Shown here: piece after piece, positions 1-64,000 of the stretch | Layout: each line of letters starts with the position of its first letter | Numbering within the stretch: position 1 is the first letter of the stretch | Assembly: GCF_036711975.1 (NCBI RefSeq) | Contig: NC_091967.1 | Span: 2,728,001-2,792,000, forward strand | Reading direction: 5' to 3' | Source: Onthophagus taurus | Taxonomy: Eukaryota > Arthropoda > Insecta > Coleoptera > Scarabaeidae | DNA length: 64,000 nucleotides | Notes under the pieces: generated by a model | The model's input: only the letters and a program-made list of their open reading frames with translations | Database searches by the model: none | Told to the model about the DNA's origin: nothing | Made by a program: the position numbers and the translations under genes

Positions 1-2114
<2,114 letters not shown>

Positions 2115-3780
2115 ATGGAATATCCAAATACCCCCTTTAAAAGCGACTTTAACACTGAAATACTAACGAAAACGCACTGCGATGACGCTTGTCAAGTAAA
2201 AACTTGGGGAATTCCTATTCGGTTCAGTTGGTTGCACTTAATTTTCCTTTCGATTTTAGGAGGTTGATTCAAATTCTGATGAGTTGGAGGGTTTGTTGAA
2301 ATGGTTGTGTTCAACACCGAATATTACTTCTTTAAGGGTTAATACGCTTACTAACGACGTTGAGGATGTTTTAAATTTAATTAAAGCATATTTGAATGAT
2401 AATGTAAGTATAAACAAAGAAATATTAATCTAATTTAATTTCAATGAAAATTCATAGATGGCGAAAACAACAAATTTGAAATTTTAATTAATATAATTTT
2501 TAGAATATCAAAGTAGAAATTCATCCAATTTTAAAAGAAGTAATAATTATTCATAATATCCCCATAGAACGCTTAGATTTAAATAAAGAAAAACAAGAAG
2601 TTATTATCGATGTTCATTGTGGTGCTTCAGTTTTAAGAGGGGCCCATATTTTCGCTCCTGGGGTAATTGGAATGCAAAAAGGGGCGCAATTAAACGATAA
2701 AGTTAGTGTTTACGTGGATGTTAATAAAAAGTGTAAAAAAGGATTTTGTGATATTTTTAATTTAGGTCGAAAAGTGTTTGTTGGAAATGGTGTTGTTAAA
2801 ATGACACGAAAGGAGTTATTTTGTGATAATAATTCTTTAAAGTAAATTAAATTAACTTAAATAATTAAATGAAAAGACTTACAAAAATGTATTTTAGGGG
2901 AATTGCAATTGAAATGTTGGCTACTATTTCAGGTTGTCCAACTTTAAATATAAACAATTTACCAACCGGTTCATGTATTTTACAAAATTTGCCATCGATA
3001 ATTTGCGTTTATTTACTTGCGCCTAAACCAAACGAGGTTATTTTAGATATGTGTGCAGCTCCCGGGCATAAAACAACACATATAGCAGCTTTAATGGAAA
3101 ATAAAGTAATTTTTTTAGTTGGATATTCTTTAATTAAAATTGGAATTTTAGGGAATTTTAGTTGCTTTGGATAAGATTCAACCGAAAATTAATAAACTCG
3201 AACGAATTCGTGATGAATTTAAAGCGAATTTTAAAGCATTTCGTGCCGATTCAACAAAAATCTTATTAAAAATCGAAAACAACATGCATTCTTCAAATAA
3301 TGTTTTAAATGGACCTCCTTTTTTAATGGAAAGTTTCGACAGAATCTTATTAGACGCTCCTTGCAGCGCTTTGGGGAAACGACCTCAATTTTTAAACGAT
3401 TCTACAGAAAAAATTATTCGCAGTTTTGTTCCTTTGCAAAGAAAACTATTTGAAAATGTAAAATAAAAGTTTGACATAAAATCCCAAAATAATTTTGTCT
3501 TAATTTTTAGGCGGTTGCATTGTTAAAACCCCACGGAACACTCGTTTATAGTACTTGTACGATCACTTTGGGTGAAAATGAAGGTGTAGTTGCTTGGGCT
3601 CTGAAGAAATTCAAGAATTTGAAGCTTATTGAACCCCCGTCCGAATTGAAATTGGGGTCAAAAGGATGGAAAGGAACTGATTTAAGCGATAAGCATTTGA
3701 GTTACGTGCAACGATTTGATCATTTAAGTGTAGATGTAGACTCTGTCGGTTTTTTTGTTGCTTGTTTTAATAAAAGTTAA
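2115..3780 (+). CDS. NSUN6: tRNA (cytosine-5) methyltransferase NSUN6
   Basis: m5C methyltransferase of the NOL1/NOP2/Sun family; NSUN6 methylates C72 of the tRNA-Cys and tRNA-Thr acceptor stem. Exons 2115-2195, 2260-2403, 2504-2841, 2898-3105, 3152-3457 and 3511-3780 join in phase to 448 residues (human about 469). An embedded PUA domain lies near residues 108-175 (GASVLRGAHIFAPG, KCKKG, VFVGNG), which distinguishes NSUN6 from other NSUNs. The SAM-binding motif DMCAAPGHKTTHIAA is at 238-252. The two catalytic cysteines are Cys328 in DAPCSALG and Cys375 in YSTCTIT, very close to the human positions. All splice sites are GT-AG and introns are 46-100 nt. The start is the first ATG of an exon opposite Arf1; the first 27 residues are weakly conserved and less certain. 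Confidence 0.93.
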
Positions 3781-4143
3781 CAATAAAATAGATTTTTTGT
3801 AAATAAATAAAATAATTAGTGTTAAGCCCGCCATCTAATAGATAGAAACTAAACTACCGTTGTATAAATAATTGTAAGTGGAAAACTTCCATATACAAAT
3901 TAATTAAAATGGGTTAAAATATTTTAGATTAAAAGAGATATCTAATTTTATCTACGTACATACATAGATATAATTCTAAAAATAATCAAAACGTGTTATA
4001 AATTTAATTGTTAAGCACATAGATGGAGCTAGTACAAATGTCACATTTTTTAAACGTCAAAAAGAAACTTATTTTCTTAAAACATTTCTTCATAAAAGAA
4101 GTGTTAAATTCTTGATTTCAACGTAAATAAAGTAATATTAATA
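3781..4143. other. Spacer between NSUN6 and LRRC51
   Basis: About 360 bp of AT-rich DNA between two same-strand genes. It must hold the NSUN6 3' UTR and the LRRC51 promoter. No repeat or RNA gene was seen. Confidence 0.5.
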
Positions 4144-5037
4144 ATGCCTTGTGGTGATCCAAAAGCTCGCGATCGTTCCGTTCGAAAACCAGTTGTAGAT
4201 TTTCATATAAACGAAACAACTTTAACCGAAACGAATAAACCAGTTGATTTTTCTTTTCATGCTTTAACGGATTTAACACCTATCGGTATTGAACAAGCTC
4301 GATCAACAAGACTTGGGGAACCACCCGAAAGACATCACGAAAGTCGAAAATTCTTAACGAAAGGAATATGGTTAAATAACAATAAATTATCAAACTTGGC
4401 TGGTTTGGATGTGTTTCTTGCAAATATTATTGATAGACCAGATCTTTTAACATACATTGATTTCTCGTTTAATCGAATCAACAAAATCGACGATATCATA
4501 ACGAGTTTTAAAAACTTGGCTGTTTTGTATTTTCACGGGAATGAACTTTCAAACGATTACGAGCTAATTAAATTGTATAAATTAAAAAAATTACGGAATA
4601 TAACTTTTCATGGAAATCCAGTGAGTGAATCGCCGTTTTACCGGAAAATCGTTTTACTTTGTATGCCGAATATCGTGCATTTGGATCATTGCGCAGTGTT
4701 AAAAAGCGAGAAATTGCAACCTCCTCATCCAGATGCTTTAGAAATGTTGAGGAAATATCAACAAGGTGATGGCAAAAAGAAATTTACCGGTAGAACTATT
4801 CGAATTGAAGATTTAAATGCGGTGCCGCCAAAAAAAGATGGCGATAAACAAGAAGAAAAACATGAAATAAAAGGTGAACCAGCACATGATGTAAAAGGAG
4901 AAAACCAACACAAAGAAAAACCGGGAAAAGTTGCCCCACATAAAGAACCTAAAAAGGGTCCAGTTATTGTTACTGTACCTGGAATTACAAAGGAAGCATT
5001 TAAAAAACGACTGGGTGCTTGCAGATGTTGTCAATAA
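4144..5037 (+). CDS. LRRC51: Leucine-rich repeat-containing protein 51
   Basis: Intronless ORF of 297 residues resembling LRRC51, a small LRR protein typical of animals with cilia or flagella. A conserved N-terminal patch (VDFSFHALTDL, about residues 34-44) precedes the repeats. Leucine-rich repeats run from about 73 to 180 (IWLNNNKLSNLAGL, YIDFSFNRINKIDDI, LAVLYFHGNELS, LRNITFHGNPVSE), with the LRR-cap-like FYRKIVLLCMPNIVHLD. The tail from about 200 is Lys/Glu/His-rich and probably disordered, and it is an extension relative to the roughly 190-residue vertebrate protein. It ends RLGACRCCQ, a cysteine cluster of unknown meaning. No signal peptide or membrane segment is present. Function in insects is not established; a role in cilia or sperm is inference from family distribution. 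Confidence 0.83.
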   Translation: MPCGDPKARDRSVRKPVVDFHINETTLTETNKPVDFSFHALTDLTPIGIEQARSTRLGEPPERHHESRKFLTKGIWLNNNKLSNLAGLDVFLANIIDRPDLLTYIDFSFNRINKIDDIITSFKNLAVLYFHGNELSNDYELIKLYKLKKLRNITFHGNPVSESPFYRKIVLLCMPNIVHLDHCAVLKSEKLQPPHPDALEMLRKYQQGDGKKKFTGRTIRIEDLNAVPPKKDGDKQEEKHEIKGEPAHDVKGENQHKEKPGKVAPHKEPKKGPVIVTVPGITKEAFKKRLGACRCCQ

Positions 5038-5364
5038 AAGGAAATTATTTCTAATAAAGTTAAATTTCTAGTCGAAATTATTTTTTAATGAACATGTAAA
5101 CATAATTATTTTTGAAATAATTAAACGTATATCTTTTGCTTTTATTGGTATTTTTATTCTCTACCTGTCACGTTTCGGATATCTACGCCGAATCTAGCTA
5201 GAAATGGCTATTTGTTAGTTTTTAAATATTATTGAATTATGAAGGCTACCAACATTGCATATTATAGCTATTAACGTTGCAGTGCCACCTTTCGTTGGCT
5301 AGCTGATTCAAATGACAAGTTTGTTCCAGTTTTAGTTGGTATTTAATGTTAAATTGTTGTATAT

Positions 5365-5565
5365 GTTCATTGAACTAACACTAGACCTAGAACCAGAAAC
5401 ATTCGGGTTTAATCCGTCTCTTAAGACGAAAACTCAGAATTATCATAAGAATGTCACCTTTTCTAAGCAAAACTGTTCGTTTGCAAAACTACCTGTACTA
5501 TTGAGCTATGTTGCATTTGATGTAGGACAGTGCATTCATATATTACGAGTTATATGAAATTCCCG
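5365..5565 (+). repeat. Dispersed palindromic element, one arm plus tail
   Basis: From about 5365 the sequence reads AACACTAGACCTAGAACC and continues through the CATTCGGGTTTA motif of the palindromic family seen in array form at 59.5-62.8 kb. It is followed by a roughly 150-bp tail ending near ATATGAAATTCCC. The same tail recurs inverted at about 42590-42775 and direct at about 47350-47475. The 73-codon ORF through it is part of the repeat, not a gene. It lies between LRRC51 and SWEET. Confidence 0.7.
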
Positions 5566-5942
5566 GTTTTATTTTAATATTAATATAAATACAAATTTTT
5601 AAATTAATAATATATTACCAACCTAAATTCTTGTAACTATTTCATAACCTCCAAATACTTGAAACGTCAAAACAACTTTTTTGCAATCATATGGAAGAAA
5701 AAAATTTAACGTAGTTTACTATTTTAAACCTTTTGCGATAACTATACTATTAAAAAAACGTTAAGAATTTAAATTACGTTGCTAAAAGCGAATAGTTTCA
5801 CGGTAAGAGACGTGGCATTAATTCAAAAATGTAAATAAAAAGCTTTTGCGTTGGCGTATTTGTAAGTGAATAATTTTATTGGTATTGTTGATAACAAATT
5901 GTTAAGAGATAAAAATTTGAGATGTTCGATTGAAAAGGAAAG

Positions 5943-6778
5943 ATGGTTTACTTAGAAAATTTACAATCGGTTTTGTCTGTAACCGTATCTGTTTCTACAA
6001 TTTTACAATTTTTATCTGGAGTGTAAGTTATTTAATTTATTTTAATGTTGTGTTAAATTGATTTTTTTTAGGTTGGTGTGTAAGAAAATCGTCGAACGTA
6101 AAAGCAGTGGAGATATATCTCCTGTTTCGTTCATTTGTGGTCATCTTTCAACATCTTTATGGTTAAGATATGGATTCTTAATTGACAATTTTTCTGTTAT
6201 TTTTGTTAACAGTATTGGGTGTTTATTATTTCTTTCATATACAATTATTTATGGGTATTATACTATTAAAAAGGTAATATTTTAAGGATAAAAATCTATT
6301 TAAGATAAATCTTGTTGTTGTCTAAAAATTTTTTTAGGTTATTTTATGGAGGCAATTTTACATATCATGTACAGTATTATTATTAATTTTGGCTTATTCT
6401 ACTTACTACAGACATGACAGTGATTTACAACAAAATATGGGTATTATTTGCTGTGTAGTTACAGTAATATTTTTCGCATCACCCCTTTCTTCTGCCATGT
6501 ATGTCATTAAAATGAAAAATACAAGTAGTTTACCATTTCCATTGATTGTTGCAAATTTTATTGTGGCTACTCAATGGTATGTTTATGGGGTTTTATTGGA
6601 AGATCAATTTATACAGGTAATTATTCTTAAAATAACCTTTATTTTCTTTCTTGCTTAATTAATAAAATTTTTTTTTCAGATTCCCAATTTATTAGGAAGT
6701 TTGTTATCTCTTTTCCAACTACTTTTATTCTGCATTTTTCCAAGTAAAAAGTATCAATCTTTAGAAGACGATATTTAA
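5943..6778 (+). CDS. SWEET1: SWEET sugar transporter (MtN3/saliva family)
   Basis: Facilitative sugar uniporter of the plasma or Golgi membrane. Exons 5943-6022, 6072-6273, 6338-6616 and 6680-6778 join to 219 residues, the usual animal SWEET length. The two MtN3 triple-helix bundles are visible: TM1-3 (residues about 8-95, with SGDISPVSFICGHLSTSLWLRYG) and TM5-7 (about 127-210, with ASPLSSAMYVIKMKNTSSLP and a second NFIVATQWYVYG), linked by TM4. Proline and Asn/Trp positions at helix ends match the family. The tail is short and cytosolic. Introns are 49-64 nt with good GT-AG sites. The start ATG is the first in the exon. Substrate cannot be read from sequence. It is the only SWEET in the window, in the same orientation as LRRC51. 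Confidence 0.94.
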
Positions 6779-7186
6779 AATTAAATAATTATATCTGTAA
6801 ATGAGAAAATGTTCATAAAAGTATATATTTAAGACATAAGATGGAGCACTACTTAAGAATTTGTAAATCAGCTTATTGTTCCATTATATTTTCATGTAAT
6901 GTTAAAGATAAAAGTTGGTGTTTTAGAATTACTGACAAAACTGTGTTCTCTCTGTGGATTAAATAAACAATGTGATGTCATATTAAATAAATATATTGTT
7001 CCTCTTCAGATCTCTGATTTTTGAAACTCAATTTTTTAGGAATAAAACATTAATATAAAAAGAAACATGAAATATACATTTATTTACCTTTTTCTTGTAA
7101 AAACATAGATACGATATAAAACTAAACTTTTAAAAAAACTACATACAAATCAGATTTTACAAAAAAATCCAACACTACATTACTTA
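6779..7186. other. Convergent 3' spacer between SWEET and shootin-1
   Basis: About 400 bp between the stop codons of two convergent genes. An AATAAA near 6963 probably serves SWEET, and a minus-strand AATAAA near 7080 probably serves the shootin-like gene. Nothing else seen. Confidence 0.55.
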
Positions 7187-10100
7187 TTACAACTGAACAT
7201 CAGCAAACTTAGGACTGACAGTAATCTTACTTCTATTCGTTTTTCTCAAACTCCCCAATATATTCAACATTTCACTCATTGCTTTCGGCGTTTCCCTTTC
7301 TTTTTTACCAGAATCACTTTTTCTTTTTTTCAAGGTAAACATCCCCGTTTTAATTTGATTAATAATATCGTCATTAACTCCGTTTACGGCAGGTTTTTTC
7401 GTTTCATCAATTTCCGGACAAGAATCTATGCAAGTTTCTAATGGTACTAAAGAATTCTTCTTTTTTGTCCGTAATGGTGCTGTTGGTGGAGCTAAGGATG
7501 TTAGAGGTGGAGGTGGTGGTGGGGGGGGTGCTACAAAGGGAAGAGGTGGTGGTGGTGGTGGCGGAATCGTAATTGATTCTTTTTCGGTTTCTTCTAACTT
7601 TTTTAATGCGTGATCTAACTCAGTTTCGACTAACTTCAAACGTTCCTCTAAGATTTCTACTTGAGAATTAGATTCTTGTTGGTCTAACTTATCCTAAAAG
7701 AAGTAAATTTTAATGGTTAAAATAAACAAAAAATATTTATGTAGTACCTGAAGCGCAGTTATTTCTAAGTTATGTTTATTTCTTTCTTCTTCAATCGTTC
7801 TTTTTAATTCTTCAATTTCAAAGAGTAACATTTCATCAAAACCTTCATCCGAGTTAATTCCTTGCATTAAAACAGTGCTTTGATGAGCCAAGACGTTTCT
7901 TTCTTTTTTAAAGTTATCCGCTTCTTTTCTAAAAAAAAATTTCCCTTAAAAATTTTTATGAATTAATTTTTAATTTTTTACCTTAATCTAACAGCTTCAT
8001 CTTTTTGTATTTCCTCAGATTGTTTCGTTTCTTCCAAATCTTTCTGCAACATCTTTGATATTCTCAATAATTGTTCATTTTCTCTTTGAATTTCGATTAT
8101 TTTCGCTTCCATTTCTTTCGTTTTTTTCTTTTCCGTTTCGAGATCTTGACTGAGATTAATATTTTGTTCTATCGTTTCAAATTCTAATAATTTAGCTGCG
8201 TTTAATTCAGATTGTAACCTCCCGATTTCAACGCTTAGTTGTTTAACAGATTCCCTTAAATTTTCTAAATCATGATCACCGCTTGAATCGTCTGGATCAA
8301 CTCCTTCATCCACATAATCTACGTCTAAATGAAGTGTTCGTCTTCTCAACACTTTATTTTCTCTGTACCAATTACTCGCATCACTTAAAGCCCTATTAAA
8401 AAAGTGATTGTTGATTTCAATTATAGGACAAAATTAAATAATTAGATCTTACATATGCATTGCTCCCGTTTCTGTTTCATATTTATTCTTTAGCATGTCA
8501 TATTCTTGAAATAAACTTTTTGAAACCGTTGTTAACTTGGTTAAACTTTCGTTTTTTTCGAATAATTCCGTTTCGAGTTCTTCATTTTTGTTTTGGACGT
8601 TGTTGTATTGCTTCTCTAATTCCAAGTAATTTCGTATATCTTAAAAAAAAATAGAAAAAATCATTTTAAATAATGAAAAATGTTTATTATAATTACTTCG
8701 TGTGTATAAACCGAGCATTTTGTTGTAATTTTCTTTTAGATACTAATTAAATTTTGATTTATTTTGACGCAAAATTGACAATAATTTTGATAAATAACAG
8801 AACAATTTTTATTTATTTTGTAACATAGTAAACGCAGATAATAATTTTCTTTTAAGAAATTTTCATTGCTTTTAACAACTTAATAATGTTCCAACAGGAA
8901 GAATCTATTAAAAGTGTAATCTCTAAACATCCCATTACATCACTTATCAAATACATGATTTCTTTTCCACAAAAACAGATTAAAGTTGTAGTTGCACTCG
9001 CAATGAATTCAAATGAACAAAGTGCGTTGACTTTTAAGCTATCTATTCCAGTAACCATTTCCGTTTTGTACAAAGCTTCCCGTTTCTTTCTTCCGAGTCA
9101 GAATAGGATAAAATTATTTTCAAAGCAATGTATGGTTTATGTTAATCTTTAAAAAAATCTGTTAATAATGAAGAAAGGTTAAGATATGTTTTAATAGAAT
9201 TTCTTTTGTGGTTATATCAACCGGTAAATAATACAGTAACACCTTTAAGTAACGTTCCTATTGTTGAACAGCATCTTTTAATGGTAATCGTGACGACATC
9301 AAGCGGTTCTTTCACTTTACTGAGACAGTCACTTGGTGATATAGAATTTCAGACGCGTGTAAAATGAGAGACGAGGAAAACGATTTTAATTTTTTGAATT
9401 TGTCTTGAATTCCTATTCAAACTTACATTTACAAACAATACAATGAATTTCACTTAAAATGCAATATACAAAAATAATTTTCTATAGAGTAAGTAGGAAA
9501 AAGGGGGAATTTTTGAATACAGGCCTCATCACCCTTCGAAAGTAGCAAACTCCTTCGTTTTGATGTTAATCACAAAGTCTCCTTAGAAAAAAAATTAAGT
9601 TTCTACGAAAGCCATACATTTTAGATATAGGCATGTAATGACAAAGTTCTCTTATTTCTCAACGTACAGCTTGGAAAGGAAAAAGTTGAGGTTGCCATTT
9701 AAAAAAATTAAGTTTTCGACTTTTGGGAAATTCGGCGCAAATTTCTGACCACCCTGTATAATTTTTTTTTAATTTTTTCAAGTGTTATGTAAGCTATGAG
9801 TCCTCTCTGTGCAAACCCTGAGAATATTTGGCTGGACTCGAGTGTAATTTCGAAAAATTATTGTTATGGTGAAGGGTTGCATCTGTCAAAATTTTTGAAA
9901 AAACTGAAATAATTCAAAAATGGTGCACTCTAGACATAATATGATGATTTATATCAAATTATATTAACCCTTTGTATCCCGGCGGTACTTTAAAGTACCG
10001 GTAGTTTTAAACACTCATTTTAAACTGTAGTCATCTATTCGGCGCATTTAGAACTATCGGTACTTTCTACTAAGTTTATACGAAAATATAAGTTTTATTG

Positions 10101-13100
10101 CAACCTTTTTTTTCTCAATATTTTTCCAATCCAACCAAACAAGTATTATACATCATTTTAAAGAGAAAGCTTTGAGCTTTAATTTAGAACAAGTCTCATT
10201 CCTTAATTTCAATAAATACGACTTCCAGGAATTTTTAAATTAGCATCTTTTTTGACACTTTTAGTTTATACGAAAATGTAAGTTTTGTTTCAACATTTTT
10301 TTTCTCAATATTTTTCCAATCCAACCCAACAAGTATTATACATCATTTTAAAGAGAGAGCTTTGAACTTTAATTTAGAACAACTCTCATTCCTTAATTTC
10401 AATAAATACGGCTTCCAGGAATTTTTAAATTAGCATCTTTTTTGACACTTTTAGTTTATACGAAAATGTAAGTTTTGTTTCAACATTTTTTTTCTCAATA
10501 TTTTTCCAATCCAACCCAACAATTATTATATATCATTTTAAAGAGAAAGCTTTGAGCTTTAATTTAGAACAAGTCTCATTACTTAATTTCAATAAATACG
10601 GCTTCCAGGAATTTTTAAATTAGCATCTTTTTTGACACTTTTAGTTTATACGAAAATGTAAGTTTTGTTTCAACATTTTTTTTCTCAATATTTTTCCAAT
10701 CCAACCCAACAAGTATTATACATCATTTTAAAGAGAAAGGTTTGAGCTTTAATTTAGAGTAAGTCTCATTCCTTAATTTCAATAAATACGGCTTCTAGGA
10801 ATTTTTAATTTATCATTTTTTTTGACACTTTTAGGTTGTACAAAAATGTAAGTTTTGTTTCAACATTTTTTTTCTCAATATTTTTCCAATCCAACCCAAC
10901 AATTATTATATATCATTTTAAAGAGAAAGCTTTGAGCTTTAATTTAGAACAAGTCTCATTACTTAATTGCAATAAATACGACTTCCAGGAATTTTTAAAT
11001 TAGCATATTTTTTGAGACTTTTAGGTTATACGAAAATGTAAGTTTTATTTCAACATTTCTTTTCTTAATATTTTTCCAATCCAACCCAACAATTATTATA
11101 CATCATTTTAAAGAGAAAGCTTTGAGCTTTAATTTAGAACAAGTCTCATTCCTTAATTTCAATAAATACGACTTCCAGGAATTTTTAAATTAGCATCTTT
11201 TTTGACACTTTTAGTTTATACGAAAATGTAAGTTTTGTTTCAACATTTTTTTTCTCAATATTTTTCCAATCCAACCCAACAAGTATTATACATCATTTTA
11301 AAGAGAGAGTTTTGAACTTTAATTTAGAACAACTCTCATTCCTTAATTTCAATAAATACGGCTTCCAGGAATTTTTAAATTAGCATCTTTTTTGACACTT
11401 TTAGTTTATACGAAAATGTAAGTTTTGTTTCAACATTTTTTTTCTCAATATTTTTCCAATCCAACCCAACAATTATTATACATCATTTTAAAGAGAAAGG
11501 TTTGAGCTTTAATTTAGAGTAAGTCTCATTCCTTAATTTCAATAAATACGGCTTCCAGGAATTTTTAATTTATCATTTTTTTTGACACTTTTAGGTTGTA
11601 CAAAAATGTAAGTTTTGTTTCAACATTTTTTTTCTCAATATTTTTCCAATCCAACCCAACAATTATTATACATCATTTTAAAGAGAAAGCTTTGAGCTTT
11701 AATTTAGAACAAGTCTCATTCATTAATTTCAATAAATACGACTTCCAGGAATTTTTAAATTAGCATCTTTTTTGACACTTTTAGTTTATACGAAAACGTA
11801 AGTTTTGTTTCAACATTTTTTTTCTCAATATTTTTCCAATCCAACCCAACAAGTATTATACATCATTTTAAAGAGAGAGCTTTGAACTTTAATTTAGAAC
11901 AACTCTCATTCCTTAATTTCAATAAATACGGCTTCCAGGAATTTTTAAATTAGCATCTTTTTTGACACTTTTAGTTTATACGAAAATGTAAGTTTTGTTT
12001 CAACATTTTTTTTCTCAATATTTTTCCAATCCAACCCAACAATTATTATACATCATTTTAAAGAGAAAGCTTTGAGCTTTAATTTAGAACAAGTCTCATT
12101 CCTTAATTTCAATAAATACGACTTCCAGGAATTTTTAAATTAGCATCTTTTTTGAGACTTTTAGGTTATACGAAAATGTAAGTTTTATTTCAACATTTCT
12201 TTTCTTAATATTTTTCCAATCCAACCCAACAATTATTATATATCATTTTAAAGAGAAAGCTTTGACCTTTAATTTAGAGTAAGTCTCATTCCTTAATTTT
12301 AATAAATACGACTTCCAGGAATTTTTAAATTAGCATCTTTTTTGACATTTTTAGGTTATATCAAAATGTAAGTTTAATTTCAACATTTTTTTTCTCAATA
12401 TTTTTCCAATCCAACCCAACAATTATTATACATCATTTTAAAGAGAAAGCTTTGAGCTGTAATTTAGAATAAGTCTCATTCCTTAATTTCAATAAATACG
12501 GCTTCCAGGAATTTTTAATGTAGCATCTTTTTTAACACTTTTAGGATATACGAAAATGTAAGTTTTATATCAATATTTTTTTCACAAACTTTTGACTTCT
12601 TGGGACACAAAGGGTTAAAATTTAGCGGGGATCTCGAAAATTCAATAAAAATTGGTACATCCCATTTAAAATAATGAAGTTTTGGTGTATTTCCGGTATA
12701 TCAGAAGTTGGAGAAAACTGAAAATATTTTAGCTGAACCTCGGATAAACGCTATATAAAAATTTTAGAAAAATAGTGTGCCACATACATATAGACGCAGC
12801 TCGTCGTGACAGACTCTGTACATACATTTAGTATTAAACAAACACTAAGGAAAAAACATTAACATAAACTTTCGAATTAAAACTTAATTGAAAAATATGT
12901 TATTGATTTGATGGTACTTTATTGTATTGCGAAAAAATACTTTCTTTTTTATATAACAAACAATTCTATCAACACGATGAAGTAAATGTTTATAAATAAT
13001 AAAAAAAATCCTATAAATTGGATGATAAGATAACAACTAATTCATATCGATTTTTTTAACACTAAAAAACTAGAATCAACTTGTACGTCATCCTCAATTT

Positions 13101-13525
13101 CTAAATTTAATTTCTAATTCGTTATTGTTTCTGCTGAAGGTTTTATGACGACACAAAAACGGATGTTTTATAACAATCAATTTAAATAATAATACCGTGC
13201 GTCCTAACGGTATTAAAATAAAAATTGTACAATAAAAAATTTATCAAAAACACACATTGATTAAGTTAGTGCTAAAATAATACTTATTTTGTAACTTACT
13301 TTTTTCGTTTTGTGATAACAACATTTTCCTCCGATTTTCTGCTTCCTCGTATTTGAATTTCCATCGTTCGACTTCCCGTTCGAGTGGTGACGTCGTCGGC
13401 GAAGGTGGAGTTTTTAACGTTGGCGAAATTTGTCCATTTCGACTTAAACTTCTTCTTAATGGAATGTTGGTAGTTCCATTTCCTATGCAGGAAGCTACCG
13501 TTCGATTTGTTGCAACAGTGGTCAT
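7187..13525 (-). CDS. SHTN1: Shootin-1-like coiled-coil protein
   Basis: Homologue of shootin-1, a cytoskeletal linker that in vertebrates couples actin flow to adhesion molecules during axon growth. Minus-strand exons 13525-13300, 8639-8453, 8392-7982, 7928-7748 and 7693-7187 join in phase to 503 residues. Heptad-rich coiled coil covers most of residues 50-375. Aligned landmarks are VLAHQSTVLMQGINSDEG, then LKRTIEEERNKHNLEI, then a polyproline segment (about 379-404, two runs of 7-8 Pro). The C-terminal block (DDIINQIKTGMFTLKKRK, MSEMLNILGSLRKTNRSK) matches shootin's WH2-like and conserved tail regions. The unusually long first intron (about 4.6 kb) holds a satellite-bearing transposon. The start at 13525 is the first ATG of exon 1; an upstream noncoding exon is possible because an acceptor-like site lies near 13575. 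Confidence 0.85.
8640..9963. other. Shootin-1 intron 1, distal part, with dispersed repeats
   Basis: Noncoding stretch between exon 2 and the TTAA transposon. It contains one copy of a roughly 55-nt dispersed motif (about 9437-9496) and a transposon-end-like ACCACCCTGTATA near 9750. The 88-codon plus-strand ORF at 8886-9152 has no recognisable family and is not called. The stretch 9770-9960 and the matching tone beyond 12619 suggest that the TTAA element landed in an older repeat. Confidence 0.5.
9964..12618 (+). mobile_element. TTAA-bounded piggyBac-like nonautonomous element carrying a satellite array (copy 1)
   Basis: The element begins TTAACCCTTTGTATCCC at 9964 and ends GGGACACAAAGGGTTAA at 12618, giving inverted termini of about 15 bp with TTAA at both ends. 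That is the target-site signature of the piggyBac superfamily. Immediately inside the left end is an inverted pair around GGTACTTTAAAGTACC. Almost all of the 2.65 kb interior is a tandem array of 190-bp units. There is no transposase ORF. A second copy, in opposite orientation and with the same two distinct ends, lies at 34794-37274. It sits in intron 1 of the shootin-like gene. Assignment to piggyBac rests on the TTAA and CCCTTTG ends only. Confidence 0.8.
10070..12570 (+). repeat. 190-bp satellite array, about 13 units
   Basis: Head-to-tail units of 190 bp, each with CCAATCCAACCCAACAA, a CATCATTTTAAAGAGA block, TTCAATAAATACG and TTCCAGGAATTTTTAA. The same landmark recurs at about 10143, 10333, 10523, 10713, 10903, 11093, 11283, 11473, 11663, 11853, 12043, 12233 and 12423, so the period is exact. 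Variant types recur in order: a GAGAGAG/AACTCTC type at units 2, 7 and 10, and an AGTAAGTC type at units 4, 8 and 12. This points to block amplification by unequal exchange. Edge units are more divergent. The unit is the same sequence, inverted, as the array at 34.9-37.0 kb. Confidence 0.93.
12619..13299. other. Shootin-1 intron 1, proximal part
   Basis: AT-rich noncoding DNA between the TTAA element and exon 1. No ORF or clear repeat was recognised. Confidence 0.45.
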
Positions 13526-13589
13526 ATTTATTAGTTTTTCTTCTATAATTTTAATGGTTTTTTTTACATAACCTAAAAAATAAAATTAA

Positions 13590-13970
13590 TTAATTATTAA
13601 TTGCAGCGCCTCGGCTCCGAACAACCTTGGGTTACGAAGAATGACTTAAATGGAGGTTGCTTGCAGTCGAGGCGCTCTAGAGTGTTGTCCAATTTAGAAT
13701 CGGTATGAAGTTTTTTGTAGCGCCTCGGCTGCGAACGAACTTGGGTTACGAAGAATTACTTAAATCGAGGTTGCTTGCGGTCAAGTTTTTTGTAGCGCTT
13801 CGGCAGTAAGCCCCATTTTTTTTCGGAATGATTGACATTTGTAAATAGAGCTAACGTTACATAACATTCCTTCACGGTATAATTGACATTACAAAAGGAA
13901 ACTAACCTTACCTAACAATCTTTACCTGGATGATTGACAGTTCAAAAGAAAACTAACCTTACCTAACAAT
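13590..13970 (+). repeat. Two small direct-repeat clusters
   Basis: A unit beginning GCAGCGCCTCGGCT and containing TTGGGTTACGAAGAAT and GGTTGCTTGC occurs at about 13603 and 13718, with a third partial start at about 13793. Next comes a roughly 55-bp unit (ATTGACA, then AAACTAACCTTACCTAACAA) at about 13835, 13881 and 13930. One more copy lies at about 18612, on the far side of the foldback element. The foldback element thus seems to have inserted within, or expanded beside, this small tandem. Confidence 0.6.
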
Positions 13971-13974
13971 CTTT

Positions 13975-16900
13975 CTATACTCTGTTTTTAAACCACGAGG
14001 AGTATTTTAAATTTGTCACCAGATTGACCTTGGGAATAATTAAAGAATACCTGTCCCACTTAAAAATCGATGATTTTTTTTTTAATCGGTAGGAAATGAC
14101 TCAAAAGATGTGTTAATGATAAAAAAAAAGTGCGGAAAAGTGTAGTACTTACCGAAAATTCACTTTAAAGTTGCGATTTGACGTTTTTTTTTGGAAGTTC
14201 AAAGCAATGTTAAATATGCATTTTCGTATTAAATCCTAACCTGAAATTGTTTAATTTATACCCGCGCACAAAATCAAAAGTTATTTTCACTAAACTTATT
14301 GAGATTACAACATATTTACGGATGAAAACCTTATTTCTTAGGCTATCAATGCATAACGACAATTACCTGTCGTTAGATAGAATTGTTTCTACCAAATGTG
14401 TGTTAATAGACTTTATGTTAATAGATTGTGTATCAATTGATCTGTCAAACGACTAAAATATCTTTAAATTGTAAATATCAATGATAAATAAGTATAGTAG
14501 CTTATTTAATAATAGTTTGCTTAAATTAAAATAGTTATTTATTAAAAAAGACATGTGTATACATGGTTACAAAATAAAAATAAATAAATAACCCGTGTGA
14601 CGATAGCAACAAACTGTGCATTTAACTAAATGACAATTACAACTGACAACACAAGCAATGTTAACCATGTATCTCTCGTATTAAATCCTAACCTCAAATT
14701 GTTTAATTTATACCCACGCACTAAATAAAAAGTTATATTCACTAAACTTGTTGAGATTACAACATAATTATACATAATAACACCTATGTGAAGTTAGCCC
14801 CCAATTAAATAGCATTTTACATGTATAGTATTTTGATTATAACATGAAAACCAGTGAACCGATTTCGATAAATAATGTCTCATTCGAAAGCTTAATCCTT
14901 GGCCAATACGAAAGTGGAAATGCCCGTGAAAATTTGAAAACTCTTTCGAATTTCGCTAAAACGTCAAAATAAAGCGAAGATACACGAGAATAACACAAAA
15001 TTGACCTTCTTTAAGTGGTGATAACTCGTAAACGATGTACCCGATGATCAAAATCTATACGTCACTCGATTCGTCATAGTGTCTTCTATCGGAATCACAA
15101 AATGCTTGATTTCAATTCACTCCCGCTAAGTTTATACAGCCCTCGGAATGACACCATCTTCGGCTCGTTGTTTATGCACGCGTGAACGCTCGTGCTATAA
15201 ATTAATTTTTAATTTTAACTAAATCGACTATAATTAGAGAACAGTTTGACGGATTTTAATGTTTTATATCTCAATCGAAAGTTTGTGTCTGGCAGAATGC
15301 TGTTGTCGAAATGCCCGATTCGAAATATTTAAAGATTTTGATTAAAACACAACAAACGAATTAATTAAACACATCAATTATCTCCGTAACTAATTGACCA
15401 ATTTTAGTCATCAAAATCTCGGTCGAAAGTATGATCTGCAATGAATGCGAAGGTGGAAATGCCCGATTTCAAAATTTACTAATTATGTGCGTACAGCCAT
15501 TGAAATGACCCCGCGAGAGATTTCGAGTCGGGCATTTCCACTTTCGTATTGGCCAAAGATTAAGCTTTCGAATGAGATTTTGATTATCAAAATTGGTTGA
15601 CTAGTTTTCTTGTTATAATCAAAATACTATACATGTAAAATCCTATCTAATTGGGGACTAGGAAAATTTGAAGTTAACCTCGCATAGGTCATAATGACTA
15701 AGTGCCTGTCGTTACATAGACTGTGTGTCTATTAACTGTGTACAAGAGCGTCGCCAGATAGGAGCAAAGATAGATTCGAAAAAAGAAATTGAATAGAATA
15801 TAAGATACAAATAGATTCTAAAAATCTATTTGAAATGTTTATAATCTGTTATCGCATTTAAATAGAGAGCATGAGAGTTAAATAAAAATTTGTTATTAAA
15901 AGACTTCAAACCACATAAATATTATAATTAGGATAATTATTAGTTAGTTTAACGTTATTTTGGAACTTAATAACACTTATTATTGATGAAAATCCCTTTC
16001 GTAGTTACAAAGTTTTAACATCAAAAGTTCATAACGTAGGGTGTATGACGTAAGATGGGTTTATGAGAAAGTTGAACTTGTTCATTCATAAGTAGATAGT
16101 TATTATTATCTTTATAATTTGTTACACGAATGAAAAAGCTCAACTCCTCCATAATTTATATTATGTTCAGTCTTTATGTGGTGCTGAAAAATATTGGAAT
16201 TTTCTTTAGTTTTATGTTTCTAGTTTTCAGCCTCCTCCACATTTGTCCGATAGCAACAAACTTGTATCCGTAATTTTTTATCTACTTTCTTAGCTGATAT
16301 CTTTCTTATTATTAGAGATAATTCGAGATAATAATTAGAGATTCTTTCTCTATCTAAAACCGGTCTTTGTCTGTCCATAAGTTAATACTAAGATCAATCT
16401 GTACTTAAACTACAAAGCGTTGGCTCTGTACTTAGATTAAATAGCTTAAAATTACCAAACTTCAAGCCTTTGTGCAATTGTTATCAAACTGATATTTAAA
16501 AAACTATTATCATACTCGGAAAGAGCGCCCTTTAAATTTATTATATCTTAACCCGGGTTTTCGTTGGTAAATGGGTCTATCGGCGTCATGCTTAATTCGC
16601 CCTTCATATACATCCCTACACGCAAAAACGCTTAATTACTATTCCTTTAAACAAGTTTCTTATTTGATATTGGGAAAACTATAGAAGTATAGATCTATCT
16701 TATCTACAATTTGCTGCTCTTTCTAATGGTGTATAACACGCGGCTATCGCTGCTTCGTTATAGAGTTTTTTCCTGGTGATATAAGAAAGTTATTGATCCC
16801 AACAATGTTTAAAAGTAGCTAAAACGTGTGAATTTGGTAATTTTTTGACCAAAAACGTCCTTGTGTAAGTCTATAACTTCATGATATACTTCTATAGTTT

Positions 16901-18606
16901 TCCTCATATCAAATATGTAAGAAAGTTGTTTAGAGGTAGAGCAATTAAACGTTTCTGTATATAGAGATGTATATTAAAGGTGATTTAACCATGATGCTAA
17001 TTGATATTGACCAACAAAAACCCGGATTAAGATATTTGAAGGAGCGTTCTTTCTGATTGTGAACACAGTTTTTTAAAATTCGGTTTGATAACAATTGCAC
17101 AAGGGCTTGAAGTTTGGTAATATTAAGCTATTTTACGTACAGAGCGGTGTTCTTCATCTTTTATTGATTTTAATATTAACATATCGGCAAACGAGGACCG
17201 ACGATTTCATAAAGAAAGAATCAAGCTTTCATATGGTGCATTTAGTGTTCTGCTATATCTAATAATAAGAAAGATATCAGCTAATAAAATAGATAGGAAA
17301 TTGCGGATAAAAATTTGTTGTTGGAAGGTTTGTTGCTATCGTCACATCGTCAATCGGGCATTTCCACTTTCGTATTGGCCAAGGATTAAGCTTTCGAATG
17401 AGACATTGTTTATCGAAATCGGTTCACTGGTTCTCATGTTATAATTAAAATACTATACATGTAAAATTCTGTTTAATTGGTGACTAACTTCACATAGGTG
17501 TCATTATGAATAATTATGTTGTAATCTCAACAAGTTTAGTGAAAATAACTTTTTATTTAGTGCCTGGGTATAAATTAAACAATTTGAGGTTAGGATTTAA
17601 TGCGAGAAAATACATGGTTAACATTGCTTGTGTTGTCAGTTGTAATTGTCATTTGGTTAAATACACAGTTTGTTGCTATCGTCACACGGGCTATTTATTT
17701 ATTTTTATTTTGTAACCATGTCTTTTTTAATAACTATTTTAATTTAACTAAACTACTATTAAATAAGCTACTATACTTATTTATCATTTATATTTACAAC
17801 ATAAAGATTGCAAAGAGCTTTCAGTCATTTGACAGATCAATTGATACACAATCCATTAACACAAAGTCTATTAATACACATTTGGTAGAAACAATTCTAT
17901 CTAACGCCATTTAATTGTCGTTCTGCATCGATAGCCTAAGAAACAAGGTTTTCATCCGAAAATATGTTGTAATCTCAACAAGTTTAGTGAAAATAACTTT
18001 TTATTTTGTGCGTGGGTATAAATTAAACAATTTCAGGTTAGAATTTAATACGAAAATGCAATTTTAACATTGCTTTTAACTTCCAAAAAGAAACGTCAAA
18101 TCGCAACTTTAAAGTGATTTTTCGGTAAGTACTACACTTTTCCGCACTTTTTTTTTATCATTAACACATCTTTTGAGTCATTTCCTACCGATTAAAAAAA
18201 AATTCATCGATTTTTAAGAGGGACAGCTAATCTTAATATATGCCTTGACCTTGCACGTGAATGGTGAATGCGAGGAAGGTTCACACACAGGAAATTTTAA
18301 ATTTTGAATTTGAAGGTTAGGTTATTGACAATTCGACAGTTTCATGTCATTATTGTAAATTTTGTGTTCTTAAACCCTTCTTTATTATATTTTGAAATAA
18401 ATACACTCATAACTTCAATGTTAATTTGTATGTTTAGTGTTGACGATAACAAAGGAAAATAAATACAATAATAAGTAAATAAATAAATAATAATAATTAT
18501 TAATTTAAATTTACCGCCAAAATATCTAGTGATATTTTCTGGTGATTTTTCCTAGTGTAAATCTGACTTTCGCGTTTACTCCTCCTGGTTTAAAAACAGA
18601 CTATAG
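13975..18606 (+). mobile_element. Foldback-type element with nested long inverted repeats, about 4.6 kb
   Basis: The left arm starts near CTATACTCTGTTTTTAAACC (13975) and its inverted partner ends near GGTTTAAAAACAGACTATAG (18606). The arms match over most of 13975-14930 and 17345-18230, including TTTGACAGATCAATTGATAC inverted as GTATCAATTGATCTGTCAAA. A further inner inverted pair lies at about 16240-16700 and 16870-17340. A third partial inverted copy of the arm segment GGGCATTTCCACTTTCGTAT lies at about 15530. The right arm carries about 300 bp absent from the left (18240-18530). No transposase-like ORF is present, so it is nonautonomous. The ends are not certain to the base, and no superfamily can be assigned. 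Confidence 0.7.
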
Positions 18607-19310
18607 GGATGGTTGACATGTCAAAACAAAACTAACCTTACCCAATATAAAAATAGATTTATAAAAAAATGTATATCTCAAAAAACTAAAAGTGATTTTT
18701 CAACACGGATACTATTATTAAAAAGAAGATACTTTAATTAAACATTTATGCAGATTTTGTAATGATTTGCCAAGTAATTTATTTTTTACAATTTTTTAAA
18801 CGTAATCGGTAACAAAATGAAATCGTTATAAATTTCGATTAAATTCGGATAACTAGAAGTGACAGTGGCAGTATCCCGCCAAATCTGACGCCATATTATA
18901 GCGAGTTACCAAGGTATGTTGCTATTGGTGGTAAAGATTTAAAACTTTCTAGTTCTAGGTCTAGTGTTAGTTCTACACTGACCGGCAAAAAAAACCGGCC
19001 ACTAAAATGTAGCCACAATTTCAAAGCTGGCTTACTCGCGAACCACTCATTCGATTTTGATGATTCTTTTTTTGATCGAAAGGTTGATTCGTCTGTAATA
19101 ATACTGCGATAGAAATTTTTATTCGGATATTAATTTGAGCATATACACGGTGCAAGAATGAGAAAACCTTTTTTTCTCGAAATTTGTAATACCCTGTGGG
19201 GTGCAGCTGCTACAGCAGAGGGTGTTAACTGGAATCAAACGGTAGCCCAATCTTTTCTAAGCATTTTGTTTTTTTATTCACTCTATTATCTCTGTTACTA
19301 ACGAAGATGC

Positions 19311-19860
19311 AGTATTTTAAAGCGATCGCCTGTGAAAACAAGACGAGTTACAATAGTAGCTGATGACCGTTTTATTGTTCTAAGCAATCGTAGTACGACA
19401 GCTGTAGAAGCTCGGTGTCGTCTTCAAATGGTGTATTTTGTTGATGTCAGTGAGAGAACCATTCTCTGAAAACTTGCTAGATGTGGTCTCGCTGCAAGAA
19501 GACTGCCAAAGGACCGAGGCTGCTTCCAAGATATCTGCGCGCTTACATGTAAATTGGGAGATCGAGCAATGGAGGAAAGTCCTTTTTACGGATGAGTAGT
19601 GGTTTTGTCTATCACCCGATGGTCGATGAGCGAATATGAAGACGTTGAAATGAAAGATTTGTGGACTATACAATTATGAAACGCGAATATTTCGATGGTG
19701 GTTCTGTGATGGTGTGGTCGGGAATTTACAATGAAACCTATACAGATTTTTAATCTTTGTTAAAAGTGGCGTCTTAAATCACTGACCTTGAAAACAAAAA
19801 CTGGGCACCCGAAACAGTTTTGCTGAAGCACTTACATTTTCTTAGAATTACAGAATTCCG
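19311..19860 (+). pseudogene. Decayed Tc1-type transposase fragment (left half of composite)
   Basis: Translation in shifting plus-strand frames gives helix-turn-helix and early catalytic-domain fragments of a Tc1 transposase (VTIVADDRF, MVYFVDVSERTIL, WRKVLFTDE, PDGR, GGSVMVWSGI). Several in-frame stops are present, including one replacing the Ser after FTDE. The C-terminal part is missing and is replaced by the oppositely oriented second copy. Confidence 0.7.
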
Positions 19861-19924
19861 TACGTCCTTCATTATTGTAAACATCTGTTGACAAATAAAC
19901 AAGAAAACAAACTTAATTTAATGT

Positions 19925-20610
19925 AACAATTAATAATAACACGAAAATTAATAGTGTGTGTGCCACCCACGAGCTAAAATAACCTCATGTAGTCGATGCG
20001 GCATCGTACTGATTAGGTTAGTAATTGATTCCTGAGGAATTGCGGCAAGCTCTTTTTCAAAAGCAATTCGTAACTCTTGAAGGGTGTTCGGTAGGACAGG
20101 ACGACGACGAATGCGTCTCTAAAGTTGGTCCCAAAGATATTCTACAGGGTTAAGGTCCGAGCTGCACGCTAGCCACTCTATCCGTTCAATACCCTACTTC
20201 ATCAAGATATTCGTTAACCACACGTGCTACGTGCGTCGCGCATTGTCATGCATTAGCATGAATCCGTCACCAAGAAAATGGGAATAGAACCTCCATGGAA
20301 AGGTACTCTTTCCGAAATTGTGGAGGTCGCAAACCTTTCATTACGACGTCTCCACACTCATTCTCGACCATGAGAGAAAATCGGGACTCGTCAGTGAAGA
20401 GCACCTTACCCCATTGTTCCATTCCTTAATTCATATGTACGCGCCCAAATTGAAGACGTGCTCGCCAATGTCTCTGGAGCAGTCGAGGTCTTTTGGCAGG
20501 TCTTCTTGCAGTCAGATCACCTTCATCAAGTCTTTGATGAATAGTTCTTTCACTTACGTCAACCCCACGCACCATTTGAAGACAATCCCGAAAAAAAAAA
20601 AAAAAACAAG
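19925..20610 (-). pseudogene. Decayed Tc1-type transposase (right half of composite)
   Basis: Read on the minus strand, this gives MVRGVDVSERTIHQRLDEGD, then KVLFTDESRFSL with the first catalytic Asp, VVNEYLDEVG, and the C-terminal RRRPVLPNTLQELR and IPQESITNLISTMPHRLHEV with HTHY before the stop. It is interrupted by several stops and frameshifts. It covers more of the protein than the plus-strand fragment and is clearly the same family. Confidence 0.75.
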
Positions 20611-20919
20611 ATGTTCAGAAAAGATTAGCCTACCGTTTGATTCCAGTTAACACCATCTGCTGTAGCAGTTGCACCCCGCAGAGTATTACAAATTCCGAGA
20701 AAAAGAAGTTTTTCTCATTCTTGCAGTCCGTATATGTCCAAATTAAAATCTAAATGAAAGTTTCTATCGCAGGATTATTACCGAAGAATCAACCTTTCGA
20801 CCAAAGAAACAATCATCAAAATCGAATGCGCGGTTCGCGAGAAAGCCAGCTTTGAAGTTTTGGCTAACTTATAGTGGCCGGTTTTTTTTGCCGGTCAGTT
20901 TAGTTTTACACTAGCACTG

Positions 20920-21130
20920 TTACTATGTAGAATTAACACTATACCTAGAACTAGAATCATTTGGGTTTAGCCGCACGTCTCAAAAGACGGCTAACCCGAA
21001 TGATTCTAATTCTAAGTATAGTATTAGTTCTAGTTTTACACTAGTTCTATCACTAAAAGTAACACTATACCTAGAACTAGAATCGCACGTCTTTAAAGAC
21101 GGATACGTTCATAGGGAGTTGGATAAACCT
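20920..21130 (+). repeat. Palindromic repeat units flanking the Tc1 insertion
   Basis: Two short palindromes built from AACACTATACCTAGAACTAG and its inverse around CGTCT...AGACG. They continue the sequence interrupted at 18975 (CTAGGTCTAGTGTTAGTTC). The uninterrupted equivalent is seen inverted at about 47240-47292, which confirms where the Tc1 element entered. Confidence 0.75.
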
Positions 21131-23709
21131 ACAGTATGTTTACTCAAACCTTTATTCTGTGCATTTTGGTAACTCGTGATAAGATGGCGGATTTTAAATC
21201 GAGGTCACAAAACGAGATGCCGCCAACATCAAACGAATCGACGTCAGTGTCATTTCTGGTGGTTATACATTCAAAATTAATTTTGTAAAATGATCAAATT
21301 TTTTAATAATTAATAATATTAAGCGAAAGCGTTAATGTAATTGTCCTATATTTAGCGAGAATTTTACGACTATCCCATTAGACCGAAAGTGAATTCAGAA
21401 AAGGAACGCGCTTCACTGTCTCCACACTGTACAAAAATAGAGAGAAATCTCTAACACAAGCCATTCACCATAGTTTATATGTTTCCAGCAGTCTAAACTC
21501 TTTTTTTCTTCTTTTTTTAGTCATCAAACTCGCTCCGCATAAAAATTTGTCATTTTGAAAAGATTAGAAATTGTTTATACAGGATTACAAATTTATAAAT
21601 AATTTTGAATGTTGTTATTATAAAAAAAATTATCTTCAAAGGCTTTTGTGATCGTCCGGGGTTTATTTTCGTATTGGATTACGTGAGTGGGACGAGTTTT
21701 GTTAGGAAATGGGGATGTATTTGTGTATCGGTTGTTAAAATTAGTTTTGTGAATCACGTTTTAGGTATTTCCGGGTGTTTCAAAATTCTTTAAATTGATA
21801 ACTCAAAAATTGTGTACTTTATGATTATTTTTCTTACAAATTTGTTTAGATTTAATAAATAACAAGAAACTTTCAAAAGAAATTTTACATTGGCAATGAA
21901 TAAATTTTTTTTCGAAGGTCACCGAGTCAATCGACTTTCTCCACAAGCATCAGGTGGACATCCCATTTAACGTTCATTGTCATCAATACCACTTTGCGTT
22001 TTTGTTTTTGCATTAATAAATTTAAAATTCCTAATTTAATCAAATTGATTAAACATATCTGGTTTTTACTTCTCATGTTTTGACAACACCCGATAATAAA
22101 TTTAAACGCAAACAAATTCTTCGTTTGTAATCTTTTAAACTAGATCCAGATATGTATCTGTTTAACATCAAATCGATTGAGCAATCTATAAACCAAAGCA
22201 GCAATTTAAATCCGGTGAGTTTGTTTTGATCTTAACATAAAAAGAAAATGTTCAACCATTTAAAAAATTTCAATGTTGAAATGAACACAAAGTTATAACA
22301 TAACACAATTTGTTTAATTGATATATCAAGTAAAACCAAGTGAAGTAATTGAATTGAAATTGTTTCAAAATCGAAGCCTTAATCACCTTGTTGCAATAAC
22401 TATACACAATTGGAATTCATTTAAATTGAATTTTGTATTTTTTTTGCACGAGTTTGAAAATTCATAATTTTGTCTCCTCCGACATTTGTCAGTATTCTTT
22501 GGGGTGTGTTTCAAAATCGTCCCTGATATATTTTAGGCTCAACCCTAATATTATTCAACAATGTCCTGACACCCTTGAACATCTTCATCACATCCATTCC
22601 TTTACTTTGTATTTAGAGAAAATTAAAGTTATTAATTTTTCTTTATTTAAATTTGCTTTATATATCAATATCTTTATATGACCACAATATAAATCATTCA
22701 TTTATAATTATCTAACGGTGGTCAACATTGCGTGTATTTACCAAACAAACATGTTAATTTGTTATTGCACAAGAACAATCAAGGTCATAAACCATTAAAC
22801 TCGCGTTTTCTATATATGTTATCGACACAATCACGACAAACACCAGCATAAATCAAAAACAATACATTTTTTTTACAAACAATTCTTTATCTTTCCGAGT
22901 TAATTACGCCTATTTCAACAATCCGATTTAATAGGTTGTGTTAAATGACAACTTCACATTTCCAATTAAATTTAAATTTGTAATTTATTCGCCTACGAAT
23001 TTTATTAATTAAATCCGAACCGTTTTGAAGTTGTTTCGAGATGGAAAGAACTAGGGCAAAACGCTCTGATTCGTAACGCGGCAACAGGTTAATTTTAAAC
23101 CTTACTTAAATCTCCCAACTTACGTGATATAAAGAAGAGAAGAGATGAAGAAGAACTTTACACCTTCTTTTTCGCTTCGTCTTCTTTTCCAGTTTTTTTT
23201 AATTTTGTTCTGATGCGCACCGAATCCGTGGTGAAAGTCTCTCTCGAATGTTTTTTCGTAAGATGCGATACTTGAACGGTAAAAAGATTTAAACCCGAAG
23301 TAAAACGAACGCGCGCAACTTCTCCTCAACGAAATCCACCGCTGGACTGATGTCTGGTGGAACTTCGCCGCGTTTGAGACTGAGTACCGCACAACAACGA
23401 ATAATGGTAGGAGTGATTCATCAAGATGCGTCAACTCTTAAAAGTATGCCTTAAACACGTTTTGTTGGTTTCTTTATCTTATCTTGTTTGGATAAATAAT
23501 ATTTTTTTTTTTACGTCAAATAAAAAAAATGGTTAAGTTGAAATGAATGAATGGGTTTTTTTGGAGTTGTTTCAAAGGATTTTTCATATTCTTTAATTAT
23601 AACTTTTGACTAATAAACCAGAAGAGATGATTTAAAAGCAGTTAATGATAGTTAGTTACTTTTATTACAAAATCAATTCAAAATTGATCCAACATTTAAT
23701 TATTTTAAT
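21131..23709. other. Intergenic region, no gene recognised
   Basis: About 2.6 kb of AT-rich DNA. A segment at about 21165-21200 is the inverted match of about 18890-18912 (CGCCAT..TAT..CGAGTTACCAA), extending the symmetric element outside the Tc1 composite. A more GC-balanced block at about 23210-23440 could be a promoter or an untranslated first exon, but I recognise no protein in either strand. The small ORFs here are not called. A minus-strand AATAAA near 23661-23667 likely ends SF3B4. Confidence 0.45.
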
Positions 23710-25072
23710 TCACCAATTATTCTCAGTAAAATTTGTTATGCCCTCCATATTACTTGGTGGTGGTGGAGGTGGACCTCTTGGTGGAAATGGAGGTCTAGCC
23801 CCTGCAAAATTTGGTGGGGGTGGTCTCCAATTAGGTGGTGGTGGGCGCCCTGGAGGTGGTGGTGGTGGTAATCCCCCTTGAAATGGTGGTACACCTGTTG
23901 GGGGACCTGGAGCTAAAGATAATCCAGTACCTGCTTGCCATGGAGGTAACATTTTTGGGGGTAAAGGAGGAGCACCACTTCCAGGTTGTCCAGAAGATGG
24001 CATGGGGGGTAATGGGGGTTGAGTATTGGAAGTTGGTGGCGCGGGAGGGGCACCTGGAGGAAGTGGAGGTTGGACTGGGGGTAGAGGAGGTGGGGGAATT
24101 CCTGCTGGAAAAGCTGTTGGTGGTGGAACAGGAGGTGGTGGTGGCGGTTGCATATTTGCTGGAGTTGGAGGAGGGGGCGGCATCATCCCAGCTAGCATAA
24201 CAGGTGGTGGCGGAGGCGCCATAGCCATTCCAGGGGGCATCATTCCCATAGGAGGAGCATCCGCAAAAAGTTGATGGGGCCGATCTGCTTGAGATAAAGG
24301 ATTTTGAGCAGCTAAAAGTCGTTCAGCTGCTGAGCCATGCCGTTCTCCTTTTGCATCCTTTTTAAAAGCATATGATACAGAAATTGGCCGATTACATAAA
24401 TATTGGCCATTCATAGCTTCGATCGATGCATCTGATGCCTCAAAACTTGCAAAGTTTATAAATGCAAAACCTTTTGAGTTTCCTGTTTCAGGATCTCTCA
24501 TTATCTAAAAATAAAAAAAGCAAATTAAATTTACTATAAGAATTAATTTAAATATAACTAATAAATTACTTTGGGTGTCTGTAAAATAACCCCAAAAGCC
24601 GAGAATGTATCATAAAGTAATTTTTCATCAACCTCGGGATCTAAATTTCCTATAAATATATTGGCCCCGACATCCAAGTTTTTTTGATGTGCCGAGGCCT
24701 TATTCACCCGAATCGGTTTGCCATATAATTTAATCATATTCATTATTTTTATGGCATAATCAGCATCTTCTTCCCCCATAAACTCAACAAAGCCATATCC
24801 TTGATGCATCATTGTAACACGATCTTTAGGCATGTGCACATTAACTAAAACGAAATTACATCAAATTTATTAAACCAATTTATTTAATATATACCTAAAG
24901 GCCCTGCTTGTACGAATAATTCCCACATCAAAGATTCAGTCACTTTATCGTCTAAACCACCAACATAGATTGTAGCATCTAAAATGAGAGGTTAAGGAAT
25001 TATTTACTTAAAATAACGCTAAATTTATTTTGTTATACCTCTATTTCGTTCAGCTATAGGCCCATTGGCCAT
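23710..25072 (-). CDS. SF3B4: Splicing factor 3B subunit 4 (SAP49)
   Basis: U2 snRNP component that contacts pre-mRNA near the branch site and binds SF3B2. Minus-strand exons 25072-25039, 24978-24895, 24844-24570 and 24504-23710 join to 395 residues (human 424). RRM1 covers about residues 12-91 (RNP2 [11 protein letters not shown]1 GYGFVEF). RRM2 covers about 100-179 (RNP2 NIFIGNL, RNP1 GFAFINF) and continues into [17 protein letters not shown]. From about 215 the protein is a Pro/Gly/Met-rich low-complexity tail with many runs of 4-7 prolines, as in other SF3B4 proteins, ending in a short non-proline tail. Exon 1 encodes only 11 residues ([11 protein letters not shown]). The opposite-strand Gly-rich ORFs are shadows of this tail. 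Orientation is the same as PHYHD1, about 1 kb upstream. Confidence 0.97.
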
Positions 25073-26051
25073 TTTGGGTTATTATTTATCAACTGAATAA
25101 TAATTAAAGATGTAAAACAAGACGCTTTCCTAACCTCAAATTGTATTTAGAAAACGATTTTGTTGCGACATCTATTGGATGCAGCCCCAGGGATCTTTGA
25201 TAGGAGAACTTGGGACTGATTGTATGTCGAAATCCCATCGTAAGATGGCATTAGCGTCTATACTGAAATAATTTAATTAAACTAACAATTTTATTATTAA
25301 TAGTGGGAATGATGAGAGACAGCAATAACAATTATTACCAGTATTATTCTTTTAATTTAAAAAGTATAGATTCCAATTCGTGTTATTTGTGTTAAAATTT
25401 TAAAAGTTGAAGTTTGTTCAGAATGACAGATGAAAACGTCATTTTAAAGTGATTTTTCGGTAAGAGTATAATAAAGTAATAATGGTATGATTAAATAATT
25501 AGATTATAATTGACATTATAGCTTTGTTTCAGCTAACGCTATAACTGCTTGGAAGCTCGTCAGATGCAATCTCACAAATGATGCAGTGATATTCAAATAA
25601 CAATAATAATAATAAATCTGAACATCTGAGGAATTCCCAACAAATCGGAACGTTAATTGAAGCCATATAGTGGCTCCAAACAGTTATTCTGTGGTTGGAG
25701 CTTTTATATATAAACCCAATCCAACCTGTATTCTAGTGGTTCGGTTTTTAGCTGAATAATTCCAAAATATACCCAACAGATGGCGCCACATGCGTTCAAT
25801 TTTTAGTCATCGACATAAAAGTTATATATTTGATATGAGTTATATATATGATACGTCGATGTTTTTAATACGAAGTTTTTGTTTAGAGTAGCATTTCTAC
25901 GAAGCTATTTTCTATGATTGAATGTTAGTAAAATTTACTAATAGAAGATTATAAATGATAGATGGAGCCACGATTATATTAAAACGTCAACTTCAAAAAA
26001 ATAATTCAAATTAATTGAATAAAAACGTTTACTTTTAATTAGTATTAACAA
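25073..26051. other. Spacer between PHYHD1 and SF3B4
   Basis: Nearly 1 kb of AT-rich DNA. It must carry the SF3B4 promoter and the PHYHD1 3' UTR. A short stretch near 25440 (TTTTAAAGTGATTTTTCGGT) matches the arm of the foldback element at about 18107-18130 and is probably a remnant. Nothing else was recognised. Confidence 0.45.
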
Positions 26052-27383
26052 TTAATTTTTATACAATTGCATAAAAGATTTATCTTCAGGATATTGTAAC
26101 CAATTTTCCTTAGAATATTTCGTGTTCTGATTTTCGATAACATGGAAAGTATAAGCATGTCGCGACTTTCCCGATCGATTTGCTTCGCTAAAATGAACCA
26201 CCTGACCATCAATCAAAATGCAAGACCCTATAAGAAAATTAATTCATAAAATATTTAGTTTTAAAATTATTTCATAAATTATAAAGAGGATACCTTTTGG
26301 TACTGGGACTGGAATGAAAGAACTCATTTGGTAAAACGGCGCTGGTTTATCGTAAATCAAAAAATCTTCTGATGATTCATCCGGATTTCTTAAATACCTT
26401 CTGTGTACACCGCTTTTATGAGAACCTTTTATAAAACGTAAACATCCATTTTCTACGGTTGCATCGTCAAGGGCTATCCAAAAACCGATTATTTTCGTTG
26501 GTTCTGTGTAAAGATATGAAGCATCTTGATGGGGAATAACTAATAAAAAAATTTTTATAAATCTATTAATAGAAAATAGATAATTTTTCATAACAATTGA
26601 TTAAAAGAAGCCAACAATTTTTGGGCAAACATCTTGAACCATTTAAAACACCACACCAAACGCAATCTATTTTTAATTTTTCATTCAACTGAACGCCAAC
26701 CTTTCTAAACTGAAACCTTTCCGCTGAGTCACCCAGTAAATATATGCATTACCAAAAATTCGCGAATAAAAATGTAGGCGTTTCCTAAAAAACTCACCAA
26801 CGCTGCCAATTCCTGGATTCTTAAAAATGTACATGCTTTGAGGTATCACAGGATCTTGAAACCCCAATTGAAAACAAGTTTCCTTTACTCGAACATCTAA
26901 AGTTATGGCTCTGAAAACATCGTTTAATTCGTGAAGAGCATGTCCGATTTTATTTAGAGCTTTGTTTTCAGGAACTAGAAGTTCTCCATCGCTCCCGATA
27001 GCTCCCGTTTCGTAGAAATAACTGATTTTATCCGCACTTTCCAGAAAGTACTTATTTTTATTCTGTGAATTTTAGATAAATTTAGAGTAAATAGTGATAA
27101 ATTTGATCAGTCAAACCTGTGTTGATTCAGCAGAACTAAAAGTTGATCTTTGCGATTTTTCAGGCATCGATTCAATTAATTTTTCTGATTCTTGTTTTAA
27201 AGCATCCACTTCTTCGTTTGTAAGAAATCCTTCCATAACCGCATATCCATCGGTAACAAACTATAAAAAAATTCGTATTGAAATATAATATAAATCATAA
27301 TTTAATGCAACATTGAAGGCCTCCTACAATGTAACGGTCACTATTTAATTTTTGAAACGTACTTTTTGTAACAAATCGGACAT
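26052..27383 (-). CDS. PHYHD1: Phytanoyl-CoA dioxygenase domain-containing protein 1
   Basis: Fe(II)/2-oxoglutarate-dependent oxygenase of the PhyH family; the physiological substrate of PHYHD1 is not settled. Minus-strand exons 27383-27363, 27260-27117, 27062-26798, 26539-26294 and 26227-26052 join in phase to 283 residues (human 291). The iron triad is His147-x-Asp149 in [13 protein letters not shown] and His237 in [19 protein letters not shown], with Arg248 placed to bind 2-oxoglutarate. Other hallmarks are [27 protein letters not shown] and [16 protein letters not shown]. The first coding exon is only seven codons (MSDLLQK) and was found because the next exon lacks a start and the join is in phase; this is the least certain exon. 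No targeting signal is evident, which suggests a cytosolic enzyme. Confidence 0.92.
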
Positions 27384-29350
27384 TTTTAAATATTGATAAA
27401 CTCTTAACACGGTCACTTGGAATATAGAGATAAACTCGAATGAGTTTAGTGAAAATTAGACTACTAGCGATAGGTTGAACTTGAACACATGTGTAACTCA
27501 GTTGTTGATTCAAATGGTGTTTTAACCGGGGAGGTGACGAACATGCGCAATGTGTTCTATTTCAAAAATAATAATTTATTTAATAAAATAAGTATTAAAA
27601 GGTTTATATAATATAATAATATTTTTTTATAAATAGATATTACATAATTATATAGGTATCAAGGTGGAAAAGCCGCAAAGCTTTTTAAAGCAAGCGTGTC
27701 ATTTACTCAATTCGAAAGCAAAGTATAAAGTGGTGATTTAAAAATTTGAATCATTCGGCTATTTGCAATGAAAGCATTCATTGCCAGCGTTTATATAAAA
27801 TAAAATGAGGGGGCAAAATAAATAATAACAATATTAGATAGGGAATTAGTGAGTTTAGTTTGAAAATAATTTATTTAGTTTGACAGTAGCAGTTTGACAG
27901 TTGACAAATAAATGTCAAATTCATGAAATTTTCTATAATGTAAGAGCATTTTGATATATGCGGCTCTAAAATGAATTTGTAATCAAATTAAAATGCTTCT
28001 TGTTTTTTACATATATACAAATCACAAAAAATAGCTTCTACTTCGAATGAAACATTTAAAATGTATTTTTAATAAATATGTAAGATGGCGCTTGAATATG
28101 TAAGTGTATATTTGGTTACATACATACATAAAATAGTAAAGAAATATCAATATTATAGTGTTATTAAGATTATAAACTTAAGATTAAAGATGTATTAGCT
28201 ATGTAGATAACATATGTAATTAAAAAGATTATTAAACTTCCTAAAGCTTTCTATTTTCATTAAAAATGTACATATTTGACCTTGACAGTTCTTTCGCAAA
28301 CTATAAATCAAAAACCACACATGCTTTCTCTTTACGAAATCATTCTCAATTAACACTAGTTAACAAAATAAAAAAAAATACAGATTCAGTACCATGTTAA
28401 TATAAATTTTTCTATTGTATTCCTTTATTTTTGAACAAAACAACTTGTATAATTGCTTTTAAACCTTGGAAGTAATGTAAAACGTGGTAAAACTGCGAAA
28501 CTGGTTCTTATTAATGCTTCGAATACTCATTAAGTACGTAAGAGTTGTTGTGAAAAGATAACAATTAATTATTTTGAGTTAATACGTAAGTATATGTTTT
28601 TATTTTAAGTAAAAAAAAATTGGGAAAACTGGTTTCGGTTGGGTTATTAATAAAAATTAGTATTAAAATTTCATATTTTATCAACATTTTTAACAATGAA
28701 AATCTTTACATTTTGATCCTAAATTACAAAAAAAGTAGTTGATTTAGCAGAAAAAAACGGTGAATACTGAAAAGGCAATAAGTAACAATATATTTAATAC
28801 AAGTAAAGTGTGAACAAAAATTTTAATAAGGAATTTTAATAATTTTTTGTCACATTGTTATTTCCTATTGTAAACATTATCAAAGTCGTCCATCACAATC
28901 TGATTAGACAACATAATCATTATCACAATTCCACTTTTGTCATTTTATAAGTTAAGATCATAATAAATCGAGAGCTAATAAATTATACTTTAACAACTTA
29001 GATGATAAGATAACAACTTTAAAATATAGCAATAAAATAGTCTAACATAACCGATTCATTTTTAAGTAGACAAGACGTTGAAGTACATGTACATAATGAT
29101 AAAGGTAAGTGCAAATTTATCTTTCTTAATGTACGTCTTTAGTATTGTTTAATTTTGTACGGTTAATAATAAAAATTAATTTTCTTGTTGTTCTTTCTAC
29201 CTCTCATTAAGAAAAATTAATAATAATAAATAAAGAAATTATTTTTGTACACTGTCATGATACAATTAATATATAACATATATACAAAAGCAATTTCTTT
29301 AAAAATAAATTCGATTTTATTATAAAAATAAATATAAAAAAATACCACCT
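27384..29350. other. Intergenic region between PHYHD1 and the MFSD6-type gene
   Basis: About 2 kb of AT-rich DNA with no ORF of note, RNA gene or tandem repeat seen. A minus-strand AATAAA lies near 29315, shortly after the last MFSD6-type exon. Confidence 0.5.
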
Positions 29351-32300
29351 TCAAGACTTCCATTGGCCATTTATAATGTTGATGGCGTCCAGAGGAGCTG
29401 CGTATTGAACCTCCGAATCTAAAAATACAAATTTAAGATAATAAAATAAAAACGATTAAATAGAAAAAACAATTTCATCAATAAGCAAACGAACATATAA
29501 TTAAAAAAAAACGAAGGTAAGTAAATATAAAGACAATTAAGATAATTAGAAATGTATACAATTCCTTAAAACAACATATCCTCATTTTCTTACGCGATTT
29601 ATGGAGTATCAAAGTTTTTAAGTTCGCTAGTTACTGAAATAAAAAAAATAAAAAGTGAAATCTATATTTTTTTGTATTATTCATATTATCTAATCTAATG
29701 ACGCTAACTTTATTGCAGGGTTTAGTTTGAAACTTGAAAAACAACCAAATTTAATTTCTTTAAAAGTATTACTTATTATTGAGTTCATATTGATAAAGAA
29801 GCTTTAAGTTTAGCAAACGTCATATTTGACAGTTACTTGACATTGAAAATTCAAATTTATTATTTAAATAATTAAAACATCGATATTAACATTTCCAAGT
29901 CGAATTAAAGTTGATATAAAATCTTTAAGTTTGGTAAACGTGATAAGTCGATGCTGAAACGTCATATTTGACAGTTATTTGTCATAGAAAACTCAAATTT
30001 ATTATTTAAAACATCGATATTAACATTTCCAAGTCGGTCTCAAATTTATGTAGAAAATATAAGTTTGGTAAACGTCATAAGTTGATGTTGAAACGTCAAA
30101 TTTATTATTTAAATAATTAAAACATCGATATTATCATTTCCAAGTCGAATTAAAGTTGATATAAAATCTTTAAGTTTGGTAAACGTGATAAGTCGATGCT
30201 AAAACGTCATATTTGACAGTTGCTTGTCATTAAAAGGTCAAATTTATTATTTAAATAATTAAAATATGGATATTAACATTTCCACGTCAAGTTCAAGTTA
30301 ATGTAGAATCTTTAAGTTTGATAAACGTCGTAAGTTGATGTTGAAATGTCAAATTTATTATTTAAATAATTAAAACATCGATATTAAAATTTCTAAGTCG
30401 AATTAAAGTTGATATAAAATCTTTAAGGTTGGTGAAAATCGTAAGTTGATGTTAAAATGTCATATTTGACAGTTACTTGACATTGAAAAGTCAAATTAAT
30501 TATTTAAATAATTAAAATATCGATATTAACATTTCCAAGTCGAATTAAAGTTGATATAAAATCTTTAAGTTTGGTAAACGTGATAAGTCGATGCTGAAAC
30601 GTCATCTTTGACAGTTGCTTGTCATTAAAAGGTCAAATTTATTATTTAAATAATTAAAACATGGATATTAACATTTCCACGTCAAGTTCAAGTTGATGTA
30701 GAATCTTTAAGTTTGATAAACGTCGTAAGTTGATGTTGAAATGTCAAATTTATTATTTAAATAATTAAAATATCGATATTAACATTTCCAAGTCGAATTA
30801 AAGTTGATATAAAATCTTTAAGGTTGGTAAACGTCGTAAGTTGATGTTGAAATGTCATATTTGACAGTTACTTGACATTGAAAAGTCAAATTAATTATTT
30901 AAATAATTAAAACATCGATATTAACATTTCCAAGTCGAATTAAAGTTGATATAAAATCTTTAAGTTTGGTAAACGTGATAAGTCGATGCTGAAACGTCAT
31001 CTTTGACAGTTGCTTGTCATTAAAAGGTCAAATTTATTATTTAAATAATTAAAACATGGATATTAACATTTCCACGTCAAGTTCAAGTTGATGTAGAATC
31101 TTTAAGTTTGATAAACGTCGTAAGTTGATGTTGAAACGTCAAATTTATTATTTAAATAATTAAAACATCGATATTAACATTTCCAAGTCGAATTAAAGTT
31201 GATATAAAATCTTTAAGTTTGGTAAACGTGATAAGTCGATGCTGAAACGTCATATTTGATAGTTACTTGACATTGAAAAGTCAAATTAATTATTTAAATA
31301 ATTAAAACATCGATATTAACATTTCCAAGTCGGTCTCAAATTTATGTAGAAAGTATAAGTTTGATAAACGTGATAAGTCGATACTGAAACGTCATCTTTG
31401 ACAGTTACTTGTCATTGAAAGGTCAAATTTATTATTTAAATAATTAAAACATGGATATTAATATTTCCACGTCAAGTTCAAGTTGATGTACAATCTTTAT
31501 GTTTGATAAACGTCGTAAGTTGATGTTGAAATGTCAAATTTATTATTTAAATAATTAAAATATCGATATTAACATTTCCAAGTCGAATTAAAGTTGATAT
31601 AAAATCTTTAAGGTTGGTAAACGTCGTAAGTTGATGTTGAAATGTCATATTTGACAGTTACCATATGATAAAAGTAATAAGTTTTTTTGTTATTATAAAA
31701 TACATAAAAAAATGTTTCAATAAAACGTTAACATTATAAGCTTCGATTTATAGAAATTTTTTCATTATTTTTAAGATAAAGAAAATATTAACTTTTATTA
31801 TTTCTACAAAATTGCAACAAAAATATGTACTAAACAACTCTGTACAAACTACCCAAATAAACTACCGTTCTTAATACCAAAATTTAAAGCTAATACAAAC
31901 ACATACTATTTACAATATATTCTCACCATAAAGTTAAAAACAAATTAATGAGAAATAATCCCTTTGCCCTAAATCTACTCTTTACCTTGCGGAGATTTCC
32001 TCATAATGAATTGAAGTGCAGCGTGCACTACACATAAAGATAACGATGATATTCCAAAAATCCTAAACGTCCATACTCCCCCAACTTCTTCCAAGAGTTG
32101 ACCACCAAGCAAACTACCTAATGAGACTCCGACGCCCTCGAAAACAGCACCAAATAAACCCTAACATAAAATAATCAAATTTGTATATTAAAAACCTTTT
32201 AAAATAAACATAATTTTACCTGCATTGTGGTTTCTGTCCCAGGTGGTGCTACTATACTAGCATAAGATGCCATAGCAGCGTAAAATAACCCGTAAGTAAC

Positions 32301-34003
32301 CCCATTTAATAATTCAATGGGTAAAAAGTACCAAGGATTGCTTATTACTGAATATAAGACAAATCTAATTCCCATAACACATAAAATTACAGTCATTGCG
32401 TGAACGTGACCAATACGTTTTAAAATGGAACCGGATACAAAGAAAAATGGTAATTCTCCAAGAAGGCATTGCACACCCATTATTAAACCCTCAAGTGTTT
32501 TAATCCATTCCATGTAGCCGCAACCTTGTGATTTCGCGAGATCCTCTATTAACCAAAAGAAAAAGTTCCAAATTAAACCTGTACACATTCCAACGAAAAT
32601 ACAAAATACTACAAAAATTATTATTCGTATGTTTTTGAATAAAAGTGCGACATCATGGAAGATTCTGGTTGTCATTTCCTTTTGGGTGTACTAAAAATAA
32701 TTATATAGATTAAAATAAACTAGCTGATTCGTTTTATTTACCTTAATATTCAATGAAATTATAAAATCGACGATAAGAAGTGACGCCCCAAGATAGAAAA
32801 CTGGTAAATAATATTTTGACGTTCCAGAACTTGAGGTATCAATCATAAAACCGGATATTATCGAGAATACTCCCCATCCTAAAGCTCCAAACGATCTTTG
32901 TACACCATATTTATTTGGTTGATTCTCTAAAATAAAAGTTATCAAGATATTTCAAGTTATTGAATATGAGTTTTGATTGTTATACTAACCTAACATAGCG
33001 AAACACACAGCATCGGTAACACTAACAACAATTGCTTGTCCAACCCAACCAATAATCATGAATAAAAATACCAACCAAAATTCGTAAGTATGATAAAATT
33101 CGTTATTCTCAACAGTAGGTTGCTTTAAAATTTCATTAAGAAGAAACTCATTGCATTTCACATCACACATTGTTGAAATATGATGTGCAGCATCAACACA
33201 ATTTGGATAATACTGTTTATTGTCAAATATGGCATGTTGAATTTTAAAATATAAACAGCTCCCCATATGTTGAAAATGCTGTATTGGCAAGATTACAGAA
33301 AATTCTAAATGATCTCCACTTTGTTCACCACAGTACTTATCCACTTTCCAACCTTCACAGACTGTTTTATAATATTCCGGTTTCATTTCACAATTAATCT
33401 ACAAAAAAAATCGTTTTAACCAAAAATTATTTTTTTAAAAAGGTATATCTCTTTACATCACATTGAATAGATCCATTTTCACCAACTTCAAGTAATAATT
33501 CTTCAACTGTACATGTATTGTTTGCATTGCAGGTGTCTAAGAATGCGTAAGATTGATCACAAGCTAAATGCATCGGTCTTTCAACAGCAATCGAAGGTGA
33601 ATGATAGGTGGCAAGAAAAGCTGCTGCAGTAACCAAAATAAAAGTTAGAAAAATCATTTTTTGACACCGATAACGATCTGCAATTGCCCCAAAAAGTGGC
33701 TTCGCTAACATCCCCATTATTGTCATTACAGTGTACATTACACCTACGATAGTACTCGAAATACCTAATTGTCTTGCATATATTGATAAAAAAGGTACAA
33801 TTGGTGCTGTTCCTGTTAAAATTAAAGAAAATGTAGAATATATTTTAATTTAAATAATTTTTTTAAGTATTAAAATGTCAAGAGACATAACCTCAAAATT
33901 TTTAAACAAACTTTTTTTATTAAATCTAATAATTACCGGCGTTCCAAAAAAAGTAATGTAGCTTCATATAAAGCATTTTGCGATTAATCTTGAAATCCAA
34001 CAT
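29351..34003 (-). CDS. MFSD6: MFSD6-type major facilitator superfamily transporter
   Basis: Multi-pass transporter of the MFSD6 branch of the major facilitator superfamily; substrate unknown. Minus-strand exons 34003-33937, 33812-33457, 33398-32990, 32926-32742, 32690-32220, 32160-31986 and 29418-29351 join in phase to 576 residues. It starts MLDFKINRKMLYMKLHYFFW, followed by NAGTAPIVPFLSIYARQLG and the MFS-type loop LAKPLFGAIADRYR. A Cys-rich extracellular loop (residues about 95-235) comes next, then HTYEFWLVFLFMIIGW and the characteristic RSFGALGWGVFSIISG. The C-half helices run through GVQCLLGELPFFFVSG and LNGVTYGLFYAAMASY. The sixth exon ends at a consensus donor whose in-phase partner encodes DSEVQYAAPLDAINIINGQW..., followed by a stop and AATAAA. 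If that last intron is not removed, the protein ends GKE at 31975. The last intron contains a tandem array. Confidence 0.88.
29880..31665 (+). repeat. Tandem array of two alternating unit lengths (about 141 and 111 bp)
   Basis: Fourteen units share AACATTTCCAAGTCGAATTA (or a variant), then AAAATCTTTAAG, a GATAAGTCGATGCTGAAACG-type block and TTATTATTTAAATAATTAAA. Long units carry an extra segment with TTTGACAGTTACTTGACATT; short units lack it. Unit starts at about 29892, 30028, 30138, 30279, 30390, 30530, 30672, 30784, 30926, 31070, 31180, 31321, 31463 and 31576 give the order L S L S L L S L L S L L S, followed by a terminal unit. The right two-thirds therefore repeat as a roughly 395-bp L-L-S higher-order block. 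It lies within the last intron of the MFSD6-type gene. The first unit grades into unique sequence from about 29790. Confidence 0.9.
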
Positions 34004-34642
34004 GTTTATTTTGATTTTCTTAAACCCGTTTCTTTAACCAGGAAAATTATAACATAACCTATAAAACCGAAGGTTTCAAGTCCAATGTAAATTTATTAGA
34101 TTCAATGTTGAGTATTTAGAGCACTTTGATACGATTGGGCTTGGTTTTTAATTCGTTTCTTTCTATTTAATCGTGCAAAGTACACATTTTTTTGCACGCT
34201 TGCAAAACTTTTAACGTTTCAAATTAATTTACACGTTAACACATTTTAACCTTTGCGATTTAAAAGATTTGAGCGACTCGTCCACGTAATTCAATCGAAA
34301 ACAGGTTCAAATATAAATAAAGGTCGAAGTTTTTACCAAATAATTAAGAACCCGCTTATAAAAACACGTCGAATAGTTTGAAATTAATATTGCTACTAAT
34401 CAACTGGTTTATCATTTTTATTATTTATTTAATCGTAAAATGAAAAAAAAAAATCATTTATGATATAATCCAATCAATTTTTTATCTTGAACAATATTGA
34501 TAAATGACTAGACTATATACATAGATTTAATTACAATTTTTATAACATTGTAATGTTAGACTGATTATTGAATTTCAATATTGTTCTGAGTCATCTGAGT
34601 AATGTAAACTGCATATTACTAAACATGTTTCTCTTTTGTATA
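34004..34642. other. Upstream region of the MFSD6-type gene
   Basis: About 640 bp of AT-rich DNA preceding the first MFSD6-type coding exon (minus strand). It presumably contains the promoter and 5' UTR. No repeat was recognised up to the TIR of the element beginning near 34643. Confidence 0.4.
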
Positions 34643-34793
34643 TACAGAGTGATTTACATAAGAACCGACACAGAGCAGGGACTATATATGATGACAATAA
34701 ATTAAGATGATTTAATCTCTATACTAAGTTGTACCCCTGAGGAGTTATAGGCCTTGAAAGTTGGGTCTTAAATTTTTAAAACATTGAACATCT

Positions 34794-37274
34794 TTAACCC
34801 TTTGTGTCCCAAGAAGTCAAACATTTTGAAACTTTGTGACAGAATCAGACAGAATTAAAACGCTATCAAAATACACTCAGTAAAGGCCTTTGAAATAAAA
34901 TTTTAGCAAAATATGCAATCCCCCTATTTTCGCATAGCTAAGTGTCAAAAAAAATGCTAATTCAAAAATTCCTGGAAACCGTGTTTATTGAAAATAAGAA
35001 ATAAACCTTATTTTAAATTGAAGCTTGAAGCTTTCTGTTTAAATCGATCTATAACAATCGATGGGTTGAATTAAAAAAATATTGAGAAAAAGAGTATTGA
35101 GTTAAAACTAACATTTTCGTATAACCTAAAAAAAGATGCTAATTTAAAAATTCCTGGAAGCCGTATTTATTGAAATTAAAGAATGAGACTTATTGTAAAT
35201 TAAAGCTCAAAGCTTTCTTTTTAAAATGATGTATAATAATTGTTGGGTTGGATTGGAAAAATATAGAGAAAAAAAATTTTGAAACAAAACTTACATTTTC
35301 GAATAACCTAAAAATGTTAAAAAGATGCTAATTTAAAAATTCCTGTAAGCCGTATTTATGGAAATTAAGGAATGAGACTTATTCTATATTAAAGCTCAAA
35401 GCTTTCTCTTTAAAATGATGTATAATAATTGTTGGGTTGGATTGGAAAAATATTTTAAAAAAATGTTGAAATAAAACACATTTTCGTATAACCTAAGAGT
35501 GCCAAAAAAGATGCTAATTTAAAAATTCCTGGAAGCCATTTTTATTGAAATTAAGGAATAAAACTTATTTTAAATTAAAGCTCAAAGCTTTCTCTTTAAA
35601 ATGATGTATAATAATTGTTGGGTTGGATTGGAAAAATATAGAGAAAAAAAATTTTGAAACAAAACTTACATTTTCGAATAACCTAAAAATGTTAAAAAGA
35701 TGCTAATTTAAAAATTCCTGTAAGCCGTATTTATTGAAATTAAGGAATGAAACTTATTTTAAATTAAAGCTCAAAGCTTTGTCTTTAAAATGATGTATAA
35801 TAATTGTTGGGTTGGATTGGAAAAATATAGAGAAAAAAAAAGTTGAAATAAAACTTACATTTTCGTATAACCTAAGAGTGTCAAAAAAGATGCTAATTTA
35901 AAAATTCCTGTAAGCCGTATTTATTGAAATTAAGGAATGAAACTTATTTTAAATTAAAGCTCAAAGCTTTCTCTTTAAAATGATGTATAATAATTGTTGG
36001 GTTGGATTAGAAAAATATAGAGAAAAAAAAAGTTGAAATAAAACTTACATTTTCGTATAACCTAAGAGTGTCAAAAAAGATGCTAATTTAAAAATTCCTG
36101 TAAGCCGTATTTATTGAAATTAAGGAATGAAACTTATTTTAAATTAAAGCTCAAAGCTTTCTCTTTAAAATGATGTATAATAATTGTTGGGTTGGATTAG
36201 AAAAATACAGAGAAAAAAAAAGTTGAAATAAAACTTACATTTTCGTATAACCTAAGAGTGTCAAAAAAGATGCTAATTTAAAAATTCCTGTAAGCCGTAT
36301 TTATTAAAATTAAGGAATGAAACTTATTTTAAATTAAAGCTCAAAGCTTTCTCTTTAAAATGATGTATAATAATTGTTGGGTTGGATTAGAAAAATATAG
36401 AGAAAAAAAAAGTTGAAATAAAACTTACATTTTCGTATAACCTAAGAGTGTCAAAAAAGATGCTAATTTAAAAATTCCTGTAAGCCGTATTTATTGAAAT
36501 TAAGGAATGAAACTTATTTTAAATTAAAGCTCAAAGCTTTCTCTTTAAAATGATGTATAATAATTGTTGGGTTGGATTAGAAAAATATAGAGAAAAAAAA
36601 AGTTGAAATAAAACTTACATTTTCGTATAACCTAAGAGTGTCAAAAAAGATGCTAATTTAAAAATTCCTGTAAGCCGTATTTATTGAAATTAAGGAATGC
36701 AACTTATTTTAAATTAAAGCTCAAAGCTTTGTCTTTAAAATGATGTATAATAATTGTTGGGTTGGATTGGAAAAATATAGAGAAAAAAAAAGTTGAAATA
36801 AAACTTACATTTTCGAATAACCTAAAAATGTTAAAAAGATGCTAATTTAAAAATTCCTGTAAGCCGTATTTATTGAAATTAAGGAATGCAACTTATTTTA
36901 AATTAAAGCTCAAAGCTTTCTCTTTAAAATGATGTATAATAATTGTTGGGTTGGATTAGAAAAATATAGAGAAAAAAAAAGTTGAAATCACACCTAATAA
37001 CCATTTATCAAAGAAATACCTTCTTGAACAACAAAATTCAACAGCACCACTTTTCACTAAACTTCTAACCTCACATCTGGATGAATAAGTTTAAAGTGTA
37101 CCTAAAAATCTTACAATGCGGATTGCGACGTTTTTTATACAGATTATTTCTTGTATACACTTGTATAGTAGAAAGTACAGACAGCTCTAAATGCGCCGAA
37201 TAGATAACTACAGTTTAAAATGAGTGTTTAAAATTACCGGTACTTTAAAGTACCGTCGGGACACAAAGGGTTAA
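34794..37274 (-). mobile_element. TTAA-bounded piggyBac-like nonautonomous element carrying a satellite array (copy 2)
   Basis: It starts TTAACCCTTTGTGTCCCAAG at 34794 and ends GTCGGGACACAAAGGGTTAA at 37274. The left end (continuing AAGTCAAA) equals the complement of the right end of copy 1. The right end, with GGTACTTTAAAGTACC and TCTATTCGGCGCATTTAGA in complement, equals the left end of copy 1. This is therefore the same element in inverse orientation, with TTAA at both ends. Near its right end is about 200 bp of non-array sequence (37000-37200) shared in part with copy 1. No transposase is present. Confidence 0.8.
34930..36995 (-). repeat. 190-bp satellite array inside TTAA element, about 11 units
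   Basis: Complement of the unit found at 10.1-12.6 kb, with GATGCTAATTTAAAAATTCC, AAAGCTCAAAGCTTT and TTGTTGGGTTGGATT landmarks. Unit landmarks at about 35226, 35415, 35602, 35792, 35982, 36172, 36362, 36552, 36742 and 36932 give a period of 190 bp in the right part. The leftmost unit (about 35036) is the most diverged, and the seven central-right units are nearly identical, so the array was recently homogenised on that side. There are fewer variant types than in copy 1. Confidence 0.92.
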
Positions 37275-37326
37275 ACTAAAACTAGAACTAACAACTTTCG
37301 GGTTAAGCCGTGGGTTTTTTGAAAAA

Positions 37327-37632
37327 ATGTTTGACGTTTTGGATGCCATGTTGCAACCTTCTTCAGAAACAAGTTCAACATCGAACTTGTTTGATCAAAA
37401 ATTTTTAGCTGCGAAATTAGCGGTAACTAGAGACGAAGAAATTGTAGTGAACCTAACTCATGGCTACCGAATTATTGAATTTTTATATGTATTTACCTCA
37501 ATTTCGGAATTGGTTATCTGTAAAATATGTAAAAAACAAATTAGTTTTGATGAATCCAGTGTTCGTGGATTAGGATTTAAAATATCGATGGAATGTGAAT
37601 GTGGTGTTCAATATAATATATTGAGAAGATAG
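37327..37632 (+). pseudogene. Fragment of a Mutator-like transposase N-terminus (tentative)
   Basis: ORF of 101 residues. Its second half, LVICKICKKQISFDESSVRG followed by LGFKISMECECG, resembles the N-terminal zinc-binding module of insect Mutator-like (Phantom group) transposases, where two CxxC-type pairs bracket a GLGFK motif. The core DDE domain is absent, so this is at most a terminal fragment. It sits inside the outer TIR element, next to the TTAA transposon and a palindromic-repeat scrap (about 37277-37310). It could instead be a small host-like zinc-ribbon ORF. The family match is from memory and is uncertain. Confidence 0.4.
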
Positions 37633-37651
37633 TGTATTTAAAAAACATTGG

Positions 37652-37873
37652 CGTTTTCATAAAAAACTCAAATAACTAAAGACACGTATTTCGTTAATTT
37701 GAAATTGTACGTCAAACTTGACAAATAGGTTATAAAACCTTGATGTCAAATAACTTTATAACCTATTTGTCAACTTTGACATAAAATTTCATAGCCGACT
37801 ACTGAATTTTCGCTTATTTTAAGTAACATTACGAAATACGTGTCTTTACTTATTTAAGTTTTTTATGAAAACG
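37652..37873. mobile_element. Foldback MITE, about 220 bp
   Basis: Almost the whole length is an inverted repeat: CGTTTTCATAAAAAACTCAA on the left pairs with TTAAGTTTTTTATGAAAACG on the right. Further in, GACACGTATTTCGT pairs with ACGAAATACGTGTC, and GACAAATAGGTTATAAA pairs with TTTATAACCTATTTGTC. The centre is near 37755. No ORF is present. A target duplication is not clear. Confidence 0.75.
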
Positions 37874-38310
37874 ACAAATTTTTTTAAAAAATAATAAGAG
37901 TAAAAAAAGTTTTAGAATTAAATTCCACATGAAATGATGTAGTAATGTATTAAATTTGCCAAAAGGTTAAAAGAATCTGTGAAAATTCACCCTTAATCAA
38001 CCCTTTGAAATGCCTCAATTGAGTTCAATTTGCTACCAATTAATACCCTTGGCACACTCATAACGTATACCAAATTTGGTTTTTCTAGCTTAATGTATTA
38101 CAAAAATGTTAAACTTTTAAAAATTTTAAGTGCCAACTTTAAAGGCCTGCGTTAAATCATCTTAATTTATTGTCCTCTACATATCCCAGCTCTGTGTCAG
38201 TTCTTATATGAATCACCCTGTATATTTATATTGTTTAATTTATATGAGTTTGTTATAAAATTAATACAAAATAATAAGTTTGTAAATTTTTTTATTAATT
38301 CCCCACAACA

Positions 38311-40404
38311 TCATTTCATTCTTTTAACTTTTAATAAATGATTTCTTAACGCAATTTGTTTATCTTTAAAACTCCTCTTGACCTTCGCTTTACTTTTATG
38401 TTTAACCATCATAAAGTTTTTGGTTTTCCTTTTTTCGCGATTAGTTTTTGAACAATGAATATTCAACCTATTATCTTTATAACCATATTTTTCACGCCCT
38501 TGTTGTCCTGCCCTAACACTGTCAATTCTTGCTTGTTTATCGTGTTTTCGTTTCTTATAAATATTTTCAATGTCACCCAATTTTACCAAATCTGATGATT
38601 CGGTTCCTGTTTCTTCTAATTTCCTTTTTAACCCTTTAGAGGTTGGTTGAATTTGTTTGCGAATATTAGCAATTTCAATTCGTTTGAAGTCTTCGTCTGT
38701 TAAAATCCTTTCTAAAGTGGCTTTTTGTGCCATTTCTTTTTTTCGATTCAAAATTTCTTCTTTTGTTAATTTCTTATTAACACTTTTCGCATCTTTTACA
38801 ACTTTTTCATCATCATCATCACCATTATTTTCGTCTAAATCATCATCTGAGTCTTCTTCTTCTCCAATTTCATCATCAGAACCATTAACATCCACCCATT
38901 CATCATCATTTGAGTCTGAATCTGAATTAATTTCAATATCATCCCCTTTTTTATCTTCTAATAAAAGCACCTCAGCCCCTGGGACGTAATCTTTGACGTT
39001 AATTTCTCCATAACTCGTTGGAACTAATTCTCCAATGGCTTCTGTTGGTCTCCCTCTATCTTTTTTTCGTAACATTTCTGGTTTATTTAATTTATATAAT
39101 TGTAATAAAGAGGCGGCGGCCATCATGACGGAGCGTTCTTTATATACTCGATATTGAATTAAATCTTGTAATAAATCCTCATTCATAGCAAATAAACATC
39201 GCGCACAAATCTCTCTGACTGCGTTTAATCCAATTGCCATAACATCAGAAGAATTTCTTTCTGTTATGAAATTATTTGCAATCGTTTTTAGAAGTGGTTC
39301 TAAAACATCAGGGGGAACTAAACTATGAGTGGCTTGTGCGGCGAATTGAAGGATTCTTGTTACTTCTCGTTGATGTGGTTGCATAAATCTTTGTAAATAT
39401 GGGTAATAATTCAATAAAAATAAATGGTGGAGACCTATTAGTCTAGAAATAACATCTAACATCATTAATTTAACCTCAAAACGTTGATTTGATGATTCTA
39501 ATTGTTTAAATAATTTTTCTGCCATCCCTTGAGGGTCATGAACTAACATTAAAGCTGAAAAATTAAAAATTGGGGCTCGACTTTTCTTCTTTTTTTGTTT
39601 TACAGCGAGTTTTTTGACTTTATCAAGTTGTTTACCACGCTTTCGAGTTTTTTTATTAAATTTATTCGCCATCATGACTTCTTTTGGGTTTATTTCTTCT
39701 TCCGAATCAGAATCATCTGATTTTTCTTCTTCATCTTTTCCAAGAAAAAACTTTAAACATGCAACCATAACTTTAGTGATTTTAGACAAACATGCAGAAG
39801 CTAAAACGTTAACCGTTTTTGTATCGTTCCAAACATTCTTTTTGTATAACTCAATCATAATATCAATGGACATTTTAGCCGCTTTTGTATTTGAATCTTT
39901 TAACATTGTAAACATAAAATTCTGTAGAGCAGTGTTTAATTTAGCATTTTTCTTCTTTGCATTAGTATTTTTAATATCTGTTATGATATGGGTTTCTAAA
40001 AATGATCTCAATGCCTTATCTTGGCAATGTAATAACTTAAAAAATACGGTAAATACATCGATTGCTTCCAATAAAAACTTGTTTCTCAATAAAATCAACG
40101 CTTTACAAATTTGCATTCGAACCTGACTATCCAAAACAGTGCCATGTTTTTCTAATAAAGAGATAAGTTGTTGGGGAAAGTTTCTTAATTCTTCGGGATA
40201 ACATTGAGCGACTTGCGCGATGAACATTGAAGATTCTTCCAAGGTTTTGTTGGGAAGTTGTGGGGAAAACTCAAAAACTGCCACTGTGTTTTGAAAGTGC
40301 TGGTATTGTTGAAGAAATTCTTCTTTGTAAGAGATAGGATCTCTTTTTATTAAATTTTGTAGTTGGGGTAAATTATGCGGTAATTGATTATTATGTCGTA
40401 CCAT
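38311..40404 (-). CDS. SDAD1: SDA1 homologue (SDAD1), 60S ribosome biogenesis factor
   Basis: Nucleolar and nuclear factor needed for 60S subunit maturation and export in yeast (Sda1). Intronless ORF of 697 residues (human SDAD1 687). The N-terminal SDA1 domain starts at LPQLQNLIKRDPISYKEEFL and includes QVRMQICKALILLRNK. It continues with FNFSALMLVHDPQGMAEKLF (about 285-305), YYPYLQRFMQPHQREVT, LVPPDVLEPLLKTIANNF and YRVYKERSVMMAAASLL. An acidic Asp/Glu tract follows (about 500-545), then a basic C-terminus with KEKYGYKDNR-like and RSFKDKQIALRNHL motifs typical of the family. Lys-rich segments near 245-280 and at the end look like nucleolar localisation signals. It is divergent from Twinkle with 376 bp between starts. 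Drosophila counterpart is Mys45A. Confidence 0.97.
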   Translation of the reverse strand: MVRHNNQLPHNLPQLQNLIKRDPISYKEEFLQQYQHFQNTVAVFEFSPQLPNKTLEESSMFIAQVAQCYPEELRNFPQQLISLLEKHGTVLDSQVRMQICKALILLRNKFLLEAIDVFTVFFKLLHCQDKALRSFLETHIITDIKNTNAKKKNAKLNTALQNFMFTMLKDSNTKAAKMSIDIMIELYKKNVWNDTKTVNVLASACLSKITKVMVACLKFFLGKDEEEKSDDSDSEEEINPKEVMMANKFNKKTRKRGKQLDKVKKLAVKQKKKKSRAPIFNFSALMLVHDPQGMAEKLFKQLESSNQRFEVKLMMLDVISRLIGLHHLFLLNYYPYLQRFMQPHQREVTRILQFAAQATHSLVPPDVLEPLLKTIANNFITERNSSDVMAIGLNAVREICARCLFAMNEDLLQDLIQYRVYKERSVMMAAASLLQLYKLNKPEMLRKKDRGRPTEAIGELVPTSYGEINVKDYVPGAEVLLLEDKKGDDIEINSDSDSNDDEWVDVNGSDDEIGEEEDSDDDLDENNGDDDDEKVVKDAKSVNKKLTKEEILNRKKEMAQKATLERILTDEDFKRIEIANIRKQIQPTSKGLKRKLEETGTESSDLVKLGDIENIYKKRKHDKQARIDSVRAGQQGREKYGYKDNRLNIHCSKTNREKRKTKNFMMVKHKSKAKVKRSFKDKQIALRNHLLKVKRMK

Positions 40405-40780
40405 TTTTACTTTTGATGAAAATCACATGGTATAAAGAACTACAAAAGTTTTTAGGTTATACGTCAAAATGTCAATATATGTAGCTACCAACTTAACTTT
40501 TTAAAGATATTGAAATCAACTCAATTAATAATTTTTATTTTATTATATTTTAATGGTTTTTATTTGATAATATAATATTTAAATATTAATTTTAAGCGAA
40601 TTTAAATTATATTTCTAACAAATGTTGGATTTTTCTTTCTTAAGTTTGTTTATAGAATGTTGACATTTTTAAATCATTTTTGACATTACCCGGCATGGTT
40701 TGGTTTCTTTTAAGGTTAATTTGTTTTTTCTCAAATATCTAAATGAAGGTTATATTTACAACTTTTAAATATCTTAAGTT
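40405..40780. promoter_or_regulatory. Divergent promoter region between SDA1 and Twinkle
   Basis: 376 bp separate two head-to-head start codons. The stretch is AT-rich with no TATA box that stands out. A shared bidirectional promoter is inferred from spacing only. Confidence 0.5.
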
Positions 40781-43700
40781 ATGTTTTTCAAACAACTATT
40801 TATTAAAACTAAGTCAATTTCAAAGTTGCGTTTGCAACAAATCCCTGGAATCTTTTATCGAAATATAAACAACATAGCTCTCGATGATACGCCTCACATA
40901 ACCTCAAGTGAAATAAAGAAAGTGTTAAATGGAAATAATGTATCGTTTGAGGAAGGTTATACATGTTATTTGGCTAAATGTTCAGTGTGTAATGTTGATA
41001 CTAAAAGACATCTTTACATAAATAAAATTACAGGTATTTAAGTATTAAACAGAAGTTGAGGTTATGTCTTGTATTGTAATACCTATAACACCAATAACAA
41101 TTTATTTAATTTCTAGGTTTTTTTATATGTACAAAATGTAAATTAAGTGGAGAATGGGGAACACTCGAGGAGGGTTTAAAAAAAAATATAAATAGTAAGA
41201 GAAAAAAATTAAATGCATTGAACAGGAAGGATTTTGTGACTTTAGGTGCATGTTGTGAGCAAGATAAAATAAAGGATTATTTGGAAAAAATACAAACCAA
41301 TACGAATGATATAAAATCACTTTCACAAAGTGATTTTTTGAATATTTTTGAATCTTTTAAATTACCTGTAAGAAATAACTCATTAATAAACCAATTATTA
41401 ATTTAATTTATTTTTCAGCAAGTATCTAATAAAATTTTAGATACAATCAATATTCGTATCGATAATAAACATGAAAATTTATACTTCCAATTGGATAATG
41501 CAGACCAAGAAACGGTCGGTTACAAAGTATTAAATGTAATCTCAAATAAATACAAAGTTGAACCTAGTCAAACGTGTACAGGCATTTTATACGCTAAATT
41601 AAGACCGAAAGAAACCGCGGTAGTTGTTGCAAACGTTCCAGATTTCTTAATTCTTGTTAATCATAAACCATCAGTTAATGTAATTTGTCTTCCAAATGGC
41701 TTAATTAATATCTCACAGTTTGTTTTGACAAGCTTAGAAAGATTTAATAAGTTGATACTTTGGTTTGGAAATGATGTGGAATCATGGGATTCTGCGAGGA
41801 CTTTTGCTAAGAAACTTGGCGAAAAACGATGCCTTTTTATACGGTTAATTTGAATTATATGATTCAGATTTTTTTTTTAATGGGAATATATATTTTAGAC
41901 CAACAGATCAACACCAACTACCTCATTTAGCTCCTGAACAAGATTTTAAAGCCATTATTAGTTCAGCACAACCAATTGTACATAAATCGATAACAACATT
42001 TTCTAGTTTGCGTGAAGATGTGTTTTCTGATCTACAAAATATTGATAAAGTACGGTTTGTATAATGTCTTGAGTTGATTGTGTTATGGCTTTGTGTAGCC
42101 TACTAATCAGCATTCCATGCTGATTCTGATACCCTTTTACCAACTATGTATGTATGTATATATGGTACAGGGAGTGCATATTCTATACGCGGCACCTACG
42201 CCCCAGTGGGACCCTTGTACATTCTCCTCTAAGAGGTCTGAGGTATTATACGAGCGTATCTCGATTTTTGGCTGATTTCGCTTCCAGACTGCCACGCCCC
42301 TCCACCAGGCGTGCTGAGCATAGACACCAGTGCGGGTTCGCCCCTGTCAGGTGCCGCTCAAAGATACCACTCCCTCGCTGACCCCCTCAAAGTAAGGTGG
42401 AGCAAAGCTCATCAACCCTGCATTCAACCTTGTGTGAATCACGTGGGTGATTACGACCAAGGTCCTTTGAGTAAACATACTGTATAAGGTTACCCAACTC
42501 CCTATGAACGCTATTGTTATGAATCTATCCCCCCCGCATAGGCCTTGCTATGAAGTCATTGGAGAATTGTCATTTCTATGTTTTCATTTTTACTGGGAAT
42601 TTCATATAACACGCAATATATGAATGCAGTAACCATAGTTATGAAACTACTATGCACTTGCACTGTTCTACATGAAATGCAACATAGCTTAATAGTACAG
42701 GCATTGAGTAGTTTTGCAGAGGAAAAGTTTTGCTTTGAAAAAGGTGACGTCCTTATGATAACCCTGAGTTTTTGGACCGTCTTAAGAGACGTATGGCTAA
42801 ACTCGAATGTTTCTGGTTCTAGGTCTAGTTTTGCATTAGCACTATTACTAGAACTAACACTAAACGTACAATTAGAAACATTCGGGTTTAGCCGTCTTGA
42901 GAGACGTGCGGCTAAATCCGAATGTTTCTAATTGTACGTTTAGTGTTAGTTCTAGTTTTGCATTGTCACTAGAACTAACATTAGACCTAGAACTAGAAAC
43001 ATTTGGGTTTAGCCATACGTCTCTTAAGACGGCTAAATTCTAATTCTTGGTCTATCGTTACATAACCATAGTTCAATAAACATATGGAAAATATGGTTTA
43101 AAGGCCTCCGCACACTGGGCTATACGAAAGCAGTAAAAGCGATGTTGGCGATACTTGTGATATTGGTAAAATTGGTGATCTGAGGAACTAGGGGAGCATT
43201 TTAAACAGTCAACTTGTGCGTCCTATTGCGTAAAAATGTCGAGTGCATCAAGCGACGAAGAAATGTTGTATTTGTATCGGTACAGAAGAAACAGAAGAAC
43301 GCAATGAAACAAAAGAAAGTATTGGGTTCATCCTTATAACGAGCGAAACATAAGATGTGGGTTGTTCGTGGCAACTGCAAGAATGTGATACAAATGCCTT
43401 GCATTCTACATGAGGGAATGTGTCACTACTGAAGAAAGGATTTTAATTACATTAAGGTAATGCTGTTTTGTCAAAACACTCATATATTTCAGAGATCAAA
43501 ACAAGCCTTTTTATACAATATAGATATTTATATAAAAAACTTTCAAATTGCGATTTTTTCAATTAGGATTATAACTGACGGTACTGAAAAGCGTTCGTTT
43601 CTAGTTGAGGTTCAGCAGTTAAAGAAGGATTATATTCATTACTTGGACGAGAGGGGCGCTATTTCTGATGGAAATCTTTGAGGAATAGAAGAGTAACTAG

Positions 43701-45899
43701 GGCTGCAATCATTATCTAACACTATTACTTATTATCTCATCAATTAAAACGAGAGTTCTTCGCTTGAACAATCTTATTTGAGCATCAGTCAGTGGCAAGA
43801 TGTCGGGCACAATGCTGTTGAAAAAGTCTAAAAGTCCCTCTTTCTTTCCGTCTTTAGATCCAAGTGATTTTTTTTCGCAACGTAATATTCTGCGACTACT
43901 TTATCGACATCGTTTTCAGAAATACAGGATTTTCTTTTTTTACTACATTGTTTTCTAGCAGTCGGAAGAATTTCGGGCAGTTCTCGTTCAGTATTATCAG
44001 GCTGCTTGCTGATTTCCGACAGAATGTTGTGGTGCTAAAGATGTAGATGCCAGAGATGTTGGAGTTAGTAGTAATAGTGGTGATAGATAGGGAGACAAAA
44101 AGTCATCATCCTCAGATTCGGGACGTTCAATAGTTTCAGTTTCAGGGACAATTTCCTCTGTTCTTTTAGAATTTTTATATACATTACTTCCTCTTCAAAT
44201 GCTAAACACACCCATACGTAGCAGAGATGTTACCAAAGTTAATGTTACCACAACCTCATACGCAAAAGAGAGGGATGTCAATACACATTTCGAAACGAAG
44301 AAGAAAACATTGAAATTGTTTCCTCCTAACATTCCTCCCTGTGTGGCTTCTACTGTAAGCATGGTGAATGGTGCATCAGCAGGGTTTGAGGTTAGAAACT
44401 ATTTGGCAAGTTATCTTTTAAAGCCGCAAGCATCTCTTCCATGGCAACGGAAATATTTTATGTAAAATTAAATATGTTATAAGTTATAAAGAGCTAACAA
44501 ATTATTCCATCTACTACTTATTATAATATTTTTAATAATGTTATTTACTTACCATTTACAAATAAACATATATGTTTTGTTACATACCTGGTAAAGTAAC
44601 GTAAAATCGTATAAAAAGCGATGTTGTTCCACACACCCTACAAATTTTACGTTAAACGCCTCCATGTATGTGTATGTATGTAAAGGGGAGGGTATGCTTC
44701 CGCATACAACACCTAGGCCCCATCGGGTACATCCTTCTGCACTCTCTCTAAACGCCTCCATATTTACAGGAAATATAAGCAACATTCATCCACTTCATGC
44801 ATCTTCAGTATCGCCAACAGATTGCTCTCATATCGCTCCGTTTGTGGATTTCCATTCACTTACATTAAAAGCGATACTGGAGTGATTTCGTATTGCTCAA
44901 TGTGCGAACGACCTAACTACTGAGCCACCACCAACCATTTGAATGATTGTGAAACTATATTTTAAAATAAATGCTTTTATACCTTAAACTTCAGGTTCAA
45001 GGAGTTAAATGGAAACGATTTCCGACGTTAAATAAAATATTAAAAGGACATCGTAAAGGTGAACTGACGATATTAACTGGACCCACGGGATGCGGAAAAA
45101 CGACCTTTATCAGTGAATATTCATTAGATTTAGCTATGCAAGGTGTAAGTTCTTTACATTTTCTTCCAAACTTTTATCTTTACATTGAAATTCGATTATA
45201 AAGGTAAATACTTTATGGGGTAGTTTTGAAATTAGAAACGCCCGATTAGCTAGGACAATGTTGCAACAATACGCTGGAATACAACTGGATGAACACCTCG
45301 ATCAATTTGATTTTTGGGCAGACAAATTCGAAAAATTACCAGTTTATTTTATGACATTCCATGGTCAACAATCAATTAAAATTGTTATGGAGGTAAAAAA
45401 AACGAAATTTCTTTCTTTTATAACCTAACATTTTTAATTATAGGCTGTTGAACATGCAACATACGTTCACGATATATCACACGTAATAATCGATAATCTC
45501 CAATTTATGATGGGAATGACTGAAGATTCAAAAACGATGGACCGCTTTTGGAAACAAGATTTAATCGTAGCCGCAGTTAGAAATTTCGCGACAAAAAAAA
45601 ATTGTCACGTAACTTTAGTAATACACCCCAGAAAAGAAAAAGTTTCCGAAGATTTAACGACAAGTTCTATATTTGGCGGGGCGAAAGCGACGCAAGAAGC
45701 CGATAACGTTCTCATCATCCAAGATCAACGTTTAAACATGTTGCGGGGTAAAAAATTTATACAAATCGCCAAAAATCGTTATAGCGGTGACTTGGGTATC
45801 ATGAATTTAGAATTTATTAAAGAAAAATTAAGTTACGCACAAAAAAAGAAAAAATTGTTAACTCAAGATGTTTCTAATGATCAAAAAGAAATTAACTAA
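40781..45899 (+). CDS. TWNK: Twinkle, mitochondrial replicative DNA helicase
   Basis: Hexameric helicase of the T7 gp4 type that unwinds mtDNA at the replication fork. Exons 40781-41033, 41117-41367, 41419-41843, 41899-42049, 44995-45144, 45204-45392 and 45444-45899 join in phase to 624 residues (human 684). The N-terminus is basic and Asp/Glu-free for 35 residues, as in a mitochondrial presequence. Four cysteines, Cys67-x2-Cys70 and Cys89-x2-Cys92, form a zinc or iron-sulfur type module. The RNA polymerase/primase-like domain covers about 130-340. The helicase core has Walker [10 protein letters not shown] (389-397), Walker B-like [30 protein letters not shown] and [18 protein letters not shown] with the basic-finger region KNRYSGD. 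Intron 4 is 2.9 kb and loaded with repeats; the others are 50-85 nt. Confidence 0.96.
42100..42480 (+). repeat. GC-rich dispersed repeat of unknown type in Twinkle intron 4
   Basis: This block is far more GC-rich than anything around it. It includes TATGTATGTATATATGGTAC, GGCACCTACGCCCCAGTGGG and a GCGGGTTCGCCCC stretch that resembles a tRNA B box. A shorter, diverged copy of its front part occurs at about 44660-44755 (GTATGTATG, AACACCTAGGCCCCATCGGG). A SINE or the 5' part of a non-LTR element would fit, but no A box, poly-A tail or ORF confirms it. Confidence 0.5.
42585..43055 (-). repeat. Palindromic-family element, tail plus three palindromes
   Basis: From about 42588 (GGGAATTTCATATAACACGC) to 42775 it is the inverse of the tail seen at 5420-5565. 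Then come repeated arms with CTAGGTCTAG, CATTCGGGTTTAGCC and GTCTTGAGAGACGTGCGGCT arranged as back-to-back palindromes up to about 43055. The 117-codon ORF through it is a by-product of the repeat. It lies in Twinkle intron 4. Confidence 0.7.
43102..44920 (+). mobile_element. Decayed PIF/Harbinger-like transposon in Twinkle intron 4
   Basis: The left end AGGCCTCCGCACACTGGGCT and right end complement AGGTCGTTCGCACATTGAGC look like diverged inverted repeats followed on both sides by ATACGAAA and GCGAT. From 43236 the plus strand gives [18 protein letters not shown] and then [18 protein letters not shown], the N-terminus of a Harbinger transposase, with in-frame stops. It ends at a possible donor near 43456. 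On the minus strand near 43740-43880 the reading [20 protein letters not shown] resembles a BESS motif, matching the second, DNA-binding protein these elements usually encode. The catalytic DDE domain is not seen, so the copy is internally deleted. Confidence 0.6.
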
Positions 45900-46082
45900 T
45901 AAACTTTATACAAAAAAAAATTTTAATTTGGATTTCCCGCCAAAAAAGAAATGTCAACAAAACCTTGAAGCATTAAAATTTCCAAGCCTACTTGTTTTTA
46001 TTCCTACGTTACTAGCGTTCGAAAATGTGTTAAGTGCCGCTTTATGAGTAGTTATAAATAACAAGAACATAATATATTAATT

Positions 46083-49000
46083 ATGTGGGGGCTACGAAAA
46101 TTTCGGATAATAATTTTATTTTATTTTTCGATTTTTTCGGTCGAATCGATTGAGGTTAAGTTACCGACGGTTTTAATAAGCGTTTTAGCAAGAAATAAAG
46201 CCCACACGTTGCCTTACTTTTTATCTTTACTTGAAAGGTTACATTATCCAAAGAATCGGATTTCTTTAAGGTTTGTATTAAAATAATTCGATTTATTATG
46301 AATATTTATTGATTTTCATAGTTTTTCTATCATATTACACGTGCAGGTGTGACCACGCCCATTAGATAATTATATCTGACACCTCATTGGCTTATAATAC
46401 TTTTAAGATTTGAAAATTTAATTAATAATAATTCAATTTTTGAATGTAATGTTATTTTTATTATTATAATCAAAACTTTTAAATTAAAACATTGTATTTT
46501 ACTTACAATTAGTGTAAACATTAAGGTTACATTTTTGAGGTTGGCATTGCTGCTTTCACAAGTCAAACTTAGAAATTTAATAATGACATTTAATAATATT
46601 CTTCTTATATTATTAATTTATTTGCGATATTAAATTTTGAATTTGAAATTGGTTTATTATTAATTATTAGTTTTCAGTTAATATTAATTGAAACCTGTTA
46701 ACTACATACATTAGTTAACTAACTTCACTTTCTTCTTCTTTTATTTTAAAGATGTCAATGTCAATAAATATTTGAAATATGCATTGAAAATATACAATAA
46801 TACAGTGAATTTCACTTAAGATGCAATATACTAAAATATATTTCCATAGAAACTAAGGCGTACCTATGTAAGTACTTACTTTGTCCCTCATAAAATGCAA
46901 CATATCAATTTAATTTGATATTACAGTAAAACCTCAATACCCGGAACGCAGTGTCCGTTATAGCTCAATAAAACTATACAATAATCTAGTGCTGAATAAC
47001 AAATAAAACTAGACTAACACTAGCACTAGACCTAACAATAGACCTAGAATTAGAAACATTCGGTAGCGCTAGTTAGCAAAAAACATTACTATGTTGTCTG
47101 AAGTAGCTAGTTTTAATGGTTATGCAGCGCTAGACCAAGAATTAGAATCATTCGGGTTTAGCCATCTTAAGAGACGTGCGTCTAAACCCAAATGATTCTA
47201 GTTCTAGGTATAGTGTTAGTTCCGCATGTCTCTAAAGACGGCTAATTAACGGGTGTTAATTCTACATAGTAATAGTACTTGTGTAAAACTAGAACTAACA
47301 CCAGACTTAGAACTAGAAAGTTTCGGGTTTAGCCGTACGTCTGAAGACGAAGTTATCATAAGGACGTCACCTTTTCCAAGCAAAACTTTTACTTTTCAAA
47401 ACTACCCAATGCCTGTACTTTTAAGCTATGTTGCCTTTGATGTGGGACAATGCAAGTGCATGGTAGTTTCATAATTAATGATTCTTAATTAATGAATTCT
47501 TTTTACAGAATTCGAAGTGATCATAACATAGATAAAACAGCAGAAATTTTACAAAAATGGGTAAATTCCATTGATACTTTATATCATTCAGTTGATTTAA
47601 AAATTATAGACGATGAGAGTTACACTGATGAATCGGGTCCATCACATTGGTCACAATTTCGTTTTGATCATGTTATATCATTACGAGAAGATGCTTTAAA
47701 TCATGCAAGGAATATATGGGCCGATTATCTACTAGCTATTGATTGTGATGTTTTTCTAACAAACCCTGATACTTTGCTTTATCTAGTCTCGAAAAATCTT
47801 CAAATTGTAGCCCCAATGTTACGTTCGGATGGTCTGTATTCCAACTTTTGGTATGGAATGACCGAAGATTATTATTATTTACGAACGGACGAATATAAGC
47901 CAGTTTATAATCGTGAAAAACAAGGTTGTTTTCATGTTCCTATGGTGCATACTTGCGTTTTAATCGATTTACGTAATCACGAATCGGATCGATTAACTTA
48001 CGTCCAAGAAAACTTAAAGAATTACAACGGACCTCACGATGATATCATAACATTCGCAATAAGCGCTAATAAAAGTGGTATTGAAATGCATCTTTGCAAC
48101 GAATACCAATTTGGGTTCTTAACAACACCATTAGAAGAATTTGATACATTAATTTATGATTATCATCAATTAAAAAATATTAAATTAGAAGTTTTGAGTT
48201 ATGGAGAACCTTTATTTGTGAACGAATTGCTTGAGGAGTTTACGTCAATTCCGGAAAAGGATACTTTGGGTTTTGATAAAATTTATATGATTAATTTGAG
48301 AAGGAGACCGGAACGAAGGAAACGAATGATGCATTGTTTTGACGAGTTGGGATTGGACGTTAGCGTTTTGGATGCCGTCGATGGAAAGTAAGAAATTAAA
48401 AAAAAATTAATTGGATTTAATTTTTATGGGGGATTTATTATGGTTTTTGGTTTAATGTTTCAGGGCGTTAAATGAAACTGCCTTAAAGCGTATTTCATTT
48501 TTGCCTAATTATTCCGATCCATATCATAAGAGGTAACTTAAATTTATTACTGTATTAAATAGTTTTATTAAATTTTTATGTTATAGGCCAATGACTTTTG
48601 GTGAAATCGGATGCTTTTTAAGTCATTATCAAATTTGGAAAGAAGTAATTATTTATTTATTTAATATTTTTTAATCTTCGCGTTTTTCTTTATAGATAGT
48701 CGAAAATAATTACCAATCAGTGTTAGTTCTTGAAGATGATATCCGTTTTGAACCATTTTTTCGACCTAAAGTTATTAACTTAATGCAGGAATTAAAAGAA
48801 CTTGGTAATTGGGATTTAGTGTAAGTATTAAAATGTTTAAAACAATTTTTTTGTAATTTACATCTTCTTTTTGTTAGTTATTTTGGAAGGAAACGTCTCC
48901 AAGATGTAGACGAACCATGGATACCCGGTTCTAAATATCTCGTAAAAGTGGGTTACTCATATTGGACGTTGGGTTACGTTCTTAGTTTTCAAGGGGCCAA

Positions 49001-49238
49001 AAAATTATTGGACGCCGATCCTTTATCGAGATTATTACCCGTCGATGAATATTTACCGATTTTATTCGATAAACATCCGACGGAGAAGTGGAAAATTCAT
49101 TTCCCAAAACGAGATTTAATCGCGTTTTCTGTTGCTCCGTTATTGGTCTTTCCCACTCATTACACAGGCGAAAAAGGTTATATTAGTGATACCGAAGATT
49201 CCGGTATTATTGCAAATGAAAGTAAAGACGAGTTATAA
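46083..49238 (+). CDS. COLGALT1: Procollagen galactosyltransferase (GT25 family, COLGALT-like)
   Basis: ER enzyme that transfers galactose to hydroxylysine of collagen. Exons 46083-46270, 47509-48387, 48464-48532, 48587-48644, 48696-48820 and 48878-49238 join in phase to 559 residues. A signal peptide is present ([18 protein letters not shown], residues about 7-24). The first glycosyltransferase domain has [18 protein letters not shown] and the metal-binding [16 protein letters not shown]. The second, LPS-glycosyltransferase-like domain begins [19 protein letters not shown] and holds [28 protein letters not shown] and [12 protein letters not shown]. The protein ends exactly in KDEL, the ER retrieval signal. 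The start lies only 183 bp after the Twinkle stop. Intron 1 (1.2 kb) contains palindromic repeats; the remaining introns are about 50-76 nt. Confidence 0.94.
46795..47475 (+). repeat. Repeat cluster in COLGALT intron 1: dispersed motif, pogo-like end, palindromic element with tail
   Basis: At 46801 a roughly 55-nt motif starts TACAGTGAATTTCACTTAAG and also occurs near 9437 and 59497. Near 46926 ACAGTAAAACCTCAATACCC resembles the terminal repeat of pogo/Tigger-type elements; no transposase is present. From about 47025 the palindromic family appears (CATTCGGGTTTAGCC arms, AGCGCTAG spacer scraps), and 47345-47475 is its tail in direct orientation. The segment 47240-47292 is the uninterrupted form of the site hit by the Tc1 composite at 18975. 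Confidence 0.6.
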
Positions 49239-50034
49239 ACAAATTTTTTTTATATTTTTGTGCCAGTTTGTTTTTTTAAATGTTGGGGTTACCAAAGTTA
49301 ATTTTTTTTTAATTTTATGGGTATTATGTGAGATAAATAGGAAGTAATTTTATTTTACTAAGATGCTTTTTACTAATTTTAAAAGATTTGGAAATGAAAT
49401 GGACAATCAGAAGGGGTCAACTATTCTATATATTATTTGTTTTAATTTTAAGTATTTTTAAATTAGATCTTAAGTGTCCAAATTAATACAAATTTACATA
49501 AAAATGACTATTAATTAACATCATATTTAGTACAAATTATTAATTAATTTAATGTGGACACTTTTAATTAAGCAAACGTTGTTCCTTGTCGTTTATGTGA
49601 TTATAATAATTAATTGTAAGTTAAATTTAATTTTAATAAATTTAAAAAGCCATCATAAAGTGCCATAACTTTTCATATAATATGGCCATAATACAATTTA
49701 TTAATAAAAAAGTAAACATTTTAAGGCCTGGTTTTATAAATCTCTCATTAAACGTTTATAAAACTAGGCTTAAAATATTAATGTTGATGTGCCTTACTCA
49801 AATTACACATTTAATGTAGGATTTGCAATTTTATACAAAAATGTAATGTATATATTTTGGTGTGATACAATATAACTTGCTTTTCTTCGTTAATTAGATA
49901 CTGAAAAATGTTTAATGTGCATTATTTTCTTTCATAACACCTTTATTTTATTAAAAGTGGGCTCACGTTTCAAATTTTAAATCTAAGGCAACAAATAAAT
50001 GACTTTTTCAATAAAAAAAGTCAATAAATAAATA
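49239..50034. other. Spacer between COLGALT and the Sfi1-like ORF
   Basis: About 800 bp of AT-rich DNA. Probable COLGALT 3' UTR with AATAAA near 49636. A short inverted pair around 49723-49782 (TTTTAAGGCCTGGTTTTATA and its near-complement) may be a small hairpin. No gene was seen. Confidence 0.45.
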
Positions 50035-51585
50035 ATGCATAAGAATATTTTAAGAAAATACTTTATGATATGGAAAAAAGTAACCACAAACTCATATGTC
50101 TTTTTAAAACTAGAAGTGAGAGCAAAAATTCATTACGAATTTCGATTAAAAGCGAACGCTTTTAAAATACTTCAACTTTTATTGTTAAAATCAAAAATAA
50201 AACGGATTCAAAAAGTTATCGCAGATACGCATTACAATAATAAGTTAAAAAAGATTTATTATCGATTATTTTTTGATCGAATTTATGAAATGAAATGTTA
50301 CCGAGTTTTTGGGAAATGTTTAATGGAAAATTTCGTTTTGAATTCGATGATTTTAGAAGTGTATCTTTATTACGAGGCATTCAAACATTTCAAGATAATT
50401 TTTTTAATTACGAATTATTATAGATCGAAATGGAAAATGAGAACCTACAAAATCGTTTTTAAAACTTGGTATCTTTTTGGCGTTAATAAAAAACGAAAAC
50501 GATTAAATGAGCTGGTTTTAAAAGAATATCTTAAAGAAAAAATTGATGTTGAGTTCATTTTGAAACAATTTTTTGATAATTGGAAGATTTATACTGAAAA
50601 TAAAATGAGGAAGAAATCTATTTTAAACGCTACAGATGAATATTATCATACGAAATTGCTTCAAAAGAGTTTCGATAAATTATTGAGGTATAGTGCATAT
50701 AAAAGTGAAAAAATAAGGAAATTAGAGGATATTAAAAGTTTTTGTGATAGAAAAATATCTCGAAAATGCTTAAAAAAATTAATGATTAATTGCCATCATA
50801 AAAAAAATAAAAGAAATTTAATGATAAAAGCAATAAGATTTTATGAAAATGGATTAAAAGAATTATCTTTGATAAATCTGTATAATTATTCGAAATGGCG
50901 CAAAAAGAAATACTTTATCATTAATTACATGAATGAAAAAGTAAAAAAATCGATTTTAAAAAAATATTTTGTTAAAATAAAAAAATACGTTTCATATAAA
51001 AGAAATAAAAATTTATTATTATTAAACTCAATTAATTTCTATAACCAAAAAATTAAAAAGAAATGTTTTAAAATATGGTTAAAATATTTATCGAGTTGTA
51101 TAATAAAAACCATTTACAACAACGATTTATTAAAAAACTTTATAAAACACAAAGAATATAGCTTCTTAAAATTAACATTTACAAACTGGTTAAAATTTAC
51201 TGAACGAAAACGATGTTTAAAACTCAAAATTACAGAAATTAATTCATTTTATAAGGTAAAATTAAAGAAGAAACATTTAAAAAAATTAAAAGAATATACA
51301 TTAAATAAGAAAGAAAAATCTGAGAGAATTAACCGAATAATTTTGCAAGTAAATTTTTTAAAATGGAAAAATTACGTTCGAAGGGAAAATAATTTAAGGG
51401 AAGAGTTGAAAAATGCAAGGTGTATTTTTGAAAAACAACAAAAATTGTATGCTTTACAATTCATTGTGGAAATGGGAAGTAAAAAATTGGAATCTTGGAA
51501 TAGTGAGAGGATGGATTTGGTTGAAAAACGAATGCGATTGTGTCAGAAATATTGTAATTTGTGGAAAAAGATTGTGTTTAAATAA
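50035..51585 (+). CDS. Lys/Tyr/Phe-rich repeat protein, Sfi1-like (tentative)
   Basis: Intronless ORF of 516 residues. Upstream in-frame TAA (50029-50031) supports this start. The protein is strongly basic and aromatic and consists of diverged helical repeats of about 30-40 residues. Each ends with an aromatic plus Trp, for example FKTWYLFG, FFDNWKIYTE, CFKIWLKYLS, TFTNWLKFTE and FLKWKNYVRR, mostly preceded by KLKKK- or YxxKL-type segments. This pattern (hydrophobic-x2-W every turn of a long helix) is that of Sfi1 proteins, which bind centrin at centrosomes and basal bodies. No other domain, signal peptide or membrane segment is seen. The sequence is poorly conserved by nature, so the call rests on the repeat pattern alone. 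It converges with NOP14, whose stop is 472 bp away. Confidence 0.5.
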   Translation: MHKNILRKYFMIWKKVTTNSYVFLKLEVRAKIHYEFRLKANAFKILQLLLLKSKIKRIQKVIADTHYNNKLKKIYYRLFFDRIYEMKCYRVFGKCLMENFVLNSMILEVYLYYEAFKHFKIIFLITNYYRSKWKMRTYKIVFKTWYLFGVNKKRKRLNELVLKEYLKEKIDVEFILKQFFDNWKIYTENKMRKKSILNATDEYYHTKLLQKSFDKLLRYSAYKSEKIRKLEDIKSFCDRKISRKCLKKLMINCHHKKNKRNLMIKAIRFYENGLKELSLINLYNYSKWRKKKYFIINYMNEKVKKSILKKYFVKIKKYVSYKRNKNLLLLNSINFYNQKIKKKCFKIWLKYLSSCIIKTIYNNDLLKNFIKHKEYSFLKLTFTNWLKFTERKRCLKLKITEINSFYKVKLKKKHLKKLKEYTLNKKEKSERINRIILQVNFLKWKNYVRRENNLREELKNARCIFEKQQKLYALQFIVEMGSKKLESWNSERMDLVEKRMRLCQKYCNLWKKIVFK

Positions 51586-52056
51586 TTATTAAAAAAAATT
51601 GTTTTAAAAATCTTGTTAAAACATTTATTGTGTTGATATTAGCTGGAAGTAGAGTAACTCAACATATTATAAAAGATATACATTTCTGAGAAATTCTAGA
51701 ATACAATAAATTATAATATACTTGCATCTAAACTTTATTATTTTAGTCTTGGAAATCAGGCTGTAATTTTGATAGTCAAATTTTTTAGTCCCGGGAGTTT
51801 TGGGAAGCCCTGTATATTCTGGATTAAGTGGAAGAGCAGTTGGTTAATAACCAAATTGAACTTCGTCCAGAAAATAAGTCTATTTTCTAAAAATGTATTA
51901 TTTTTTTTTTTTGCGACTTATTAATAAAGGCATTTATTATTATTATATTTATTTGTTCATTCAGGGGGTCAAAGATATATTAAAAACAATAATTGCAATT
52001 TTAATTATTTTTATATTTTCAAAAACGTCAAATTACAAAATAATTAATAGAACCAT
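51586..52056. other. Convergent spacer between the Sfi1-like ORF and NOP14
   Basis: About 470 bp of AT-rich DNA. AGCCCTGTATATTC near 51807 resembles the terminal motif of TACAGGG-type transposons, but no partner end was found nearby. No gene was recognised. Confidence 0.45.
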
Positions 52057-55000
52057 TTATTTTTTTTTCTTTTTCCTATCGAAAGCATTGAGTTCACTTT
52101 GTTGCATAGCAGCTTCAGCAAATAATCGTTTAACTTTATCCTTTCGTTCATTATCACTACAAAAAAAAATACAAAATTATTTACCTTTAATATTTAATAT
52201 TATTATTAATTACCTTTGAATTTGTTTCTTAATTTTAACTTTCGCCAAAAACGCTTGGTCCCTTCTTATTTCTCTCAAAGCACCTTTCCGCTCCTTTTTC
52301 ACTTTATGAATTAATTTATCAGTTTCAGATTTTTCTTTCGATTGTAATTTATGCCTTCTTCCATCATATCTTAAAAAAATAATTTATTTAAAATTTAATT
52401 ATTAACCCATTAAGAATTTGACTATAATTTTGAAATTTCGATAAAATAATGTTTTATTATCAACTAATTGTAAGAAACGATGAAAATTAATATTTTTCAA
52501 GAAAAAGCTAGTAGTGGGTTGCCTTCCTACGCGCAGCAATGCATGCATTAACTCTTCTACCCATGCTCTTTATTAAGTGGACGATGTCCTCCTGAGGTAT
52601 CTCGTTCCATGCAACTTCTAGATAGTGTCGAAGTTCATCCAGATTCTCAGGAGGCCTGAGTAGTTGTCTTAGTCGCCAACCCATCATATCCCAGACATGT
52701 TCAATTGGCGACAAGTCTGGTGATCGTGCAGGCCAGGGCAAAATCTGCAATCCAACTTGCCCCAGGAACCTTGTTTGCATGAAAGGTACTAACACCGGTT
52801 CTAGAACGTTGTCGATGTAACGATGTGCGTTTAATTTGTTTGAAATGAACGTAAAGAGTGACCTTCGTCCACCACATATCGCCCCCCAAACCATAACCCC
52901 AGGTGTTAAGGCTGCGTGTCGTCTTTGAGCGAACCCCAAATTCCGTCTTTCCCATCGATGTCGCTGCACCTTTCTACGACCATCATTCACCCATAAACAA
53001 AACCTTGATTCATCACTGAAGACGGTGTTATTCCATTACTGAACTCACCCTACCCGTTCTTGACACTATGCAAGTCTGGCTGCTTTATGGGGAGGTGTTT
53101 ATGGAAGCCGAAGCTAAGGACGGTATGAAAGGAGCTCAAAGGAAGAAATTCTTCTGTGTTCTTCGGTCTTCACGTGCGTCTTCTAGCGCCTCTGAATACC
53201 TTCTTTGAACCATGAAGACCATATCTGAGCAATTGTAGTGTGGTCCTGATTCAGCCCTCTCCCAATCTTTCAGAATGAGAGACCCGCCTCTTTCATACCG
53301 ATAATTCGGCCCCTATCAAAGTCATTGATATGGACAAAATTTCGATGACGTCGCACTGGGGGCATTACAAGGCGTCTACTTAACAGTTTGACAATCAAAT
53401 AAACTACCATGGGGGAGGAAACATAACTTTCATCATTTCTTAGTTGATAATAAAGCATTATTTTACCGAAATTTCAAAATTGTAGTTTGAATTTTAGTGG
53501 GTAGTGAATTTCATATAAAAGTGAGCATAAATACAAACATTTTTTGAATATTTGGTTCGTAAAGTCTTAAAGCTTTCGGTCGTGGTTTCGCAATCGTTAA
53601 ATATTCTATGATTCTATCGTTTTTAATTTTATTAATTGATTTAATAACTTCTTCCGCTTTCTTTTTAACTTTTCCTGGGTAATTATTCAATGGAATTAAA
53701 TTTAAATACTTTTCTATATTAATTAATAATTCGTATCTGGAGGGAAGTTCACTTATATTACTTATAACTTCCTCAATTAAATTTAAACTCAAATAAAAAG
53801 ATGAAATTTTAACATCGTCGCTGTTTGATGATTTTCTTCTTAAATTTTCAACCGATAATTTCAAATCCGTTTCATCCACTTCGCTGTGATTGTTCACAAG
53901 AACCAATAAATTCGAGGATGTTTTAAAGGGTTGAGAAATTTTTAAAATTCTTATTCCGGTTTTTGGAATTGACAAATATAAGATTCCTGATAAATAATTA
54001 AGCGTTGATGGTAAATAACGTTTTGATAATTTCGTGAACTAAAATATTAAATAAATTATTTTATAAATAAAAAAAATATTGCTTTTTAACCTCAAACACT
54101 AAAGTACATAAAAATAATCCATACGCAACATCTTGTTCTGTTCTAATTCTACAATTATTAAGCATTTGATCAATAAATACAAAACTTGGTGTGACAACAG
54201 AGTGTTTAAAATCGGATGTTGAAAAAATATGTCCAATTAATTTCAAGAATAATAACACTTCAAGTCCTGGAAATTTTTTATAACTTTTTTTGTATTCGCC
54301 ATGCTTTTCTTTTATAACTTCTAAAATTGCTTTGTGGCTAGCTTCGCTATTTAAATGGGCTAAATCATAAAAGTGAGGTAATAAATTATAAAAAATTCTA
54401 AAAATAATCCCCGTTTGTGTCTCAACGCAATTTTCATTGATATTTTGTGATAAATCATTTATATATTGTATTAAATATATAAAAAGAGTTGATAATTGTT
54501 CTTTATTTGCAGCCCCTAAACTTGGATGATTACACTTTATCATCCTCTCAATGATTATGTTTTGTCTTTCTGGTGATTCTTTTATTAATAAGTCATTTAA
54601 TTCTTCATAACTTTTAGGTAATTTAAATGTATAAGGTAATTCTTCGCGAGCTTTTTCCATTATCGCTTTTCGTTTCAACAAATCAGATACTATTTCAGAA
54701 CTATGTTGATTTTGATCACTTTCAATTAACTCTTTATCTGAATTCTCTTCATCAGAAACATCTGATTCCTCTTTTAAATCAGAAAAATTATCTTCATCTT
54801 CCTCTTCATCACTTAATACATTATTTTCAACATTATCAGAATCAGATTCATCTTGATCTTTTGATTCTTCATCAACATTTTCAGTTACTTTTTTCCCATT
54901 TATTTCACTATCTATTTTAAGATTAGGTTTTCCTTCAAAATCATAACTTAATACAGCATCAGTCATCTCCTCAAATTCGAAATTATCATCTAAATCATCA

Positions 55001-55887
55001 GCACCATGATGCCTTTTATTATTATTTATTGTAACATCAACCCCGTGCATTCTTTTTAACCGTTCATCTTCTAATTTCTCCAATTTTTCTTTTTCTTCTT
55101 TAGCAATCTCTTCTTCGGATTTTAATCGATCTGAAGGATGACCACGAGCTTCAAATTTCAATTCTCGCATAACTTTGTCGAAATCATCCACTTTAGGCTT
55201 TTCGATTTCATCGTTTTTAGTCTTTTTATTTACCAAAGGGATTAAATCTTTCCATTCGGAGTCTAATTTTTCGGTTAATTCTAATGTTTGCTCTTTTAAT
55301 TTTTGTTTTTCAGCTTTTCTTTTTTTAGATTCCGCTATTAACTGGTCTATTAAGTCTTTATGGGATTTAGCCCCATCTTTTGTACCTTTCTCAAAAATTC
55401 CACCACCAAAATGAGCTTTTTCCACAAAATCAGATTGAAGTCCCCCTTTTACATCATCATCGCTGTCATCCTCTGAATGATTATCTTCAAACTTTTCAAT
55501 TTCACTCAAAACTTGTCCTCGATGGGTTAATACTTCGTCTGCTAGGTTAAAACGTGATTTTTTATCACTTTTTGCTCTTAATTTAGCATACCTTGCTATA
55601 AATTTATCTTCTTCATTTAAATTTTTATTTTTTTCACCTATGCGTTTATCAATAAATTTATTTGATTTATTTTGTAACTTGTACTCTTGTAATAATGTGT
55701 GTTTACGCTTGTTTATTGCTTTCTCTCGTGAAACTCCTGGAAGACCCCGATCATTTTTAGACCGTTTTCCTAACACTTTTAATTTTTCTTTATTTACATG
55801 CACTTCAAATGGATTTAATTTCTTTTTTACTTCCTTTTTATTCGCCTTTTCTGCAGTAGAACGAGATTTTTTCTTTATTTTTGCCAT
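52057..55887 (-). CDS. NOP14: NOP14, nucleolar 40S ribosome assembly protein
   Basis: SSU processome component required for 18S rRNA maturation. Minus-strand exons 55887-54091, 54038-53539, 52369-52214 and 52156-52057 join in phase to 850 residues (human 857). The N-terminus has NPFEVHVNKEKLKVLGKRSK and GLPGVSREKAINKRKHTLL, then DKRIGEKN and FNLADEVLTHRGQVLSEIE. A basic and acidic low-complexity middle (Asp/Glu/Ser tract about 330-400) follows. The conserved domain begins PYTFKLPKSYEELNDLL and reaches KPRPKALRLYEP. The C-terminal exons give KKERKGALREIRRDQAFLA and DNERKDKVKRLFAEAA before a poly-Lys end. The third exon was identified by phase and by the family's KRE-KGA-REIR-D pattern. The second intron (1169 nt) is almost entirely a Tc1 element. 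Head-to-head with ADO, 305 bp between starts. Confidence 0.96.
52406..53501 (-). mobile_element. Tc1-like transposon within NOP14 intron 2
   Basis: Inverted ends of about 85 bp: left CCCATTAAGAATTTGACTAT continuing to TTATTATCAACTAA, right the complement of the same. Within it the minus strand encodes a Tc1 transposase. The N-terminal helix-turn-helix part (NFVHINDFDRGRIIGMKEAG, about 53370-53270) and following region are decayed by stops. An open C-terminal part (52990-52508) has GVMVWGAICGG, YIDNVLEPVLVPFM, PARSPDLSPIEHVWDMMGWR and NEIPQEDIVHLIKSMGRR. The usual QQDNAxPH segment with the second catalytic Asp is missing between VPFMQ and LPWPA. It is a different Tc1 lineage from the 19-21 kb composite, judging by its TIRs. 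Confidence 0.85.
52508..53370 (-). pseudogene. Tc1-type transposase remnant
   Basis: The C-terminal 160 codons are open, with VFSDESRFCL (first catalytic Asp) just upstream in the same sense. The linker and DNA-binding half contain several stops and frame changes, and the stretch with the second catalytic Asp is deleted. The protein cannot be active. It lies on the same strand as NOP14. Confidence 0.8.
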
Positions 55888-56192
55888 TCTTCTATATTTT
55901 GATTTATTTTAGATCACATGTATAACCTCAAAATTTAAAACAGACTATTTAAAAACTTCATAGATGGCGCCACAACGAATTTTAATTAATCAATTTAATT
56001 TTTAACATAATAAATTTATTAGTATTTTCTAATTACACTCAATTAATAATGTATTTAAATAACAAACCTATTTATTATAAAAATTTGAATTTTGATATTA
56101 AATTTGATTGAATTGTTGTGAAGTTAGGTTATTTTTTTGACAGCTGTCAGTTTTTAGTTTTCTTCACTTAACGTAAATAGTTTACTTAAGAT
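55888..56192. promoter_or_regulatory. Divergent promoter region between NOP14 and ADO
   Basis: 305 bp between head-to-head start codons. AT-rich, with GACAGCTGTCAG (an E-box containing palindrome, CAGCTG) at about 56140. Bidirectional function is inferred from spacing. Confidence 0.5.
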
Positions 56193-56873
56193 ATGGTTGT
56201 GAGCCAAATAAATAACGTTTTACGCCAAGCACTTCATACCTTTACAAATACCGAAGGTTTTCCCACTAATTTAGAATTACTACGTAACCTCTTAAAATGT
56301 ACAACTGCAGCTGATGTAAGTTTAGATCCAAAATTTAAATCGGATGCTTTATGGGTTACACCCGATAAGGCCCCCGTTTCTTACATAAACATATTTGAGA
56401 ATGATTTATTAACGATGGGAATTTTTATACTAAGACCAGGAATGAAAATCCCTTTACATGATCATCCCCAAATGTTTGGTCTTGTTAAAGTGTTAATGGG
56501 ACAAATTCGAATAACAAGCTTCTCTGTAAATGATATCCTTAATAATTGTGTAATAAATGCTACAAAAGATCCTGATATCATCATGGATAATGAGTCAGAC
56601 GTTTGTATGTTAGAACCAGTTTCAAGAAACATTCACGAAATTGAAAGCATTGGGGGCCCAGCTGCTTTCTTAGATATATTATCACCTCCATATTCGAAAA
56701 GGGAAGGTGGTGATGATGTTCGAGAATGTACTTACTTTATGGTTAAAGAGTGTTTGGGAGGATCTTTATTTAAATTGCAACAAATCAAACCACCAAATTG
56801 GTTTTGGACCGATCATTATGAGTATGATGGACCAGAAATAATTTATCAAACAAAAAGGCTTTTTCATAAATAA
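56193..56873 (+). CDS. ADO: 2-aminoethanethiol (cysteamine) dioxygenase
   Basis: Non-haem iron thiol dioxygenase that oxidises cysteamine and N-terminal cysteine of proteins, the latter acting as an oxygen sensor in the Arg/N-degron pathway. Intronless ORF of 226 residues (human 270). The cupin fold is marked by MGIFILRPGMKIPLHDHPQM, with iron ligands His89 and His91. The third ligand is His148 in NIHEIESIGGPAAFLDILSP. The family's PPYSKREGG and RECTYF follow, ending with a WFWTDHYEYDGP motif. The N-terminus is shorter than in mammals. No signal peptide is seen, so it should be cytosolic. The start ATG follows a good context (AAGATATGG) about 300 bp from the NOP14 start. Confidence 0.95.
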   Translation: MVVSQINNVLRQALHTFTNTEGFPTNLELLRNLLKCTTAADVSLDPKFKSDALWVTPDKAPVSYINIFENDLLTMGIFILRPGMKIPLHDHPQMFGLVKVLMGQIRITSFSVNDILNNCVINATKDPDIIMDNESDVCMLEPVSRNIHEIESIGGPAAFLDILSPPYSKREGGDDVRECTYFMVKECLGGSLFKLQQIKPPNWFWTDHYEYDGPEIIYQTKRLFHK

Positions 56874-58060
56874 TTATTATTCTTCAAATTAGATTTAGTT
56901 ATTTATTATTGTTACTACTTTGTTGATTTTTTTTATAAAGACAAAAATAGGTTTAATTATAATTTTGTGAATAAAACATTGTTTGGAGATGAATTTTTGA
57001 AATAATTAAGGTGCAAATGTATGTATATAAATAAAGATGATGTATTGATTTTTGTGAAGTATGTGGCAGCAACTGATTGATATTAATTTATGTTTATTTG
57101 ATATTAAAATAAACTTATTTAATACTGGTTTTGTTTTATTTACTTTTTGGACTCAATTTAAACAAGCAATAATTAAATCTGTCATCTTATACCAAATTAA
57201 CATTGTTTTAAATATGAGTTCCAACTTTTTCAATAATTCCATCTAACTTTAGATATTAATTGATAATCTACCCAAAGTTAATAATACTGTTTTTTTTTTA
57301 ATTCAGCATAACAATCTTATTAAATTAATTTATTTTTTTCAATCATTGTACTTGATGGATAACCAAAAAAAACTTTCCTGATAAGGCGTTTGAATCGAAT
57401 AAAATTAGATTACAAAAATCTAGATAACTTTTGGGTGATAATTATTAATATCTAACGCGTGTATGGTTTTAAATAAAATTATAATTATTTGAGATTATTT
57501 TTTAATTAAATTCTTGAGGTACAACTTAATTCATCATAATAATTTTTCCTGTGAGATTCTCATTGACGAACAACCACTCATTTGTAGTGATAAATCATCA
57601 TTCCCTCGACTTCCTCCTTGATTAAAAGAAATTGCGGGTTCCACACGAATTAGGTCCGAACCGAATCCATTGCCCCACCGGAAGAAGCAAAACCCGAACG
57701 TTGCCTCCACGACCGACCTTCTCCATACTCTCCATCCAGCACGGAACCAGCACCTGTTGGTAGATACGCCGTCGTTTGTGCAGTACTCAATCGGATAGCA
57801 GCACGAGAGCAGTGTTTGTAGAGTGTCGGTGCGGTATAAAACGTTACAAAAATTCGCCGCAATTATAATTGTAGTAAGAACAAAAAAATGTGTTGTCAAG
57901 TAGATAACAACCGATAATGGATAGATAATTCGATACGCACGCTCTATGTGTATCAAAAAGGTTTAGATTCAGTTTGGTTCAAGTCCGCGGAGGGAAAACT
58001 GGTGTATAATTATTTTAATTTTAAATTGTATAAATTAATAGTGGCAATTTTAAAGTGAAA
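56874..58060. other. ADO 3' region and GIPC promoter/5' UTR
   Basis: The first half is AT-rich and holds AATAAA near 56970 and 57029 for ADO. The block 57600-57840 is GC-balanced, with GGTATAAAACG at about 57832 and a TTCAGTTT initiator-like site near 57967. This suits a promoter and 5' UTR for the GIPC gene that starts at 58061. The antisense ORFs in this block (57534-57956) show no recognisable domain and are not called. Confidence 0.45.
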
Positions 58061-58315
58061 ATGTTTAAAAAGAACAAGAAAGTTCAACCATCGGTACCCC
58101 CGATGGAAACACTGGACAATAACAACGTGACGAAGAACAACCAAGCATACCAAAAACAGTATAGTAACGAGCCCACGAGTCCTATTGGAAAACCCCAATT
58201 GGTTTTTCATTGCCAGCTCGCCCATGGGAGCCCTACCGGATTTATTTCGGGATTTTCAAACGTCAAGGAACTTTACGAAAAAATCGCTGAACATTTCGAG
58301 TTTAATGTATCCGAA
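58061..58315 (+). CDS. GIPC: GIPC PDZ-domain adaptor, first coding exon (partial)
   Basis: Adaptor linking membrane receptors to myosin VI on endocytic vesicles (Drosophila kermit). The exon encodes 85 residues, starting MFKKNKKVQPSVPPME. After a Gln/Asn-rich linker comes the signature of the GH1 domain: PQLVFHCQLAHGSPTGFISG then FSNVKELYEKIAEHFEFN. It ends at a consensus donor (GAA|GTAAGT) in the position where vertebrate GIPC continues AEVMFCTLNTH. The PDZ and GH2 regions are not found up to base 64000, so intron 1 exceeds 5.6 kb and the rest of the gene lies outside. A GTG six bases upstream is in frame but ATG at 58061 is preferred. Confidence 0.9.
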
Positions 58316-59540
58316 GTAAGTCTTTACTTTACTTATCTTATGCGGCGGTAGATAAGCATAATTAGTACATAATTATTACATCATTTAATTCTTAATGATT
58401 AACAATTAAAGGGTTTTATAATTTAAAACAACATACGTTACATTCTGACAACATTAAGACCCTAAAATGTTTATCTATCTATCTATTGCGATAGATGATA
58501 GGCATTATTAGTTAAGCCCGTCAATTACAGTTAAGTCTTATCAGATCAAATTTTGAACAACTGCAGTAATTGACTTAAATAAATTTTAGAGTTCTTTTTA
58601 TTGATCGACTTTTTATCAAATTAGCACATTACAATGAATAAAAATTATAGAGAACTTTGTATTAAGAAAGTCAAGACACCGAAACTTATCGTTACATTTT
58701 CTTCTTATAGAAAGGAAATAATCTCTACATTCTTAAGTTTGAACTATCATTCGAAATCGTGTCGTTACCAAGTTAGTTCAGCACGATTCAACTAGAACAG
58801 TGGCAAGACAAAATGTCAATTTCGTATCCTTTGCAACGATTAGATCTGAATGAAATGCCAGGGAAAGTAATTTTAGTGAATGTAGATCTTTTTAACCGAA
58901 TCGTCAACAATGCGTATTATGGTAGCATTAAAAATAAATCGCCTCTTTTGTCTAACGTCACGATATCGAACGTTAAATCTTATCGAAATTGATTGCTTTT
59001 GAGAACGCACTTATCAGTATTAAACGTTTAAAACAATACATATGATTTTGAATTGAGTTGCGTAATAAAAAAGTGTTTGATTTTTTTTATCTACAAGGAA
59101 ATTGTTTTTTAAATGTGTTGTTTCAAGTATTTGAAAGGCTTCCAACATTCCTTTTTGCACATTGACCCACTTAAAACGGGTCAGTTCAGGATTTTCTAAA
59201 CGAAAAATTAACATTCACTCATCAATAAAATCTACTTTTTATTTCGTTAAATCAAGATGTTCTTTAACACTTTCAAGGCACATTTAATATTTTAAGCGAC
59301 AACTCGAATTGATTCTCTTTAGTTCTCATTTATGCGAAACCAATTGAAAACAAAATAATTGTTTACCTTATTGAAACTTCATCATGAAATCTCATTAAAA
59401 ATCGTAATTAAATCGTATAGAAATTGAAACCATCAAAAACCCATAACATAGCTGATCTAAACCAATATCAACCTATTAATCAATAAATGTGCCGAATCTA
59501 CAGTGAATTTTATTTAAGAGACAATATACAAATATATATA
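58316..59540. other. GIPC intron 1, unique part before the satellite
   Basis: AT-rich noncoding DNA. The only recognised item is a copy of the roughly 55-nt dispersed motif at about 59497-59546, directly abutting the first palindrome. No coding exon of GIPC was found here. Confidence 0.45.
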
Positions 59541-59546
59541 TCTATG

Positions 59547-62500
59547 GAACTAGAAACATTCGGGTTTAGCCGCACGTCTCTCAAGACGGCTAAGCCCGAA
59601 TGATTCTAGTTCTAGGTCTAGTGTTAATTCTAGTGATAGTGTAAAACTAGAACTAACACTAGACCTAGAACCAGAAAGTACCAGGTTTAGCCGTGCATCT
59701 GAAGACGCACGGCTAAACCCGAATATTTCTAGTTCTAGGTCTAGTGTTAGTTGTAGTTTTAGTATACTAAAAACATGCAATATAGTGATATCTTATGCTA
59801 ACTAGCGCTACCTACCACTGTCACTTGAACTAACACAAGACCTAGAACTAGAATCATTCGGGTTTTGCCGTCTTGAGAGACGTGCGGCTAAACCCGAATG
59901 TTTCTAGTTCTAGGTCTAGTGTTAGTTCTAGTTTTAGTGCAATAAAAATATGCAACATGGTGATATCTTATGCTAATTAGTGCTACCTACCAATATCACT
60001 AGAACTAACACAAGACCTAGAACTAGAATCATTCGGGTTTAGCCGTCTTGAGAGACGTGCGGCTAATCCTGAATGTTTCTAGTTCTAGGTCTAGTGTTAG
60101 TTCTCGTTTTAGTGCAATAAAAACATGCAACATGGTGATATCTTATGCTAACTAGCGCTACCTACCACTGTCACTAGAACTAACACAAGACCTAGAACTA
60201 GAAACATTCGGGTTTAGCCGCACGTCTCTCAAGACGGCTAAACCCGAATGATTCTAGTTCTAGGTCTAGTGTTAGTTCTCGTTTTAGTGCAATAAAAACA
60301 TGCAACATGGTGATATCTTATGCTAACTAGCGCTACCTACCACTGTCACTAGAACTAACACAAGACCTAGAACTAGAATCATTCAGGTTTAGCCGCCTTG
60401 AGAGACGTGCGGCTAAACCCGAAAGTTGCTAGTTCTAGGTCTAGTGTTAGTTCTCGTTTTAGTGCAATAAAAATATGCAACATGGTGATATCTTATGCTA
60501 ACTAGCGCTACCTACCACTGTCACTAGAACTAACACAAGACCTAGAACTAGAATCATTCGGGTTTAGCCGTCTTGAGAGACGTGCGGCTAAACCCGAATG
60601 TTTCTAGTTCTAGGTCTAGTGTTAGTTCTCGTTTTAGTGCAATAAAAACATGCAACATGGTGATATCTTATGCTAACTAGCGCTACCTACCACTGTCACT
60701 AGAACTACTAACACAAGACCTAGAACTAGAATCATTCGGGTTTAGCCGTCTTGAGAGACGTGCGGCTAAACCCGAATGTTTCTAGTTCTAGGTCTAGTGT
60801 TAGTTCTCGTTTGAGTGCAATAAAAACATGCAACATAGTGATATCTTATGCTAATTAGTGCTACCTACCAATATCACTAGAACTAACACAAGACCTAGAA
60901 CTAGAATCATTCGGGTTTAGCCGTCTTGAGAGACGTGCGGCTAAACCCGAATGTTTCTAGTTCTAGGTCTAGTGTTAGTTCTCGTTTTAGTGCAATAAAA
61001 ATATGCAACATGGTGATATCTTATGCTAATTAGTGCTACCTACCAATATCACTAGAACTAACACAAGACCTAGAACTAGAATCATTCGGGTTTTGCCGTC
61101 TTGAGAGACGTGCGGCTAAACCCGAATGTTTCTAGTTCTAAGTCTTGTATTAGTTCTAGTTTTAGTGCAATAAAAACATGCAACATGGTGATATCTTATG
61201 TTAACTAGCGCTACCTACCACTGTCACTAGAACTAACACAAGACCTAGAACTAGAATCATTCGGGTTTAGCCGTCTTGAGAGACGTGCGGCTAAACCCGA
61301 ATGTTTCTAGTTCTAGGTCTAGTGTTAGTTCTCGTTTTAGTGCAATAAAAATATGCAACATGGTGATATCTTATGCTAACTAGCGCTACCTACCACTGTC
61401 ACTAGAACTACTAACACAAGACCTAGAACTAGAATCATTCGGGTTTAGCCGTCTTGAGAGACGTGCGGCTAAACCCGAATGTTTCTAGTTCTAGGTCTAG
61501 TGTTAGTTCTCGTTTGAGTGCAATAAAAACATGCAACATAGTGATATCTTATGCTAATTAGTGCTACCTACCAATATCACTAGAACTAACACAAGACCTA
61601 GAACTAGAATCATTCGGGTTTAGCCGTCTTGAGAGACGTGCGGCTAAACCCGAATGTTTCTAGTTCTAGGTCTAGTGTTAGTTCTCGTTTTAGTGCAATA
61701 AAAACATGCAACATGGTGATATCTTATGCTAACTAGCGCTACCTACCACTGTCACTAGAACTACTAACACAAGACCTAGAACTAGAATCATTCGGGTTTA
61801 GCCGTCTTGAGAGACGTGCGGCTAAACCCGAATGTTTCTAGTTCTAGGTCTAGTGTTAGTTCTCGTTTGAGTGCAATAAAAACATGCAACATAGTGATAT
61901 CTTATGCTAATTAGTGCTACCTACCAATATCACTAGAACTAACACAAGACCTAGAACTAGAATCATTCGGGTTTAGCCGTCTTGAGAGACGTGCGGCTAA
62001 ACCCGAATGTTTCTAGTTCTAGGTCTAGTGTTAGTTCTCGTTTTAGTGCAATAAAAACATGCAACATAGTGATATCTTATGCTAATTAGTGCTACCTACC
62101 AATATCACTAGAACTAACACAAGACCTAGAACTAGAATCATTCGGGTTTAGCCGTCTTGAGAGACGTGCGGCTAAACCCGAATGTTTCTAGTTCTAGGTC
62201 TAGTGTTAGTTCTAGTTTTAGTGCAATAAAAACATGCAACATGGTGATATCTTATGCTAACTAGCGCTACCTACCACTGTCACTAGAACTAACACAAGAC
62301 CTAGAACTAGAATCATTCGGGTTTAGCCGTCTTGAGAGACGTGCGGCTAAACCCGAATGTTTCTAGTTCTAGGTCTAGTGTTAGTTCTCGTTTTAGTGCA
62401 ATAAAAACATGCAACATAGTGATATCTTATGCTAATTAGTGCTACCTACCAATATCACTAGAACTAACACAAGACCTAGAACTAGAATCATTCGGGTTTA

Positions 62501-62798
62501 GCCGTCTTGAGAGACGTGCGGCTAAACCCGAATGTTTCTAGTTCTAGGTCTAGTGTTAGTTCTCGTTTTAGTGCAATAAAAACATGCAACATAGTGATAT
62601 CTTATGCTAACTAGCGCTACCTACCAATATCACTAAATCTAACACAAGACCTAGAACTAGAATCATTCGGGTTTAGCCGTCTTGAAAGACATGCGGCTAA
62701 ATCCGAATGATTCTAGTTCTAGGTCTTGTGTTAGTTCTAGTGATAGTGCTATTGCAATACTAGAACTGACACTAGACCAAGACCTAGAAACATTCGGA
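59547..62798 (+). repeat. 175-bp palindromic satellite array, about 17 units, in GIPC intron 1
   Basis: GTGATATCTTATGCTAA recurs at about 59785, 59960, 60135, 60310, 60485, 60660, 60838, 61013, 61188, 61363, 61541, 61716, 61894, 62069, 62244, 62419 and 62594. The period is thus 175 bp, or 178 where CTA is duplicated (GAACTACTAAC). Each unit has a palindrome of about 105 bp (AACACAAGACCTAGAACTAG ... CTAGTTCTAGGTCTAGTGTT) centred on GTCTTGAGAGACGTGCGG, plus a 70-bp spacer with GCAATAAAAACATGCAACAT and TAGCGCTACCTACC. Both edges carry altered units, and the 5' edge has two extra palindromes without spacer. The middle units are nearly identical. The same palindrome is dispersed at 5.4, 20.9, 42.8 and 47.0 kb. 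Confidence 0.95.
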
Positions 62799-64000
62799 CA
62801 TTTGTAAGTTCTAGACTTTTTTGTCAAAATTCTCTTTTTCGTTCTAATAGTCAATAAAATAATTTTGATATGATGATGATGGGTGAAAAACCTATATGAC
62901 TATTATCTTTAATTATATCAAGGAAAATCTTAATACAACTACCTTGTTTTTTTATATAAAATGAACGATATTGTATCGTTCGACATCACACACACACCTA
63001 CACTTTATGGATGCGTTACAAACAAGAAAAACACAACGATTCAAGGTTTCGATCGTAGTTTTATGACGCAACCATGTTATAACTTTCTCGCTATACATTT
63101 AACAACAATCTACTATTTGATGATTGTGTAATCGTTTCATCAATACATATCTTATTTACTTGCAATGTAACTGATATAGTAATAATAATAATAATTGAAT
63201 CAGATGAAATTGTAATAACAAATTGAATATTGTTGTTCAATGACCTGGAACTAATAAAGAAAACAATGAGACGCAATGTTCTGAATGTTAATTGATACCT
63301 GGTAAATAAAACGTAATAAACAATAGTTTAATATTATAAAATTAGCTTAATAAATATTAATTTTGCGTTTATGCAATTTTTATTATTTGTAATAGGATTA
63401 TTAACAGTGGTCATCAGATTTCGTTGTCGCAACACTGATTCGCTCTGCATTTAATTACGTTTGGAATACGTTTGAAGGTATGGATGGACACGTGTGAAGC
63501 GTGTTTAATTTTACAGTTAGTCAGGATAGTGGTCTATCGGTAGTTATTTTATTGTCGGGGCAAAGTACCGTAAACTGATGTGCATCTCTTCACGTGACAT
63601 CGTTTCGTTTCGTAAATTATTTAAAAAACCATCTAAAAATAATTTTATTTAACTAACTTGACTTGGATTTTTGTATATATTTTTTTTAATAAGTAACAAA
63701 CGGATGAATGCATCTATTAAGTGGAATCGAGTCCGAAAGAAACGAGTTGTTATAGGCGTAAGTGATTGGTTGGATAACCTTGATATTAAACCGGCATTAA
63801 ATTTAATTGAATCGGCGCAAGGCTATTATTAGGTTTTTGTAGCTTGGTTAAACTTCGTTTGGAGTTCGACCACTTCAACATAACAAAACTAACGTTGCTG
63901 ATGGGACAGTTGTTGTAAATGCAGATTACAGATGGATCAAGAAAGATACGAAGTGAACTTAAAGAGATATCGGCTTAATGTGGTTTATAATGAGGCTAGA
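62799..64000. other. Distal part of GIPC intron 1, no exon recognised
   Basis: AT-rich DNA with a more balanced stretch from about 63400 to 64000. The ATG at 63932 opens a short reading frame running off the window (MDQERYEVNLKRYRLNV...), with no family recognised; it could be an alternative first exon or chance. A TATATA-rich run lies near 63675. Confidence 0.4.

What the first reader, a model, noticed from the sequence alone, without database searches (positions are those of the whole stretch)
9964..12618. Satellite array carried inside a TTAA-bounded transposon (copy 1)
The array of 13 exact 190-bp units is not free satellite: it is enclosed by inverted ends starting CCCTTTG with TTAA outside both. 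The unit order shows recurring variant types (units 2/7/10 and 4/8/12), so blocks of three to five units were amplified after the element existed. This is a direct picture of a mobile element acting as the seed and carrier of satellite DNA, here inside a host intron (shootin-1-like gene).
Basis: partly seen in the sequence, partly recalled or inferred. Interest (0 to 1): 0.75.

Follow-up and report, generated by a model that had tools for sequence, protein, structure and literature searches.

The report
Satellite DNA array inside a jumping gene
A stretch of repeated 190-letter DNA units in this insect-like genome sits inside a crippled cut-and-paste jumping element, which has scattered it around the genome with 3 to 17 units in eleven closely related copies, showing how a mobile element can carry and vary satellite DNA.

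Summary
Window 9964-12618 is a TTAA-bounded element with 13-bp inverted ends and 13 units spaced exactly 190 bp. Its ends recur at 312 and 378 places, control 0. Of 20 arrays on one contig taken in list order by unit alone, 15 have both ends, 4 one, 1 none; six more, picked for lacking a listed end, gave 4 with one end or part of one and 2 with none. All 26 adjoin element sequence. Eleven close relatives of copy 1 hold 3-17 units; edges are conserved, interiors differ. Copy 1 sits in a dispersed repeat whose empty copies read across one TTAA. The carrier is a piggyBac-superfamily deletion derivative: an array-free parent relic exists, and the array interrupts the transposase 3' coding region. 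A relative with an open 577-aa frame and similar ends is present. Corrections: unit 12 does not group with 4/8; no unit-free carrier found; shootin-1 unconfirmed. Longer arrays elsewhere were not read. The kind is known (satellite-bearing MITEs); my searches listed no piggyBac case.

The parts
9964..9967 (+). TTAA target-site duplication, left side of copy 1
   Evidence: single TTAA in 5 of 6 empty-site copies read
9968..10072 (+). left end of copy 1: 13-bp inverted repeat CCCTTTGTATCCC, then palindrome CGGTACTTTAAAGTACCG (9983-10000); joins the array directly
   Evidence: six places 100% identical over 109 bp, this copy included; parent relic 173-253 aligns at 90%
10073..12542 (+). 13 tandem units of 190 bp
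12543..12582 (+). partial 14th unit
12583..12614 (+). right end of copy 1 with inverted repeat GGGACACAAAGGG (12602-12614)
12615..12618 (+). TTAA target-site duplication, right side of copy 1
9818..9963 (+). left flank: dispersed repeat that received copy 1
   Evidence: joined-flank query aligned across the junction at 40 of 40 scored places, 279 candidates
12619..12768 (+). right flank: same dispersed repeat continuing
34794..34797 (-). TTAA, right side of copy 2
34798..34939 (-). right end of copy 2 (non-unit sequence; aligns to parent relic positions 3974-4090)
34940..36987 (-). array of copy 2, 11 units of about 190 bp
36988..37270 (-). left region of copy 2: inverted end plus leader sequence of the parent (relic positions 173-423)
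37271..37274 (-). TTAA, left side of copy 2
13244..13585 (-). ORF, probable 5' exon of the host gene upstream of copy 1
   Evidence: no Pfam match
7978..8433 (-). coiled-coil-like ORF, probable next exon of the host gene
   Evidence: weak ATG16 match, below cut-off

Best explanation
It is a non-autonomous piggyBac-superfamily transposon whose interior is a satellite array. A piggyBac parent once encoded a transposase. A 190-bp tandem array came to lie in an interval of about 42 bp in the 3' coding region (inferred from breakpoints; how it got there is unknown). Internal deletions then removed the 5' coding part, next the 3' coding part, and finally nearly all unique sequence, leaving two short ends around the array (copy 2 and then copy 1 types; breakpoints shown, order inferred). 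The ends were mobilised in trans by a piggyBac transposase into TTAA (target site shown; the enzyme is inferred, candidate L058/L059). Unit number rose and fell inside the element by host recombination or replication slippage within the array, sometimes in blocks of several units, while in the copy 1 subfamily the edge units mostly stayed (pattern shown, process inferred).
For: End counts 312 and 378 against control 0. Of the first 20 unit-selected arrays in list order on contig C1, 15 have both ends with TTAA, 4 one, 1 none; six further arrays chosen because no end was listed near them gave 4 with one end or part of one and 2 with none; all 26 adjoin element sequence beyond the units. Transposase remnants: an L023 fragment matches PF13843 at 5.4e-10; the C-terminal Cys-rich remnant aligns to the end of a 593-aa open-frame piggyBac transposase of this genome at 8e-07 in a search of four sequences. 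An array-free parent relic (L039+L055) has the same subterminal ends, leader and coding pieces and no 190-bp unit. Recurrent breakpoints in relic coordinates: left 418-426, right 3512-3517 or 3974, copy 1 type 253 and 4045-4061, L016 left 3470. Copy 1 subfamily: 11 of the 14 places at 98% or more, 0-1 differences over 109 bp at the left end, 3,5,5,6,6,6,8,9,13,13,17 units; first units 97.3% and each of the last two 97.6% identical between copies, against 94.7% for inner units and 95.0% for first against last. Nine-unit block repeated in L037: lag-9 identity 97.3% against 86.2-88.5% at other lags. Empty sites of copy 1. A relative with an open 577-aa frame, ends TTAA-CCCTTTGTCTACC...GGTATACAAAGGG-TTAA, one end matching the copy 1 left end at 89% over 35 bp.
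Against: No intact parent was seen: among listed matches of the C-terminal search, copies at 61-86% identity are broken or short, and the nearest long open frame is 49% identical (150 of 1029 candidates scored). Edge conservation holds for the copy 1 subfamily; in the 16 other copies the last unit is the least alike (85.2%, first 93.1%, inner 91.6%), which mixed right junctions may explain. The empty sites are other copies of a repeat, not the same locus in another individual; copy 2's empty site was not shown. Contig C1 holds 100 of 2216 exact unit hits in its first 40.56 Mb, so it is unit-poor, and long arrays elsewhere were not read. Unit-number change might partly reflect assembly error.
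Confidence: 0.88

Rival explanations
1. A pre-existing free satellite was captured: the 190-bp unit existed first as ordinary satellite DNA and a piggyBac element picked up a few units; today's long arrays are the source, not the product.
For: The unit does not resemble the parent relic beyond 15-17 bp. Long arrays, about 25 to 60 units if continuous, exist on C10, C2 and C5; for those on C2 and C5 (C2:2500754-2509116, C2:5108462-5111500, C5:1801053-1805802, C5:8552462-8557211, C5:9936207-9939019) no exact end is listed nearby (such lists can miss places, as one search did).
Against: All 26 arrays read adjoin element sequence, array orientation relative to the ends is the same in each, and the seven class A/B left junctions printed are near-identical, which points to one founding event. 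No exact end was listed either for L022, L025 and L027, which do have both ends.
Confidence: 0.25
2. The array is a free satellite into which separate TTAA elements inserted, or the ends are chance neighbours.
Against: 15 of the first 20 arrays are enclosed by both ends in fixed orientation with TTAA; copy 1's flanks rejoin to an uninterrupted repeat; ten complete copy lengths are 764+190n within 9 bp.
Confidence: 0.02
3. The tandem array is maintained because it helps transposition (for example as a spacer or a cluster of binding sites), so unit number is under selection rather than neutral drift.
For: No unit-free carrier was seen: smallest read copy 3 units, and 45 exact end pairs are 1092 bp or longer.
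Against: The pairs came from listed exact ends on four contigs; shorter copies could be missed; no functional test.
Confidence: 0.1

Closest known systems
miDNA4, Tc1/mariner MITE with internal satellite, Xenopus tropicalis (Scalvenzi and Pollet 2014; known here only through passages of PMC12628747 and PMC9659126)
   Same: MITE with one to many satellite monomers inside; expansion inside the element and loss of ends proposed to give free arrays
   Different: Tc1/mariner, not piggyBac; here a parent relic and a series of internal deletions are visible and the array interrupts the transposase gene
Xstir/Xmix MITE, Xenopus (Hikosaka and Kawahara 2004; passages of PMC12628747)
   Same: tandem repeats riding on a MITE
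   Different: repeats thought to come from the MITE's own interior; here the unit does not match the parent relic
Tandem repeat-containing MITEs of Donax trunculus and pearl/CvA elements of bivalves (named in PMC12628747 and PMC9659126; the Donax paper was not held)
   Same: short terminal parts around a variable satellite-like core (recalled)
   Different: other superfamilies and hosts; details recalled, not read
Tetris foldback transposon, Drosophila virilis (PMC4079207, start of abstract in listings; passage in PMC10218199)
   Different: foldback element; the derived satellite is TIR-220, from its terminal repeats (recalled for the location), not an internal array
CMITE, coral piggyBac-related MITEs (PMC2872659, abstract)
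   Same: piggyBac-related non-autonomous elements that form tandem arrays
   Different: whole MITEs are arrayed; here the array is inside one element
TCsat23 in Rehavkus-1_TC, Tribolium castaneum (PMC10218199, passages)
   Same: beetle satellite in short arrays (mostly five and eight monomers) inside a DNA transposon
   Different: Rehavkus element with arrays in its inverted termini

Membership tests
piggyBac superfamily | TTAA target-site duplication | tested here: met
   both sides of both window copies and of the 15 both-ended arrays among 26 unit-selected arrays read; single TTAA in 5 of 6 empty sites read, TTGA in the sixth
piggyBac superfamily | short terminal inverted repeats beginning CCCT/CCCTTT | tested here: met
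   CCCTTTGTRTCCC; beetle piggyBac motifs CCCT and CCCTTT reported in PMC12732532 (passages)
piggyBac superfamily | DDE_Tnp_1_7 transposase in the element lineage | tested here: met
   remnant in L023, PF13843 E 5.4e-10; relic L039/L055 aligns to a 593-aa piggyBac transposase of this genome. Copies 1 and 2 align to the relic only in its non-coding ends
piggyBac superfamily | C-terminal Cys-rich domain | tested here: met
   remnant aligned to the C-terminus of the L031 transposase, 8e-07 in a search of four sequences; Pfam and PDB gave no piggyBac match for it
piggyBac superfamily | seamless excision by the transposase | not testable with these tools
   needs a transposition assay
MITE | non-coding, non-autonomous, many copies, short | tested here: inconclusive
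   non-autonomous by anatomy and many copies, but 764 bp to over 3.3 kb long because of the array
satellite-bearing MITE (miDNA4 type) | variable number of satellite units enclosed by transposon ends | tested here: met
   3 to 17 units behind left ends differing by 0-1 of 109 bases, 11 copies
satellite-bearing MITE (miDNA4 type) | same unit also as free arrays without ends | tested here: inconclusive
   3 of 26 read arrays lack both termini (L016, L037, L038) yet keep internal element sequence; longer arrays elsewhere unread
classical satellite DNA | long heterochromatic or centromeric arrays | not tested
   arrays read are dispersed and short; no cytology, and the assembly may omit long arrays

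The most novel reading that the evidence does not exclude
One genome holds every stage of a satellite's life: array-free piggyBac parent, array lodged in the transposase gene, deletion derivatives that shrink to 'ends plus array', carriers that spread units to many chromosomes, and long end-less arrays with higher-order repeats that have left the transposon behind. On this reading the piggyBac carrier is the sole origin and dispersal route of the 190-bp satellite.
Probability: 0.4. Interest if true: 0.75.

Novelty: new member of a known kind. Interest (0 to 1): 0.55.

Why it matters
How satellite DNA is born and dispersed is a long-standing question, and proposed transposon-to-satellite routes often rest on end products. 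Here a relic parent, intermediates and carriers with 3 to 17 units coexist in one genome, and the young subfamily has left ends differing by 0-1 base in 109, so rates and block sizes of array change could be measured against a shared starting point. It also gives a TTAA-based way to tell carried from escaped arrays.

Tried and rejected
Chance ends: rejected (reversed-pattern control 0 for both end patterns). Free satellite with unrelated neighbours: rejected for the copies read. Unit derived from the parent's own sequence: no support, only 15-17 bp matches. Unit as reading frame: each of the six frames printed carries stops. Array as an intron of the transposase gene: considered because the unit holds GTAAGT and a pyrimidine-AG stretch; not pursued, since the relic has an uninterrupted frame across that point. 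Four other piggyBac families (L029-L032) as the donor: three show other end pairs (CCCTCG, CACGTTAACGACC, CCTTYCAGTACACGCG), and in L031 no end pair was found in the stretch fetched. Further ends with the same 13-bp repeat but other neighbours: 25 places, several looking like variants of the same ends. Copy 2 empty site: relatives match across the join position but without the TTAA there, so not counted. Searches that gave nothing useful. The Tenebrio molitor satellitome paper (PMC13192020, passages) was checked for a 190-bp satellite; the term '190' does not occur. Species was not identified; 'insect-like' is inference from gene content and recall.
Full report
CHECKING THE OBSERVATION. At 9964-12618 there is TTAA, an inverted end CCCTTTGTATCCC, an array at 10073-12582 of period 190 (13.2 copies, 94% matches, 0% indels), and the matching end GGGACACAAAGGG followed by TTAA. 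All 12 spacings between unit anchors are 190 bp. Pairwise unit identity is 91.6-99.5%. A second copy lies at 34794-37274 in the opposite orientation with 11 units.

THE FAMILY. With up to two mismatches the left end occurs at 312 places and the right end at 378; the reversed-pattern control gives 0. A 35-base piece of the unit occurs at 5866 places with up to three mismatches and 2216 exactly. I read 26 arrays on contig C1. The first 20 (L009-L028) were taken in list order because they hold an exact unit match, whatever their ends: 15 have both ends with TTAA (L009, L010, L012-L015, L017, L019-L022, L025-L028), four have one (L011, L018, L023, L024), and L016 has none. Six more (L033-L038) were chosen because no end was listed near them: L033, L035 and L036 have one end, L034 shows part of a right end running off the fetched stretch, and L037 and L038 have none. 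The three without termini still adjoin element sequence: transposase pieces in L016 and L037, leader sequence in L038. Array orientation relative to the element is the same in all 26. The list had missed three clusters that one search shows, so such lists are not complete. Units per array by BLAST: the 15 both-ended copies 5 to 19; the three without termini 25, 27 and 23, two of which were picked for lacking ends.

UNIT NUMBER VARIES INSIDE THE CARRIER. One search gave 14 places at 98% or more to copy 1's left end; I used 11 (copy 1 included; L007 was incomplete and two were not fetched). Left ends differ by 0-1 of 109 bases. They have 3, 5, 5, 6, 6, 6, 8, 9, 13, 13 and 17 units. Ten complete lengths are 764 + 190n to within 9 bp; the eleventh (L002) was cut by my fetch just before its right end. 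When units are typed over 140 bp, eight of eleven arrays end in the same two types and seven of eleven begin with the same type. Mean identity between copies is 97.3% for first units, 97.6% for each of the last two, 94.7% for inner units and 95.0% for first against last. Edges are therefore largely inherited and interiors reshuffled. This edge pattern is not seen in the 16 other copies, where classes with different right junctions are mixed: first units 93.1%, last units 85.2%, inner units 91.6% between copies and 94.2% within a copy. L037 shows a nine-unit block repeated (lag-9 identity 97.3% against 86.2-88.5% at other lags; weaker in L038, 92.1%), so multi-unit blocks are duplicated. Of 81 listed exact left ends on C1, C2, C3 and C5, 45 pair with a listed exact right end within 8 kb; lengths run from 1092 to 6906 bp (median 1898), so no unit-free copy appeared in that set.

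EMPTY SITES. Copy 1's flanks, joined with a single TTAA, match across the join at 40 of 40 scored places (279 candidates). Six were read: five have TTAA at the join and one has TTGA. These are other copies of the same dispersed repeat, so they show clean insertion into it, not polymorphism at this locus. Copy 2 gave no clear empty site.

ORIGIN OF THE CARRIER. Several copies keep, after the array, a Cys-rich C-terminal transposase remnant, and L023 keeps a piece before the array that matches PF13843 at 5.4e-10. The Cys-rich remnant aligns to the C-terminus of a 593-aa piggyBac frame of this genome at 8e-07 in a search of four sequences; Pfam and PDB did not recognise it. A relic at C11:568900-573200 has the subterminal left end, leader, transposase pieces, Cys-rich region and subterminal right end but no 190-bp unit; it lacks the outermost bases of both ends and is interrupted by about 2 kb that I did not identify. 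Aligning the relic to the array copies gives recurrent breakpoints: left 418-426 with right 3512-3517 in one class; left about 422 with right 3974 in another, which includes copy 2; 253 and 4045-4061 in the copy 1 class; and L016 left at 3470. A few copies differ (L010 left 230, L013 255 and 3999, L019 right 3546, L036 left 334). L016 and the 3512 class bracket about 42 bp of 3' coding sequence where the array sits, and the seven left junctions printed from the 422 classes are near-identical. The order parent, array in the gene, loss of 5' coding, loss of 3' coding, ends plus array, is inferred from this nesting.

WHAT MOVES IT. A search with the relic's 197-aa C-terminal frame listed many broken or short relatives and one close relative with a long open frame, 577 aa at 49% identity (150 of 1029 candidates scored). 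That element (L058/L059) is 2811 bp, bounded by TTAA, with ends CCCTTTGTCTACC and CCCTTTGTATACC, and one end matches the copy 1 left end at 89% over 35 bp, palindrome included. It, or a relative, is a plausible present-day partner; this is inference. Of four other piggyBac families sampled, none showed these ends.

LIMITS. C1 up to 40.56 Mb holds only 100 of 2216 exact unit hits in about 14% of the assembly. A search with a consensus dimer (40 of 244 candidates scored, 292 matches, not all listed) shows long arrays on C10, C2, C5 and C11. Some have element parts near them by coordinates: C10:9529737-9533312, C11:34105696-34109678, C5:7594997-7596518 and C3:20920326-20921465. Others have none in my partial lists, and I could not read them. 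They may be escaped arrays or the original satellite; this is the main open point.

COMPARISON. Satellite-bearing DNA transposons are known: Xstir and miDNA4 MITEs in Xenopus, bivalve elements, Tetris, and TCsat23 in Rehavkus (passages of PMC12628747, PMC9659126, PMC10218199; search listings 9, 52). A beetle piggyBac survey (PMC12732532, passages) holds neither 'MITE' nor 'tandem'; a coral paper (PMC2872659, abstract) reports tandem arrays of piggyBac-related MITEs. My text searches listed no piggyBac element with an internal satellite array of this kind, in an open-licence library only, judged from titles and abstract starts. The kind is therefore known, and this is a new and unusually complete member.

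Noticed in passing
window 59646-62749: A second tandem array, 175-bp unit, 17.7 copies at 94%. Pieces of the unit align in both orientations at the same places, and similar pieces are scattered through the window and many fetched loci, so it may be another mobile element with a tandem form.
   Followed up: partly
window 37274-37320; L018 6585-6681; L038 about 1915-1950: Sequence resembling the 175-bp unit lies beside copy 2 and at the broken ends of two carriers (L018 by BLAST; the other two by eye).
   Followed up: no
window 29815-31661: Array with nested periods 111, 142, 253 and 395 bp, a higher-order repeat.
   Followed up: no
window 14043-14926 and 17355-18234; 18973-19278 and 20597-20903: Long inverted repeats, 92% and 87% identical, likely foldback or other terminal-repeat elements.
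   Followed up: no
window 52508-53035: ORF that looks like a Tc1/mariner-type transposase fragment (recognised from memory; ORF).
   Followed up: no
genome G000: Very rich in piggyBac transposases: 116 scored of 3102 candidates, many with open frames of 500-650 aa; eight places share the same 272.7-bit score and 576-aa frame, suggesting a very young family.
   Followed up: partly
genome G000 contigs C1 and C3: Contig lengths are exactly 44,240,000 and 30,320,000 bases, which suggests cut or padded contigs.
   Followed up: no
L037 (G000:C1:40557000-40566000) and L038: Arrays with a nine-unit higher-order repeat (about 1699 and 1693 bp by hit spacing), both lacking transposon termini.
   Followed up: partly
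190-bp unit, e.g. window 11213-11402: The unit holds GTAAGT and a pyrimidine-rich stretch ending in AG, so arrays in introns might offer splice-like sites. Not tested.
   Followed up: no
G000:C10: Long 190-bp arrays seem concentrated on contig C10 between 8.6 and 11.7 Mb in the listed matches.
   Followed up: no
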